This document shows, piece by piece, positions 1 through 64,000 of a DNA stretch of 64,000 nucleotides. The position numbers and the translations under genes were made by a program. Location: assembly GCA_034401795.1 (NCBI GenBank), contig CM067367.1:51724884-51788883 (forward strand). Direction: 5' to 3'. Source of the DNA: Chaetoderma sp. LZ-2023a. Taxonomy: Eukaryota; Mollusca; Caudofoveata; Chaetodermatida; Chaetodermatidae. How positions within the stretch are numbered: position 1 is the first letter of the stretch; every line of letters begins with the position of its first letter. The notes beneath the pieces were generated by a model that was given only the letters and a program-made list of their open reading frames with translations, ran no database searches and was not told the origin of the DNA.

Positions 1-63
1 ATTGATGGATTATGACTTGAAATTTCTTTGATAGTGTTTATAGTTTGTAGTTCCTCATCAGCC

Positions 64-115
<52 letters not shown>

Positions 116-600
116 AGATAATGAATAGAATGAGGATGATGATCATGATGAACATGATGATGGTGAAGAGGATGACGATGACCACGATGATGAAGCAGGA
201 AAGGTTAATATATGGTCGCCGAGGCTGTGGTACTCACTGCTGACATCTGTGTGGCATCAAACCATTGTTCCGGAATGTGAAAGTGTGCGCCCACAGAGTC
301 CCCCACCAGCGCGATGCCACGTCTACCAGTCCCATTACAATACAAGCTCTCATACGGAATGCCACTTGCGCTGTCCACACCCTAAAGATCAGTGATCGAA
401 TTAGCAATTGCGTGCGCGCATACTTGAGTGCGTGCGTGTCTGCGTACATGCGATTTCTTTTCTTTTTTATGTGTGTTGCTTGAATAGTGTGCTTTATGAG
501 TGTATTGTTGTTGTTGTTGTTGCTGTTGTTGTTGTGGTGGTGGTGGTGGTGGCTTGTGGTGGGGGTATTAAAACAGCGCGTTGTGTGTGAAGATAGTATC
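1..600. repeat. Simple-sequence region at window start
   Basis: A (CGA)n run at about 64-117 is followed by GATGAT/ATGATG-rich sequence to about 195, and TTG/TGG trinucleotide runs lie at about 508-555. Open frames here are low-complexity translations of the repeats (poly-Thr, poly-His/Asn, poly-Val). No gene is supported. Confidence 0.7.
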
Positions 601-618
601 CATGTCCCCGAATAACGC

Positions 619-691
619 AGCTTACTTTGCCGATGCTGGGCCGGTACCTTGCCGATACTTTTAATATCGGCCAACATCGGCCCAGTAAGAT
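619..691. repeat. Imperfect inverted repeat (hairpin)
   Basis: The left arm starts CTTACT and carries CCGATGCTGGGCCGG. The right arm carries the inverted form CCAACATCGGCCCAGTAAG. The arms flank a short AT-rich centre (TTTTAATA). It resembles a small MITE or foldback element. The rest of 600-895 is AT-rich with no supported feature. Confidence 0.5.
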
Positions 692-894
692 GCGATATCT
701 GGGTCACTTCTACTCGAACACCGTTTTATCATATAAAGGACGACAAATATAATATAGTATATATAACTATATTGCACAAATGCAATATGACGACATGTCA
801 GTGGTTCATGGAACAACACAATAAACATACCTTGCACAACACGGACCTATTTTATTAATTAAACCCCTTGTATACAATTTTCCTCTACAAAGAT

Positions 895-1330
895 ACACAG
901 AATTCGCTGCTATGATAATAGAGGTATCCGATCTGTCACTCAAGTAGGCTTATATGACTTCATAATCATTTATGTCACTTGTAGTTGATGCCACAATCAT
1001 AATGACGTCATGAAAATCGAAATGTCCTTCACGAGTGTACGAATTGCTGGATTTACAATTTAATAAACATTCTGTTGTATATTTTGTAACTAATTTGACT
1101 GGGAGATGTTGCTTTCATAGGCAACAACACTCCCCAGTCAAATTTGTTTCAAAATATTTAACAGATTAGCTGTATAATTACCTTGAATTCGGGATCCTGT
1201 GAATTCAGAAATCAATGCATATACATTGATTCAGACACGCGTGTAAAGTGGACTGAGTCTAGCTAGAAATGGGCGGGGCCTAGCTAGAAATGGATTAGTA
1301 TTGAGGGGTTCTAATAAAATATTTAAATTT
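895..1330 (+). repeat. Palindromic repeat family 1, copy at 0.9-1.3 kb
   Basis: The core at about 1073-1164 is an inverted repeat: TTTTGTAACTAATTTGACTGGG, a short loop holding TTTCATAGGCAAC, then CCCCAGTCAAATTTGTTTCAAAAT. It is flanked on the left by a CATAATGACGTCATGA-type segment and on the right by GGGCGGGGCCTAGCTAGAAATGG. The same order of blocks recurs near 2.3, 21.1, 21.9, 22.7, 28.6 and 39.0 kb. No coding capacity. Sequence from 1330 to 1540 shows nothing else. Confidence 0.65.
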
Positions 1331-1539
1331 AAATGACAGTATGCATATACTAATTTACATTTTAGCGTACATAATACATTTATGTGTTGTGTCTTTGGGA
1401 TTGGACATATTTGGGTTTCGTACCTATAATGTCATACACGGAAATGTAATTCTTTAAGCAAATGACAATAAGTACGTGTAAATCATAAATAGCATCTCAA
1501 ACTCTTTAATTATTAAAAATTGCAATCAAATCAATCTCT

Positions 1540-1690
1540 CCGCCCGCCCCCCCTCTCTCTCTCTCTCTCTCTGTCTCTCGCTCTCCTTCCCTCCTTCACT
1601 CCCTCCATCCCACCCACCCACCCACCCTCCATCCCACTCCCTCCCTTCACCCTCTCCTCCCCCTCCTTTCCTCCCTGCCTTCGTCCGTCC

Positions 1691-1733
<43 letters not shown>

Positions 1734-1885
1734 CTCTCTCTCCCTCTCCCTCTCCCTCTCCCTCTCTCCCCTCTCCCTCCTCTCCCTCCCTCCCTCCTCA
1801 CCCCCTCCCTCCCCACCCTCTCTCTATCTACCTCTCTCCCCATCTCCTCCTCTCCCCATCTTTCCCTTTCTCTCTCTTGTAAAAG
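1540..1885. repeat. (CT)n / CCCTCT polypyrimidine tract
   Basis: About 345 bp of almost pure pyrimidine on the plus strand, with (CT)n runs at 1552-1575 and 1695-1740 and CCCTCC variants between. Open frames on both strands are repeat artefacts rich in Ser-Leu-Pro or Arg-Glu. Sequence from 1890 to 2255 shows no supported feature. Confidence 0.85.
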
Positions 1886-2254
1886 AAAGAAAAAGAAAGA
1901 AAAGGCTGTATTCACATTAGAGAGCAAATCCGCAGTAACTCCAAACCTTCACATAATTTCATGGTACTCGTGTAAGCATTGGCACTTATGCAAGTTATGA
2001 CAAGTAAACGAATCTTTGTGATCGATCGAACGTTCTTCGGATTAGCCCTGTTATGTGAACACTAAGTAGCAATTTGTTCTCGGCACGATTTCGTGGGATA
2101 GGACGAGATATATCAAGACAAGATCAGATACGATTGGAAAGTTTTAGATCCTGAGCCAATTTGTAAAGCTTGCTCATGTTCTTCGTCTTGCTGTTGTTGG
2201 TGTGAACATTTTCTTTCTTTTTCCTTATGCATTAAGTACGGAGGCCGAATGGAC

Positions 2255-2600
2255 CTTTCGAATTCATCAATCCATCATATGACGGCATAATGAACTATGT
2301 GACGTGCAGGATGACGTCATAATCATTATAGTACGTCATGAAAGACTCGATTTAGTCATTCTTGAACGCTTAATAGTCCGACACGTTGTACGAATTGTTT
2401 GGCTTACTGTCTTTATTCTTTGCTGTTGAATATTTTGAAACTAATTTGACTGGGCGCTGTTGCGGCCATAGTTTCAAAATATTCACCAGCTTACTTGTAT
2501 AGTTTTCCTGAAATTGATACTCACGGAGTTCAGAGGTGGAGCCTAGCTAGAGTGCTAAAAGTGGAAAGGTCCACTTTCGATTCACCCCGGCTGGATTTTA
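2255..2600 (+). repeat. Palindromic repeat family 1, copy at 2.3-2.6 kb
   Basis: It has the left flank with ATCATATGACG and GTGACGTGCAGGATGACGTC. The core at about 2421-2490 reads TATTTTGAAACTAATTTGAC then TGGGCGCTGTTGC. Most of the right arm is missing, since only GTTTCAAAATATTCACCAGC remains. Downstream come GAAATTGATACTCACGG and a degraded GCCTAGCTAGA block. Confidence 0.6.
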
Positions 2601-4015
2601 GAAGGGTTGACCACCCTTATATTTTAGCATCGCTACTCCTCCGTCTTTGATGACTGGCATTTGCTAAGATTTGATGGGTATCGTCTCATGGTAACTTTCG
2701 ACTTAAATATGGAGTCCACATTTCGATTCAGTTGTAAAAAGGGCACCCACCACACCCAGTTCATAGATATTTTAATCGCCAATTCTCTGTTATTAATGAA
2801 CGGCTAAACGGATATCGATAAGATTTGAGAAATTTAAGTACGATAGTCCTATTCTATGGGTGTTTCTCGATATCGCTATTGTGTCATATCCTCGAGCTAA
2901 CCGGAAAATAGCCTTTAATGGTTTTAAAACTGAAATTCTATATCACAGGGTTCAAATGTTAAAGGCGTGTATAAAAACCACATAATATTTAGTTGTTCAT
3001 TTATTATGCCTACTTACATAGATCCCGTTGCAGTTGGAGTCCTTGGAGATGTCGTTATTTACTGCACTGTATTGGTAAAACAATACAAAGTGAAATAATT
3101 ATAATGCTGTATAATTACTATCCATAAGGTGGAATAAAATTTAATAAATTGATATACTCGCAAAACGTGCTTTGGTGTACATGAAACTGATATGTCTGCT
3201 CATATCAGGGTTTTCTATAACTAATCAAAAGCACGGTATTATATTAGTAGTAGTGCTGGCGTTTTGACGTGATTAAGGGGTAGAGGGGGTACATGCGTAA
3301 ATGACCCAGGGAAACGTAGTATATCCTGCGCGTAACAAACAATGTCCTCTCTCAATGTGACAATGTTTTTCCTTAAATACAAATACAGATTTACAGAAAT
3401 AGTATATTTCTATTTGAAATGGATTCATCACAAACTTGATTTTAGTGGAAATTATAATCTAATTGAAAGAATGCATTTACAATTGCTCATGGAATACTGA
3501 TGATCGTATAATTATTGTATTATTATAGGCTATTGAATCCCCAAAGCAGACGTAGATTGACATTATTTTATCACCAAGCAGTTATCACAATGAAACTGGA
3601 CAGATCAAACACGTCTTCTGCTTCTATGACCAGCAATAGCTCCCAGTCAAAATAGTTTCAAAATGCTTTATAAAAATGTGTATTAAATTGTAAATTTACG
3701 ATAGATATATAATTCGTACCCTTTAGTGCCAGAATTTTCTATTTACGTGGAGGAGCTACGTGATTTTGATTCTGACGTAGGCTAACAAGTGATATATTTG
3801 ATTATCACGTCAGATGAATTAGTGACAGATCGGATCACTAGACACTGACATATTACAAAATGGCCTGGTCACCGCTCATGCATAACTAACCTTGCGCCTG
3901 GTCTCACACTTGCGTCAATGTCATCGCAATCTTTACCGCGCCAGGAAATCCCGCGTAAGGTCTTAAACATGAAAGAACATCAGAATTCAAATACAAACAT
4001 GGTTACAAATATGCC
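2600..4015. other. No gene recognised; one half-copy of repeat family 1
   Basis: AT-rich sequence with no supported reading frame. A half-core with CTCCCAGTCAAAATAGTTTC lies at about 3640-3665, preceded by a degraded loop with CTTCTATGACCAGCAATAG. Confidence 0.5.
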
Positions 4016-4019
4016 AGAA

Positions 4020-4570
4020 ATATTCCATATGAATATTTTGAAAATAACTTGATAGGGAGCTGTTAAATTATCTTCAAAATATTTAACAGCATATCTGTAT
4101 GTTTGTCTTGAAATTTGGATTTTGGTCGTAACGTCCCAGCATTCAATTTTAAGAGAAACCTACAGGTAAGCTGTTGACTATTTTTAAAACAAATTCAACA
4201 GGGATATGCTGCTGTCATAGACAGCAACAGCGCACAGTCAAATTTGTTTCAAAATAATTATAAATAACATACTGTATTTTCGTCGAACGAACAAAATGTC
4301 GTGCTTAAAGGGATGCTAATCTCATCCCATACCATTCATTTCCCAACACATTCCTTTATCTGTATAGCAATTACTTCCGTTTTAGCATTGGATTAGTGCT
4401 GAATGTTCCCACAAATGATAGTGCATGATGTCATGTAGGTGCAGACACAGCACATTCTTTGTTATGTAATAATTATGGTGTTGAATATTTTGAAACTTAT
4501 TTAACTGGAAGGTAGGCAACAGTATCCAGTCAAAGTAGTTTCAAAGTATTCAACAACATACATGTATGGT
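4020..4570. repeat. Three degraded cores of palindromic repeat family 1
   Basis: Cores lie at about 4029-4095, 4171-4275 and 4478-4558. Each has arms related to TATTTTGAAACTAATTTGAC and its complement around a short GC-rich loop. The middle copy retains a CTGCTGTCATAGACAGCAAC loop. The copies are diverged and partly deleted. Confidence 0.55.
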
Positions 4571-5392
4571 TGCTTTTATACCGCACTGCCGAACTATAGG
4601 TTGTACATATATGGTTAAGCGTATGTACCGAGGCAGACAGCATAGATTTTTCTGATTGGTCAGAAATTAAATCCCGAGTCTTCATAGATTGTGAGAACGT
4701 ATAAACATTTAGCTATTAATGCATGAATATGTTTCTGTCAGCATAATAAAAAGCCAAAATGGCATGCATATTTTATGTGTGGCATACTATAACGACGGAA
4801 TCGATATTCTAAGATGAGCTGAGTTTTCCTTTAAATAATATGATCTACAAGATGAAATTCTCCACATTACATACCAAATATGTGCTGAATCCATCTTTGT
4901 CCGCATCAAACGCTGGTTCATGGTGGCTAATGGCCCTGACAATGAAATGGTTTTTCCTTGTCAAATATTACGTTAGCAACATTTGAAGTGTATTGTATTT
5001 TACAAATAATCAGATAATAAAGTAAGTTGCCCCTAAATATCGACGAGTATTTTCTAAGATATATATTTGATTTTAATGTGATTACTCTCGGATCAGTAGC
5101 AAGCGTTGTCAGGGGCGTTGTCAAGGGCGGGGTTGACATTTGGCAATATCACCCACTAAATGCCTTGGTTGTCCTACATACAGCAATAGATCTGGTTCTG
5201 CAATTGAGGAATCGAGTCTCTCAGTTAATCATATGACGCCATAATCAATCACATCACGAATGACTCGACTTAGTCCACCTTAAACGGATAATAGTCCGTC
5301 AGGTTGTCGCGAGCAGGTCTATCTGTATGCCTGCGCGTGCGTGCGAGTATGCGCTTGTGTGTACGTACGTGCGTACGTGTGTCTGTATGTAT
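4571..5392. other. No gene recognised
   Basis: Short open frames at 4927-5236 on both strands overlap each other and match nothing I recognise. A CGTGCGTG/ACGT-rich stretch at about 5325-5390 leads into the TATG repeats at the 3' end of the first Penelope-like copy. Confidence 0.4.
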
Positions 5393-5550
5393 GTAATATT
5401 GTAAACGCACCGGCTCAGAATTTTCAAAATTGAAAAAAATTGAAAATATTTTTGCTTATTTTATCACCTGAGATTGTCAATTTTGTTTAATAGATGCCAT
5501 ATGGCCTGATTAGTATACAATGATAAATCATTGATTGATGTTTTGAACAC

Positions 5551-7821
5551 TTATTTGAGTTTCGCTTTTACCAAGATGTCGCGTAGATTAGGATTTTTCT
5601 TAAATGCAATTACTGGACGCTTGTTGAATGGTTGTTTTAAATTGTCCTGTAATTTGTGATACTCATCCTTTAGGATTTTCGCAATTTCAACATTTTTCCG
5701 ATTGTATGTGAGAGTAAATGGGATAATCTCACGTTGATCCGAGAGGCATGGGTCCGAATTTATGCCCCTTGGCCATTGTGTTTCGAGTTCTTTAATCCAA
5801 AACGATTCTCTTAGTGATCTTTGTTTATCAGTTTCCTCTGTTGTGTCTGAAAGAGGTAGCTGTTCGATGGGCATAATTTCAAAGTCACGGGTGACTAAAT
5901 GATCAGGAAGATTAAAATGTTCAGCCACATGTGTGTCTTCCTCTAGTCTAATATCTGAAAGGTGTCTGGTTGCTCGGCATCTTAGTCGATTTTTTGTTTC
6001 GCCAACATACTGCTTTTGACACAATTTGCATGAAATTAAGTAAATGACATTTTCAGAATCGCAATCTAATTTCGACTGAATTTGAAATTTGCTTTTGTTT
6101 TGAAAGCTCGTGAATGTACTCTGGGAAGGAAGAAATTTATCCAATTTACACCTTTTCTTTTCACATTTCCGAGATTCTCCTTCACCAATAATCGGACGAT
6201 TATGACAAATTTTGGTAGGCCGAGAATTTCTGGCATTATCTGGAATGATTTCCAAATTATGCAAAGTTTCAGACTTTATTTTGCGCAGGAACCGAGAAGA
6301 GTACCCTCTCGGTTTGAGGGCTTTGAATAAGGTCGAACATGATGATTCAAAGTTTTTCTTATCACTCGAATTTCTATGAAAACGGATTATTTGTGATTTT
6401 ACAAGTCCCTTGAAAGTATGCGGAGGATGGAATGATTTCTTGTGTAGTAGTTGATGCGAGTCGGTTGGCTTAAAATAAACTTTGTAGTCTAAGTAACCAG
6501 TTGTTTCATACTTTATACCTTTGTATAAAGTTACATCTAGGAAATCTACGGACAGCTCATCGATTTGAGCTTTTAGTTTGATATTCGGATCATGATTATT
6601 CAGAATGGCCAGAAATTCGGTAAATGCTTCCTTACTATGTTGCCAGATCATGAAAATATCATCGAGGTACCTGCGGTAAATGAGCGGCTGATTTGGACAG
6701 TTTTCGAGTGCTTCCTTTTCCCACTCTGCCATGTAAAGGTTAGCGAAACCTGGGCTGAAACGCTTACCCATTGCGCAGCCACAAATTTGTTGAAAAATTT
6801 CACCAGCAAATTCAAAGTCATTGCCCTTCAGACTAAGCTCTAATAGAGCTATTACTTCTCTGTCGGGCCTGTTGGTGTCAGGATAGTCGGCAAATGCTCT
6901 ACGAATTGAATTTAGACCCTTTTCGATGTCAATGTTTGTGTACATAGCATCGACGTCCATTGTAATTAAGAATGAATTTGGAGGGACCGAGATCTTAGAG
7001 ACCTGGGCTAGGAAGTCTTCAGTGTTTTTCAGATAGCTAAAATGTCTATTTGCAATTGGCTGAAGATGGTAGTCGATAAATTCACTAATCCTATATGATT
7101 CCGAACCACAATCTGAAATAATGGGTCGCCCTGGTGGAGTCATTGGGTCGGTCCACGAGTCAATAGACTTATGGATTTTAGGAAGAAGATAAAATGTACG
7201 TGGTTTCGAATCATCTTTTGCGCACAGGTATTTATATTGCTTTTCAGTTATCTTCTTGTTATCAACCATTTTTTGGAGAATTTTGTTGAATTTGCTACAG
7301 TTATTTTGCCAAAGTGGTTCATTTAGTTTTTGGTAATGCTTCGGATTACTAAGCTGTCTATGCGCTTCTTTGATGTAGTGGTCTTTATCCATTATTACAG
7401 TAGCCGATCCTTTATCCGCAGGTTTGATGACAATTTCACTTTTTCTAGATAAACCTAATAGGGCCTGGCGTTGCTCATAAGATAAATTTTGCTGATCGTT
7501 TGGAAATGTAGTATTTTCAATACGTTCAGAGTAAAGTTTTATACTTTCACCGATTGCTGGGTCAACACATTTTAAGTTTGGAGCCCAGCCAGTTTTTTCA
7601 ATGAATAGTGGAATATTACTATTGGAGTTTTGAAAAAAATCAGCTAATTTCACACGGTGACCAAATTCAGCAGTTTCAGTAAAGCCATTATCTAAATCTG
7701 CATCCAAACCTGTTTTATGTTTTGGTGTTGGGACAAAAGTCAAGCCAAAATTAAGCAGTGACTGTTCTGCTTCGCCTAATGCGGAGCCGGTTAAGTTTAC
7801 AATATTACTACCCAGTCCCAT
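5551..7821 (-). CDS. Penelope-like ORF2: reverse transcriptase with GIY-YIG endonuclease (copy A)
   Basis: 756 aa, uninterrupted. Visible landmarks are PADKGSATVIMDK (about residue 134), PRTFYLLPKIHKS (about 206), RT motif A LITMDVDAMYTN (about 287), motif B GCAMGKRFSPGFANLYM (about 346) and motif C YRRYLDDIFMIW with catalytic YLDD (about 383). A Cys/His linker (CHNRP...CEKKRC) follows. The C-terminal GIY-YIG nuclease runs from about residue 590 (VIYLISCKLC, QYVGET, then RATRH and AEHF). RT plus C-terminal GIY-YIG is the canonical Penelope-like architecture: the nuclease nicks the target and RT copies the RNA. The ATG used here lies 33 nt past the end of the TTTAAAC heptamer at the end of ORF1. 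The frame is open back to that heptamer, so the protein may be made as a fusion with ORF1. Compared with B and C, copy A has RLRCR rather than PLRWR in the nuclease. Confidence 0.93.
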   Translation of the reverse strand: MGLGSNIVNLTGSALGEAEQSLLNFGLTFVPTPKHKTGLDADLDNGFTETAEFGHRVKLADFFQNSNSNIPLFIEKTGWAPNLKCVDPAIGESIKLYSERIENTTFPNDQQNLSYEQRQALLGLSRKSEIVIKPADKGSATVIMDKDHYIKEAHRQLSNPKHYQKLNEPLWQNNCSKFNKILQKMVDNKKITEKQYKYLCAKDDSKPRTFYLLPKIHKSIDSWTDPMTPPGRPIISDCGSESYRISEFIDYHLQPIANRHFSYLKNTEDFLAQVSKISVPPNSFLITMDVDAMYTNIDIEKGLNSIRRAFADYPDTNRPDREVIALLELSLKGNDFEFAGEIFQQICGCAMGKRFSPGFANLYMAEWEKEALENCPNQPLIYRRYLDDIFMIWQHSKEAFTEFLAILNNHDPNIKLKAQIDELSVDFLDVTLYKGIKYETTGYLDYKVYFKPTDSHQLLHKKSFHPPHTFKGLVKSQIIRFHRNSSDKKNFESSCSTLFKALKPRGYSSRFLRKIKSETLHNLEIIPDNARNSRPTKICHNRPIIGEGESRKCEKKRCKLDKFLPSQSTFTSFQNKSKFQIQSKLDCDSENVIYLISCKLCQKQYVGETKNRLRCRATRHLSDIRLEEDTHVAEHFNLPDHLVTRDFEIMPIEQLPLSDTTEETDKQRSLRESFWIKELETQWPRGINSDPCLSDQREIIPFTLTYNRKNVEIAKILKDEYHKLQDNLKQPFNKRPVIAFKKNPNLRDILVKAKLK

Positions 7822-7825
7822 TTCT

Positions 7826-7860
7826 GGGTGGTTGGTACCTTGACCCGAGTTTAGTTTAAA
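7826..7860 (-). promoter_or_regulatory. Candidate -1 ribosomal frameshift signal (copy A)
   Basis: Heptamer TTTAAAC at 7860-7854 is positioned in the ORF1 frame as T TTA AAC, directly before the ORF1 stop TAA. Re-pairing one base back gives TTT AAA CTA AAC TCG, which is open and leads into ORF2. A 7-nt spacer is followed by a possible bulged hairpin: GGGT (7846-7843) with ACCC (7829-7826), and GGT with ACC around a 4-nt loop ACCA. T TTA AAC is a canonical slippery site. Confidence 0.65.
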
Positions 7861-8624
7861 TTAAGGGCCACAAGCCAGTTATTATACATGTCATTTGCTG
7901 TCCTCTCAGTCCAATGAATATTGTCATGACCCACTTCGAATTCTGTCGAAGCAAGACTGGGTATGACAATAACCCTGGACTCAGGGGATTTGGCCTTGCT
8001 TGACGCGGCAGTCCGATTAATTGCATCGAGTGCCTGCTTTTGCTGAGGTGTCGAGGTTGCGGAGAAATTTAGTTCAGTGAAGTAGATCCTAGACTTGGGA
8101 AATTTCTTTCGTACCATACTGAATAATAACCTAAGTCGATACTCGGAGGCTGAGATCAGATTATTCCTATCATTTATTCCTATGGTGAGGACTACTTTCT
8201 CAGGTTGCAATTTCCCTGTGTATTTATTAATGATCGTTCTGAGATCATTAATCGATGCTCCAGGGAAACAGGCAACCTGAGTATCTGGATGGGGATCCAC
8301 ATTAATCCGACTCAAGTTTGAATCTCCGACGATCAAGATCTTTTTGTCGATGGTCGGAAGTTGCCAATTTGGTTTGTTGGTGGCCTCATTCCTGAATTTC
8401 CAGAACTTATTCTGTTCCAAGGGTGTGGGCTTCTTTGGTCTGGCGCATGGAGATGGTGTGGATCGTGGTTGAGGGACCTTTTGTGCAGCTCGGGTCCTTG
8501 GACCCGGCTGTTTACTAGCACCTTTGGCATTTGACACCCTCTGCGGAAGAGGAGGAAAATCCTCAGGAGAGAATGGTGGCGCTGGTGGAGGTGAATCTGG
8601 TAGAGGGATCATAGAGGGGTCCAC
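7851..8624 (-). CDS. Penelope-like ORF1, C-terminal part: SGNH/GDSL hydrolase (copy A, 5'-truncated)
   Basis: About 257 aa from a GTG codon. The frame is open further upstream to the TATG tract near 8664, so this is the remainder of a longer ORF1 (compare copy B). It begins with a Pro-rich stretch (MIPLPDSPPPAPPFSPEDF). An SGNH-hydrolase domain follows with all four blocks: ILIVGDSN (nucleophile Ser), FPGASIND (Gly), LTIGINDRN (Asn) and HDNIHWTE (Asp and His). SGNH hydrolases are esterases or lipases. Esterase-like domains are known in ORF1 of some CR1-type LINEs and in rotifer terminons, so a role in element RNP or membrane association is possible but unproven. It ends NLN-stop on the TTTAAAC heptamer. 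Its last base is 29 nt before the ORF2 ATG. Confidence 0.88.
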   Translation of the reverse strand: MDPSMIPLPDSPPPAPPFSPEDFPPLPQRVSNAKGASKQPGPRTRAAQKVPQPRSTPSPCARPKKPTPLEQNKFWKFRNEATNKPNWQLPTIDKKILIVGDSNLSRINVDPHPDTQVACFPGASINDLRTIINKYTGKLQPEKVVLTIGINDRNNLISASEYRLRLLFSMVRKKFPKSRIYFTELNFSATSTPQQKQALDAINRTAASSKAKSPESRVIVIPSLASTEFEVGHDNIHWTERTANDMYNNWLVALNLN

Positions 8625-8663
8625 TGGAATGTAAATACTGTGGTCACTGGATGTGCCAGGAAG

Positions 8664-8778
8664 ATGTATGTATGTATGTATGTATGTATGTATGTATGTA
8701 TGTATGTATGTATGTATGTATGTATGTATGTATGTATGTATGTATGTATGTATGTATGTATGTATGTATGTATGTATA
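8664..8778. repeat. (TATG)n microsatellite joining copies A and B
   Basis: Nearly perfect TATG repeats lie between the truncated 5' end of copy A and the 3' end of copy B. An equivalent tract caps the 5' end of copy C. Confidence 0.95.
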
Positions 8779-8933
8779 TGATATTGTCAAACGCACTGGC
8801 TCAGAATTTTCAAAATTGAAAAATTGAAAAAATTCTTGTTTATTTTATTCCTTGAGATTGTCATTTTGTTTTAGAGACGCCATATGGCCTAATTGTCACA
8901 CAATGATAAATCACTGAGTGGTATTTTGAAAAC

Positions 8934-11090
8934 CTATTTCAGTTTGGCTTTTACTAAGATGTCACGTAGATTCGAATTTTTCTTAAATGCAATTACTGGG
9001 CGCTTGTTGAAAGGTTGTCTGAGATTGTCCTGTAAGTTGTGATATTCCTCTTTTAGGATTTTGGCAATTTCAACATTTTTCCGATTGTATGTGAGAGTAA
9101 ATGGGATAATCTCTCTTTGATCTAAGAGGCCTGGGTCAGAATTTATGCCCCTAGGCCATTGTGTTTCTAATTGTTTAATCCAGAATGATTCTCTTAGTTT
9201 TCTTTGTTTATCAGTTTCCTCTGTTGTGTCTGAAAGAGGTAGCTGTTCGATAGGTATAATTTCAAAGTCACGAGGGACTGAATGATCAGGAAGATTAAAA
9301 TGTTCAGCCACATGTGTGTCTTCCTCTAGTCTAATATCTGAGAGGTGTCTAGTTGCACGCCATCTTAGTGGATTTTTGGTTTCGCCGACATACTGCTTTT
9401 GACACAATTTGCATGAAATTAAATAAATTACATTTTTAGAATCACAATCTAAAATTGACTGAATTTGAAATTTGCTTTTGTTTTGAAAGCTTGTGAATGT
9501 ACTCTGGGAAGGAAGAAAACCATCCAATTTACACCTTTTCTTTTCGCATTTCCGAGATCCTCCTTCACCTACAATCGGACGATTATGACAAATTTTGGTA
9601 GGCCGAGAATTTCTGGCATTATCCGGAATGAGTTCCAAATTACGCAAAGTTTCAGACTTTATTTTACGTAGGAACCGAGAAGAGTATCCTCTCGGTCTGA
9701 GAGCTTTGAATAAGGTCGAACATGATGATTCAAAGTTTTTCCTATCACTCGAATTTCTATGAAAGCGGATTATTTGTGATTTTACAAGTCCCTTGAAAGT
9801 ATGTGGTGGATGGAATGATTTCTTGTGCAGTAGTTGATGGGAGTCGGTTGGCTTAAAATAAACTTTGTAGTCTAAGTAACCAGTTGTTTCATACTTTATA
9901 CCTTTGTATAAGGTTACATCCAGGAAATCTACGGACATCTCATCAATTTCAGCCTTTAGTTTGATATTCGGATCATGATTGTTCAGAATGGCTAAAAATT
10001 CATTAAATGCTTCTTTAGTATGTTGCCAGATCATGAAAATGTCATCCAGGTACCTGCGGTAAATGAGTGGCTGATTTGGACACCTTTTGAGTGCTTCCTT
10101 TTCCCACTCAGCCATGTAAAGGTTAGCAAAACCTGGGCTGAAACGCTTACCCATTGCACAGCCACAAATTTGTTGGAAAATTTCACCAGCAAATTCAAAG
10201 TCATTGCCTTTCAGACTCAGCTCCAATAGAGCTATTACTTCTCTGTCAGGCCTGTTGGTGTCGGGGTAGTCGGCAAATGCTCTACGAATTGAATTAAGAC
10301 CCTTTTCGATATCAATGTTTGTGTACATAGCATCGACGTCCATCGTAATTAAGAATGAATTTGGAGGGACCGAGATCTTAGAGACCTGGGCTAGAAAGTC
10401 TTCAGTGTTTTTCAGATAGCTAAAATGTCTATTTGCAATTGGCTGAAGATGGTAGTCGATAAATTCACTAATCCTATATGATTCCGAACCACAATCTGAA
10501 ATAATGGGTCGCCCTGGTGGAGTCATTGGGTCGGTCCACGAGTCAATAGACTTATGGATTTTAGGAAGAAGATAAAATGTACGTGGTTTCGAATCATCTT
10601 TTGCAAAGAGATATTTAAATTGCTTTTCAGTTATCTTCTTGTTATCAACCATTTTTTGGAGAATTTCGTTAAATTTGCTACAGTTATTTTGCCAAAGTGG
10701 TTCCTTTAGCTTTTGGTAATGTTTCGGATTACTAAGCTGTCTATGTGCTTCTTTGATATAGTTATTTTTATCCATTATTACAGTAGCTGATCCTTTATCC
10801 GCAGGTTTAATAACAATTTCATTATTTTTAGATAACCCTTGTAGGGCCTGGCGCTGCTCATAAGATAAATTTTGCTGATCATTTGGAAATGTTGTATTTT
10901 TAATACGCTCTGAGTACAGGTTTATACTTTTACCGATTGCTGGGTCAACCAGTTTCAAATTTGGTGCCCAGCCTGTTTTCTCAATGAATGGTGGAATGTT
11001 GCCATTCGAGTTTCGAAAAAAATCTGCCAATTTGATGCGGTGACCAAATTCAGCAGTTTCAATAAGGCCATTTTCTAAATCTGCATCCAA
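8934..11090 (-). CDS. Penelope-like ORF2: reverse transcriptase with GIY-YIG endonuclease (copy B)
   Basis: 718 aa counted from the first internal Met. The frame stays open upstream to the heptamer at 11243-11237. At the position of the ATG used in A and C the codon is ATT, so the N-terminal residues (IGLGSNIVNLAGS) are encoded but have no start codon of their own. Motifs A (MDVDAMYTN), B (GCAMGKRFSPGFANLYM), C (YLDD) and the GIY-YIG region (VIYLISCKLC, QYVGET) are all intact. No internal stops. Start-codon loss with an otherwise intact frame fits translation as an ORF1-ORF2 fusion by frameshifting. It could also simply mean that this copy is defective. Confidence 0.92.
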   Translation of the reverse strand: MDADLENGLIETAEFGHRIKLADFFRNSNGNIPPFIEKTGWAPNLKLVDPAIGKSINLYSERIKNTTFPNDQQNLSYEQRQALQGLSKNNEIVIKPADKGSATVIMDKNNYIKEAHRQLSNPKHYQKLKEPLWQNNCSKFNEILQKMVDNKKITEKQFKYLFAKDDSKPRTFYLLPKIHKSIDSWTDPMTPPGRPIISDCGSESYRISEFIDYHLQPIANRHFSYLKNTEDFLAQVSKISVPPNSFLITMDVDAMYTNIDIEKGLNSIRRAFADYPDTNRPDREVIALLELSLKGNDFEFAGEIFQQICGCAMGKRFSPGFANLYMAEWEKEALKRCPNQPLIYRRYLDDIFMIWQHTKEAFNEFLAILNNHDPNIKLKAEIDEMSVDFLDVTLYKGIKYETTGYLDYKVYFKPTDSHQLLHKKSFHPPHTFKGLVKSQIIRFHRNSSDRKNFESSCSTLFKALRPRGYSSRFLRKIKSETLRNLELIPDNARNSRPTKICHNRPIVGEGGSRKCEKKRCKLDGFLPSQSTFTSFQNKSKFQIQSILDCDSKNVIYLISCKLCQKQYVGETKNPLRWRATRHLSDIRLEEDTHVAEHFNLPDHSVPRDFEIIPIEQLPLSDTTEETDKQRKLRESFWIKQLETQWPRGINSDPGLLDQREIIPFTLTYNRKNVEIAKILKEEYHNLQDNLRQPFNKRPVIAFKKNSNLRDILVKAKLK

Positions 11091-11208
11091 ACCAATTTTG
11101 GGTTTCGGAGTTGGTACAAAGGTTAAACCAAAATTAAGCAGCGATTTTTCGCTTTCGCTTAACTGAGAACCAGCTAGGTTGACAATATTACTGCCTAGTC
11201 CAATTTCT

Positions 11209-11243
11209 GGGTGGCAACTACCTTGACCCGAATCTAGTTTAAA
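11209..11243 (-). promoter_or_regulatory. Candidate -1 ribosomal frameshift signal (copy B)
   Basis: TTTAAAC at 11243-11237, in ORF1 frame T TTA AAC, is directly followed by the ORF1 stop TAG (TAA in A and C). The -1 frame reads on through CTA GAT TCG GGT into ORF2. The 7-nt spacer is kept, and so is GGGT/ACCC. The inner stem changes from GGT/ACC to GGT/GCC (a U-G pair) while the 4-nt loop changes completely (ACCA to AGTT). Changes that preserve pairing support a real structure. Confidence 0.65.
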
Positions 11244-12793
11244 TTAAGGACATTTAGCCAATTGCTATAGATAGTGTTAGCAGTCCCCTCAGTCCAATGT
11301 ATATTGTCACGACACACACTGAAATCTGCGATTGGCAGGCGTGGTATGACAGTAACCTTGGACCTAGGGGACTCTGCAATTCGATTAATTGCCTCAAGAA
11401 TTTCCTTCTGGTTGGGGGTCAAGGTAGCTGAAAAGTTTAATTGGCTGAAATAAATCATAGTTTTAGGGAATTTCTTCCTTATCATGCTGAACATCAATCT
11501 CAGTCGAGTCTCAGTGTCTGAGAGTGGACTGTTCCGGTCATTGATACCTATATTAAGGATCAGTTTCTCAGGATGGACTGACCCTGTGTATCTATTAATG
11601 ACAGTTCTTATGTCATTAATAGATGCACCAGGGAAGCAGGCCACCTGTATGTCCGGATGCGGGTCTACGTTGATTCGGCTGAGATTTGATGCTCCCACAA
11701 TCAAGATTTTTTTACACATAGTGGGAAGCTGCCAATTGGGTCTATTTACAGACTCGTTCCGGAATTTCCAAAAGGTGTTCTTCTCTAGCTCAGTGGGACG
11801 GGTGGGTCTTCTGGGCTTACAAAACGGAGATGGGGTGAAATGAGGTTGTGGAATCTTTGCTACAGGTGGCTTTTCACGTGATGATTTTCCACCAGCTACA
11901 CGCTGTGGTAGTGATGGAAAATCATCAGGTGAAAATGGCGCCATAGGGGATGATGGGGATTCGGGTAGTGGAATCAAGTATGGGTCTACTGGCGAAATGA
12001 CACTAACAACGGGTTCAGAGCGTTTTCTGCGTGATGATCTTCCACCAGCTACGCGCTGTGGTAGAGGTGCAAGATCATCACGCGGAAACGGTGACATAGG
12101 GGGTGGTGGTGGCGATTCAGGGAGAGGGATCAAGAGCGGGTTAACAGGCGAATAATTACAAGGGGACGGTCTGTCATTTAGACGTTTAAGGGGTGGTGAA
12201 ACCTCAGTGGGCGATCTTACTCTCTTCCTAGCCTGGGAGGGTGGAGCCACACATGTCCGTTCGACTGTTGGTTTACGTTTCGGCGTAACATTTTTTGTGC
12301 CAACAGTCGAACGGAAATGTGGGTCAATAGGCCTAATGAAGTTATAAAATGCTGCAATAGCGCTTCCACTGAGCTTTCTACCATGGTTGTTCTTGGCCCA
12401 GCGGATGGCAATGGACTTAGCCAGGCCGAGGTCAAGGTAGGGATGGTCTTGGGCGGAGAGGATCTGGGACCTTAAACACCCTAGCTGACAGTTATAATGA
12501 CCAATCAGCGTTCTCACCATTGACTTTGCCCACTCAGAGTTCACCGACCAAATGTCAAAGAGGATATCATCATTTGGCATGGCCGGCTTCAGGAACTTAC
12601 TTAGATCCCTTACCTTCTGGCCTAAGCCATTAGGCAAAGTATCCAACCTGAGGTGGTTGTTCAAAATACTAATATGGTGAAAACACTGGATCACCATATA
12701 GTACACCTTGACTAGGCGGGCTTGGGCAGACGGGTGGTGATGCGATTCACATCCCGCACCATCCCCTCGTCTACCTTTGCCCGGTCTGGCCAT
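11234..12793 (-). CDS. Penelope-like ORF1, full length, with C-terminal SGNH hydrolase (copy B)
   Basis: About 519 aa from the ATG at 12793 (MARPGKGRRG). The frame is open 33 nt further but without an ATG. Residues 1 to about 160 form a basic start followed by a helical region I do not recognise. Then come basic segments (RKRVRSP, RRKRSEP) that could be nuclear signals, and two copies of a Pro-rich unit of about 50 aa (LIPLPESPP ... LPQRVAGG). The SGNH domain is C-terminal: ILIVGASN, FPGASIND, LNIGINDRN, RDNIHWTEG. Block I is GAS here rather than GDS as in A and C; the Ser nucleophile is kept. The coding sequence contains a long perfect-like hairpin at 12247-12323. ORF1 ends on TTTAAAC before TAG. 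Confidence 0.85.
   Translation of the reverse strand: MARPGKGRRGDGAGCESHHHPSAQARLVKVYYMVIQCFHHISILNNHLRLDTLPNGLGQKVRDLSKFLKPAMPNDDILFDIWSVNSEWAKSMVRTLIGHYNCQLGCLRSQILSAQDHPYLDLGLAKSIAIRWAKNNHGRKLSGSAIAAFYNFIRPIDPHFRSTVGTKNVTPKRKPTVERTCVAPPSQARKRVRSPTEVSPPLKRLNDRPSPCNYSPVNPLLIPLPESPPPPPMSPFPRDDLAPLPQRVAGGRSSRRKRSEPVVSVISPVDPYLIPLPESPSSPMAPFSPDDFPSLPQRVAGGKSSREKPPVAKIPQPHFTPSPFCKPRRPTRPTELEKNTFWKFRNESVNRPNWQLPTMCKKILIVGASNLSRINVDPHPDIQVACFPGASINDIRTVINRYTGSVHPEKLILNIGINDRNSPLSDTETRLRLMFSMIRKKFPKTMIYFSQLNFSATLTPNQKEILEAINRIAESPRSKVTVIPRLPIADFSVCRDNIHWTEGTANTIYSNWLNVLNLN
12247..12323. repeat. Long hairpin inside ORF1 coding sequence
   Basis: The left arm contains GTCCGTTCGACTGTTGG (to 12271). 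The right arm from 12300 is its complement, CCAACAGTCGAACGG, followed by AAATGTGGG which pairs with CCACACAT. The stem is about 22-24 bp with a 28-nt loop. Inside the loop TTACG and CGTAA can pair as well. It encodes part of the linker before the Pro-rich units. Confidence 0.75.
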
Positions 12794-12829
12794 AGTGTAC
12801 TTCTTAGTCAGGAAAATCCCAGTCAATCA

Positions 12830-13265
12830 ATCAATCTTAATTAATCTTAACTAACCTTAATTAATCTTAATCAATCTCGATTAATCCAGATTAATCTCAA
12901 TCAGTCTTAATCAATCTTAATTAATCTTAATTAATCTTAATCAATCTCAATCAATCTCAATCAATTTCAATCAATTTCAATCAATTTCAATCAATTTCAA
13001 TCAATTTTAATTAATCTGTCGCTCCCTCAATCTGTCACTCACACACTCAAACAACCAATCAATCTATCTATCTATCAATCAATCAGAAACACTCATAATC
13101 GATAAACCCGTTAATCACGCAATCATTCAATCATTCAATCAATTAATCAACCAACCTGACAAACAAGCAACTAATCACAATCAATCAATCAATCACGTAT
13201 TCACGAAATCAGGTCAGACACCATCAACTAATCACTTAATCAGTAGGATACACTCAGACAGTCAA
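12830..13265. repeat. Degenerate (TTAATCAATC)n tract in leader of copy B
   Basis: Repeats of TTAATC/TCAATC variants, densest at 12830-13020 and then looser CAATCAAT runs to about 13265. They lie between the hammerhead-like motif and the ORF1 start of copy B, so they are probably part of its 5' leader or an insertion there. Sequence 13265-13549 is AT-rich with no other feature. Confidence 0.7.
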
Positions 13266-13549
13266 TCAGTTAACAATGTAAACAGGCCCACACTACAAAT
13301 CTTGACAGATGGGCTGTCTTTATATTTCCTAATTCAAGAGGGGTTAACTTACAGAGCTGAAATGGAAGGAATATGGTTAGTAGCAATGATTAATGACATG
13401 TTAATATTTAATACCTAGGAACAATCAATACAGGAATAACAATATAAATATTATAACTTACTCACAGCAATACAGGAATAGAGTAATATCCAGAAATACA
13501 CAGAAATACACAGGAATACACAGTAATGAAATTTTTCACATCGTCAGAG

Positions 13550-13589
13550 GGCTGGACGCGTTTCGTGTTGATACACTTCTTCAGCAGCC
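13550..13589 (-). ncRNA. Hammerhead-ribozyme-like motif (type I layout), copy B 5' region
   Basis: Read on the minus strand: stem I GGCTG, core CTGAAGA (matches CTGANGA), one extra A, stem II GTGT with loop ATCA and ACAC, then GAAACGCGTC (core GAAA, mini stem III ACGCGT, cleavage after GTC), then CAGCC closing stem I. Minimal hammerheads with tiny stem III are known in Penelope-like elements. The extra A between the core and stem II departs from the consensus, so activity is uncertain. Cleavage would leave an RNA starting CAGCC, 757 nt before the last base ahead of the ORF1 ATG. Confidence 0.6.
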
Positions 13590-14147
13590 TATTAGACAAA
13601 TCTACCAGTCCAACAGTTTGCCCTACTATTTATTGGGCAAGTGAATCTTTTTGAGACTTAATCATTTTCTTTAAAGTTACTAAGTTGTTTGCTTTGAGGT
13701 ACACGCCGCTAATAAGGTGTTATAATTCATTGTACTAATGTATTGTTGACTAATTGAGCTCTGGATAAACAAGTTGGTTTCAATTTGGAAAGGTGTTAAA
13801 GATTGAGCTACTTTCAATGGCTTAGCGGCGGACTGCTCACTGGTTCAAAGAGAACTAATAATCTGACTTTGATGTGAACCGTGAGATCATTTGAAAGGTG
13901 CTTAAGTGACCTTTTCAAAGTATAATAAATAATTTGGAACGCAAAGGAAACATTTCAAAGAAATCCGTGACTGATGGCCTTGTTTGAAAATCTTTGATCT
14001 GAATGAGTAATTTTGATTTTAAATGTTTTTGCTTTGTAACATAATTACTCAAATGTCAACAGTTTCCATAGGTATTGATTTCAAAGATTATCATTGTGTT
14101 GAGAAATAAAGTCATTTTCTGTGTGTAATTTTTCTCTCTAAAACAGA
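13590..14147. other. No gene recognised
   Basis: AT-rich sequence upstream of the hammerhead-like motif of copy B. It could include remains of a further tandem element end, but no match to the visible element ends was seen. Confidence 0.4.
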
Positions 14148-14199
14148 TTAATGAACAAACAAATCGCATGATTGAATGATACAAGGATAGAAGGAAAGA

Positions 14200-15090
14200 A
14201 TGGACATAGCTAACCAATTACCAAACCAATCAACCACCCACCCAACGAACCACCCAACCAACCACCCAATCAACCACCCAACCACCCAACCATCCAACCA
14301 CCCAACCATCCACCCACCCAACAAATCACGCAACCAATCAACCAGCCAACCAAAACCCCAACCAAACACCCAACCAACCACCCATCCACCCAAACAAGCA
14401 ACCAACCATCCAATCCACCACCCAATCAACCAACCAACCCACCATGATGGAAGAATGGAGGGAAAGCTGGGAGGAAGGGTATGGGGAGGAAATATAGGAG
14501 GAATGAGAGCTTTGAAGGGAGGATGGGATGATAGAAGGAAGGAAAGATGAAAGGGATGAAGGCCGGAAGGAAGGAAGGAAGATATGGAGAGGGAGGAATG
14601 AATGAATGAAGGGATGGAGAGGGAGGAATGAATGAAGGGAGGAAGGAGGGAGGGAGGAAGTGGGGCGGAAGGAGGAGGCAGGGTGGAAGGAACGAACGAA
14701 CGAACGAACGAACGAACGAACGAACAGACGGACAGACGGACAGACGGACAGACGAACGAACGAACGAACGAACGAACGAACGAACGAACGAACGAACGAA
14801 CGAACGGACGCACGGACGAACGAACGAACGAACGAACGAACGAACGAACGACCGAACGAACGAACGAACGAACGAACGAACGAACGAACGAACGAACGAA
14901 CGAACGAACGAACGAACGAACGAACGAACGAACGAACGAACGAACTGAGGTGGATGGAAAGCAGGAAGGAAGGCTGAAAGGAATGAAGGAATAAGGGAAA
15001 GAGTGAATGAATGAAGGGAGGAAGGACAGAATAACGGATAGAAGGAAGGAAGGATAGAGGGAGGAAGGATGGGCTGAACGACAGTTTTCT
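14200..15090. repeat. Block of (ACCCAACC)n, GGAAGGA and (GAAC)n repeats
   Basis: CCAACCACCCAA repeats at about 14210-14445 and GGAAGGAAGG/GGGAGGAA-type purine sequence at 14450-14690. A long (GAAC)n tract interrupted by GGACAGAC units runs from 14690 to 14945, then purine-rich sequence. Long frames here on both strands (poly FVRS, NERT) are artefacts of the tetranucleotides. 15090-15279 holds nothing recognised. Confidence 0.92.
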
Positions 15091-15436
15091 TGCTCAAACA
15101 ATCATGCAATTCAAAAAGTGATAATAGGTTCAATTTAACCCTTTATGAGATTTCTATATACCTTTTACTAGGTGGATCTATTGAAGGACTGATAGATTGC
15201 CTGACGATGTGGACGAATATTATATACAAGTGGATTTATAAAGTAATAAAATAACGAAACTGGCACTGGCAAGTATGTATATGATATTGTCAAACGCACT
15301 GGCTCAGAATTTTCAAAATTGAAAAATTGAAAAAATTCTTGTTTATTTTATTCCTTGAGATTGTCATTTTGTTTTAGAGACGCCATATGGCCTAATTGTC
15401 ACACAATGATAAATCACTGAGTGGTGTTTTGAACAC

Positions 15437-17707
15437 TTATTTGAGTTTGGCTTTTACTAAGATGTCACGTAGATTAGGATTTTTCTTAAATGCAATTACT
15501 GGGCGCTTGTTGAAAGGTTGTCTGAGATTGTCCTGTAAGTTGTGATATTCCTCTTTTAGGATTTTGGCAATTTCAACATTTTTCCGATTGTATGTGAGAG
15601 TAAATGGGATAATCTCTCTTTGATCTAAGAGGCCTGGGTCAGAATTTATGCCCCTAGGCCATTGTGTTTCTAATTGTTTAATCCAGAATGATTCTCTTAG
15701 TTTTCTTTGTTTATCAGTTTCCTCTGTTGTGTCTGAAAGAGGTAGCTGTTCGATAGGTATAATTTCAAAGTCACGAGGGACTGAATGATCAGGAAGATTA
15801 AAATGTTCAGCCACATGTGTGTCTTCCTCTAGTCTAATATCTGAGAGGTGTCTAGTTGCACGCCATCTTAGTGGATTTTTGGTTTCGCCGACATACTGCT
15901 TTTGACACAATTTGCATGAAATTAAGTAAATGACATTTTCAGAATCACAATCTAAAATTGACTGAATTTGAAATTTGCTTTTGTTTTGAAAGCTTGTGAA
16001 TGTACTCTGGGAAGGAAGAAAACCATCCAATTTACACCTTTTCTTTTCGCATTTCCGAGATCCTCCTTCACCTACAATCGGACGATTATGACAAATTTTG
16101 GTAGGCCGAGAATTTCTGGCATTATCCGGAATGATTTCCAAATTATGCAAAGTTTCAGACTTTATTTTACGTAGGAACCGAGAAGAGTATCCTCTCGGTC
16201 TGAGAGCTTTGAATAAGGTCGAACATGATGATTCAAAGTTTTTCTTATCACTCGAATTTCTATGAAAGCGGATTATTTGTGATTTTACAAGTCCCTTGAA
16301 AGTATGTGGTGGATGGAATGATTTCTTGTGCAGTAGTTGATGGGAGTCGGTTGGCTTAAAATAAACTTTGTAGTCTAAGTAACCAGTTGTTTCATACTTT
16401 ATACCTTTGTATAAGGTTACATCCAGGAAATCTACGGACAGCTCATCGATTTGAGCTTTTAGTTTGATATTCGGATCATGATTATTCAGAATGGCTAAAA
16501 ATTCATTAAATGCTTCTTTAGTATGTTGCCAGATCATGAAAATGTCATCCAGGTACCTGCGGTAAATGAGTGGCTGATTTGGACACCTTTTGAGTGCTTC
16601 CTTTTCCCACTCAGCCATGTAAAGGTTAGCAAAACCTGGGCTGAAACGCTTACCCATTGCACAGCCACAAATTTGTTGAAAAATTTCACCAGCAAATTCA
16701 AAGTCATTGCCCTTCAGACTAAGCTCTAATAGAGCTATTACTTCTCTGTCGGGCCTGTTGGTGTCAGGATAGTCGGCAAATGCTCTACGAATTGAATTTA
16801 GACCCTTTTCGATATCAATGTTTGTGTACATAGCATCGACGTCCATCGTAATTAAGAATGAATTTGGAGGGACCGAGATCTTAGAGACCTGGGCTAGAAA
16901 GTCTTCAGTGTTTTTCAGATAGCTAAAATGTCTATTTGCAATTGGCTGAAGATGGTAGTCGATAAATTCACTAATCCTATATGATTCCGAACCACAATCT
17001 GAAATAATGGGTCGCCCTGGTGGAGTCATTGGGTCGGTCCACGAGTCAATAGACTTATGGATTTTAGGAAGAAGATAAAATGTACGTGGTTTCGAATCAT
17101 CTTTTGCGCACAGGTATTTATATTGCTTTTCAGTTATCTTCTTGTTATCAACCATTTTTTGGAGAATTTTGTTGAATTTGCTACAGTTATTTTGCCAAAG
17201 TGGTTCATTTAGTTTTTGGTAATGCTTCGGATTACTAAGCTGTCTATGCGCTTCTTTGATGTAGTGGTCTTTATCCATTATTACAGTAGCCGATCCTTTA
17301 TCCGCAGGTTTGATGACAATTTCACTTTTTCTAGATAAACCTAATAGGGCCTGGCGTTGCTCATAAGATAAATTTTGCTGATCGTTTGGAAATGTAGTAT
17401 TTTCAATACGTTCAGAGTAAAGTTTTATACTTTCACCGATTGCTGGGTCAACACATTTTAAGTTTGGAGCCCAGCCAGTTTTTTCAATGAATAGTGGAAT
17501 ATTACTATTGGAGTTTTGAAAAAAATCAGCTAATTTCACACGGTGACCAAATTCAGCAGTTTCAGTAAAGCCATTATCTAAATCTGCATCCAAACCTGTT
17601 TTATGTTTTGGTGTTGGGACAAAAGTCAAGCCAAAATTAAGCAGTGACTGTTCTGCTTCGCCTAATGCGGAGCCGGTTAAGTTTACAATATTACTACCCA
17701 GTCCCAT
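15437..17707 (-). CDS. Penelope-like ORF2: reverse transcriptase with GIY-YIG endonuclease (copy C)
   Basis: 756 aa, uninterrupted, with the same domain order as copy A: motif A MDVDAMYTN, motif B GCAMGKRFSPGFANLYM, motif C YLDD, Cys linker, then GIY-YIG (VIYLISCKLC, QYVGETKN). Residues 1 to about 365 agree with copy A. From about EALKRCPNQP onward most variant positions agree with B (PLRWR, GEGGSRK, LDQREIIPF), with patches returning to A (KAQIDELSVDF, NLEIIPDN, KKNPNLRD). It is therefore a mosaic of the other two. ATG is present 33 nt past the TTTAAAC heptamer. Confidence 0.93.
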   Translation of the reverse strand: MGLGSNIVNLTGSALGEAEQSLLNFGLTFVPTPKHKTGLDADLDNGFTETAEFGHRVKLADFFQNSNSNIPLFIEKTGWAPNLKCVDPAIGESIKLYSERIENTTFPNDQQNLSYEQRQALLGLSRKSEIVIKPADKGSATVIMDKDHYIKEAHRQLSNPKHYQKLNEPLWQNNCSKFNKILQKMVDNKKITEKQYKYLCAKDDSKPRTFYLLPKIHKSIDSWTDPMTPPGRPIISDCGSESYRISEFIDYHLQPIANRHFSYLKNTEDFLAQVSKISVPPNSFLITMDVDAMYTNIDIEKGLNSIRRAFADYPDTNRPDREVIALLELSLKGNDFEFAGEIFQQICGCAMGKRFSPGFANLYMAEWEKEALKRCPNQPLIYRRYLDDIFMIWQHTKEAFNEFLAILNNHDPNIKLKAQIDELSVDFLDVTLYKGIKYETTGYLDYKVYFKPTDSHQLLHKKSFHPPHTFKGLVKSQIIRFHRNSSDKKNFESSCSTLFKALRPRGYSSRFLRKIKSETLHNLEIIPDNARNSRPTKICHNRPIVGEGGSRKCEKKRCKLDGFLPSQSTFTSFQNKSKFQIQSILDCDSENVIYLISCKLCQKQYVGETKNPLRWRATRHLSDIRLEEDTHVAEHFNLPDHSVPRDFEIIPIEQLPLSDTTEETDKQRKLRESFWIKQLETQWPRGINSDPGLLDQREIIPFTLTYNRKNVEIAKILKEEYHNLQDNLRQPFNKRPVIAFKKNPNLRDILVKAKLK

Positions 17708-17711
17708 TTCT

Positions 17712-17746
17712 GGGTGGTTGGTACCTTGACCCGAGTTTAGTTTAAA
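17712..17746 (-). promoter_or_regulatory. Candidate -1 ribosomal frameshift signal (copy C)
   Basis: TTTAAAC at 17746-17740, in ORF1 frame T TTA AAC, directly before ORF1 stop TAA (17739-17737). The 7-nt spacer and the GGGT/ACCC plus GGT/ACC hairpin are identical to copy A. The -1 frame is open into ORF2. Confidence 0.62.
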
Positions 17747-18510
17747 TTAAGGGCCACAAGCCAGTTATTATACATGTCATTTGCTGTCCTCTCAGTCCAA
17801 TGAATATTGTCATGACCCACTTCGAATTCTGTCGAAGCAAGACTGGGTATGACAATAACCCTGGACTCAGGGGATTTGGCCTTGCTTGACGCGGCAGTCC
17901 GATTAATTGCATCGAGTGCCTGCTTTTGCTGAGGTGTCGAGGTTGCGGAGAAATTTAGTTCAGTGAAGTAGATCCTAGACTTGGGAAATTTCTTTCGTAC
18001 CATACTGAATAATAACCTAAGTCGATACTCGGAGGCTGAGATCAGATTATTCCTATCATTTATTCCTATGGTGAGGACTACTTTCTCAGGTTGCAATTTC
18101 CCTGTGTATTTATTAATGATCGTTCTGAGATCATTAATCGATGCTCCAGGGAAACAGGCAACCTGAGTATCTGGATGGGGATCCACATTAATCCGACTCA
18201 AGTTTGAATCTCCGACGATCAAGATCTTTTTGTCGATGGTCGGAAGTTGCCAATTTGGTTTGTTGGTGGCCTCATTCCTGAATTTCCAGAACTTATTCTG
18301 TTCCAAGGGTGTGGGCTTCTTTGGTCTGGCGCATGGAGATGGTGTGAATCGTGGTTGAGGGACCTTTTGTGCAGCTCGGGTCCTTGGACCCGGCTGTTTA
18401 CTAGCACCTTTGGCATTTGACACCCTCTGCGGAAGAGGAGGAAAATCCTCAGGAGAGAATGGTGGCGCTGGTGGAGGTGAATCTGGTAGAGGGATCATAG
18501 AGGGGTCCAC
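17737..18510 (-). CDS. Penelope-like ORF1, C-terminal part: SGNH/GDSL hydrolase (copy C, 5'-truncated)
   Basis: About 257 aa from a GTG codon with the frame open to the TATG tract. It differs from copy A ORF1 by one residue that I noticed (PRFTP against PRSTP). SGNH blocks are complete: ILIVGDSN, FPGASIND, GINDRN, DNIHWTE. The upstream Pro-rich stretch matches the second Pro-rich unit of copy B. The N-terminal half found in B is missing. Confidence 0.88.
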   Translation of the reverse strand: MDPSMIPLPDSPPPAPPFSPEDFPPLPQRVSNAKGASKQPGPRTRAAQKVPQPRFTPSPCARPKKPTPLEQNKFWKFRNEATNKPNWQLPTIDKKILIVGDSNLSRINVDPHPDTQVACFPGASINDLRTIINKYTGKLQPEKVVLTIGINDRNNLISASEYRLRLLFSMVRKKFPKSRIYFTELNFSATSTPQQKQALDAINRTAASSKAKSPESRVIVIPSLASTEFEVGHDNIHWTERTANDMYNNWLVALNLN

Positions 18511-18550
18511 TGGAATGTAAATACTGTGGTCACTGGATGTGCCAGGAAGA

Positions 18551-18652
18551 TGTATGTATGTATGTATGTATGTATGTATGTATGTATGTATGTATGTATG
18601 TATGTATGTATGTATGTATGTATGTATGTATGTATGTATGTATGTATGTATG
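18551..18652. repeat. (TATG)n microsatellite at 5' end of copy C
   Basis: Nearly perfect TATG repeats start in the same sequence context (GTGCCAGGAAGA) as at the 5' end of copy A. 18653-18960 downstream is unique sequence without a recognised feature. Confidence 0.95.
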
Positions 18653-18959
18653 TGTGTGCCTGTCCAGAGCTGTATCTAAAAACTATTTATCCAATTTGGC
18701 TCAGATTTTAGCGAAACGAAGGAACTTTCCAAGATGATTTCCAAACATTGGCCGTGATCCAGTTAAAGGAACCCAGATTCGGATCGGAACAAATTCTGGA
18801 ATGTGACCATGTCAGTGGATTCCACAACAAAGAAATCTAAAAAATCCGAGAAAAATGTGGAAATCCGAAAAAATTCGGAAAATCCGACAACTATTTACAA
18901 TGTGAGTAAACGGAATGGCGAGGGTCTGCAATCTCTGATTGCTCTTATCCTGTTTTTGT

Positions 18960-19227
18960 TGTTTTGTTGTTGTGATTTTTATTGCCGAGGCGGCGGTGGC
19001 TGTGGTGGTGGCTGCGGTGGTGGTCGTGGTGGTGATGATGGCGGTGTTAATGTTGTTGTTGGTAGTGGTGGCGGTCGTGGTGGTAATGTCCTTAGTGCTG
19101 GTGATCGTAAGCCTAGTGGTGCCGGTCGTCTTTATCATTATCGTCGTCGACATCATCATCATCATCGTTACCATCATCATTGCCGCTGTCGTCGTCGTTG
19201 TGGTCATGGTGATGATGATGATGATGA

Positions 19228-19261
<34 letters not shown>

Positions 19262-19285
19262 ATTGGTGTTGTTGCCGTCATTGTC
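18960..19285. repeat. GGT/GTT/CAT/GAT trinucleotide-rich region
   Basis: GTGGTGGTGG, CATCATCAT, GATGATGAT and (GTT)n runs. Open frames on both strands (poly-Val, Gly-rich, Asn/Thr-rich) are artefacts. 19285-19608 has no recognised feature. Confidence 0.85.
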
Positions 19286-19604
19286 GCTGCTATTGTCTTT
19301 CCTGTTTTTGCATACATACTCTTCGACCAATTTGCAAATCTCCTTGATACCGGGTAATTTGCAAATGCTTGGTAGAGCGAAAACCTATTAAAATAAACAG
19401 AAAGAATGATATTAATAGGGAGCGATACTGTGAAAAGATCGGTAACTAGAAAAATATTAATATGAATATGAACAATACCATCAGAGTAAATTATTGCAGA
19501 CACTACTCTAGGTCAGGAGCCGGTTCTCAAATTCTCAGGAGAGGCCTAATTAAGTTAATACAACACGCACACGAGCGCGCAGGCATACACGCATGTACGC
19601 ATGC

Positions 19605-19605
<1 letters not shown>

Positions 19606-19682
<77 letters not shown>

Positions 19683-19690
19683 AAGCAGTA
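19606..19690. repeat. (AGT)n microsatellite
   Basis: About 25 units of AGT/GTA, giving a poly-Ser frame on the plus strand. Not coding. 19697-19840 holds nothing recognised. Confidence 0.95.
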
Positions 19691-19843
19691 GCAGTAGATA
19701 TAATTATATATTTAACATAGAGAGAACAAGGTTACAAACCTGTTTTTTCGATAAGGCATTTTGAAACCTGGCACGTATGCCACCCTAAGAGAGAAAAAAG
19801 ATTTAATCAGTTATGTACTCAGGTATCGCGTTTAACAGATGGG

Positions 19844-19912
19844 TGTGCCTGCCGACGGACCATGAGGGATATGGACGTGTGTCCATCTCATTTGTGGTCC
19901 GTCGGTAGGTAT
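19844..19912. repeat. Inverted repeat (hairpin) of about 69 bp
   Basis: The left arm CCTGCCGACGGACCATGAG and right arm CTCATTTGTGGTCCGTCGG with TAGG are near-complementary. The centre GGACGTGTGTCC is itself self-complementary. It resembles a small foldback element. 19915-20633 contains no supported gene. Confidence 0.65.
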
Positions 19913-20631
19913 GCTTGTCCGTCGAACGGACTGACAAACCAATCAACAAATGGACAGACTGACGGACAATTCTGGGCACAGCAAGCTGCTGGAGTACGCT
20001 TAAGCAATGTACTTGGCCCCACATGCTCAGTCTTCTCAGATGGGATTTTAAACTGAGGTCCCGTCATACAGTGCTCATCACTGAACGTGAGCTAGGGCGA
20101 GGTAGGCAAGAAATTTCGGCATAATTAAAGTAAACCGGATGCTGAATGGATTCGTCCTCGGACGGAATCACGCAACATACGGATTACAAAATCAAAACAA
20201 TATTGCTAGAATTAGAATCTTTCGGACTTATTCAATGGGTCTATGGAGGGATGCAACCCGGATGACTGATTGAGTTCGTCCTCGGCCAAAACAATCAAAA
20301 TCAAACAAGTGCGCGCTGGTGCCTGCTTCAGATGATAGCCAGAAGGTCAAATGGGTCTCAGGACCCTAAAGACCCCAAACCCCACCCTCCCCGCACCCCA
20401 AAATGGCCGAGAGGTCTCTGACCTAAAGCCCTCATAGGGTACATGAGGTCATATGACCGCACGCACCCCACCCACGCAGCACCTACCCCATCCCCTTCCG
20501 CAAGCCCGTTAGGCCCCGGTTAGGCCCTCGCCACCCCCACGCCCAAGCATGAGGAGCAAAAGAACAGCCATGGTCAAGAACAGTACATGCCATCTTCAAC
20601 ATGAGACAAATCGAGCGACAACGACCAACAC

Positions 20632-20745
<114 letters not shown>

Positions 20746-20959
20746 AAGCTAATGCACAAACCTACGTCACAAGAATTCACAAGAATTCAACAGAAAACAC
20801 AAAAACACAAAGGCCAGGCGTGAGTCTAGACCCTAGCGCTGGGAACTAGCAAATAAACGCCTTAAAGATTACAACACGCACAGGTATCGCGTTTTATCCG
20901 GCATTCACAGAAAATGTCGAATTTTGTAACTGACTACGCCTTACCTCGGTACCTACAAT

Positions 20960-21335
20960 GGAGGATTCCAATTTCTCAGTCAATCATATGACCTCATAAT
21001 CAACTACGTGATATGTAGGATTGCGTCATGAATGACGTAGCTAAGTTCGCCACGAAAGCTTAATTGATGATGGACTAATCGTTGTTGTACGAATTGCATG
21101 TCTTTAATAAACATGCTGTTTAATATTTTGAAACTAATTTGACTGGGCGGTGTTGTTGCCATAGGCAGCTACAGCACCCAGTCAAATTAGTTTCAAATGA
21201 TATATAACAGCTTACCTATATAGTTTTCTGGAAATTGATAGTCAGGCAGTCCAGGGATCGATCGATCCCGACGCTGTCGCAATATGGGCGGAGCTTAGCT
21301 AAAGATGGGCGGGGCATAGCTAAACCTAGATTCCT
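20960..21335 (+). repeat. Palindromic repeat family 1, copy at 21.0-21.3 kb
   Basis: A well-preserved copy: left flank ATCATATGACCTCATAATCA, then TTGTACGAATTGCATGTC, core at 21113-21205 (TTTTGAAACTAATTTGACTG, loop GTTGTTGCCATAGGCAGC, complement arm), then GGAAATTGATAGTCAGGCAG, GATCGATCGATCCC, and two GGGCGGAGCTTAGCTAA-type blocks. The flank also gives a false 72-aa frame at 21235-21453. Confidence 0.75.
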
Positions 21336-21689
21336 CCAAAAACTGTTTAATTTTTCTCATTCCAACTGTACAGATCCAGTACAACAAATTATTTTCAGAG
21401 TACGTCATATTACGTTGAATACCGGCAATCTTAGATCACACATATTCAACTGAATACGTCGTACTTTGCTAATCTTAATTTTACTGTCAGCCATTGATTG
21501 ATGTCAATCAAATTAATTCAGGAAATCGTCATCATCGTATGTATTTGATTTCTTTTAAATTGCGAGACTGATGTCGTATGTTTGAAAATGTTAAAGCTGT
21601 GTGGAATATAGGCCTACTGCTGTACTAGAGTGCGTGTCTGTATTAACGCTTTAACTGTCACAGACCGCAAAAGCGAAATTCTTTTTGAT

Positions 21690-22110
21690 ATATGGAGGAT
21701 TTTAATTTCTTATGAATGTTGCCCATGCCAGCATGACAGCAACATGATCCAGTTAATAGAGGAATCCAATTTTCGCTATCCACGCCCATCTCTAGCTAAG
21801 CTCCACTCACGCTTTGCCCGTGTTGGGATCAATCGATACCCGCACTTTCTGAATCTCACTTTCCAGAAAACAATACAGGTAAGCTGTTGGCAGGGTGTTG
21901 TTGCTGCCTATGGCAGCAGCAGCGCCCAGTCAAATTAGTTTCAAAATATTCAACACCATGTTTATTAAATAGGAAAGTGATACAACAACCCTTAGCCCGT
22001 CATAAACTAAGCGTAAATTAGACGTAATTCATCGTGACGTCATCCTACACGGTATGTAGTTGATTATGACAACATATGATTGATAGATAAACTGGAATTA
22101 TCCATTCAGT
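21690..22110 (-). repeat. Palindromic repeat family 1, copy at 21.7-22.1 kb
   Basis: Inverse orientation: CCACGCCCATCTCTAGCTAA block, GATCAATCGATACCCG, TTTCCAGAAAACAATACAGG, a core with its left arm deleted (21885-21957), then TTAAATAGGAAAGTGATACA and ATCGTGACGTCATCCTACAC. The 102-aa frame at 21630-21938 lies across it and is not taken as a gene. 22110-22560 holds nothing recognised. Confidence 0.65.
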
Positions 22111-22559
22111 TTTAAAATAATCAATAGCCTTGCATCCAGAAGAGAAAACGTTTGAAAATGGTTTGCTAAGTCTGCAAACTATTGACAACCTGCTGTCTTC
22201 GTATTAATCACATCATATAATATAGGCTACAAGACGTTAAAATGCGATTTTGCACGCGCAGAGTTTTCTGGAACGTTTTTCCTTACTGTTCAGTAGCGCG
22301 TGCAAAATAAGCTTTTTCCCGGTTTGTAGCAAGCAAGACAAATTTCTGGTATTCGTCTCTTGTAATTGAGCTACTGGAATTACAAAGGATAATGGGTTAA
22401 TCGTATCACGTATGCTTCATATGTGTGGTTTATGCGATCATTAATCTGAGTTCAAGCTGGTAGTTCAGGCCGCTATTTATAGCTCAGCAGTTCTTTTCAG
22501 CAAAATATGCTTCCACGATCGAGTCTTCAATGCAAATTTAAAATTTTGATATAATGTAC

Positions 22560-22860
22560 CCTAATCTAATGGTTGAATCAGATCATCAGTCAAGTATATA
22601 ACATCATAATCAAATCACGTCACGTGTAGGCTGACATCACAGCCATAATCGATAGGAAAAACCATATTATGAACCTGGAATAGTCCCTCAGTTTTACGGA
22701 TTGTATATCTATATCATTTAGTAGACATGCCGTTAAACGTTTTGAAAGTAATTTGACTGGGCTGTTCAAAATATTCAACAGGTTACTTGTTTAGTTACCA
22801 TAAAATTTGGATTCTGTGAATTCAGGATTCAAAGTAGGCGGGTCAATATACCATTCGACA
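22560..22860 (+). repeat. Palindromic repeat family 1, degraded copy at 22.6-22.9 kb
   Basis: Left flank with CACGTCACGTGTAGGCTGAC. The core at about 22730-22790 has most of both inner arms deleted (AAGTAATTTGACTGGGCTGT then TCAAAATATTCAACAG). A poly-C/CCCGCCC stretch follows at 22860-22885. 22886-23326 has nothing recognised. Confidence 0.6.
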
Positions 22861-23326
22861 CCCCCGCCCGCCCCCCCCCCCCCAAATGGATGTGGGGACT
22901 GATAGAAAAAAAGTCTACTAAAATCTGACCCCCGGAAGTGGGTTAAAACTAGGCCAGTTCCAAGTTGGCCGCCGCCGGCCCTTAAAATCACTAAAATAGT
23001 TATAACTTCCTTAATTTTTGTGATAGATCTGTAATTCTTGCTTCTCCCCCGTGGTTTTCAGGGCTAAACAATTCACTGGTGCCATAAAATTCCAACCTGA
23101 TCAATAAAAACCAACAAAAAACACAAATCCAAGATGGTGGCTAGCAATAAAGGGTGAAATGGCAATACTAATAACAAATATATTATTGACGTAGACCATG
23201 GGCACAACATTAAAGATGTATCAGTAGAATGCACTTCAGATGTATGTAATTAATTGACCAGCTACAGTTTCTGTATGGACATTATAATTAGCTGATATTA
23301 ATAGCTGAACACTTAATTACTCGAGA

Positions 23327-23509
23327 TTTGATATCAGAAAACACTCATTTGTTAACCGTGTTGCAGACATCTGGAATGAACTCCCATATGACGTTGTCAA
23401 TGCACCAAACATAAACTGTTTTAAAAATAGACTGGACAAGTTCTGGATCGGACAGGAAATGATGTTTGACGACAACTTGGATTATTCGTTTCAGATATTG
23501 ATATATTAG
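23327..23509 (+). pseudogene. C-terminal end of a LINE reverse-transcriptase ORF (CR1/L2/jockey-like)
   Basis: 60 codons in frame, ending in TAG. The translation includes HSFVNRVADIWNELP, then VVNAPNINCFKNRLDKFW. This RVADIWNxLPxxVVxAPxxxxFKxRLDKFW block is the conserved C-terminal tail of the pol protein in many CR1/L2/Rex-type LINEs. The copy is 5'-truncated, as is usual for LINEs. Exact clade cannot be told from this fragment. Confidence 0.75.
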
Positions 23510-24267
23510 TATCAACTACATAGGGGGTAGTTAGTTATTTTAATATTAGGATTTGGTGTGATTTCGCTTCAATCAACCATATAGAGTTATATAATTAGTA
23601 TTAAGATTGGGTGCGATTTTGCGCCAATCAATTATAGTGCATGGTTACATACAAACAAAATGATATTAAGATTGGGTGCATTCTTGCGCCAATCAGCTAT
23701 CAATATATTAGTGTACATATAATAACAATAGTATTGGGCGCATTTTTGCGCCAATCTACAATGGTAGAGAATTACATGTAAATATACACTGTGATAATAT
23801 CAAGATTGGGAGCTATTTGAACCAATCAATTATAGTAGATAGTTATATGTAGATATAATAATATTAGGATTGGGTGCATTTTTGCCCCAATCAACCATAG
23901 TGTAGAGATGTGGATATATATAGATATAATAATATTAGGATTGGGTGCGTTTTTGCGCCAATCAATTTATAGCGCGTAGTTTCATAACATTTAAAAGACA
24001 TTATGTGTGTATAACGTATACTAATTGCTATGGGAACCTGTGTGCAATAATTAAAATAAAACATATAAAACTATTATTATATGTATATATTCATACAGTA
24101 GCTGTATATATGTATATAATTTACTATTGTTCCGGTTTTGTACATTTATCAGGTTGGTATTAGTCTGTCAAATTGCACAGATATGATGATTTTTAATACC
24201 ACGTTCGAAATGGGAGCAGAACATTGAGGCATTCTGCCTGCGTTCTGAATATAACTTAACTTAACAC
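23510..24267 (+). repeat. LINE 3' UTR with tandem repeats, ending in TTAAC repeats
   Basis: Six or more units of about 65-75 bp, each carrying a variant of GATTGGGTGCGTTTTTGCGC followed by CAATC. Each unit contains a small palindrome, since ATTGGGCGCA pairs with TGCGCCAAT. It continues AT-rich to CTTAACTTAAC at about 24256-24266, the kind of short repeat that ends CR1/L2-type LINEs. Confidence 0.65.
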
Positions 24268-24299
24268 AGGTCTGAAAGGCTAAACTCACAATCTCAATT

Positions 24300-27200
24300 T
24301 TACTCCTCATAGCTGTCCTCTAGTTCCTCAGAAACCTGGTTGACCTCATTGGCACAATATGTAAGTTGGATTGATCCACATGCAGATGTACATGGAAGCC
24401 CGCTTCTACAACTGCAACGGGGTCGGGGTGCGGGGCGGGGCTGGGGTGGGGTGGAGTGCTTACCGCAACAAGTTGTGCAATTGTAATGCGCCATTTCCAG
24501 TAGAGTGTTTGGTGCACCATTCAAATCAGACATTGTGAGTACAAGTTGGTTGTCTGCAAGTTTCCAAGCCCAGTCCAAAGGATCAATGCCACTCTCCATG
24601 CCCATCCAAGTCATGGTCTGATAGTACACCCTGAGAAACTGGTACTTGAATGATTTCGCGCAGACAACTTTCTTAGTAAATATGTTATAGCGCAACGGCG
24701 CCGGAGAGCGGGTGCTCTTCCCATAAGAAATAACAGCCATCGCTTGGCTGCCGAAGTTTTCTATGTCAGTGCGGTTCTTTCGCGTAAAATGAATGCATTT
24801 GCACAGAAGTGGAGGACTGGATCACCTTTCACAAGCTTTCGCTGCCAATAGGACGCTTTATCCAATTGATGTTGTACACTTTTGGAATACCTCTTGACTG
24901 ATTGTCCGATCTAAAATAGAGTGGTTTCCCATCTGCTGAAGTTTAATGGAGAAGAAGAATCAACAGGTCAGTGTCCTCTCCAATTAGAGTGGTGGAATAC
25001 ATAGATGCTGTGGCAACCGTAGCCTTAGCAATGTCCATATCAGTGTCCCCTTCTGGCTGAATGACTGTACAACCCACTCTCTTCAGTTCGTCACCTATTA
25101 AACTGATTACTTGCTGCTTATTATTTCCCCTTGATAGGAATTCTTCCTTCTTCCCTTCAAACTCGGTTTCACTGGCGAAGTTTACAATCGGATAAATAAT
25201 TATTTGTCCCCGTCTCTGGTGTGTGTTCTCCTTTATCGAAGGGCCTGCCCCATAGACGTTAAACACAACAGTTGCTGCCCCATAGTGTTTACTTGTAAAG
25301 GCGGTATACACCTTGGCTATTTTACCGTACGTATCTCCTCCTACCTACTTCGGCTTGAGCAGTATGGAGCCTCCGTCAAGCACATATCTTTCAGTCTGCG
25401 GGATGGTGTCTGATGTTGCTTCACTTGCTAACATCTTGTTACAGTGGGCAGTGATGGCTTGGACAAATTGAGGTTTGTCAGCCTTTCTCAAGATGTTATT
25501 ATCCTCGAAAAGGTATGGTGGATATGAAATCGGTTCGTATCTCATCACCTCCTCGAGAGACAGATCGCTTGTCTTGGGAATCAACCGGAATCATTGGAAC
25601 AGTAGGTTAGGATCAATGGTTCTGTCAGGAGCAACCTTCACATAAGATGAATTTCCCAGGGGCTTAGCTTTCTCTTTCCTCTTAAAAGAGATTGAAAATA
25701 CTTGCTGTCCAATCATTCTGTCAAGGATGTTTCGTCCAACGGACTCATATTCATGTCCATTGATGTGTCTTTTGCCACTATGCCATTGGTGATGTTTCTC
25801 AATGCAGGGTCAGAGGAGAAAGGTGACATGAAGTTAGCTTTGTGCTTATCTTCGAAAGATCTGATGCATCCCATTCAATCCGTCAGTCGAATCTTTGTGT
25901 TGTTCACTTGTGGTGTATGCGAGATGATTGAACTCCTGCATGGCAATGTTGAACTCAGACATTAGACGGGCTGACATTGTCCACAATGCTCGCTGATCTT
26001 CCGTATTCTTACTGCCATGAGTAAAAAAACCTGATTTGTTCAACGAATATTACGGAAGCCATCTGGAAGCTTCCTGTAGACATCCTACATCATGGTGTTT
26101 GCTCTCCAGTTGACTCATTTCTTGGATGTAGAGATATGCAGACTTCAAATAATGTCCTGCTGCAGCAAATATTGGCAAAGCATCAGCGATAGCGTGCAAG
26201 TGAATCGCCCAAGCCCCAGTGCGATCTGCCTTGATCAGTGCTCGTGCAGTACCAAGCATCCGCTGATAGCCTAGTTACAACTGACTCGTTTTGGAATGCG
26301 CACTAAGTTCAGCTTTCTCTTTGTCAAGTTCCTCGCTGATCTTAGCAACTGTATGGGATGTTACAAGACTTTCAAGAGTGATGTCACCCTTCAATAAGGA
26401 CGAATACATTCTCTCTGTCTCCTCTACTACGGAAGCGAATTTAGGATTTTCATCAGCACAGATTTTACAGTCATTTCATGAATCCCCTTGCCCACCAGCA
26501 GATGTCCGCGGAATGCCCTTGAACCGATTAATCAGTCATATGCACACACCATTTCACCGTACACTACTTCCAGAATGTTTTTAAATCATGTGCCCTCCAT
26601 CAGTGTACCTATTGCTCCAAGCAGATTCATGATCAAGTGGAAATTACCAAACATTAGTACTATTTCTTTCAAGTGACTATTATATGGCGCAGCACATATG
26701 ATCTCAGCAGCTTTTAAGTACAGGGGCTGGTCAAACGTTATCCTTGGGGGTGGGGTGGGGTGGTGACATGGTGTTTGAAGGCCAGGTTGCTGAGGAACTC
26801 TAATGTGGACAAAATGCAAGTTTTGTCATCAGGATACATGTTGATTATGGGCAAATACAGAATGGAAGATTGGCCGGGATGCGTAAATCCCAGATGAAGG
26901 ATATGCATCATCCCCTGCCAATTCGGAACTGGTTATTTGAAATGGAATCCCATAAGATATCAACTCTCATGTCACAATCTTGGAGACATGGACGCTCTTT
27001 AAACATGATGTTTCGAAGAGCATGGGTGGCGAAGCAGTACTCTATAATATCAACTGTGGACATCTTTACAACGTTCAGTTCTGAAATTGTTTGTCTACTG
27101 ACAAGAAGGCTTCTTTTCCTACCAGGGGTAAACGCGGCCATCATGCCGATCCTGTGAAATGTATCTTTACCCTCAATTGTAAGAACATTGTGATCAGCAT

Positions 27201-27990
27201 TGTCACCAGAAAATAACAATGACAAGTGCAATGGATATATGTTTTCAACTAGCAAATCGGGTGTGACACAGCTTGCAGCATTCTGTTCAAACAGGAGCAC
27301 TTCACCATACGACGAACTATGCCCCAGCACAAAAGGAGTGTCCATGATACCGGCTATTTTGTGCTGGTTGGGGTTTTTTTTGACAAATAGCTAGTTTTAC
27401 AGTGTCTCTGGAAGGAAGCCCGATGCAGAGTCAAGTTTATGTTCCTCAACGTGTGGGTAGTGGTCAGTAACGGATGGCACCATTGTTTTAATGTCACTCC
27501 TGACCAGCCTTGCTGTGTCTCAATTATGGGTATCTTTTGTGCCTCTTCATCACGGTCTCTTTGCCCGTCTTTATAGGAAGACCGGAGTATGTGTGATGTT
27601 TTTTCTCTGAATGTCACTATGTCGAGTAAGCCCTCTCCCTCTGCTACATAGATGGAGTCCCCATATCCTTCCATTAGTTTGTCCTTCAGATAGTTTTGCC
27701 GTAAGAAAGCGAATCTTCATGAAACAGACACTCATGCATTTTACCCCGAAGGTATGTAATAGTCAACTGTTCCTCATCATTCATCCCTAAATACGCACAC
27801 ATCCTGAAGAATGCGTGTTCCTGATCATCGACTTTAGGTCGTCCAGGGTGTCTACGCTTTGCATCCATTCCACACTGAAATTGTACCAGTGCATCATATC
27901 TGTTGCATAAATTGACCCGCCTAAAGTGTCTAAATCGACAACAACACACCTAAAGAATGGGTGGAGCTTATATAGAGATGGGCGGGGCAT
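24300..27990 (-). pseudogene. Degraded copy of a large multicopy protein with PIN/FEN-like nuclease segment
   Basis: On the minus strand, successive pieces of one long protein appear in changing frames. From N to C they are at 27990-27686 (HPGRPKVDDQEHAFFRMCAYLG), 27674-27354, 27345-26908 (ALTPGRK-like block), 26819-26586, 26259-26050, 26043-25846, 25584-25345, 25311-24943 (HQRRG, GDTDMDIAKA, LIGEDTDLLILL) and 24740-24300. The acidic motifs of the 25.3-24.9 kb piece resemble the PIN/FEN1 (asteroid-like) nuclease fold. The last piece ends in a Cys-rich tail (CTTCCGKHS, RCSCRSGLPCTSACG). I recognise the family as an uncharacterised, highly repeated protein in cnidarian and other invertebrate genomes. 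No introns are evident. At least eight frame breaks make it a dead copy. Function unknown; possibly mobile-element derived. Confidence 0.7.
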
Positions 27991-28435
27991 AGCTCAAAGG
28001 AGATCCTTGCATCTTGGCGAAGGGTGGCCTGTATTGTAGGCAACGATATCAAATAAGGAAGACAATTTGGTGGAGTAAATAAACAAATGAAACAAGAGAA
28101 ATGAGAGATTACAAACATATATGTCCTTCACATTATCTGGATCTCTATGATTGTTTACGGATTTTCTTTTTACGCCAATGCCAAAGTTGGAGCGGACTGG
28201 AGATACGTTCTTGTGTTAAAATGACAGCAAACAAACAAACAAAAAAACAAAACCCAAGCAAGCAAACAATCAAGGCATCAGCGTTACGTTGACGGGATAT
28301 TGGCGACGATATTTGGCATTTTGTATTTCCAAATGCAAATCTAGATTGGCATCAAGCCATCAAGATCACAATCACCTTGATCTCAAAAGTCTTTGCGCTG
28401 CTCCCACTGGTTGAAACAACTGTATGACCAAGTTC
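27990..28435. other. No gene recognised; GGGCGGGGCATAGCT block of repeat family 1
   Basis: A GGAGCTTATATAGAGATGGG then CGGGGCATAGCT stretch at 27963-27994 belongs to the right flank of repeat family 1. The remainder to 28435 has no recognised feature. Confidence 0.4.
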
Positions 28436-28439
28436 AGTT

Positions 28440-28810
28440 CCAATAGCTTGACCAATGAACCGTTCCAGTTTTAGCTATGCCATGCCCACCCCTAGCTAAG
28501 CTCCACCCACACTTCGCCGTGCTGGGATTGATCGATTCCCGAATGCCCCGACTATCAATGTCCTGAGAAACTCTACCCTGCTGTTGGCAGCAACAGCGCC
28601 CAGTCAAATTAGTTTCAAAATATTCAACAGGATATTTATTAAATAATAAAGACATACAATTCGTACAACAACGCATAGTCCGTCTTCAATTACGCGTTCG
28701 CGACGTACTTATCTACGTCAGTCATGACGTCATAATGAAGTTATTGATTGTGATGTCATTCTACACCTCGCGTAGTTGATTATGACATCATATGATGGAT
28801 GGATACAGTG
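28440..28810 (-). repeat. Palindromic repeat family 1, copy at 28.4-28.8 kb
   Basis: Reverse orientation: GCCATGCCCACCCCTAGCTA, TCCACCCACACTTCGCCGTG, GATTGATCGATTCCCG, core with one arm (28575-28632, AGCGCCCAGTCAAATTAGTT), AATAATAAAGACATACAATT and TCATGACGTCATAATGA with a second GACATCATATGATGGATGGA. The 80-aa frame on the minus strand across it is not a gene. Confidence 0.65.
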
Positions 28811-28859
28811 GAAAGGTCCGTTCTGAAACAAAGGCAAGATGAGCTAAGACCAAGAACCT

Positions 28860-29575
28860 TGCCGTTAAAACCTACATGTTACAATCCTCAGATATAAGAT
28901 AATATCTTGAGTTAAACCGAAAACAACCAAAAAAGAATCGTTTTATACCAATATCACAGTGACCATAACCTCTGACCTCGTGACATCAATATCATTGTGA
29001 TCAATCCCTTTGCCATAATGAAACACGTGTCTAAGGTTAGTCCGAATTGGATGAACCGGTCCTGAGATATAAGACGATATGTTGAGCTAATCCAAAGACG
29101 TAGCCGTAAAAAATAGAGTTTGATACCAAGGATAGAGTAACCTTGACCCTCTTTGACCTCGATGCCATTATGCTCCATCCCTTTGATATAGGGAAGCATG
29201 TGTCCAAAATCAGTGTAAATTGGGTGAACGAATCACGTAATATCAGACGATATGTTGCGTTAAACCAAAAACGTAACTGTACAAAATAGAGTTATATACC
29301 AAGGTCACATAGAACACAACTTTCAACCCCATGACCTTAATATCATTGAGCTGCACCGCCTTGATATAGTAGGGAAGTTTAGTTCATATAGGGTACACCA
29401 AACCTGAGATATAAGACGATATGTTGAGCTAAACCAAAAACTTAATCATAAAAATATTTTATACCAAGGCCACAGTGACGTCGAACTTTGACCTTATGAC
29501 CTCAATACAATTGTGCGCCATCCCCGAGATATTCGACGATATGTTGAGCTAAACCAAAAACTTAATCGAGATTTG
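28860..29575. repeat. Tandem repeat, about 165-180 bp unit, four copies
   Basis: Units begin near 28948, 29123, 29296 and 29460 with ATACCAAGG and a variant of CACAGTGACC. They go through TTGACCTC and CAATCCCTTTG, then GATATAAGACGATATGTTGA and a GCTAAACCAAAAACGTAA-type segment. Divergence between units is moderate. No reading frame is kept. 29575-30240 has nothing else of note besides AAACAAAC runs at about 29645-29700. Confidence 0.75.
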
Positions 29576-30239
29576 ACGCCGACAAACAGACACAAACAGA
29601 CAGCAGTGTACCGTAACCCATCGATACATTGACGAATTCTAATCTTCGCCAATAACAAACAAACAAGAAAAGAAACAAATAAACAAACAAACAAACAAAT
29701 GTAATATTCTTGTGATAACGTATGTTGGCTTGCGTGATCCTATCAGCACTACACATGTCTATCCGATGGGGTAAACTATTGACTATGTAGGAAATAGTCT
29801 GTTGTAAATCTTGAGACTAGTTTCAATGGACGCCGTTAATGCCATGCACAATGTAGTGATGCATTAGTCTACCTTAAAAGCATAAGCTGCGTTAGATTTC
29901 AGCTACTGTACGTTAGTGGTTAAATAATCAGCCATAACAATAATTGTTCGTCTCACCTTCGGTAAAGGAAACAGGTTACACTCGGGTTGACCTTTATCAG
30001 TGCGGCATAGGGTCAGTTTATGACATATTACATCAGCCGTATCGTCCTTATCAATTCTGTGTAAAAGTCAGAATTTGAGAAATAAAAGAATTGAGTTTAC
30101 AACGACATTTATATGGCTCGTGTGTGAGTAGGGGGTAGGATAACCTTCATGCTTGCGTACTTAATTGCGAGCGTGCGTACGTGTGTGCGTACGTGCGTGC
30201 GTGCGTGCGTCCATGAGCAAATTCAAGACAACTATACAA

Positions 30240-30620
30240 GAAAAATGTTGAATAGTTCAAAAGTAATTCGACTGGAACATCTTGCTGACATCGGTAGCAT
30301 CAGCTCCTAATCAAATTAGTTTCAAAATATTCAACAATATTCATTGCGTCATAAAGAATTTCTAATTTCTTGTCTGTAAGGGGGACAAGGGTTAATCCCG
30401 GTCGTATCCAACTTAACCCTTTGAACCCTGAATTCTCAGATCCCACTTTGAGCATTTCAATACAGGCAAGCCGTTGAATATTTTGAAACTAATTTGACAA
30501 CACGCTGTTGCTGCCATATGCAGCAATACGCTGTTGCTGCCATAGGCAGCAATAGATTCCAGTCAAATTAGTTTCAAAATTTTCAACCGAATATTTATTA
30601 AATCGTAGTGGATTATGGTG
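30240..30620. repeat. Two cores of palindromic repeat family 1
   Basis: Core 1 at 30246-30336 has GTTCAAAAGTAATTCGACTG and CTAATCAAATTAGTTTCAAA. Core 2 at 30475-30593 has TATTTTGAAACTAATTTGAC, a duplicated GCTGTTGCTGCCATA loop, and CAGTCAAATTAGTTTCAAAA. 30620-30985 has no recognised feature. Confidence 0.65.
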
Positions 30621-30983
30621 CTTTGGTGTTCCGGCTTCAAACTGTTACGCTATAAGAACTATACAGAAAGTTCGTAGGCCTGGCCTTGTACACAAACCCT
30701 ATTCAGTTTTAGCAATAGCCGGCGTGCATAGTAAACACAGCTATACATAATAGGGCCTACAGGATATAATATAGCGTATACTACGCGGAAACATTATATT
30801 ATCGTGTTTAAATACACAACATTTTCCTAGAAATTCATGAATGGGTCTTTCCGCCAGCATTAAAGTTTCTAATGTGAGTGTTAACTTATTAATGTTAACA
30901 TTCAATTATCTTCCGTTTCACAAATAAACCATGCACGTCATGATTCAAGATTCAAGATTTAAGATTCAAAAGTTATTTAGTTC

Positions 30984-31560
30984 ATGATTAATTAATTAAT
31001 TAATTAATTAATTAATTAATTAATGCTATTTACATTTGACAATGGGTAGTCCATCGTAGGTCGGGCTTATAATTGATGGAACCCCTACATTAAAGACCAT
31101 CAACAGAAACAGCATCATTTATACGATTACACTAGGGCCGAGACCTTGATACGATAATTTATGATGATGATGATGATGATGTCACAGCCCCAGTATATAA
31201 TGCATTCAGGGTATAATACGACACTATTCTACATATACAGAAATAACATATTTACACAGACAAACATATTTGCATGATAGTATAGTGTTACAATGTATAG
31301 GGCGGTGTGTGAGGAGTGGATGTGGTGGTGGTGATGGTGGTGTGTGTGTGTGGGGGGGGGGTGGGGGGTGGGGGTGGGGGGGGGGAGGTTGCTAATCATT
31401 GTAATATGTTGTTAGATCCATCCTCTTACAGATGTGCTGATGTGATCGGACTGGTATCCGTCCGTGATTACTAGAATATCTGGTGGTGGTGGTAGCAGAG
31501 GCAATAGTAGTGTCAGTTGTGGTGGGGCGAGTAATAGTGGTAGCAGTATAGTGTTAGACT
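30984..31560. repeat. (AATT)n, (GATGAT)n, GT- and G-rich low-complexity sequence
   Basis: TTAATTAATTAA run at 30985-31024, GATGATGATGAT at 31161-31180, GTGGTGGTGATGG and long G/T-rich tract at 31318-31388, GGTGGTGGT at 31480-31550. No gene. Confidence 0.75.
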
Positions 31561-31562
31561 AA

Positions 31563-31920
31563 GGCCGTGTTCTAACTGGAGAGATCGGGAATAACGCCAT
31601 GCGTCAGTGTGGCGTTACGCCAGTTAAGTCTCTAGTGAGGACACGGCCTAAATCCGTGTTCTCGCTGGAAATTTGTTCGGGAATAATGTCATACCTCAGT
31701 ATTGCGGTACGCCGGTTAAAGCGTGTTCTCACGGTGAGTTAATCGGGAATAACACCATACCTCAGTAGTGCGGTACGCCGGTTAAGTCTCTAGTGAGAAC
31801 ACGGCCTAAGTCTCTAGTGAGAACACGGCCCAAGACGCGTTCTCACTAGAGACCTAACCGGCGTATCGCAATACTGCGGCATGGCGTTATTCCCGATTAA
31901 CTCTCCAGTGAGAACACGGT
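31563..31920. repeat. Cluster of short inverted-repeat elements, three direct and one inverted
   Basis: The unit is about 85 bp. It starts GGCCGTGTTCT and ACTGGAGAG, holds CGGGAATAACGCCATGC, CAGTATTGCGGTACGCCGG, and ends GTCTCTAGTGAGAACACGG. Units lie at 31563-31648, 31652-31717 (shortened) and 31718-31806, with a partial end at 31807-31831 and an inverted unit at 31832-31920. Ends of each unit are complementary (GTGTTCTCACT with AGTGAGAACAC), so each could be a tiny TIR element. Confidence 0.7.
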
Positions 31921-31981
31921 ACTGTTACAAAAATTAGTGGCAGTGTGATATTCATTGTCTACCTAATCCTGTTCGTACGTG

Positions 31982-31982
<1 letters not shown>

Positions 31983-32058
<76 letters not shown>
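31983..32058. repeat. (GT)n microsatellite
   Basis: About 37 GT units. The flanking frames (poly-CV and poly-TH) are artefacts. 32059-32384 has no recognised feature. Confidence 0.95.
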
Positions 32059-32060
<2 letters not shown>

Positions 32061-32384
32061 TGCGAGTAGGTTTTCTCCTTGTGTTGAGTGAGTGGACTTG
32101 TGTGCTGTGTTTGAATAGCTTGGATAAAGGTATAGGTAAGTCGTTATTGTGTATGTTTTAGTACATTTGCTGGATCCCATTAGTTCTGATTTAAAGTTAT
32201 CGTGACTCTTTGGTGCGGTTGGAAAATAGTTTGATGCACCTTTTTGCAGTCTCGTTAGTTTTGTTAATTTAATTTTGTGTAAGTCGCTTCAAATTAAGTT
32301 TCAGTGTATGATGTATGACAATATTAGTGTGCAGTTGAGTGTTTTAACTGTGTATAGTGGCGTATAGGCTTAAGTCGTCGAATG

Positions 32385-32570
32385 ACACAATGTCTCTTGA
32401 CACTTTTCATGTGATAATTTCAATATGTTTTCCAAAGTAAATTTTGGGTCCAAATAGGCTCCTAAAATTTTCGCAAAATTAGCTTTTTTAATTTCTTGGT
32501 TGTTTATGTAAATTTTTGGTAAAGTTTGATTTCTTAATTTCTGTGAAGTCTGAAAAGGTTAACTGTATTT
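32385..32570 (-). pseudogene. Possible LINE reverse-transcriptase fragment
   Basis: The minus-strand translation gives a stretch with LPKIYINNQEI, then NFAKILGAYLDPKFTLENI. The pattern I-x-I-x-x-x-x-I...K-LG-x-x-x-D-x-x-x-T/L-x-x-x-I is typical of the region after the catalytic motifs in many non-LTR reverse transcriptases. No other part of the protein was found nearby. It is short, so the call is tentative. Confidence 0.4.
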
Positions 32571-32579
32571 ATGTTCTAC

Positions 32580-34640
32580 AAGATATTGCACATAAATGTG
32601 CTTCATCAGGTCTTGAATGGGAGGTAAGATGTTATGCAGGCTCTATTTTCGAGGCCAACCATAAGTTGTCCCGCTCGCGTTACCTGAGACCCTCCTTACA
32701 GGCTTACACACACTCGATCAAAAGGTGAAACGTGTTTATGCTACAATGAGTTCCCGCTCACTGCGGAATTCAAGGAAACGTGGAAAAAGGCAGACCAGGC
32801 ACGCTCACATCAATCGGTTATACAACCATCAAATACGCTAAAGCTACAATAGAGGGCAACATACACAAGATTGAAAGAACATCTTGTTTTAGGTTTGTAT
32901 CGCCCAAGAAAGAATAATTTATACTTCTTTATCTAAAATCGTCTCAAATATAATTCACGTTCTAAACTACAGATCGGAAACCAAACATATTAAGACAACT
33001 GCGTTGACTCCAGCTTCCAGACTTTAAGAGAAAGACTGTATTGTACTTTTGGTAATCTATAATTGATATCTGCCTTCATCTTGGCATCTGGGGTATCGGT
33101 CTGACGCGGAGTGTTCAAGGGCGATGCCATCCGGTCGAATCGGTATCCAATAGATCTTCTCTGTGGAACTTTAAACGCCCGCCATTACCAAGCAAATTCT
33201 GGAAGACGAAGTCATTATAGAAGTTGCCTCCAATTGATAATATTAATATGTGCCGTCGTATGGAAGCTCACTACCCCCTGTGTGAAAAGCTGTGATTGGA
33301 TGGGTCCTAACACATCGCTGATATGGATTTAGATAGCAGCCGCGTGATTCGGCTAAGATAGAGTGCATAAATAGGCCAAGTATATGACCCCATACCCTGT
33401 AGTAGATTATCTAAACAGGCTTGATTTTCGACAGATTTATCAAAGTAAATATGCGCTCGTCCTCAGTTAATTAATTAACACCATTCACTGATAAGAAGCT
33501 CAAATGCCCTGGCACTCATGTCCCGGTATAACAGCTAATCTATCGACATATATTATGCGGCGTCGCTTATTAAGGTCGACGTCTATCATCAATTGAACGC
33601 TGCTCTTATTGTCCGGCATCTTAAATTTGCTAGATTAGAGCACTAGCCAATAGGTGAATGATACTTTGAAGTATGGTGGAGCACAATTTTTCTATGGAGT
33701 CCAATGATTAAAAGTGTCTTTATAAGTATGTTCTACAGAACGTAATTAGGAATGTGGTATTTAACGAAAGACGATTAGCTCCCAGATTAGAAGCCACTTA
33801 TTATAAATATACACGTTACTAAAGTAATATCTTTGACCCGATTGACGGCAATACGATGTGATCTTCCAAAGGTCAATCTGCGCTTCATATTAAGAATCCA
33901 TAAGATATTATGCTAATATTAAGGTAACCTGGATAGCTATCAATATATTGAGAAATAAGCACACAGACAGTCAGTAGAAGCAAAAATATCAACATGAAAA
34001 TCAATATTTAGTAAACAGTGCATTAAACTAGCAACCAATTGGAATTTTATGTTATAGCCTATATGAGGGATGTTAAATGCATTTTATAACAAATTAAAAT
34101 AATTCTAATCTTTCCACCAAAGTAACAGTGTCCCCTTTGTTTGATTCGCCAATTTCCTGTCTTTTTCAGCCGTATGCTGTACTCTATCGGTGGGCCCTAC
34201 ACGAGCATCAATATTTTCCTTCCATGAAGATTTTTTCGGATCAGTGAAGCGTCATTCTCCTCAAAAGCTGTATGATTATTAATCCATCTGTTTTACCGAT
34301 AATTTTATGCCTCGGCATAACGAAGTGTTCAAAATAACTATGCGAAACCAATATAAAAGTACAGTCATGGGCTTTGAGAAAAGGTATGGTAAGCGGCACA
34401 CTTGTTCAATCGGCGTTGGGCACGCATCATTAATGCTTGTGACATAATACAGCGATTACTCATATGACGAAAGATTACCAGCAGCAAATATTGACTGATC
34501 TTGTATGGCAAGGCTTTATCTACCATTTGCAAATATTCTAATTCTCCAACCCAAAATATATTTTAATTGAAGACGTGACTAAGATGTTCTTGAAATTTTG
34601 ATAACAGGTGCCTGCATTAATGAACGATGTCTTAATAAAT
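32580..34640. other. No gene or repeat recognised
   Basis: About 2 kb of mixed-composition sequence with only short frames. None looks like a known protein. Confidence 0.4.
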
Positions 34641-34643
34641 AAT

Positions 34644-36510
34644 ATGAAAATAGGCGTTGCCTATAAGCGAACGCAGACACCTTTTATTGCTTAAATAAAC
34701 AAGACGAATTTGTATATGGTCGAAATGTCCTAAATACGTATGTGTATCTATCGTATTTTGAAGCTAGTTTTTCGTCATGCGTGGAGGGCATTCTGGTAAA
34801 TCCAGTCCACGATATTCACAACAATGCGTCTTCCCATTGTCAGTGATATCCGCCAGCATTGTTGCATCTTTTACCGGGGCCTACACCATTGAAATAGTTG
34901 CACCAGTCCAATGACGTTATAAAATTTGTACCGACGTATCGCGGTGCTCTTCGCTATTTGGGGGAAATACAAACAAGTTCATGGTAACTATGACGTCATA
35001 ATGAAATATCGTCCGCTTGAATTTGTAAATCGTATTTATCCAGTTATAAGCTCCAAAAAACGGGAATTAATGCACGTCTGCGAGTAAATACATGAATGTA
35101 CGTTCCATCCGGGCGCGAATGGTGTGGTACCCGGCCTTAAACTTCCTGCTATCTTCGCTAAATACATACGACATTGACAGTAACGACTTTCCGCGGCCAT
35201 GAGTGTTAAAAATAATACGAGACAGTCAACCAAACCTCATATTGCGTATTGCATCAGACCATTTAGTCGCTTTACATTCTAAAATAAATGTACGCTATTT
35301 CGTGATAACAATATCACACAAATTTTGGACATGGAAAATGTGCAGTAGGTTGCCCTAAAATAACTAGGGGAACATACGCATAGTGAAGAACCATATCCCA
35401 TAATGCAACGGGGGCCCATGAAGAAACCACAACCGTTATATCATAAGCCGAAACCGGAAGTAAAAAAAGGCTCGCAACCAGAAACGAAGCTTTCTCAGTC
35501 GCATGGTATATGTATTTTAGCCTGGTTCCCTGTCTCATTTTCTGTTGATTTTTCCTCATTACACGTACGTACATGTTATCTATATACGCTCACTGCGTTC
35601 GCTAACATGAAAACAGGCGTTGCCTACAAGCGAACGCAGACACCATTTATTGCTTAAATAAATAGGACGAATTGGTATAAGGTCGAAATTTCCTAAACAC
35701 GTATGCCCACGTGTATAATACAATTGAAGCTAATTTTTATCACTCTTGGAGGGCATTCTGGTAAATCCAGTCCACGATATTCACACCAATGCGTCGGCCC
35801 ATTGTCAGTAATACCCACCAGCATTGCTGATTTTTTTTACCGGGACCTACACCATTAAATAGTTGCGTCAGTCCAATGACGTTATAAAATTTGTACCGAC
35901 GTATCGCGGTGCTCCTCGCTATTTGAGGAAATACAAACAAGTTCATAGTAACTATGACGTCATAATGAAATATTGTCCGCTAGAATTTTTAAATCGCGTT
36001 TATCCAGACATAAGCTACAAAAAACAGCAATTAATGCATGTCCACAAGTAAATACATGAATGTACATTCCATCCGACTGCCAATAACATGGCACCCGGCC
36101 TTAAATTTCCTGCTATCAGCCCTAAGTGCATACGACATTGACAACAACGACTTTCCACGGCCATGGGCGTTAAAAATAATACGAGACAGTCAACCAAGCC
36201 TCATATCGCATTTACAGACGCATAAATAGGAATAAATGAAGCTTTTATCTGGTCTGCGTCAGACCCTTTAATCGGTTTACATTCTAAAGTAAATGTACGC
36301 GATTTCGTGATAACAATATCACACAAATTTTGGACATTGAAAATGTGCAGTAGGTTGCCCTAAAACAACTAGGGGAACATACGCATAATGAATAACCATT
36401 TGCAACGTGGCCCATGAAGAAACCACAAAAGCTATATCATAAGCCGAAACCGGAACCCAAAAAAGCTCGCGCCCGGAAACGAAGCTTTTTCAGTCGCATG
36501 GTATATGTCA
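34644..36510 (+). repeat. Direct duplication, two copies of about 0.87-0.9 kb
   Basis: 34644-35515 is repeated at 35607 to about 36508 (offset about 963). Shared landmarks include GCGTTGCCTATAAGCGAACG (first copy, CTAC in second), GTTATAAAATTTGTACCGAC, ACTATGACGTCATAATGAAA, and TTTGGACATG/TTTGGACATT with GAAAATGTGCAGTAGGTTGC. The copies differ at many positions, so the event is old. No protein recognised. Confidence 0.8.
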
Positions 36511-37325
36511 TAGATAGCCATAGATTGGACACTGCGCATGTCAGCATCTGTTGGAAACGTGATAGTTATGTGGGAATCCTCCTGTTGGACAGTTACGTTT
36601 TCGCTAGAATCCAACTGAGTGTCTTCAAGAGGTAATAATTCATAATATACACATCTAAACGATTAGCTGTTTATTTATCACAACAGAGGAGATGTGAATT
36701 AGTACGAAAATAGTTAAAGTTAAGAAATTCCAGGTGCATAAAAATTTCTACAGCGCCTAATAGAGACACGTAATGTGTTTCCGTGATAGACTGAAATGAC
36801 ACAAATCGCCCTCTAACAACCCTTGAGGTTGAGAAGTTATGCATTTCATCCCATTTAGCTTAGAGTATAAACTATCACCTACTTAATGTACCATCTGTGA
36901 TGTTAGACTATGCCAATTTTCTCTAACGGTCCAGGCAAAGAAATGCAATTTTTCTTAAATTTATTGTCACATCAATCAAAATGTCATATTTCTATATATG
37001 AATATGTTATTCATGTGGTCAAAGCAATATGGTTACAATGGCCATTATCTTCAGAACAAAATATGGGTATGCCTATTAAAAATAAAAGCTGCATGTCCAG
37101 AAATGTCATTTACGATAATGCACTAGACTATTCCAAGCATGTACTGAGAAGTCATTGCATTCTTCTATAAATGAGAGGAATATAATGATATCTCATTCTC
37201 ACTACATGTTTGGACTAACCTGACAAGCACCAAATAATGCATAAAATATATTAACCCTTTAATGATCAAATTAACTGACATTTTCAGTGATCTTGAGGAA
37301 TGTTCTTTTGAAAGTAAAAATCTAT
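36511..37325. other. No gene recognised
   Basis: AT-rich sequence. A plus frame at 36910-37170 (86 aa) has no recognisable similarity and is not supported. Confidence 0.4.
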
Positions 37326-37435
37326 GTTTTAAAAAATTGGATGACTGGCTTGATAACCGTGGCCGTCATTCCAGTGGTAAAATGAAAAAATAGCCTCTTG
37401 GTCTGCAAATGGACATTGTCCCAGGAAATTCTTAG
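37325..37435 (+). repeat. Palindromic repeat family 2, partial copy
   Basis: GATGACTGGCTTGATAACCG, GCCGTCATTCCAGTGGTAAA, then TGGTCTGCAAATGGACATTG. This is the same motif order as at 43.0, 53.3, 59.2 and 59.8 kb. Confidence 0.6.
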
Positions 37436-38465
37436 CTTTTCTTGGACATCAAAGTGTTAATTATTCAAGTTGTGTGGTTGCGATCCTTCGTACACACCAT
37501 CTAGCTGCCTTGAAATTTACTGTCATTGCTGCATTCTGGGTTGAAAACTGGACTATTATTGGGCCAAGAAATACTCAAATGTTATGGAGAGGCAATTATA
37601 GTCGCACAGGCATGAGCAATTGATCAAATAATGTGATATGCAATACATCATTACCATCCATACACTAGAATGTGCAGTCGATGGTATACCAACGCGATCC
37701 CACATGTTCTGCACCCCGACTTAATGCAGAACCTAATGTAGACATCTCCTCGCAATCTAAAATCATATGAATAACCCACAAAGCAGATTTGGTTTCAGAA
37801 TTCCACTAACTTCACCATCCTATTCCCCCCCCCCCCCCACCCCCAACCCCAGTCCCGTCCCCTCATCCTGGGCATGAGCCTAATGTAAACCTTGTTTCAC
37901 TTGGCTCACTGTCCACAATCATATGGGTAACTGATATATCCTTTTTCCCTGCCCCCTCCCCCATCCAAGCCTATCCCTCCCTCATTCACCCCCCCCCCCC
38001 CCTTGAGGCGGAGCATAATAAAAATGTTGTCTTACGGTCCATGATAATTTGCTTTCAACCACACTTGGTGTAAGTATTTCATGACTAATATCTCGCATCT
38101 GTGTGTTTATATTTCAGAATCAGATATTCAGATCAATAAAAGAACATGAATGGTACCACGGTGCATTTCGACTGCCATTTACAAACTCAACAGCCAGGAC
38201 TTGAGCAGATGATCGCTTTGTCATACTTAGCATGCTTAGAGTGGAGTGCTTTAGATCTCTGTGAATGGACACTTTACCTGATTAGACCAACCGACATACA
38301 ACATACTCTTTTTAGTAATTGCTGTCTTGCACTAAGCAAATAAAATAGTTTTGAAACTATTAAGCGGGTTTTATATTTTATCATTTCGTGCACATCACTA
38401 AGTCGTGTAATATAAAACATTTGAATGCTTAAATTCCAGTATATATATATATATATCAAAACAAT
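37436..38465. other. No gene recognised; poly-C tracts
   Basis: CCCCCCCCCCCACCCCCAAC-type tracts at 37827-37855 and a poly-C run at 37988-38003. Short frames near 38146-38459 are unsupported. Confidence 0.45.
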
Positions 38466-38469
38466 GGCA

Positions 38470-38650
38470 CATGCAGTTAACCAATGAGCCCTTGGAATCC
38501 TAGTGACTCAATTTCATGATAGCTATGCGGAAAAGCTGTGGAATATTTTGAGACCAATTCTACTGGATTCTGATGCACATGGCAGTAACAGCTTTTAGTC
38601 AAATAAGTTGGAAAATATTCAACAGAATATTTATTAAATTGATTTTTATC
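38470..38650 (-). repeat. Palindromic repeat family 1, diverged copy
   Basis: Core at 38538-38632: GGAATATTTTGAGACCAATT and TAGTCAAATAAGTTGG with AATATTCAACAGAATATTTA after it. Poly-C at 38693-38709 follows. Confidence 0.6.
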
Positions 38651-38869
38651 TAGATGCAATGTAGGTCATAGCGTGTGATGGGGCATGTCAATACCCCCCC
38701 CCCCCCCCCAACCCCATGCAACCCCATGTTACTACACTTATGCAGCGGTCAATGTCTCGTTTCAGCAAAATCTGTCTATTGCCCATAGTTATTTCCCACA
38801 TAAAAAACCTGAAATTCCTTGAATATATGGTTTTCAGTGTATTGCCAGAAAATATCTTGACACGTTCAG

Positions 38870-39260
38870 TTCAGATTTCAATGGACCATTCTAGTTTTAA
38901 CTATGCCCCACCCTTCCCTAGCTAAACTCCAGCCACCACGCCTGTGTTGGGATCGATCGATCTCTGAACTCCCTGACTATCAATTTCCAGAAAACTATGT
39001 AGGTAAGCTGCTGAATATTTTGAAATTAATTTGACTGGGAGCTGTTGCTGCTTATCGCAGCAAGAGCTCCCAGTCAAATTTGTTTCAAAATATTCAACAG
39101 CATGTTTATTAAATAGCAAAGACATACAATTCGTACAACTTGTCAGATTATTAAGCGTTAAAGGCAGACTATATCGAATCATTCATGACGTCATATTTAT
39201 GACTTTAGCCTACATGTCACTTAGTTGATTATGATATAATATTTATTGTGATGGATGGAT
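38870..39260 (-). repeat. Palindromic repeat family 1, well-preserved copy
   Basis: Reverse orientation: CTATGCCCCACCCTTCCCTA, GGGATCGATCGATCTCTGAA, TTTCCAGAAAACTATGTAGG, core 39012-39105 with both arms (TATTTTGAAATTAATTTGAC; GTCAAATTTGTTTCAAAATA) around GCTGTTGCTGCTTATCGCAG, then AAAGACATACAATTCGTACA and ATTCATGACGTCATA. Short frames on both strands come from the palindrome. Confidence 0.75.
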
Positions 39261-39444
39261 AAACTGGAAAGGTGAATTGGTATACGGATAAAGGTATCTG
39301 ACAAAACATCAGATGTATCAATCGTGTTTCAGCAAAATGGAATATCCAGATGTGAAATGAGTATGACGCCCATTGTGGTTAATATTTTGAAGTTATATGT
39401 CTCCATTCAAATTATTTTAAAATATACAAGATAATATTCCTTAA

Positions 39445-39781
39445 AGGTGCATATTCACACTAAAATGCTTTAAATTAAGTGTTCAAATTTAATAATTTTA
39501 AAGGCTTAAATTGTGTGACTAAATGTAACGAAACAAAATAAATCTCAGCATTCAATATTTTCATTACGTATAAATTAATATAATTTTTTAAGTTGTGAAA
39601 TTGAATTAGCGACATTAGCCCCTAATTCAGCCAAATTTTTAAAAATAATTTTTATGGAATGGAATCATCATATGCCAAGATTTATTTCGGTTCATTACTT
39701 TGAGGTACACAATTTACTCCTTTAAAATTATTCAATTTAAACAATTTTATTTTAAAACATTTTTTGTGTGAAGATGCATCT
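39445..39781. mobile_element. TTAA-flanked MITE with long terminal inverted repeats
   Basis: About 337 bp between TTAA at 39441-39444 and TTAA at 39782-39785. The left end reads AGGTGCATATTCACAC and the right end, inverted, AGATGCATCTTCACAC. The inverted similarity continues for about 110 bp on each side (for example TAATTTTAAAGG and AAATAAATCT blocks on both arms). A TTAA target duplication is typical of piggyBac-type transposons. No transposase is encoded. Confidence 0.7.
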
Positions 39782-39785
39782 TTAA

Positions 39786-40140
39786 GCTGTGAATAATTTG
39801 TAACTGATGGTCAAAGATAAAATAGTTAAGTGGTCACTTGTGTTTTTATTCTGTCATGGCAGTCGTTGACAGAGTAAAATTCTGAGATGGGCTTCATAAA
39901 ACTGTGTTGAGCTAGGAAATATGTGCTTAATGGAAAAAAATTCCAGATTGTATTTGGAATCTAACTGGCTAATATGATCTGATGCCCTAGATGTCTTCTA
40001 TGTAAGACTTTCTTAGCTGAAAAACTGATTTGAAAATCAACATTGGTGTCCGATTTTTGGCTCTGGATATGTTTAACCGCATTTATTTGAACATGGATCA
40101 AGTGTTCAGGATCACAAGGCTATAGGTATATGGTATGCAA
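39786..40140. other. No gene recognised
   Basis: AT-rich sequence between the MITE and the CCAC repeats with no supported frame. Confidence 0.4.
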
Positions 40141-40550
40141 ATCTGTCCATCCATACATCAAGCAATCCATTCATCTATCCACCTAATTCCTCCACCAACA
40201 CATTCGTCATTCTACTTCCACGACCATCTAATCATCAACTCATCAATCCACCCACCCATTCACCCCCCACCCCATCCCCACACCGAACGCCAATACTGAC
40301 CAGCAAGCCTGCTCATTAGCAAGCTCACCGACCCGGCCGCTCGAAACTCACATGGCTGTCTGCATGCATACCGCCCATCCGCCCGATATCCATCCGTCCG
40401 TCCATCCATCCAACCATCCATCCATCCATCCATCCATCCACCCACCCACCCACCCACCCACCCACCCACCCATCCACCGACCCACCCACCCACCCACCCA
40501 CCCACCCACCCACCCACCCACTCACCCACCCATCCATCTGTCTACTCACA
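40140..40550. repeat. (CCAC)n / (CCAT)n repeats
   Basis: CATCCATCCATC and CCACCCACCCAC runs, densest at 40376-40540. Frames (poly-Gly-Trp-Val-Gly, poly-HPPT) are artefacts. Confidence 0.92.
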
Positions 40551-40711
40551 TTTCTATGAAAATCGGAAGGATGTATTTAGCAAAATCTACACAGAAGGTT
40601 TGTACTGGAGGTTGTAGAAAGCTGCACATTAGCTCGACCGTCTCGACTATTGTTTTATTATATATTTCGCTAAGTTGTTCGACGAGGCCTATTACAAATG
40701 TGCAAGCTGCA

Positions 40712-40713
<2 letters not shown>

Positions 40714-40769
<56 letters not shown>
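40714..40769. repeat. (AAT)n microsatellite
   Basis: About 18 AAT units, giving a poly-Asn frame. Confidence 0.95.
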
Positions 40770-40879
40770 TCCATCAACTGATCCATCCAATCATCCAAAT
40801 CGTTCATTCGTTCCGCGTGTGCGTGTCTGCTCTCTCCCTGCCTTCCCGTCTGTACACTCGCCTGGGTGCCTGTATCGTT

Positions 40880-42360
40880 GCGTGTGTGTTCACTCGTCCG
40901 TTCATTTGTCTGTTTGTTCAGTCATTGATTCATTCGCTCATTCATTTATTCATTCGTTCATTCATCCATTCGTTCGTTCCTTTGTTCGTTCATTCATTCG
41001 TCATTCTCGTTGGTTGATTCGTTCGTTCATTCGCTCGCTCGATCATTCGTTCGTTCGTTCGTTCATTCATTCATTCATTCATTCGTTCAATCGTTTGTTC
41101 GTTCATGTGTTCGTTCGTTCGTTAGTTTGTTCTTTCATTCGTTCATTCGTTTACTCTTACGTTCATTCATCCGTTCATTCATTCATACGTTCGTACAATG
41201 GTTCGTTCATTTGTTCAGTCGTTCGTTCATTTGTTCATGCGCTCGTTCGTTCGTTCGTTCCTGTATTCATTCGTTCGTTCGTTCGTGCATTCATCTGTTC
41301 GTTCGTTCATTAGTTCGTTCATTCGTTCGTTCATTCGTTTAGTCTTACGTGCATTCATCCGTTCATTCATTCATACGTTCGTTCAATGGTTAGTTCATTT
41401 GTTCAGTCGTTCGTTCATTTGTTCATTCGCTCGTTCGTTCGTTCGTTTATTCATTCGGTCGTTCGTTCGTTCGTGCGGTCATCTGTTCGTTTGTTCATTA
41501 GTTCGTTCATTCGTTCGTTCATTCGTTTACTCTTACGTTCATTCATACGTTCGTTCATTCATACGTTCGTTCAATGGTTCATTCATTTGTTCAGTCGTTC
41601 ATTCATTTATTCATTCATTCGTTCGTTCATTCGTTCATTCGATCGTTTGTTTCTTCATCGTTTCATTCGTTCCTCTGTTCATTCGTGAATTCACGCATTG
41701 GGTTATTCGTTTGTTTGTTTATTCATTCATGGACTCACGCATTTGTTCGTTCATTCATAGGTTTATTAGTTATTTCGTTCATTCGTGATCTCCCTCATTT
41801 GATCATCTGTTCGTTCGTGAGCTCAATCAATCATTCATTCATTCATTCATTCATTCATGAATTTACTCAAGCATTCTTTTGTTTTGTCATACATTCATTC
41901 ATTTGTTCGTCCATTTCATGTGTTCATTCGTTCATTCGTTCGCTCGATCGCTCGCTCGCTCGCGCGGTCACTCGCTTATTCGTTCATTAGTTCGTTCGTT
42001 CGTTCGTTCGTTCGTTCGTTCATTCATGTATTCGTTCGTTTGTTAATTCATTCGTGAGTTCACTCGTATGTTTGTTCGTTCGTTCATTAGTTCATTTATT
42101 CGTTCATTCGTGAACTCACTCTTTCATTCATCTGTTCGTTCGTGAGCTCATTCACTCATGAATTTACTCAAGCATTCCTTTGTTTAGTTATTCATTCATT
42201 CATCCACAAATTCGTCCGTGCGTTCGTTCGTTCATTAATTCATGCATTCCTTCATTCAGTCAAGCACTTGTTCATCTGTTCACTCTATCATTTGTTTGAT
42301 TGTTCATTCTGTGATTGATTGATTGATTGATTCATTCATTCATTCATTCATTTATTTGCT
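40880..42360. repeat. Long (TTCG/TTCA)n tetranucleotide array
   Basis: About 1.5 kb of TTCGTTCATTCG-type repeats. At about 41198-41380 and 41386-41570 there are larger-scale repeats (GTTCATTTGTTCAGTCGTTC recurs). All frames read FVRSFIHS-like and are artefacts. Confidence 0.93.
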
Positions 42361-43005
42361 CGCCTGCCTGTCCAATCTTCCACCCGTCCGTTCATTGGTT
42401 ATATTCCACCTACCAACACATTCGCTTCCGCCATTAACGGATCGTAGCTGCTTAGCGGAAGCATCGTATGAACGCGGGTTGGAGCTTCTAGGAACACAGG
42501 CCACAAGAGAAACTGATAGAGTCAAGATGCAAATAACCAAACAGGTCTTCATCCTTGTGTCTTGGTTGTGTTAGCTCCGGCAGCTTCATCAAACAATCTA
42601 TACGGTCCCTAATATTAAAGCAAAAATAATATCAATAAGATTTTGAGATCGATATTATAAAATGGACTTTAGCTCTCGTGCGATAAATAGTCCAGTCGTG
42701 TGGTGGACGATTGTTTTATTTATTATCTTTGTTCGTGGTCTACAAGGTTAATCATGTATCTATATCTCTACTATCAACCCCACCACACCCACCACCAATT
42801 AAAGACTACCGGTGTTGTTGTTTAAAAAACGACGTTGCTGTACATTCCCCCTGATAACAACAGCTTTCAGAAACAGCTTCCATCAGCTCCGTTTACAGAA
42901 GGAATACCGAACATATATAATATAAAATGTTCTTCTTGCAGTAGCGAAGTGATAAATCCTTTCACGGCGAAGACGGCCAAACCCGGCCTCTGCTGTTGGC
43001 GTGAC
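42361..43005. other. No gene recognised
   Basis: Unique sequence with short frames only. Confidence 0.4.
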
Positions 43006-43009
43006 TATT

Positions 43010-43140
43010 GAGGATTGCCCATTTGCAGGCGATGAGAAGACTATTTTGAAACTTTACCACTGACATGACCGAGCCAGTCATTCCGGTGGCAAATTTTCAA
43101 AAATAGTCTTTTCATGGCCTGCAAATGGACATTCAATGAA
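43010..43140 (+). repeat. Palindromic repeat family 2, partial copy
   Basis: GACTATTTTGAAACTTTACC, CCGAGCCAGTCATTCCGG and AATTTTCAAAAATAGTC with GCCTGCAAATGGACATTC. The left half of the inner palindrome is shortened. Confidence 0.6.
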
Positions 43141-43479
43141 CATATTATTGTGATATTCTTGAACAAATTTCCTCAATAAAGCGTTAATGTTTATCAAATG
43201 TTTATCTCTGATAGCCGATATAACCTGCTGAGAGTCAGAGCTCAATGCTTGGACATTGGCTAGTGTAAACGTATGGAAAGAATTACCTCTCAACATACAG
43301 AATTCAGCAATGTTGTTCTTGTTCAAACAATGTCTAAATTCTGGTACCAAATCCTCTTCTCAAACGTATTATTACACATATGGAGAACTATGGTTTAAAT
43401 TTACTCCACGCAAAACTAAGGAACGCGTGTAGTCAATTAAATGATGAATTATTGCGTGTCAATTTATTTGCACTCATTC

Positions 43480-44137
43480 CAAACCAAAATCAAGACAACA
43501 ACCTTTTTCTTTTCATAGAGGTCTACAGCCGATATGGTGATACAAGACGCAAACTTGTAACCGATTTAACCTTCACACATCCCTCCAAGAAAAATAAATT
43601 TTATTTGTCGGCTCCGCGCAGGGCGAATTTCAAGGCTCTCTGTGCTGGTGTCTTTTCTGGCATCCTTAGCACATGGCCAAACATGGACAATCTTTGCTTG
43701 GGCGATTTTTGCAGTCAGCGACGACATATTGCACATCTTGTTTAGTGCATCATTGGAAATTTTGTTGTCTGGCCATCGGTGTCCAGGGATGGTGCCTAGG
43801 TGTTTGCGGTAGCAGGCATCCAGTTTGTCTAGAGCTGCGTTTGGGGTTGCCCAGCTGTTACAGTTATACAGCGTCAAGGGTACGCAGGTTGCATTGTATG
43901 AACGTAGCCTTGTTATTAAGGGTCTCTTTGATCTACGAATCTATAGCTTCCAGGACTGGAAAGCTATGATCCCCATAACGCAGCGTGCAGCAATGTCAGC
44001 AGTACTGCAAAGCAGTGAGCCCAGGATAGTACTTTTCTTCCGTGGTTCGCCGCTACGAAGGGGGTCGTCAGTTTCTTTAGTTTCATGCTTTGTAGATAGG
44101 TATATGTGGGTCAACTCTGTTTTGGATTCATTCACAA
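43480..44137 (-). pseudogene. LINE reverse-transcriptase ORF, C-terminal part (left of the LTR insertion)
   Basis: The minus-strand translation from the LTR element edge reads VNESKTELTHIYLS, GEPRKKSTILGSLLCSTADI, then LYNCNSWATPNAALDKLDAC and RKHLGTIPGH. In a shifted frame MFGHVLRMPEKTPAQ follows. This is the region after the RT catalytic motifs in a common invertebrate LINE group, continuing the protein whose RT lies at 52378-53080. Several frame breaks. Start and end of this part: the break at 44137 is the LTR element insertion, and the 3' end near 43480 is approximate. Confidence 0.75.
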
Positions 44138-46297
44138 TGTCACGATCTGAATTCAAAATTCGCGATAAATCATTGAAGCAGTTTTTTCTCCATTTTCGCT
44201 ACAATATTTTATGTAAATAGCTACGTGTGTATAAGACGTGTTGGCGCTTGGAGTAGTGGTGTGCGTGTCTTTGTTGAAAGGAATGAGCTTGGGTTGAGAA
44301 TGAACTGCAAGGTGACGGGCATGATCATTTCCTAGTGCTTGGGACAGTCGTTTGAAAGTCTGCCAGGTGTACGGTGTTCAAGTGTTTGCAACCTGATTGT
44401 ATTTTGAACGGCGTATGTATAACTTTTCCTATCTAGTAATTTATGTGTTTTGAAGTCATATGTATTAGAAATACCGGATTGTAATCGTCATATATTTCTT
44501 ATTCAATTGAATTATGTGAGTATTGATAATTTTATACGGTGTCTGTTTATGTCAATCTATGACGTCATATAAGTATGTGTTTTCAAAATTGTTATTTTAG
44601 CCAAAACGTGTCCAATAAGTTCTCCTCTTAAATTTGCGAAGTGGTAATATGTAGCTTATCAGTATAGCAAGTTGTGGTTTAAAAACATACTTATATCATG
44701 TCGTTCTGTTCAAATATATTGTGTATTTAACCCTTATCCTGCGGTATGCCTATCCTTATGCAAAATTCCTAGTACTTGGTATATTGTGTGTCTATTCTGA
44801 AGATAATGATACGGGAAGCTATTGCACAATACATGGGCAATGAGTTCCAGTCTCGTTAGCTTCAGAAGGAACACCATGGTATCGGTTACTCGTAGTATGG
44901 TTTCAGAGTCAGTCTGTCAGTGGAAAAGGGTTAATCAGTAAGATTATAAATGCATGTTAACAAGCGTTGTTCACTATCATCCCTATGTCTCGTCAATGTT
45001 GTTGTCATGTGGTAGTAAGTGTGATTTACCCTATCGTAAACATATAATTTAACAGGGTTATATTTGTATTGTAGTGTCCAGTCTGGGTCCGGACAGGCTG
45101 TGATTTCTTGGTCGGAAATCTTGTGTATTGGTTGGCGTGTGAGTAAAGCCGACCCTGTATAACGTGTGTGTGGTAAAATCACCTGCGAGTTGCGCAGACT
45201 TGCCTATCGTCTCATCATCGTCGTCGTCGTCGTCGTCACCGTCGTCGTCACCGTCGTCGTCACCGTCGTCATCGTCGTCGTCGTCATTGTCATCTTCTCT
45301 GTCAACGATTAACACCTGCGAGTTGCGCAGACCTATATTGTCGTGTCAACATCGTCGTCGCTATTATCGTCACCTTCTCAGTAATCCTGTCAGTGTTTCG
45401 TCATCATCATCGTCGTCGTCGTCGTCATTGTCATCTTCTCTGTCAACGATTAACACCTGCGAGTTGCGCAGACCTGTATTGTCGTGTCAACATCGTCGTC
45501 GCTATTATCGTCACCTCAGTAATCCTGTCATTGTTTCGTCATCATCATCGTCGGGGTCATTACCGGTAACATCTGTGTCACCTATTATCACCTGCGAGTT
45601 GCGCAGAAACATTCGTCAGTATCGTGTCATTACAGTCATTGTCGTCGTCTTCAATTTCATGAAACATTCGTCATTATTGTGTCATTGCTATCATTGCCAG
45701 TATCGTCTTCATCGTCGTCAATTGGCGTGTCAGTACTATCACTGCCGTCATCGTCTTCATCATCGTCAATTTCCGTTCTTGTGCAATGATATTAGTGTCG
45801 TAATCGTCATCAACATTCATAAACAGTTAAACGTAACAGGAAAACCCCACCCCACCCCACTCCACCCCACCCCCGAGTCCGTGAACATTCCAATAACTAT
45901 TTGTATTGTATTAGTAGTTTATAGTGTGTATAGTATTGTCAATCTAGTTTTAATATATATATAATTATGTTGTCTATCTAATACCTACGGTTATATAGTA
46001 TATATTGTGCGTACGTCTGTTAGTACGGTTGTGTACATTCTAAGGTGTAGTTGCTGGGGGTGTGCTAGCGTACGTTGCTTATAAAATCGCGTGACGAGTT
46101 GTAGTGTATGTAAATGAAGTGTACGTGTGAACATAGTGGGAGATTTGTATGTGAATCGTGTGTAAGCTGTGTGAACTGTGTGTGATTCATGCATGGATTA
46201 TATGTAGGATTTTAGTTGTGATGTCATTTTATGAATTGTTATTGAAAATTTGAAAACTGTTTATCTGGCTTGACTTTTCTACTTAAGGATCGTGACA
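44138..46297 (+). repeat. 5' LTR (2160 bp)
   Basis: TGTCAC...GTGACA. It contains GTC/ATC trinucleotide runs (45210-45290, 45400-45430) and four copies of CACCTGCGAGTTGCGCAG at 45180, 45313, 45454 and 45589. The 266-aa Ser-rich frame at 45164-45964 is a repeat artefact. Noticed differences from the 3' LTR are at 44176, 44654, 45300 and 45791. It is unusually long for this class. Confidence 0.95.
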
Positions 46298-46300
46298 TTT

Positions 46301-46320
46301 TGGTGGAGATGCCGGGGACC
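46301..46320 (+). promoter_or_regulatory. Primer binding site, tRNA-Ala type
   Basis: TGGTGGAGATGCCGGGGACC, three bases after the 5' LTR. Its complement ends CATCTCCACCA, as in the 3' end of animal tRNA-Ala (acceptor CATCTCC, discriminator A, CCA). One mismatch is expected in the T loop. Confidence 0.75.
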
Positions 46321-46531
46321 GATTTTTTATTCTGTCAGATCTTTAGGAAGATAGTTTTCAAATTTTCGACGAAAGATGTTATTTTATTCAATCATGTTAA
46401 GAGTCAAATGGGAATTTTTGAATAGTCATTGAGCACCGTAATAGCTTAGGCTAAATGGTTATTGCACATAAATTGTATTGTACCTCACTTACATTTGTTA
46501 TAATTTACTGTGTGTATGTTTCAGTGTAACA

Positions 46532-49500
46532 ATGGACCTTGCCAAGATTGTTTCTCTTGGAAAAGAGCTTGGATATGCGGCAGAATCATTGCAGAAGTTT
46601 GTTGCCGATCAGGTCGCTATACAGAAAGAGGCAGAGCAAGCAAAGCTAGAGCGAGAGGACCGAGCACAGCAGAGAGAAGAGAAACAACGGGAGAGAGAGG
46701 AACGCGAACGTGAGAGAGAGGAACGCGAACGTGAGAGAGAACGGGAACATGAAAGTAAGTTCAAACTTCAGATTATTGAAAGGGAGTTAGAGCTAGAAAA
46801 GCAAAGGAGAATGAACCAGTCACATGATACTAGCGATATAATGTCAGGGAAAAACTCTAACCATTCATGTTCTATTCCCAAGGCTCCGAGGATGCCACCA
46901 TTCGACGATAACAGTGACAATATAGATGCGTACTTACAGAGATTTGAGCGCATTGCTACATCACAGGGATGGGATAAGACACAATGGGCGACGTACCTAA
47001 GTACTCTCTTGAAGGGTAGAGCATTAGAAGTCTACTCCAGAATAGTGACAACAGACGCCGATGACTACCCTGTGTTAAAGGCAGCGCTACTAAAACGGTA
47101 TGATATGACGGAGGAGGGATTTCGTTGTAAATTCAGATTTGCTAAGATAGATTCAGGTGAGACCTTTTCTCAATTCGTAATCCGGCTTGAGAATTATTTC
47201 ATACGTTGGGTTGAGCTGAGTAGTACGGAGAAAAGCTTTGAGGGTGTTAAGGATTTGCTCCTGAGGGAGCAATTATTAAATATGGCTAATCGAGAACTTA
47301 ATGTCTTTTTGAAGGAGAGAAAACCTAGCAGTGCAAGAGAGATGGCGACATTAGCAGAACAGTTTCTAGATGCCAGAGGAGGACCAGCATCCTATCATAA
47401 ACCGGATAAGGCACCAAATCAGAATTTCACAGGTAATAAATTTACAGGTAATAAACCTACGGGTAGCAAACACACGAATGATAGTAACAAAAAGCCTTTT
47501 ATTTCTGTTAGTGATAGACGATGTTTTCTATGCTCCAAGGTTGGACATATGGCAAGAGAGTGTCCCAACAGACAGGTTAACATATCCAGTATGAAGGTAG
47601 ACCACGGAGATGGAGATCGAGAGAATACAGCAGATGCTACACTTGTTGCAGAAGAGGCAAGAGTGGAACCAAGCATAGTGACGGGAGCCATTGGGTCAAG
47701 TAATCCGAAGATGCCGGTACAAAGAGGGTTTGTATGTGGTAAGGCTGTCAATGTATTAAGGGACAGTGGTTGTAGTGGGGTAGTGATTAAACAATCCATT
47801 GTAGATAAAGACTGTATGACAGATGAATCTCAAACCTGTGTTTTGGTTGATGGAACAAAACGCACTGTCCCTGTAGCTTTTATTAATATTGATACACCAT
47901 ACTATGCGGGAATGGCAAAAGCTGCATGCATGGAGTGTCCGACATATGATTTGATTTTAGGTAATATTCCAGGTGCCAGAGAACCTAGTGATCCTGACTT
48001 ATCATGGAGTGACAGATGTATGGACGCTGTGAGTGCTGTGGAGACCAGATCACAATGGAGATCTAAGAAAAGAGGACTACCGCCATTAAAGACACCAAGA
48101 GATGGTGGAATCGGTGTGACAAGGGAAGAATTGATTGAATTTCAAGAACAGGATACAAGTATGGGTAAGCTTAAAACACTAGCCATAAGTGGCTTAGAAA
48201 AACATACTGGTAATAATGTTTCTTCATTTTATTATCACAATGGCATCATGCTCCGTAAGTTCATGTCACCAAATGTTGACCATGGTAAAGAATATACTCA
48301 AGTAGTAGTCCCTCAGTCACTGCGTACGAAAGTAATGAAAGTGGCTCATGAATCATTGATGGGTGGCCATCTTGGAGTACGAAAAACGGTGGACCGAGTT
48401 CAATCACAGTTTTATTGGCCTGGATTGCATAGTGACATCAAACGTCACTGTATGTCATGTGACATATGTCAGCGAACAGTACCTAAGGGTAGAGTTGGTA
48501 AGATACCTTTAGGGCAGATGCCTTTAATTGAAACACCCTTTGAACGAATTGCAGTGGATTTGGTAGGACCACTATACCCTGTGACTGACCGGGGTAATCG
48601 CTACATATTAACAATAGTAGATTATGCCACTAGATATCCAGAGGCAGTGGCATTGCCTAGGATCGAAACAGAAAATGTAGCAGAGGCGTTGCTTGAAGTG
48701 TTTACCAGAGTTGGTGTGCCTAAAGAAATTTTAACAGATATGGGATCACAATTTACATCAGCAGTAATGAAAGAAGTAAGTAGATTGTTATCTCTTAAGC
48801 AATTAACTACCACACCATACCACCCTATGTGTAATGGTTTAGTGGAACGTTTTAATGGCACATTAAAATCGATGCTTCGTAAGATGAGTGCTGAACGACC
48901 AAAGGATTGGGATAGGTACCTTCCCGCACTGTTATTTGCATATAGAGAAGTAGAACAAGAAAGTCTTGGATTTTCCCCATTTGAGTTACTGTATGGTAGA
49001 ACAGTACGAGGTCCACTTAAGATATTACGTGAATTATGGACAGGGGAGGTGGATAATGCAGAAGTTCGAACAACTTATCAATATGTTTTCGATTTGAGAA
49101 ACAGGTTGGAAGAGACAGTCCAGATCGTACAAGATGAACTAAGGAAATCATCAAGTCGGTATCGGAAGTACTACAATACAAAGACAAAGAATCGTCAGAT
49201 GAAGGTCGGTGATAAGGTGCTTATTCTGCTGCCTACAGATAACAATAAGTTACTGATGCAGTGGAAAGGACCATTCCAAATAGTAGAAAGGTTTGGAATA
49301 GGAAATTATAGAGTCAATGTGTTGGGAAAGGTAAAAACCTTTCATGCAAATCTCCTTAAGAAATATATGGAAAGACCAGAATCAAACGTTGATGTATGTA
49401 CTGTAGGAATAGGATCTTTAGAATATGTCTGTTCAGGTCTTGTTGATGTTGTTTTTCAGGATGATAACACTGATATGGACATATCAGAACCAGAGATTGT

Positions 49501-49987
49501 GTCACCAAATTGGCAGGCGAAAGAAACAGCTGAGGATGTTGTCATCTCTGATGAATTAAGTAGTGAGCAGCAGCAACAGGTAAAATCAATTTTGCATACG
49601 TATGGTGATGTTTTAACAGATTTGCCAGGTCGAACAGATTGTACTGAATACAAGATTAGGCTGACCAGCCAAGATCCCATCCGGTCAAAACCATATCCAG
49701 TGCCTCACCACATGAGGGAGATTATTAAAGAGGAAATTGATGCTATGCTCCAGATGGATGTAATCGAGCCATCTGAGTCTCCCTACGCTTCACCTATCGT
49801 TCTAGTTCGGAAAAAAGATGGTACGTATAGATTTTGCTCAGATTTTCGGAAAATTAATCAAATCACTGTTTTTGACTGTGAGCCAATTCCACATCCGGAG
49901 TCGTTATATACCAAGTTGTCAAATGGTAAATATTTCTCCAAGGTTGACCTGAGTAAGGGGTATTGGCAAATCAAAATGGAAGAGTGA
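46532..49987 (+). CDS. Gag-protease-integrase-RT polyprotein, truncated in RT
   Basis: 1151 aa from the ATG at 46532. A frame extension of 18 codons upstream looks like leader, and CTGTGTGTATGTTTCAG just before the ATG resembles a splice acceptor. Domains: Glu/Arg-rich coiled coil (about 30-95); gag core; CCHC zinc knuckle CFLCSKVGHMAREC (about 330); aspartic protease DSGCSG (about 410) with LILGN; integrase H2C2 zinc finger (HESLMGGHLG...CDICQ, about 605) and D,D35E (AVDLVGP 675, LTDMGSQF 734, LVERFNG 771); GPY/F-like module WKGPFQIVERF (about 910); RT start (SPYASPIVLVRKKDGTYRF) to motif A FSKVDLSKGYWQIKM. It then stops at TGA. Integrase before RT is the Gmr1-like order. RT motifs B to E are absent, so this copy cannot make RT. 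Confidence 0.92.
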   Translation: MDLAKIVSLGKELGYAAESLQKFVADQVAIQKEAEQAKLEREDRAQQREEKQREREEREREREEREREREREHESKFKLQIIERELELEKQRRMNQSHDTSDIMSGKNSNHSCSIPKAPRMPPFDDNSDNIDAYLQRFERIATSQGWDKTQWATYLSTLLKGRALEVYSRIVTTDADDYPVLKAALLKRYDMTEEGFRCKFRFAKIDSGETFSQFVIRLENYFIRWVELSSTEKSFEGVKDLLLREQLLNMANRELNVFLKERKPSSAREMATLAEQFLDARGGPASYHKPDKAPNQNFTGNKFTGNKPTGSKHTNDSNKKPFISVSDRRCFLCSKVGHMARECPNRQVNISSMKVDHGDGDRENTADATLVAEEARVEPSIVTGAIGSSNPKMPVQRGFVCGKAVNVLRDSGCSGVVIKQSIVDKDCMTDESQTCVLVDGTKRTVPVAFINIDTPYYAGMAKAACMECPTYDLILGNIPGAREPSDPDLSWSDRCMDAVSAVETRSQWRSKKRGLPPLKTPRDGGIGVTREELIEFQEQDTSMGKLKTLAISGLEKHTGNNVSSFYYHNGIMLRKFMSPNVDHGKEYTQVVVPQSLRTKVMKVAHESLMGGHLGVRKTVDRVQSQFYWPGLHSDIKRHCMSCDICQRTVPKGRVGKIPLGQMPLIETPFERIAVDLVGPLYPVTDRGNRYILTIVDYATRYPEAVALPRIETENVAEALLEVFTRVGVPKEILTDMGSQFTSAVMKEVSRLLSLKQLTTTPYHPMCNGLVERFNGTLKSMLRKMSAERPKDWDRYLPALLFAYREVEQESLGFSPFELLYGRTVRGPLKILRELWTGEVDNAEVRTTYQYVFDLRNRLEETVQIVQDELRKSSSRYRKYYNTKTKNRQMKVGDKVLILLPTDNNKLLMQWKGPFQIVERFGIGNYRVNVLGKVKTFHANLLKKYMERPESNVDVCTVGIGSLEYVCSGLVDVVFQDDNTDMDISEPEIVSPNWQAKETAEDVVISDELSSEQQQQVKSILHTYGDVLTDLPGRTDCTEYKIRLTSQDPIRSKPYPVPHHMREIIKEEIDAMLQMDVIEPSESPYASPIVLVRKKDGTYRFCSDFRKINQITVFDCEPIPHPESLYTKLSNGKYFSKVDLSKGYWQIKMEE

Positions 49988-50088
49988 TGAGGTGGGCGCT
50001 GAGCTTGCAACCATACAGATTTGTCATTCATGGTATCAAAGGTGTGGACAATGTAGGTGCAGATGTACTCAGTAGATGTGTTCCATAA
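49981..50088 (+). pseudogene. Remnant of the RNase H C-terminus
   Basis: Just past the RT break, in a frame shifted by one, the sequence reads VMRWALSLQPYRFVIHGIKG then DNVGADVLSRCVP and a stop. NxxADxLSR is the standard end of gypsy-class RNase H. So one deletion of roughly 1 kb (compared with the usual RT-RNase H length) joined RT motif A to the last RNase H codons. Confidence 0.82.
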
Positions 50089-50204
50089 TTAACAATATGT
50101 AAGTATGTAAGATGACATTGTATTAGTAGTATTGTATTGTTTAGCTTAAGTTGGTATATTGTAGTAATTCAGATCATGTTATATGAATTTTGTGAAAAAT
50201 TCTT

Positions 50205-50217
50205 AAGGGGGAGAAAA
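50205..50217 (+). promoter_or_regulatory. Polypurine tract
   Basis: AAGGGGGAGAAAA lies directly before the 3' LTR, the expected primer for plus-strand DNA synthesis. Confidence 0.85.
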
Positions 50218-52377
50218 TGTCACGATCTGAATTCAAAATTCGCGATAAATCATTGCAGCAGTTTTTTCTCCATTTTCGCTACAATATTTTATGTAAATAG
50301 CTACGTGTGTATAAGACGTGTTGGCGCTTGGAGTAGTGGTGTGCGTGTCTTTGTTGAAAGGAATGAGCTTGGGTTGAGAATGAACTGCAAGGTGACGGGC
50401 ATGATCATTTCCTAGTGCTTGGGACAGTCGTTTGAAAGTCTGCCAGGTGTACGGTGTTCAAGTGTTTGCAACCTGATTGTATTTTGAACGGCGTATGTAT
50501 AACTTTTCCTATCTAGTAATTTATGTGTTTTGAAGTCATATGTATTAGAAATACCGGATTGTAATCGTCATATATTTCTTATTCAATTGAATTATGTGAG
50601 TATTGATAATTTTATACGGTGTCTGTTTATGTCAATCTATGACGTCATATAAGTATGTGTTTTCAAAATTGTTATTTTAGCCAAAACGTGTCCAATAAGT
50701 TCTCCTCTTAAATTTGCGAAGTGGTAATATGTAACTTATCAGTATAGCAAGTTGTGGTTTAAAAACATACTTATATCATGTCGTTCTGTTCAAATATATT
50801 GTGTATTTAACCCTTATCCTGCGGTATGCCTATCCTTATGCAAAATTCCTAGTACTTGGTATATTGTGTGTCTATTCTGAAGATAATGATACGGGAAGCT
50901 ATTGCACAATACATGGGCAATGAGTTCCAGTCTCGTTAGCTTCAGAAGGAACACCATGGTATCGGTTACTCGTAGTATGGTTTCAGAGTCAGTCTGTCAG
51001 TGGAAAAGGGTTAATCAGTAAGATTATAAATGCATGTTAACAAGCGTTGTTCACTATCATCCCTATGTCTCGTCAATGTTGTTGTCATGTGGTAGTAAGT
51101 GTGATTTACCCTATCGTAAACATATAATTTAACAGGGTTATATTTGTATTGTAGTGTCCAGTCTGGGTCCGGACAGGCTGTGATTTCTTGGTCGGAAATC
51201 TTGTGTATTGGTTGGCGTGTGAGTAAAGCCGACCCTGTATAACGTGTGTGTGGTAAAATCACCTGCGAGTTGCGCAGACTTGCCTATCGTCTCATCATCG
51301 TCGTCGTCGTCGTCGTCACCGTCGTCGTCACCGTCGTCGTCACCGTCGTCATCGTCGTCGTCGTCATTGTCATCTTCTCAGTCAACGATTAACACCTGCG
51401 AGTTGCGCAGACCTATATTGTCGTGTCAACATCGTCGTCGCTATTATCGTCACCTTCTCAGTAATCCTGTCAGTGTTTCGTCATCATCATCGTCGTCGTC
51501 GTCGTCATTGTCATCTTCTCTGTCAACGATTAACACCTGCGAGTTGCGCAGACCTGTATTGTCGTGTCAACATCGTCGTCGCTATTATCGTCACCTCAGT
51601 AATCCTGTCATTGTTTCGTCATCATCATCGTCGGGGTCATTACCGGTAACATCTGTGTCACCTATTATCACCTGCGAGTTGCGCAGAAACATTCGTCAGT
51701 ATCGTGTCATTACAGTCATTGTCGTCGTCTTCAATTTCATGAAACATTCGTCATTATTGTGTCATTGCTATCATTGCCAGTATCGTCTTCATCGTCGTCA
51801 ATTGGCGTGTCAGTACTATCACTGCCGTCATCGTCTTCATCATCGTCAATTTCCGTTCTTGTGCAATGATTTTAGTGTCGTAATCGTCATCAACATTCAT
51901 AAACAGTTAAACGTAACAGGAAAACCCCACCCCACCCCACTCCACCCCACCCCCGAGTCCGTGAACATTCCAATAACTATTTGTATTGTATTAGTAGTTT
52001 ATAGTGTGTATAGTATTGTCAATCTAGTTTTAATATATATATAATTATGTTGTCTATCTAATACCTACGGTTATATAGTATATATTGTGCGTACGTCTGT
52101 TAGTACGGTTGTGTACATTCTAAGGTGTAGTTGCTGGGGGTGTGCTAGCGTACGTTGCTTATAAAATCGCGTGACGAGTTGTAGTGTATGTAAATGAAGT
52201 GTACGTGTGAACATAGTGGGAGATTTGTATGTGAATCGTGTGTAAGCTGTGTGAACTGTGTGTGATTCATGCATGGATTATATGTAGGATTTTAGTTGTG
52301 ATGTCATTTTATGAATTGTTATTGAAAATTTGAAAACTGTTTATCTGGCTTGACTTTTCTACTTAAGGATCGTGACA
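50218..52377 (+). repeat. 3' LTR (2160 bp)
   Basis: Same length and ends as the 5' LTR, offset 6080. Four differences noticed (50256, 50734, 51380, 51871), which suggests a recent insertion. The four CACCTGCGAGTTGCGCAG copies are at 51260, 51393, 51534 and 51669. Confidence 0.95.
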
Positions 52378-53080
52378 CACAAAGAGATTCTAAATTGTTA
52401 GTTTGCTTGCAGCTATTGGGAGAAGTTCGTCAAGGGATTTCTTTTCCTCGTTTATCAAGTCCACATCGTCGGCATATTCCATCTCTAGCGGCATTCCCAG
52501 TATTGACACTGGGGGTTTGGTCTTGTTAAATTGTCCCACACGGATTTCGATGCAGCAGCAGCAAGGTAACAGGTGAAAAGCACCGGAGATAGACCATCTC
52601 CCTGTGTCTCAAACTCTACAGACTTCACTGACTTGACTCGTACTCTCAGCTTGGTGTCTGCAAGCAGTAGTCTCATTAGTCGTAGCTCATCTTCACTGCA
52701 ACTGGCCTGACGTAGTACATCTAGGATTCTTGAGCGTTTAATTATGTCGAAGGCTCGTGACATGTCAATGCCCATTTTGTGGAAATCCCAGTGTTTGGAC
52801 ATGGCTACCGACACAAGTATGCGTTGAGCCCATACAATATCTGCGCAGCTGCGTCCGCGTTTGAAGCCACTTTGACATGATCCGGTGAAGTCAACTATCT
52901 TGTCTCAGATGCGGCATAGAGTAACATGGATAGGGCTTTCAGTATACTGTTGAGGAGCTCAATGGGCCGCAGATTGGCTGGTGGGCCATGTGGCTTCTAG
53001 GGCTTAGGTAGTGCGATAAGGGTGCCAAAATACCAAAGGAACACGTGCTTGGTGGAGGCAAGCTGTCTATCTGCATAGTG
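52378..53080 (-). pseudogene. LINE reverse transcriptase, N-terminal and catalytic part (right of the LTR insertion)
   Basis: The minus-strand translation, with frame shifts, runs from LIALPKP and PANLRPIELLNSILKALSML through CQSGFKRGRSCADIVWAQRI, motif A GIDMSRAFDIIKRSRIL, motif B QGDGLSPVLFTCYLAAA, to motif C MEYADDVDLINEEK at about 52440-52495. The longest single frame is 52485-52814. Motif C is in a different frame from motif B, so the gene was broken independently of the LTR insertion. The 5' end near 53080 is typical LINE truncation. The protein continues at 44137 on the other side of the LTR element. Confidence 0.82.
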
Positions 53081-53179
53081 AAATAAAAACATTACAAGTG
53101 GGAAAACATTTTAAGTTTTATTTTTTTAAAGGTTTGTATCAGACGGATGGTGAATCTACCGCTAGTATAAGATCTTATT

Positions 53180-53440
53180 AGAAAATGTCATCAGCGACTT
53201 GCGTTTACCCCTTTAACACTGATAGCAGCCAAAAAACAGCTTCCGCAGTGGTCTAGAGAAATGTCCATTTGCAAACCAAGAGAAATCCATTTTTGAAAAT
53301 TTACCACTGGAATGACTGGCTCGATAACCGAGCCAGTCAATTCAGTGGTAAATTTCCAAAATAGTCTTCTCTTGGTGTGCAAATTGACATTTTCTGCGAG
53401 AAAAATTTAATTTTCATGAGAAAATTCAAGAGTTAAATGG
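53180..53440. repeat. Palindromic repeat family 2, best-preserved copy
   Basis: Inner palindrome at 53291-53352: TTTACCACTGGAATGACTGG, CTCGATAACCGAG, CCAGTCAATTCAGTGGTAAA. Outer arms GCAAACCAAGAGAA and TTCTCTTGGTGTGCAAA are also complementary, so the whole 53262-53390 folds back. 53440-53815 has no recognised feature. Confidence 0.75.
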
Positions 53441-53814
53441 TTAAGATGTCTTGTCGACTATAGGCCAAAGTTCAAATCGCCCAAGTCATTGACTTTGGAC
53501 GCAAAGCCTGGAACAAGCCACGGTGAAAGGGATGGTAATGTAGTATATCTTCTTGTTAAAGTGCAGGACGACTTGTCACTTATTTGAGGAATCGTTCTGT
53601 GCCTAGAAGGACAATCGTAGAAAGCTACTCTCCCGTAAACAACTTGTCAAATAATTGCCTGATTATGCTGGTGATGACATAATTTTCCAATGTACTTCAT
53701 GACCATCTAATCAACCTTCAGATTGGGTTTTGCGTATCAAATCTGGCTTCCAAGGATCTCATATATCAGATACGCGACTTTGATGTCAGTAGTTATATAT
53801 ATGGTGCTTCAGAA

Positions 53815-54135
53815 CAGAACGTGGTGGGAGCTGCCGATCCATGATCCTTTGCTACAGGAGGGAGGTGGGCTGTCAGAGCAGGTCAGAACAGAGGCGATCA
53901 CATGTAATGTAGGAGGCCGACTATTGTAGTCTGTTCTAATCAGTCGGAGCTGCCGATCCACGATCCGCGACTACAGGAGGGAGGTGGGCTGTCAGAATAG
54001 GTCAGAACAGAGGCGGTCACATGCAATGTAGGAGGCCGAATGTTGTAGACTGTTTTAATCGGTGGGCGCTGCCGATCGCAGATCGGCGGCTACAGGAGGG
54101 AGGTGGGTTATAAGAACAGAGGCGTGATAACGTTG
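53815..54135 (+). repeat. Tandem repeat, about 120 bp unit, 2.6 copies
   Basis: Units start near 53822, 53943 and 54063 with GAGCTGCCGATCCA, continue ACAGGAGGGAGGTGGG, GTCAGAACAGAGGCG, CACATGTAATGTAGGAGGCC, and end TTGTAGTCTGTTCTAATC. The third is cut short. It lies next to the compact gene block that starts at 54.3 kb. Confidence 0.8.
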
Positions 54136-54308
54136 TAGCAGTTCCTTATAACTTACCTGACCCAGCTGGGCACATGAACATCTATAATTCCGTATTAGAG
54201 AAATGACTTCCTAAGTATATCTTGCAAGTTATTTTATGAGCTATTTTATGAGACATCTTATGAAACATTTTATGAAACAACATAGCTATAACATTATAAA
54301 ATTGAAAA

Positions 54309-55030
54309 ATGCCTATCCTCTGTATTGAAGATATTATTTCCACTTTTCAAAAAGCTGAACAATCAGGTCTTCCGTTAAGCAATGTTTTACCAATCGACTG
54401 GGCCCATATTAGAGCCGGGAAATATAATGTTAAGTACGTGGGTGTCTTTATCGTGATAGATGGACATCGTTATCCATTACATTACCATTTTAAGGGAGAG
54501 AAGCATGTAGGCCGCTTAACAGCATCCCATGGTCGGAATTCCTCTCCTCAACTTCAAGTTCAGAAATATCCAACCGTAGAGTATGAAGGGGTTGCTAAGC
54601 CTGGTGAGAAAACCAGCAATCTATGCACATTGTTTAACTATATAAACAAAGATTTCTCCGATGAGGTCCATCGGATGATCCATGGCAAACGTATTGGAAT
54701 CATCAACACATCAAATACAATGCCTAACTTGAGAGTAGTCAACATGACTCAGGATCTAATCTCAGATAAAGCACTCATGAACATAAATTCGATGAAGTCA
54801 GAGAGCCTATGGGTAAATACTATGATAAATCCAACAATAACGAGCGGATATCTGTGACTGATGAGAATATACATCTAGTCTGCACGTCCAGGTCGATACA
54901 CTCCGGGATTATTAATGGTTCCGCAGTTGTACTTTCAAGCATGGGAATCACTTTACCAATGAAAATTCTGGTAGACATAATTGAATATCCTCCTAAAAGA
55001 AAAGCGTATAGCATAGTTGTCTTTTATTAA
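54309..55030 (+). pseudogene. Unrecognised gene 1 of the compact block, one frameshift
   Basis: The first part is a 182-aa frame from ATG at 54309 (MPILCIEDIISTFQKAEQSG). After a frame change at about 54800-54815 a second frame runs to 55030 (RISVTDENIHLVC ... PPKRKAYSIVVFY). The two halves read as one protein of about 240 aa. No domain recognised. It ends 125 bp before the end of the opposing gene at 55156, so the two converge. Intronless. Confidence 0.5.
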
Positions 55031-55155
55031 CTTCTTGCCACAGAGAGAAATGCGTTTTAAGCAAGATTTTATAAGTGTAGCCTGGGAAGCAGCCCAGCTG
55101 GGGAAGATTGTGAGAGGGTGCACGATATATATCATCATCATCATCATCATCATCA

Positions 55156-55464
55156 TCATTCGATAGCATCATCCATATTGATACTGTGGATCATTAACAG
55201 ATGATCTAAATACTGTCTTAGTTCTTTCATTGCCATTGCAGTCAGTGGATAGCGTCTAACTCCTAACTCAGTGCCTGGTGGTGTTTTTCGGGTGAGTAAC
55301 TCGTCTACTACTATTGCGAATGATAGGTAAGGAGAATCTCTCCAGAACTCCAGCGATTTATTTGCATAATCGCCCAGGTCATGTAATGATCTTGCCACTT
55401 TTTCTCGCTGTACCGCGCAACCTACACCATGCATGTAGCTCCATAGCTCTTCAGGATAGCCCAT
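55156..55464 (-). CDS. Unrecognised gene 2 of the compact block
   Basis: 102 aa from ATG (MGYPEELWSYMHGVGCAVQR ... SPYLSFAIVVDELLTRKTPP). No signal peptide or clear membrane segment. The end overlaps a short (ATC)n run at 55132-55160, so the natural C-terminus may be altered. Composition and codon use look protein-like. I do not recognise the fold. Could be a fragment of a longer gene. Confidence 0.45.
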   Translation of the reverse strand: MGYPEELWSYMHGVGCAVQREKVARSLHDLGDYANKSLEFWRDSPYLSFAIVVDELLTRKTPPGTELGVRRYPLTAMAMKELRQYLDHLLMIHSINMDDAIE

Positions 55465-56449
55465 GGTTGAGATTCAGATTCAGTTAGCTTGATTACCTAG
55501 ACAGTTGCATTTCTCTAATAGGGCATCACCTGGTGGTGGCGTGTTCTGAAACACTCTATATATAACTACTAGCTTCTGATAATGAAGCAGTATCTCGTGC
55601 CGAACGTTCATTTAGAGAGAGAGACATCCTTAGTGGTATACCGATCATCTGTGATCAATCACATATTACATACAGACAAAGGTGTGATAAGGTAGCAGCA
55701 AACAAAACATAAAATTAAAAAAACTAAAAAAACTAAACAAACTATAAAACTCCCAGACCCCACCTGTTTGGGAGAACCCCCACATTATCGCCGGCCGGCC
55801 TGTCTCTCTCTCTCTCTCTCTCTCTCTTTCTGCGGGTTTTTTTTTATGTGGGCTTGTGCCTGACCCACACTGGGGAGGGGGATCCCTCGTTGCCCCTACC
55901 TTTTTTTCTGGCATTGCACCTCTACACTAGTGCGTACCATTTGAATTTGTTTCGAACTGGGTACCATCTAGCACAGGTCTTTTGAGAGATTTGAACCATG
56001 GTTTTTCATTAGAATTCAGCGCTGTTATGAACTGAACCAACGGGGAACTGATAACTAGCTTACAAATAATGATAATTTGTTATGTATTATTAGTGAAATA
56101 TTACTCCCAATCACATAGAAATTACACACACTACAGTTCTTACCGAATTAATACTATCATCATAAAACACCTACAAACGACAATACTGCTCCAAAAGATA
56201 TAGACCAAGCTGTTGTGTAGATTTTTTCCTTAGAATATTCATATCATACACAACGCATAACAGGTTATCAGCTAAATCTAGGTCATTTTTCAATTAATGC
56301 GTACATAACTGAGATAGCTAATGCGTTGTAGTATATGTCGAATTACACTTAAAATCGGTGGTTCAAATCTCGCTATTATATATGTGGTATTAGTAAATGT
56401 TATTGAGAGTAAGAGTATTGCCAGATAGTAGAGCAAGCTGGGCAACTTG
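55465..56449. other. No gene recognised; (CT)n at 55801
   Basis: A (TC)n run at 55801-55829 and AAACTAAAAAAACT repeats near 55715. The remainder is unique and shows no supported frame. Confidence 0.4.
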
Positions 56450-56602
56450 ATGATGATTGATGATGATTGATGATGATGATTAATGTTGATTGATGATGAT
56501 GATTGATTATGATGATTAATGATGATGATTGTTGATGATTGATGATGGATGATGATGATTGATGATGATTGATGATGACGATTGATGATTATTGATGATG
56601 AT

Positions 56603-56701
<99 letters not shown>

Positions 56702-56805
56702 GATGCTGATATGAAGATGATTGATGATTGATGATGATCATTGATGATGATTGATGATTGGTGATGATTTATGATGTTGATGATATGATGATGATTGATG
56801 ATGAC

Positions 56806-56836
<31 letters not shown>

Positions 56837-56940
56837 GATGCTGATATGAAGATGATTGATGACTGATGATGATCCTTGATGATGATTGATGATTGGTGAT
56901 GATTTATGATGTTGATGATTTGATGATGATTGATGATGAC

Positions 56941-56977
<37 letters not shown>

Positions 56978-57128
56978 GATGATGATGATGATGATGATGA
57001 TGATTGATGATTGATGATGATTGATGATGATTGATGAAGATATGATGATTGATGATGATTGATGATGCTGATGAGATGCTGATGAGATGATGATGATTGA
57101 TGATTATTGATGATGATTGATGATGAGA
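56450..57128. repeat. (GAT)n / GATGATTGAT array
   Basis: About 680 bp of GAT repeats, with a larger duplicated block: GCTGATATGAAGATGATTGA at 56703 recurs at 56840. The long Ile/His/Ser frames on the minus strand are artefacts. Confidence 0.95.
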
Positions 57129-57174
57129 GACATAAATACATGCCACGCCTCATGCGTCCATATAAGCAAACTAA

Positions 57175-57474
57175 TCAAATAAACACATAGTCATGCCCAG
57201 CGTTCACTTGGCAGAATGTTAAAGTGCCTAACATCTGCACCACACCAAGGCAGACTCTAGCATGTTCACAGGTGACACAGAGAATCTGATGTTGTAGCGG
57301 GAACCGCGGGTGTAGACAACCCCGCCCTACCATTTCTACACCATAGAAGTGGCAGGAAGACTCAATTTCCACACGTGAGTGAAATCGGTCGTATATAATT
57401 TTCCGCAGATGGTCACGGAAGGGATTGTACTGGGGCTCGTCTCGGAAGTGGGCCCACTTGGCATCTAATATCAT
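57175..57474 (-). CDS. Unrecognised gene 3 of the compact block
   Basis: 99 aa from ATG at 57474 (MILDAKWAHFRDEPQYNPFR ...). The first two thirds are polar and protein-like with several Cys/His (SCHFYGVEM, HQILCVTCEHARV). It lies 66 bp downstream of the end of gene 4 on the same strand, as in an operon-like or viral layout. No family name can be given. The C-terminus may be eroded near the GAT array. Confidence 0.45.
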   Translation of the reverse strand: MILDAKWAHFRDEPQYNPFRDHLRKIIYDRFHSRVEIESSCHFYGVEMVGRGCLHPRFPLQHQILCVTCEHARVCLGVVQMLGTLTFCQVNAGHDYVFI

Positions 57475-58224
57475 GGCTGTCTATGAGGCAACCACCAGAG
57501 GTGTGAGCAGTACCATAATCAACATCCTATATATGGATGGTTAACCGAACAAGGTGATCCCGTCGAGAAATATATGTGTCATATCGAGCCCTGTGCTGTC
57601 CTCGATGCCGATCTTCATCCCATCTGGGGGAGGGCTTAGCCGCTTCACTTTACCACCAGCTAGAAGCCGCAGCTCTAGCACAATATGGGTTGTTCGCGGA
57701 CTTGTGAGCCCAATACGCTCGAGCAGCTTCACCGAGCCCTTCGTATTCGAGGAGTGCGACACACCCTCAACCTGTAAGACACCCTCCTGAATATTGATAG
57801 CTTCCTCTGGTCCATCAAAGGGGCGACGCAGCAGGAGCTTTCGTCCAGTGACCCCAATCCTATGATCCACTACAACTAGAGTTGTGCCCTGTGCTATATA
57901 GGTCAGGAAAGATGTCCCCATGTTATAAAGCTTCTGGATCATGCCATCCTTCTTCACAATGCTGGAGAGTGGGGTGACCTCCAGGCAGGCTTGGGGGCAA
58001 GTGCAAATGCATTTTATTTGAATTTGAATTCATTTGCAATTAAATGCAATTATGAACTTTCCGACGCATTTGCATTTGCACTTGCATTTGAATCTCATGT
58101 TTTTACATGTGCATTTGCATTTGCTTAAAAATGGTTGCATTTGCATTTGAGTTTTCAAAAGCATTTGATTTTTTCAAATGCACTACTTCTTTCATTTTGC
58201 ATTTTTTTCAAAATAGGATGGTGC

Positions 58225-58292
58225 CTAGCTGCTGCTGCTGCTATAAATAGCAGTCAAAGGACCCAGTCAAATTAATTTCAAAATATTCAACC
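58225..58292. repeat. Palindromic repeat family 1 fragment inside the hAT element
   Basis: GCTGCTGCTGCTATAAATAG, then ACCCAGTCAAATTAATTTCA and AAATATTCAACC. One arm only. Confidence 0.6.
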
Positions 58293-58429
58293 AAATTATT
58301 GGTTAAATCATAAAAATAGCATTTCTGTTGCTAGAAATTAGAAGTTTAATTCCCTGTGATTTATTAACACATTTTACTCTGAATTTCTTAACATGTAGCT
58401 CTCAGCCATAAATAATATATATACGTACG

Positions 58430-58457
58430 TACGTGCGTGCGTGCGTGCGTGCGTGAG

Positions 58458-58505
<48 letters not shown>

Positions 58506-58531
58506 TACGTGCGTGCGTGCGTGCGTGCGTG
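58430..58531. repeat. (GTGC)n microsatellite inside the hAT element
   Basis: CGTGCGTGCGTG repeats. 58532-59150 shows no supported gene; a 72-aa frame at 58760-58978 is unsupported. Confidence 0.95.
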
Positions 58532-59149
58532 TGCAAAATCATGTATATTTTGAAATTATTCTAGTTTAGATCAGTTGAGATCTTAGCAAGCCAACACATT
58601 TCAGTTAATTTGTTTCTGAGAAAATCTACAGCAATCTATCTTTAAAGTACAATAAATATGATCACCTTCTAAATAGTAAGGAATGGGTGCCTCAATTCTC
58701 TTGTCCAATGTATTGACCCTTTAACACCTACATACGAATCCACTGAAATCATTGGCTCAGTGATCGTCTTCTCTCGTCAGCAAATGGGCATTTGTAAAGA
58801 CCACGACAAGTTCCAGTTTGGGCATAAAAGGGTTAGTAAAACAATTGGACTAAATGTTGTTGCTGCGTTAATCAATATGTTGATTTTCAGGAAAATTAAT
58901 AATATTCATACAATCATTGTTTTAAAGAACCGCAATCTTGTGGCCCCAAAATACAGGTGGTCACTAGAGCACTTTTGACTGTACAATCGGTTCAACAAGT
59001 ACTCACTATATCCTTTTGTCAAGATCCTTTCAAAGTCATTATTGTAAGCTTAGTAATATATCTCTGGTTGCTCAATCTATGAATAGAGTATTATGTTGTT
59101 AACTCCATTCATACAGAAATCTCTTAATCCTTAATTTGTCAAGATTGGC

Positions 59150-59290
59150 CTTTTGAATGTCCATTTGCATTACAAGAGAAAACAATTTTTGAAAATATAT
59201 GACTGATATGACTGGCTTGGTAATCGAGTCAGTCATTCCAGTGGTAAATCTTCAAAGATTATCTTCCTGGAATGCAAATAGACATTTGCC
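59150..59290. repeat. Palindromic repeat family 2 copy inside the hAT element
   Basis: GAATGTCCATTTGCATTACA, AGAGAAAACAATTTTTGAAA, GACTGGCTTGGTAATCGAGT with CAGTCATTCCAGTGGTAAAT and GAATGCAAATAGACATTTGC. The arms are complementary over the full length. A second copy lies at 59785-59900 with GCGAGCCAGTCATTCCAGTG. Confidence 0.7.
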
Positions 59291-59469
59291 AAGATCAATA
59301 AATATTAGATGCTGATAATTCTGCATGACACGTTCACCCATTGTGATTAGAAGCGCTTGTCATACAGTCTGACTATACACTCATACTCAGTCATGTGTTA
59401 TCTCAGCCATAGGAGTTAACATTTAAACATTTGAATTCTGAAATGCGAGAATCTTAATTCAGGTATTAA

Positions 59470-59710
59470 ACAAGCTGGTGAATATTTTGAAACAAATTTG
59501 ACTGAAAACCTTTGCCTACAGCTGTATTTTGAATGTAATTTGACTGGAAACTGATGCTTCCATAGGCACAGCAGCTATCACTCAAACTACTTTCCAGATA
59601 TTGAACATTATATTTGATAATTATTTTGAAAGTAAATTGACTGGCACATGTTGTTTCCATGGACACAATAGCGATCAGCGAAATTACATTCAAAATAGTC
59701 AACAGAAATC
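59470..59710. repeat. Three nested, degraded cores of palindromic repeat family 1
   Basis: TATTTTGAAACAAATTTGAC at 59483, TTTTGAATGTAATTTGACTG at 59526 and ATTTTGAAAGTAAATTGACT at 59623, each with a partner arm (ACTCAAACTACTTTCCAGAT; CGAAATTACATTCAAAATAG). They look inserted into each other. Confidence 0.55.
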
Positions 59711-60891
59711 CGAAAATTAAATTCTCTAGTGGTTAAAGGTGAAATAGGTAATATTTTTTTCATAGAAAAGTTCCATTTCAGACAAATAGATTATTTTTGA
59801 AAGGTTTACACTGCAATTACTAGTTCGATAAGCGAGCCAGTCATTCCAGTGGTAAAATTTCAAAAATATTCTTTTCTTGGTCTGAAAATTGACATTCTTT
59901 AAAATCAATACAGAAGCTGTGTTTGGTCAGTATGGCCATTCCTGTCTTAATAGTAATATGCTTTTCTATTATTCATATTCAGTAGTACATGTACTGTTGT
60001 TTATCCTGCATAAATAATTTGTAAATCTAAAAGAAATGGATTATTTAAATTTCCAACAGTGATTATTCAAAAAACTAAAATCATTTCTCATACGTTAAAA
60101 CCCACTACATGATTATGTTACAAAATGTTTTCCCAAAGATAGTCACTCCCAGCAGACGCATAGTTGGCAGATGCATACTACGGTGTTCATTAATTTCAGT
60201 CCACATATTCAAATGTTGCACTTGCATTTGAATAAGTTGCAAATTGCATTTGCATTTAAATGCAATCGAGTTAGGCTGCATGTGCACTTGCATTTGCATT
60301 TTAATCATTTGCAAACATTTACATTAGCATTTAAATGCAATACCCCGCACTTGTGCCCAAGCCTGCCTCCAGGTCAATAACCGCTGGAGGTCTATATAGT
60401 GGCACCTACGCTCGCCACTTACAACCAGGTCCAGCGCGATACCACACCCCGTTCTTTTCGAAGACTACCTGCAGCTGTTTCGCCAGGGTCAACACCACAC
60501 CATCATTTGACATTGGTGGGGCATGCTTCACAGTCGGCTCTAAAACATGAAAGCTGAGATCAGCGTACAAATTGTTAACATCCTCAACCTTGTCTGGTTC
60601 CTGTTCCATCAGGGGGTGGATGATGAATTTCTTCGGGAAGTCATAGCGGAACACTATTTTGTCCCCATCTCTCTCTCTCCCTCGACGCAGACGTTACTTC
60701 GAGACATCCTTTATGTCAGTGAGCAGCTCTACACCATCTCCACCGACGGGATGGTGGGAGAATGTCTTGGAGTCTGCTACATATTGGAGGACGAACGACT
60801 TGCCATCGCTTTCCTTAACCTTGGCGGCATCAATGTCGTACACGTCCACGAGATCAGCTAGACCGGTTGAGTGAGCAGATATAGGCTCCAT

Positions 60892-60926
60892 TATATATAT
60901 ATATATATATGGTTTAAACGGAGTTT
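60892..60926. promoter_or_regulatory. Short AT-rich divergent intergenic region
   Basis: A run of (TA) repeats (60893-60910) in the 35-bp gap between the ATG of gene 4 (minus) and the ATG of gene 5 (plus). It could hold TATA-type promoter elements for both, or be a plain microsatellite. Confidence 0.3.
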
Positions 60927-61241
60927 ATGGCTGTGCCGATTGTCCGATTGCTGCTCCAAAATGGTGAGAATGTCATCAGACCATCTCTAGTTGGTAGACG
61001 TGTGGTTCAGTATCGCATAGAATGGGTTCTTTTCCAACTAGCTCAGCATTCCACCACATACGTACACGCCGATGTGTTACATCCGCCATCAGTCGGTATC
61101 TACAAGATCTCACTGATTGAAGTAGGGTTAGACGTGATAGAATATCTGCCAGGAGCCACCAGCAAACTGTGGAAAGCGATCAGCCCCAACATGTTCACCC
61201 ACGTAAATCACCTGTTTGATAGCTCCACCATTAGTCTATAA
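60927..61241 (+). CDS. Unrecognised gene 5 of the compact block
   Basis: 104 aa, ATG at 60927 (MAVPIVRLLLQNGENVIRPS), uninterrupted. Mixed hydrophobic and polar, no clear membrane segment. It starts 35 bp from divergent gene 4 and ends 68 bp before gene 6 on the same strand. I do not recognise it. The ending (DSSTISL) may be natural. Confidence 0.5.
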   Translation: MAVPIVRLLLQNGENVIRPSLVGRRVVQYRIEWVLFQLAQHSTTYVHADVLHPPSVGIYKISLIEVGLDVIEYLPGATSKLWKAISPNMFTHVNHLFDSSTISL

Positions 61242-61309
61242 GCCAGCATGGATGGTCTGTCGGATGCCCAATTTGAGTTTACACTGCTATTACTTAATGA
61301 CCTATCCCT

Positions 61310-61780
61310 ATGGCAGATATAGCAGTACCGGAAATGTGTTGTCGACAAGAAGGCGAGCGACTGCAGCGGGTGAGCTGGTATGAACAGACCGCCAAAGAGG
61401 CAAGGAGACGAAGGGACTGCAACTCTGTCCAAGAATATGAGAGCCTCATCTGGCAGGAGGAGAGCATCGTAGGGCCGAACTTGTATGATTACTTGGATGA
61501 TGGGTATGATGAATCTGTAGAAGTTCTGCAGTGGGAATAGGAGAGAATGCAAAAGTATAAATCCAAGAAATTCCACCAACGGCGCCCATACTATCAGAGT
61601 GGCAAGGTGAACTTGCAGATGGCACGGCTGTGAAAGCAATTGGCCCCTGACATTATGCAGGATGAGGGGTGTTTGAGCGAGGTATGTCTCCACACCAACA
61701 AGCTCGTTTGGTTCGCCAGGCTTTCCAAGATGACTCCCACAGTGACTCATCAGCAGATCCTACAGGTGATGCAGAGCTAG
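61310..61780 (+). pseudogene. Unrecognised gene 6 of the compact block, two in-frame stops
   Basis: ATG at 61310 (MADIAVPEMCCRQEGERLQR). One frame can be read for 156 codons to TAG at 61778, interrupted by TAG at 61538 (after VEVLQWE) and TGA near 61633. Sequence before, between and after the stops is equally protein-like (NLYDYLDDGYDES; HTNKLVWFARLSKMTPTVTH). Both stops could come from single C-to-T changes, which suggests decay of an originally intact gene. Highly charged, probably helical. Function unknown. Confidence 0.55.
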
Positions 61781-61805
61781 CTCGAGTTTAAGAACTAGCT
61801 ATACC

Positions 61806-62420
61806 ATGGATAAATCGGAATGGCGAAAGCAGCCAGAACTATATCCGGCATTAGCGCCTGAGGAGGGTGGTACAGTCCATGGCTGGCGACTCCACAGATT
61901 GACATCATCAGACAGAATCTTGTTCATGAGACAGAAAAGTACAGCAGAACACGCAGGCGATATAAAACAGCCTACAACAGTCTAGCACACACAACCACAG
62001 CTGCGGGTGTGATTGGAGCCAGTGCTGGTCTGACCGCCGTTTCCACCCTTGCTACAGGGGTGGGTCTTATCATTGCTATCTGGCTGGGGGGTGACCCTTG
62101 CCACTACTGTCCTGGCCACTGGCTTGGTGGTTGGACAGCGTCAGATCACCAGGAAGCTGGAGAGGCATGCTAAGTATGTAACACTAGCACAGAGCAGCCT
62201 ACGGGCTATCGACGAGACTGTCATCAACGCGCTCGAGGATGGGAAGGTCAGTGATGAAGACTACCACCATATATTGAAGCTCCAAACCCGGTACCGCACA
62301 GAGAAACCCAAAGTGCGCCAGCAATACCTCAAAGGCTCTAGCGGGCGGATGGACATGGAGGAGTTAAAAAAAGAGATACTGCGGCGGGACCGCATCGAAG
62401 ATCTCTACGGTACCAAATAG
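61806..62420 (+). pseudogene. Unrecognised gene 7 of the compact block: membrane-protein-like, two frameshifts
   Basis: ATG at 61806 (MDKSEWRKQPELYPALAPEE). The frame changes near 61885 and again near 62085. The middle part has basic residues (YSRTRRRYKTAYNSL), then a long Gly/Ala/Thr-rich hydrophobic stretch (TAAGVIGASAGLTAVSTLAT, GVGLIIAIWLGG). The last part continues with a second hydrophobic stretch (TLATTVLATGLVVG) and a charged helical tail to LYGTK at 62420. Two or more membrane-spanning or membrane-associated helices in a small protein would suit a virion-membrane or pore-like protein, but this is inference only. Confidence 0.55.
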
Positions 62421-62468
62421 TATGTTGCGTCCATGGCTGGAACAGCGGCTTTAAGATGACTACTATAG

Positions 62469-63433
62469 ATGGCCTTCCAGAGGAACCTCACGCCAATCGA
62501 CCAGAGCCAACCACCACTCCTGGGTACACGTTGGACCCGCTCGACACGTGGTCTCCTGGATGATATACCAGACCTAACCCCGATCTCCATTACGGTCGAC
62601 GGCGGGTCCCACATCAGCTTCTCCATCAATCCATGACCACTGACCAACCTTGCAATCACCATCAAGGATGCGAAGAAAGCCCATACCTGGATGGCAGGCC
62701 ATAATCTCTCGTTCTGGAACCAACAGCTGAACTTTGCCATGTTGTGTGCCATAGCAGTATGCAGCGTCGGCGCATGTTTGCGACCCGAGACGAGACTACT
62801 CAGGCTTCCCCTTTCAAACACCCAAAAAAATTGGCCATCGGAAGACAGCAACGTTCTCATTCAATCCAGACTCAGCGCCCGGGGCACTGGTGCAGAAAAC
62901 GCATATCACCGGAATAAGGCAGGACCATCCAGAGGCATGGAAATACTGTGTCCCACACACAACATCAGGGCTCACACCAGCAGGGATCATTCGAATCAAC
63001 CAGTCCTTAGAAGCATTATGTTATTGTCTTCTGACAGCTCAGACCAATCTTCGCCACTCCATAGATGGGGTGAGCGGAAAAGAGGTGCAGGCCATGTTCA
63101 ACAGTCTCGTTGAGGACATGATGATTGTTGCAGATCCCAGTAGCCTCACTGCCAAGTTCCATTAAGCCTTACAGAAGGCTCGTCGTAAGCTCAACTTCGC
63201 TATATCACCACACCTACAATTTATTCTGCGCAATATGATTGTGAATGTCGAGGATTTGAAGATTAGGGGCTACAATAATATGATAGTCGAGGGGAATTCC
63301 CCATGTGTGCACTTTGGGTTTAACACTGACATCAACCCCGGCTGTGCATGTCATCCCGACGGTCATTCCAACTGTCATTCCGACTGCCGTTCTGACTGAA
63401 ACAGCAGGAGTGCTGGACGACAAACACTGACAC
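62469..63433 (+). pseudogene. Unrecognised gene 8 of the compact block, frameshifts and stops
   Basis: ATG at 62469 (MAFQRNLTPIDQSQPPLLGT). It continues DLTPISITVDGGSHISFSIN, a stop at about 62634, then HTWMAGHNLSFWNQQLNFAM. The frame changes at about 62760-62890, giving GIRQDHPEAWKYCVPHTTSG ... RINQSLEALCYCLLTAQTN ... KEVQAMFNSLVEDMMIV. A stop follows near 63165, then KARRKLNFAISPHLQF and finally a Pro/Thr/Val tail (VIPTVIPTVIPT). The blocks WxxQQLNFA and TPAGxxRINQSLEA look conserved to me from uncharacterised proteins repeated in cnidarian genomes, but I cannot name a function. About 320 aa if whole; the largest protein of the block. Confidence 0.55.
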
Positions 63434-63493
63434 CCACCACCCCCACCCGGCAGTGCTAGCACTGCAAGCAGGACGATAGACCTACGAGTGGTG

Positions 63494-64000
63494 TCAGTTC
63501 TGGCTATTGATATGCTCTTCACCAGACTTCGCCGCGGTGAGTAGATCCTGCTCGCAGAGCATGAAATCATCCCGTCTCTCTTCCGGTGTGAGAGTCATGG
63601 CTGAGATTGCCTGAACTAGCTTGGCCTGCCCGACAGCCCCCAAACATGATGTCAGCATACACCCAAAGGACTGTATGGTTCGGTGGTACAGCTTTTTTCC
63701 AGCTTGTAGTAGCACAGAGCCTTATTGAACTTAGAGTCGGGAGATACCATGGATGCCTGCAACTGCTGGAACACGTCCAACAGATATTCCCGATCCTTGT
63801 AGAATTCCTTAGTATGCAGAGCTGCTCTACTATACTGCCACCCATAATGAGGTATTCAACGAAGCAAATCTGCCCCTTACCAAATCCTAGGTAGAGTTTC
63901 ACAACTGTCAGCTCCTCTGCTACCTCAGCATTAGAGAGCTGGGCGAGCTCATCTGGTGACTTCATCATATAGTCCTTCAATTTGGTGCGGAAGACGTCAT
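63494..64000 (-). pseudogene. Unrecognised gene 9 of the compact block, frameshifted, runs off the window
   Basis: Minus strand, open to the window edge. The right part reads KDYMMKSPDELAQLSNAEVA, then YLIMGGSIVEQLCI to about 63800. The protein-like sequence shifts frame near 63795 (EYLLDVFQQLQASM) and again near 63670 to end at 63494 (LGAVGQAKLVQAISAMTLTP, FMLCEQDLLTAAKSGEEH). Convergent with gene 8, separated by about 60 bp. Function unknown. Confidence 0.5.

Follow-up and report, generated by a model that had tools for sequence, protein, structure and literature searches.

Junctions with a conserved TTTAAAC heptamer between ORF1 and ORF2 of esterase-bearing Penelope-like elements: candidate sites of programmed -1 ribosomal frameshifting

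The elements in the window

Here we describe three copies (A, B and C) of a Penelope-like element (PLE), all located on the minus strand of the window, i.e. the whole stretch of 64,000 nt that was analysed. The copies were compared with one another, and their features are as follows (all minus strand):

5551 to 7860, copy A ORF2: 769 codons in the -1 frame, with codon 14 as the first Met
7826 to 7846, copy A candidate hairpin (GGGT/ACCC plus GGT/ACC)
7851 to 8786, copy A ORF1 frame, 5'-truncated, entering a (TATG)n tract
7854 to 7860, copy A heptamer, TTTAAAC
8934 to 11243, copy B ORF2 (reverse transcriptase, RT, plus GIY-YIG): 769 codons in the -1 frame, with codon 157 as the first Met
11209 to 11229, copy B candidate bulged hairpin (weak), 7 nt 3' of the heptamer
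11234 to 11236, copy B ORF1 stop codon TAG, adjoining the heptamer on its 3' side
11237 to 11243, copy B heptamer, T TTA AAC in the ORF1 frame
11237 to 12793, coding part of copy B ORF1, starting at MARPGK and running through the last sense codon
15437 to 17746, copy C ORF2, in the -1 frame, 769 codons
17737 to 18675, copy C ORF1 frame, 5'-truncated at the same point as copy A
17740 to 17746, copy C heptamer, TTTAAAC

Copies A and C are identical at the junction and over the first 160 codons of ORF2 and have a common 5' truncation point; they are therefore not independent and are counted once (A/C). Head-to-tail matches with a period of about 6.3-6.8 kb indicate a tandem arrangement.

ORF1 of copy B is predicted to encode an N-terminal helical domain, a middle part of low confidence and a C-terminal SGNH esterase domain. 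The catalytic residues (G367, S369, N370, G416, N418, D496, H499) are invariant among 15 aligned ORF1s, and Foldseek matched the protein to SGNH/GDSL hydrolases; the Pfam match to Lipase_GDSL_2 was below the cut-off. The sole match among PDB sequences at E 0.01 was 4c1b, an ORF1-encoded protein (E 4e-8), which we take for the ZfL2-1 esterase of zebrafish described in PMC3905857. ORF2 of copy B matched Pfam RVT_1 with 29.5 bits, just below the cut-off of 29.6, followed by GIY-YIG, and each of the two domains was matched in 16 of 18 aligned ORF2s. Judged by its domains and similarity, the family is an endonuclease-bearing (EN+) PLE.

As the initial annotation had described, in all three copies ORF1 ends with the heptamer followed by a stop codon (AAT TTA AAC TAA in A and C, AAT TTA AAC TAG in B), and ORF2 lies in the -1 frame at the heptamer. 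The -1 frame stays open for 769 codons downstream. The -1 frame has a TAA stop immediately 5' of the heptamer, and the two frames overlap by ten bases only, so that a -1 shift could connect them at the heptamer and nowhere else. The motif itself occurs in the window about as often as expected from shuffling (15 observed, 14.7 expected), and its frequency alone is no evidence against chance; position and phase are, and each of the three element stretches contains exactly one TTTAAAC, always at the junction. U_UUA_AAC is listed among the heptamers most prone to shifting with mammalian ribosomes in the part of PMC5009743 available to us.

The initial annotation had also noted a constant spacer and a hairpin whose changed loop in copy B was read as a sign of a selected structure. 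The spacer between heptamer and GGGT is indeed 7 nt in all three copies. Of the four loop bases, three are changed in B (ACCA to AGTT), not the entire loop. Support for the hairpin is weak: it has an energy of about -5 to -9 kcal/mol; when placed on six rows, 92.9% of the cells were paired and two pairs showed a double change, a value reached by 42 of 500 shuffles. The downstream folds of A/C, B and a further host family (F2) gave z-scores between +0.5 and -2.0 against mononucleotide shuffles, and other pairings were favoured in A/C when longer windows were folded. A role of the hairpin as a frameshift stimulator is possible but weak.

Junctions in the host genome and in relatives

Among the best-scoring matches in the host genome, 97 distinct junctions were recovered, which belong to four families (A/C, 21; B, 33; F2, 27; F3, 16). 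All 97 carry TTTAAAC in phase: LN closes the ORF1 frame, and ORF2 follows in -1. An intact copy that lacks the heptamer or has ORF2 in another phase, named in the initial annotation as a refuting case, was not found among these 97 copies of four families; the search scored top candidates only, so that heptamer-free families could exist unseen. Copies are near identical within each family, so that the 97 count as roughly four independent observations, to which one relative described below (L036) is added; the surveyed copies are probably young. L082 and L047 are one copy and were counted once. ORF2 stays open through the fetched piece in 92 of the 97 junction pieces and is broken downstream of the heptamer in the other five, one of them an A/C copy with an additional base shortly behind the heptamer. 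A stop codon interrupts the fetched part of ORF1 at 6 of 30 B loci, and the ORF1 part of L034 enters a microsatellite.

Compared with the ORF1 of B, those of the other families show 35-65% identity. Over ORF2 codons 1-60, dS is about 0.8 between B and C and about 1.6 between C and F2, where synonymous sites are near-saturated. Searches for further families (queries P0124, P0009, P0125 and P0126) revealed none outside A/C, B, F2 and F3 in 16 fetched regions (six for P0124, two for P0125 and eight for P0126, unusual matches first); the matches of P0009 coincide partly with known F2/F3 places.

A scan of genome contigs for relatives yielded four (L036, L037, L038 and L039), of which L038, without an esterase ORF upstream, and L039, a fragment, were not informative; two scans of viral contigs found none. 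L036 lies in a bacterial assembly and is probably fish-derived. It has the same layout, with TAT TTA AAC in the 0 frame, the ORF1 stop four codons later and ORF2 in -1, and a strong hairpin follows downstream (z about -3.2 to -3.3 against mononucleotide shuffles), whereas the four host families have weak structure there. L037 has TTTATGT in place of the heptamer, with an ATG that overlaps the ORF1 stop and is in the ORF2 frame. A profile search with ORF1 gave nine matches, one of them new (P0132, weak similarity); the exact LN end is present in 6 of 11 ORF1 relatives and another end in 5 of 11.

Distant ORF2 homologs with enough predicted N-terminus (36) were compared at the level of protein sequence only. 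Before the conserved block, FKL is present in 14 of the 36 and [FKG]KL in 19 (shuffle means 0.43 and 2.7); the enrichment of [FKG]KL over XKL elsewhere has a Fisher value of 4e-11, with residue classes chosen post hoc. This motif, [F/K/G]KL, is what X XXA AAC encodes when read in -1. It is missing from 17 of the 36 homologs, and in several homologs an ATG is predicted ahead of FKL.

Expression of ORF2

The first in-frame Met of ORF2 is codon 157 in B (30 of 30 loci), 158 in F2, 61 in F3 and 371 in L036, whose ORF2 is without Met for 370 codons. In A/C it is codon 14, and this Met is lost in L096, yet the -1 frame remains open through the fetched piece. The part of ORF2 that initiation at these Met codons would skip is under purifying selection (dN 0.07 and dS 0.53 between C and B over codons 61-160) and contains residues that are invariant in 18 aligned ORF2s (e.g. 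F86, P94, N125, K146, D149). ORF2 expression is best accounted for by -1 frameshifting, given that B, F2, F3 and L036 offer no in-frame ATG over a stretch of 60 to 370 codons and that distant homologs carry [FKG]KL.

Programmed -1 frameshifting that yields a fusion of the ORF1 esterase with RT and endonuclease is thus the explanation we consider likely from the sequence comparison. The -1 ribosomal frameshift predicted in the initial annotation gains support from the 97 junctions, the Met-free ORF2 starts and the homologs with [FKG]KL. Ribosomes would translate ORF1 (helical domain and SGNH esterase) up to U UUA AAC, where the adjoining stop codon would cause most of them to terminate and release ORF1p. 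A fraction would slip back by one base, re-pair on UUU AAA and continue into ORF2; the stop codon that comes next into the A site may contribute as well. The product would be an ORF1-RT-endonuclease fusion made as a fixed minority, analogous to Gag-Pol; we infer the slippage itself, its rate and the fusion as the working form from this arrangement.

Termination followed by reinitiation, or internal non-AUG initiation near the ORF1 stop, would instead produce a separate ORF2 protein. Stop-start coupling is used by some non-LTR elements, and L037, with its ATG overlapping the ORF1 stop, points to stop-restart as a solution within the wider group; the ATG at ORF2 codon 14 of A/C and a GTG in fair context at ORF2 codon 5 of F2 could serve the same purpose. 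An ORF2-frame AUG at or next to the stop is absent in A/C (nearest at codon 14) and in B, F2, F3 and L036, however, and the ATG directly after the stop in F2 (TAAATG) is in the frame of ORF1, not of ORF2. Reinitiation would also leave the letter-perfect, in-phase TTTAAAC unexplained, and we regard it as unlikely.

The heptamer might also be kept without a role in recoding, either because the copies share a recent ancestor or because of dual coding (LN in ORF1, FKL in ORF2). Copies within a family are young and near identical, and if LN and FK are both required, the heptamer is fully determined. FK is constrained only if it is translated, however, and in A/C, B and F2 the sole in-phase entry at this place is a frameshift. 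In addition, 19 of the 23 residues that precede KL in distant homologs are F, K or G, the very residues encoded by TTT, AAA and GGG, and this alternative appears very improbable.

Least probable of all is a joining of the frames at the RNA level by splicing, editing or polymerase slippage: spliceosomal introns are on record in PLEs (PMC3846280, in the part accessible to us) and a donor-like GGTA lies just downstream in A/C, B and F3, but F2 has GGCA at this position, the 50 bases that follow in L036 contain no such sequence, and the ORFs abut, with nothing to remove.

Relation to known elements

PLEs, a telomerase-related class of retroelements, are usually described as single-ORF elements, as are the canonical PLEs in the available parts of PMC3846280 and PMC11167929. 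The elements reported here resemble EN+ PLEs of the Penelope/Poseidon/Neptune type in the RT with C-terminal GIY-YIG, the tandem copies and the 5' truncation, but differ from the canonical ones in the esterase ORF1 preceding ORF2, the ORF2 without a start codon and the lack of a hammerhead ribozyme in the Rfam scans (no match at gathering in the window, none among the 20 matches listed in an E-value scan of 3000-22000). The hammerhead motif is common in the pLTR of PLEs but not universal. ORF1 is the same kind of protein, an SGNH esterase, as in CR1/L2-type LINEs and some Repbase PLEs. Neither PLEs nor their esterase ORF1 are a new kind: the esterase is also recorded in PLEs by PMC3905857, which in the portion available to us makes no statement about the expression mode of ORF2.

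The in-phase X_XXY_YYZ heptamer (U_UUA_AAC), the downstream ORF in -1 and the location of the enzyme ORF behind a structural or accessory ORF are features of -1 frameshifting in retroviruses, LTR retrotransposons and coronaviruses. Unlike in those systems, the retroelement belongs to a different class, the stop codon adjoins the heptamer, the downstream structure is weak and an SGNH esterase replaces Gag. A report of frameshifting in PLEs was not found in the literature searched, which covered the field incompletely and did not include the main recent PLE survey. If frameshifting takes place, PLEs share the expression logic of Gag-Pol, with a fixed minority of the enzyme fused to an accessory protein. 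It would also explain how two-ORF PLEs function without an ORF2 start codon, and ORF2s annotated from a wrong Met would need correcting. The heptamer junction is a site that can be tested directly with a standard reporter.

We lean slightly towards the view that frameshifting at X_XXA_AAC is ancestral in a broad clade of esterase-bearing PLEs from several animal lineages, where it would yield a Gag-Pol-like ORF1-RT-endonuclease fusion, that it arose separately from the retroviral system, and that at least one lineage (L037) switched at the same site to an AUG overlapping the ORF1 stop. The extended motif [MLV][ADEGV]xx[FKG]KL is present in 10 of 17 sequences and, read as an out-of-frame image of the conserved ORF1 Trp codon, is suggestive only: in 6 of these 10 the motif begins with the first residue of the protein, a start set by the gene caller.

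Penelope-like copies in the window

The window lies in an assembly of 2.44 Gb and contains three copies of Penelope-like elements (PLEs):

5551-8786, minus strand: copy A, Penelope-like, 5'-truncated
8934-12826, minus strand: copy B, Penelope-like, with a long ORF1
15437-18675, minus strand: copy C, Penelope-like, 5'-truncated

ORF1 of copy B comprises 530 codons from stop to stop (519 from the first Met) and is an SGNH esterase. Its Pfam match to Lipase_GDSL_2 is under the cut-off; the catalytic residues show no variation across 15 aligned ORF1s, and the AlphaFold model, which averages a pLDDT of 72 overall and at least 87 in each ten-residue block from residue 351 on, has SGNH/GDSL hydrolases as structural matches. 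The ORF1 profile had one match among PDB sequences at E 0.01, the ORF1-encoded protein 4c1b (E 4e-8), which we take to be that of zebrafish ZfL2-1. ORF2 encodes a reverse transcriptase (RT) and a GIY-YIG domain; RVT_1 in copy B is slightly under the Pfam cut-off, and each domain was matched by 16 of the 18 aligned ORF2s.

Copies A and C are both cut short at one position within a (TATG)n tract and do not differ at the ORF1/ORF2 junction, and were therefore counted as one observation. The truncation falls at the same ORF1 residue, adjoining (TATG)n (8660-8780 and 18530-18675), and copy B, too, runs into the TATG repeat at its 3' end; one of A and C probably derived from the other, rather than both from separate insertions. 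The copies are also mosaic (5551-17746, minus strand): A equals C up to ORF2 codon 160, beyond which dS is 0.14, and B and C differ by a dS of 0.5-0.8 in the first 160 codons and of 0.07 beyond, a pattern suggestive of exchange between families through template switching or recombination.

The ORF1/ORF2 junction and its conservation

In RNA sense, the junction of copy B is CCT TAA TTTAAAC TAG, read as CTT AAT TTA AAC TAG in the ORF1 frame and as TAA TTT AAA CTA GAT in the ORF2 frame. The ORF2-frame stop thus lies immediately 5' of the heptamer TTTAAAC, and the frames overlap by only ten bases (TTTAAACTAG); they can be joined by a -1 shift at T TTA AAC and by no other -1 shift.

Searches of the host genome returned at least 58 matches with ORF2 of copy B and at least 58, 59, 86, 97, 104 and 74 with the protein relatives P0003, P0009, P0122, P0124, P0125 and P0126, respectively, all lower bounds from overlapping lists that include partial matches. 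The matches fall into four families with near identity inside each.

Junctions sampled in each family
A/C (n = 21): two in the window, L046-L048, L050, L051, L083-L091, L093, L095-L098
B (n = 33): L001-L030 (including the window copy), L100-L102
F2 (n = 27): L031-L035, L052-L071 except L054, L092, L094, L099
F3 (n = 16): L041-L045, L049, L072-L081

The initial annotation had proposed testing other family copies for TTTAAAC and the -1 phase. All 97 distinct junctions, drawn with selection bias from the best-scoring matches, had TTTAAAC, with LN as the last residues of the ORF1 frame and the start of ORF2 in -1. ORF2 was open through the whole examined piece in 92/97, and the breaks in the remaining pieces were all downstream. 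A decaying B copy (L102) had its ORF1 stop mutated to TAT. In F3 the -1 frame stop is not adjacent to the heptamer and precedes it by three codons. A single TAG was reported in the ORF2 frame of 57 of the 58 P0003 matches, which in four of the five loci examined first was the TAG just 5' of the heptamer; the sole match without a stop (L033) has TGG where its sister loci have this TAG. The F2 junction TAGTTTAAACTA is a perfect palindrome (L031:1801-1812).

The first in-frame Met of ORF2 is codon 157 in B (30/30 loci), 158 in F2, 61 in F3 and 14 in A/C, where it is absent in L096. Judged by codon comparison, the stretch before this Met is a conserved protein: between C and B, dN and dS were 0.13 and 0.81 for codons 1-60 and 0.07 and 0.53 for codons 61-160, and the two synonymous and four nonsynonymous differences in the first 13 codons were too few for dN/dS. 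The stretch includes residues invariant in 18 aligned ORF2s, which a start at Met 157 would remove. The best-supported reading is that the RT-endonuclease is made as an ORF1-ORF2 fusion via predicted -1 programmed frameshifting.

A possible hairpin 3' of the heptamer, with signs of selection, had also been proposed. The stem (GGGT/ACCC, a CAA bulge and GGT/ACC) is foldable in A/C (-5.5 kcal/mol) and B (-5.6 kcal/mol), F2 has a version with three outer pairs (-4.7 kcal/mol), and F3 can pair GGGC/GCCC plus GGGT/ATCC (-8.9 kcal/mol). The signal of conservation is weak: in six aligned rows 92.9% of cells paired and two pairs had a double change, a score reached by 42 of 500 shuffles; the region also encodes GQG. 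The downstream hairpin of the host families is a possible structure.

Relatives and homologous proteins

One relative, L036 (ORF2 identity 39%), comes from a contig deposited as Epulopiscium, probably host fish DNA. Its SGNH ORF1 ends with TAT TTA AAC TTC AAA GCC CCT TAA, its ORF2 is in -1 with a frame overlap of about 85 nt, a strong hairpin lies downstream, and ORF2 has no Met over 370 codons counted from the heptamer. In a second relative, L037, from a contig deposited as Enterovibrio, ORF2 is again in -1, but TTTATGTTAG takes the place of the slip site (L037:1040-1100), with the ORF2 ATG overlapping the ORF1 stop. From L036 versus L037, one junction position can hold either type of signal, for slippage or for stop-start. 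L037, with its apparent switch of expression mode where the slip site would be, is the main evidence for another mechanism within the group.

Possible traces of -1 frameshifting were seen in proteins. Six of 11 ORF1 relatives (P0121-P0125, P0127) end exactly in LN, which TTA AAC-stop would yield, and five (P0126, P0128-P0131) end otherwise. P0122 is the F3 family itself, P0121 appears from alignment to be the A/C family, and P0124 and P0125 come from other genomes, because their best full-length host-genome matches are only 41% and 37% identical. Precomputed Pfam annotation of P0126 shows an inserted PF08719 domain.

An NxxNL-block pattern was present in 46 of the 120 ORF2 homologs listed (1487 matches in all), 36 of which had at least 12 predicted residues before the block. 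FKL preceded the block in 14 of these 36 (0.43 expected from shuffling) and [FKG]KL in 19 (F 14, K 3, G 2; 2.7 expected); 17 lacked [FKG]KL. The enrichment over XKL elsewhere in the same proteins (Fisher 4e-11) refers to classes set after viewing the data and to mutually related homologs, compared at the protein level. Because F, K and G are encoded by TTT, AAA and GGG, the motif resembles X XXA AAC in -1, and in distant homologs it looks like a -1 reading of such a site.

Published background and other features of the window

U_UUA_AAC is ranked among the most shifty heptamers in PMC5009743, the searched part of which does not mention Penelope. In the accessible parts of further sources, an esterase occurs in PLEs (PMC3905857), PLEs are described as single-ORF elements (PMC3846280, PMC11167929), the frameshifts discussed are decay mutations (PMC3846280, PMC6431247, PMC4465651) or concern gag-pol of LTR elements (PMC5408684), and the Penelope passages of PMC9004415 do not treat expression. 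No report of programmed frameshifting in a PLE was found in the literature covered, the 2021 PLE survey and most subscription papers being outside the search, and priority is not established.

The window also contains:

46472-49987, plus strand: Ty3/gypsy-like ORF, integrase (H2C2 + rve) before RT, SCAN-like gag part and zinc knuckle
45143-45964 and 51223-52044, plus strand: a pair of open frames, each of 273 codons, nearly identical and 6080 bp apart, either side of the gypsy-like ORF

The integrase-before-RT order is permuted, like that of Gmr1-type elements, and the paired open frames may sit in long terminal repeats of the gypsy-like element.
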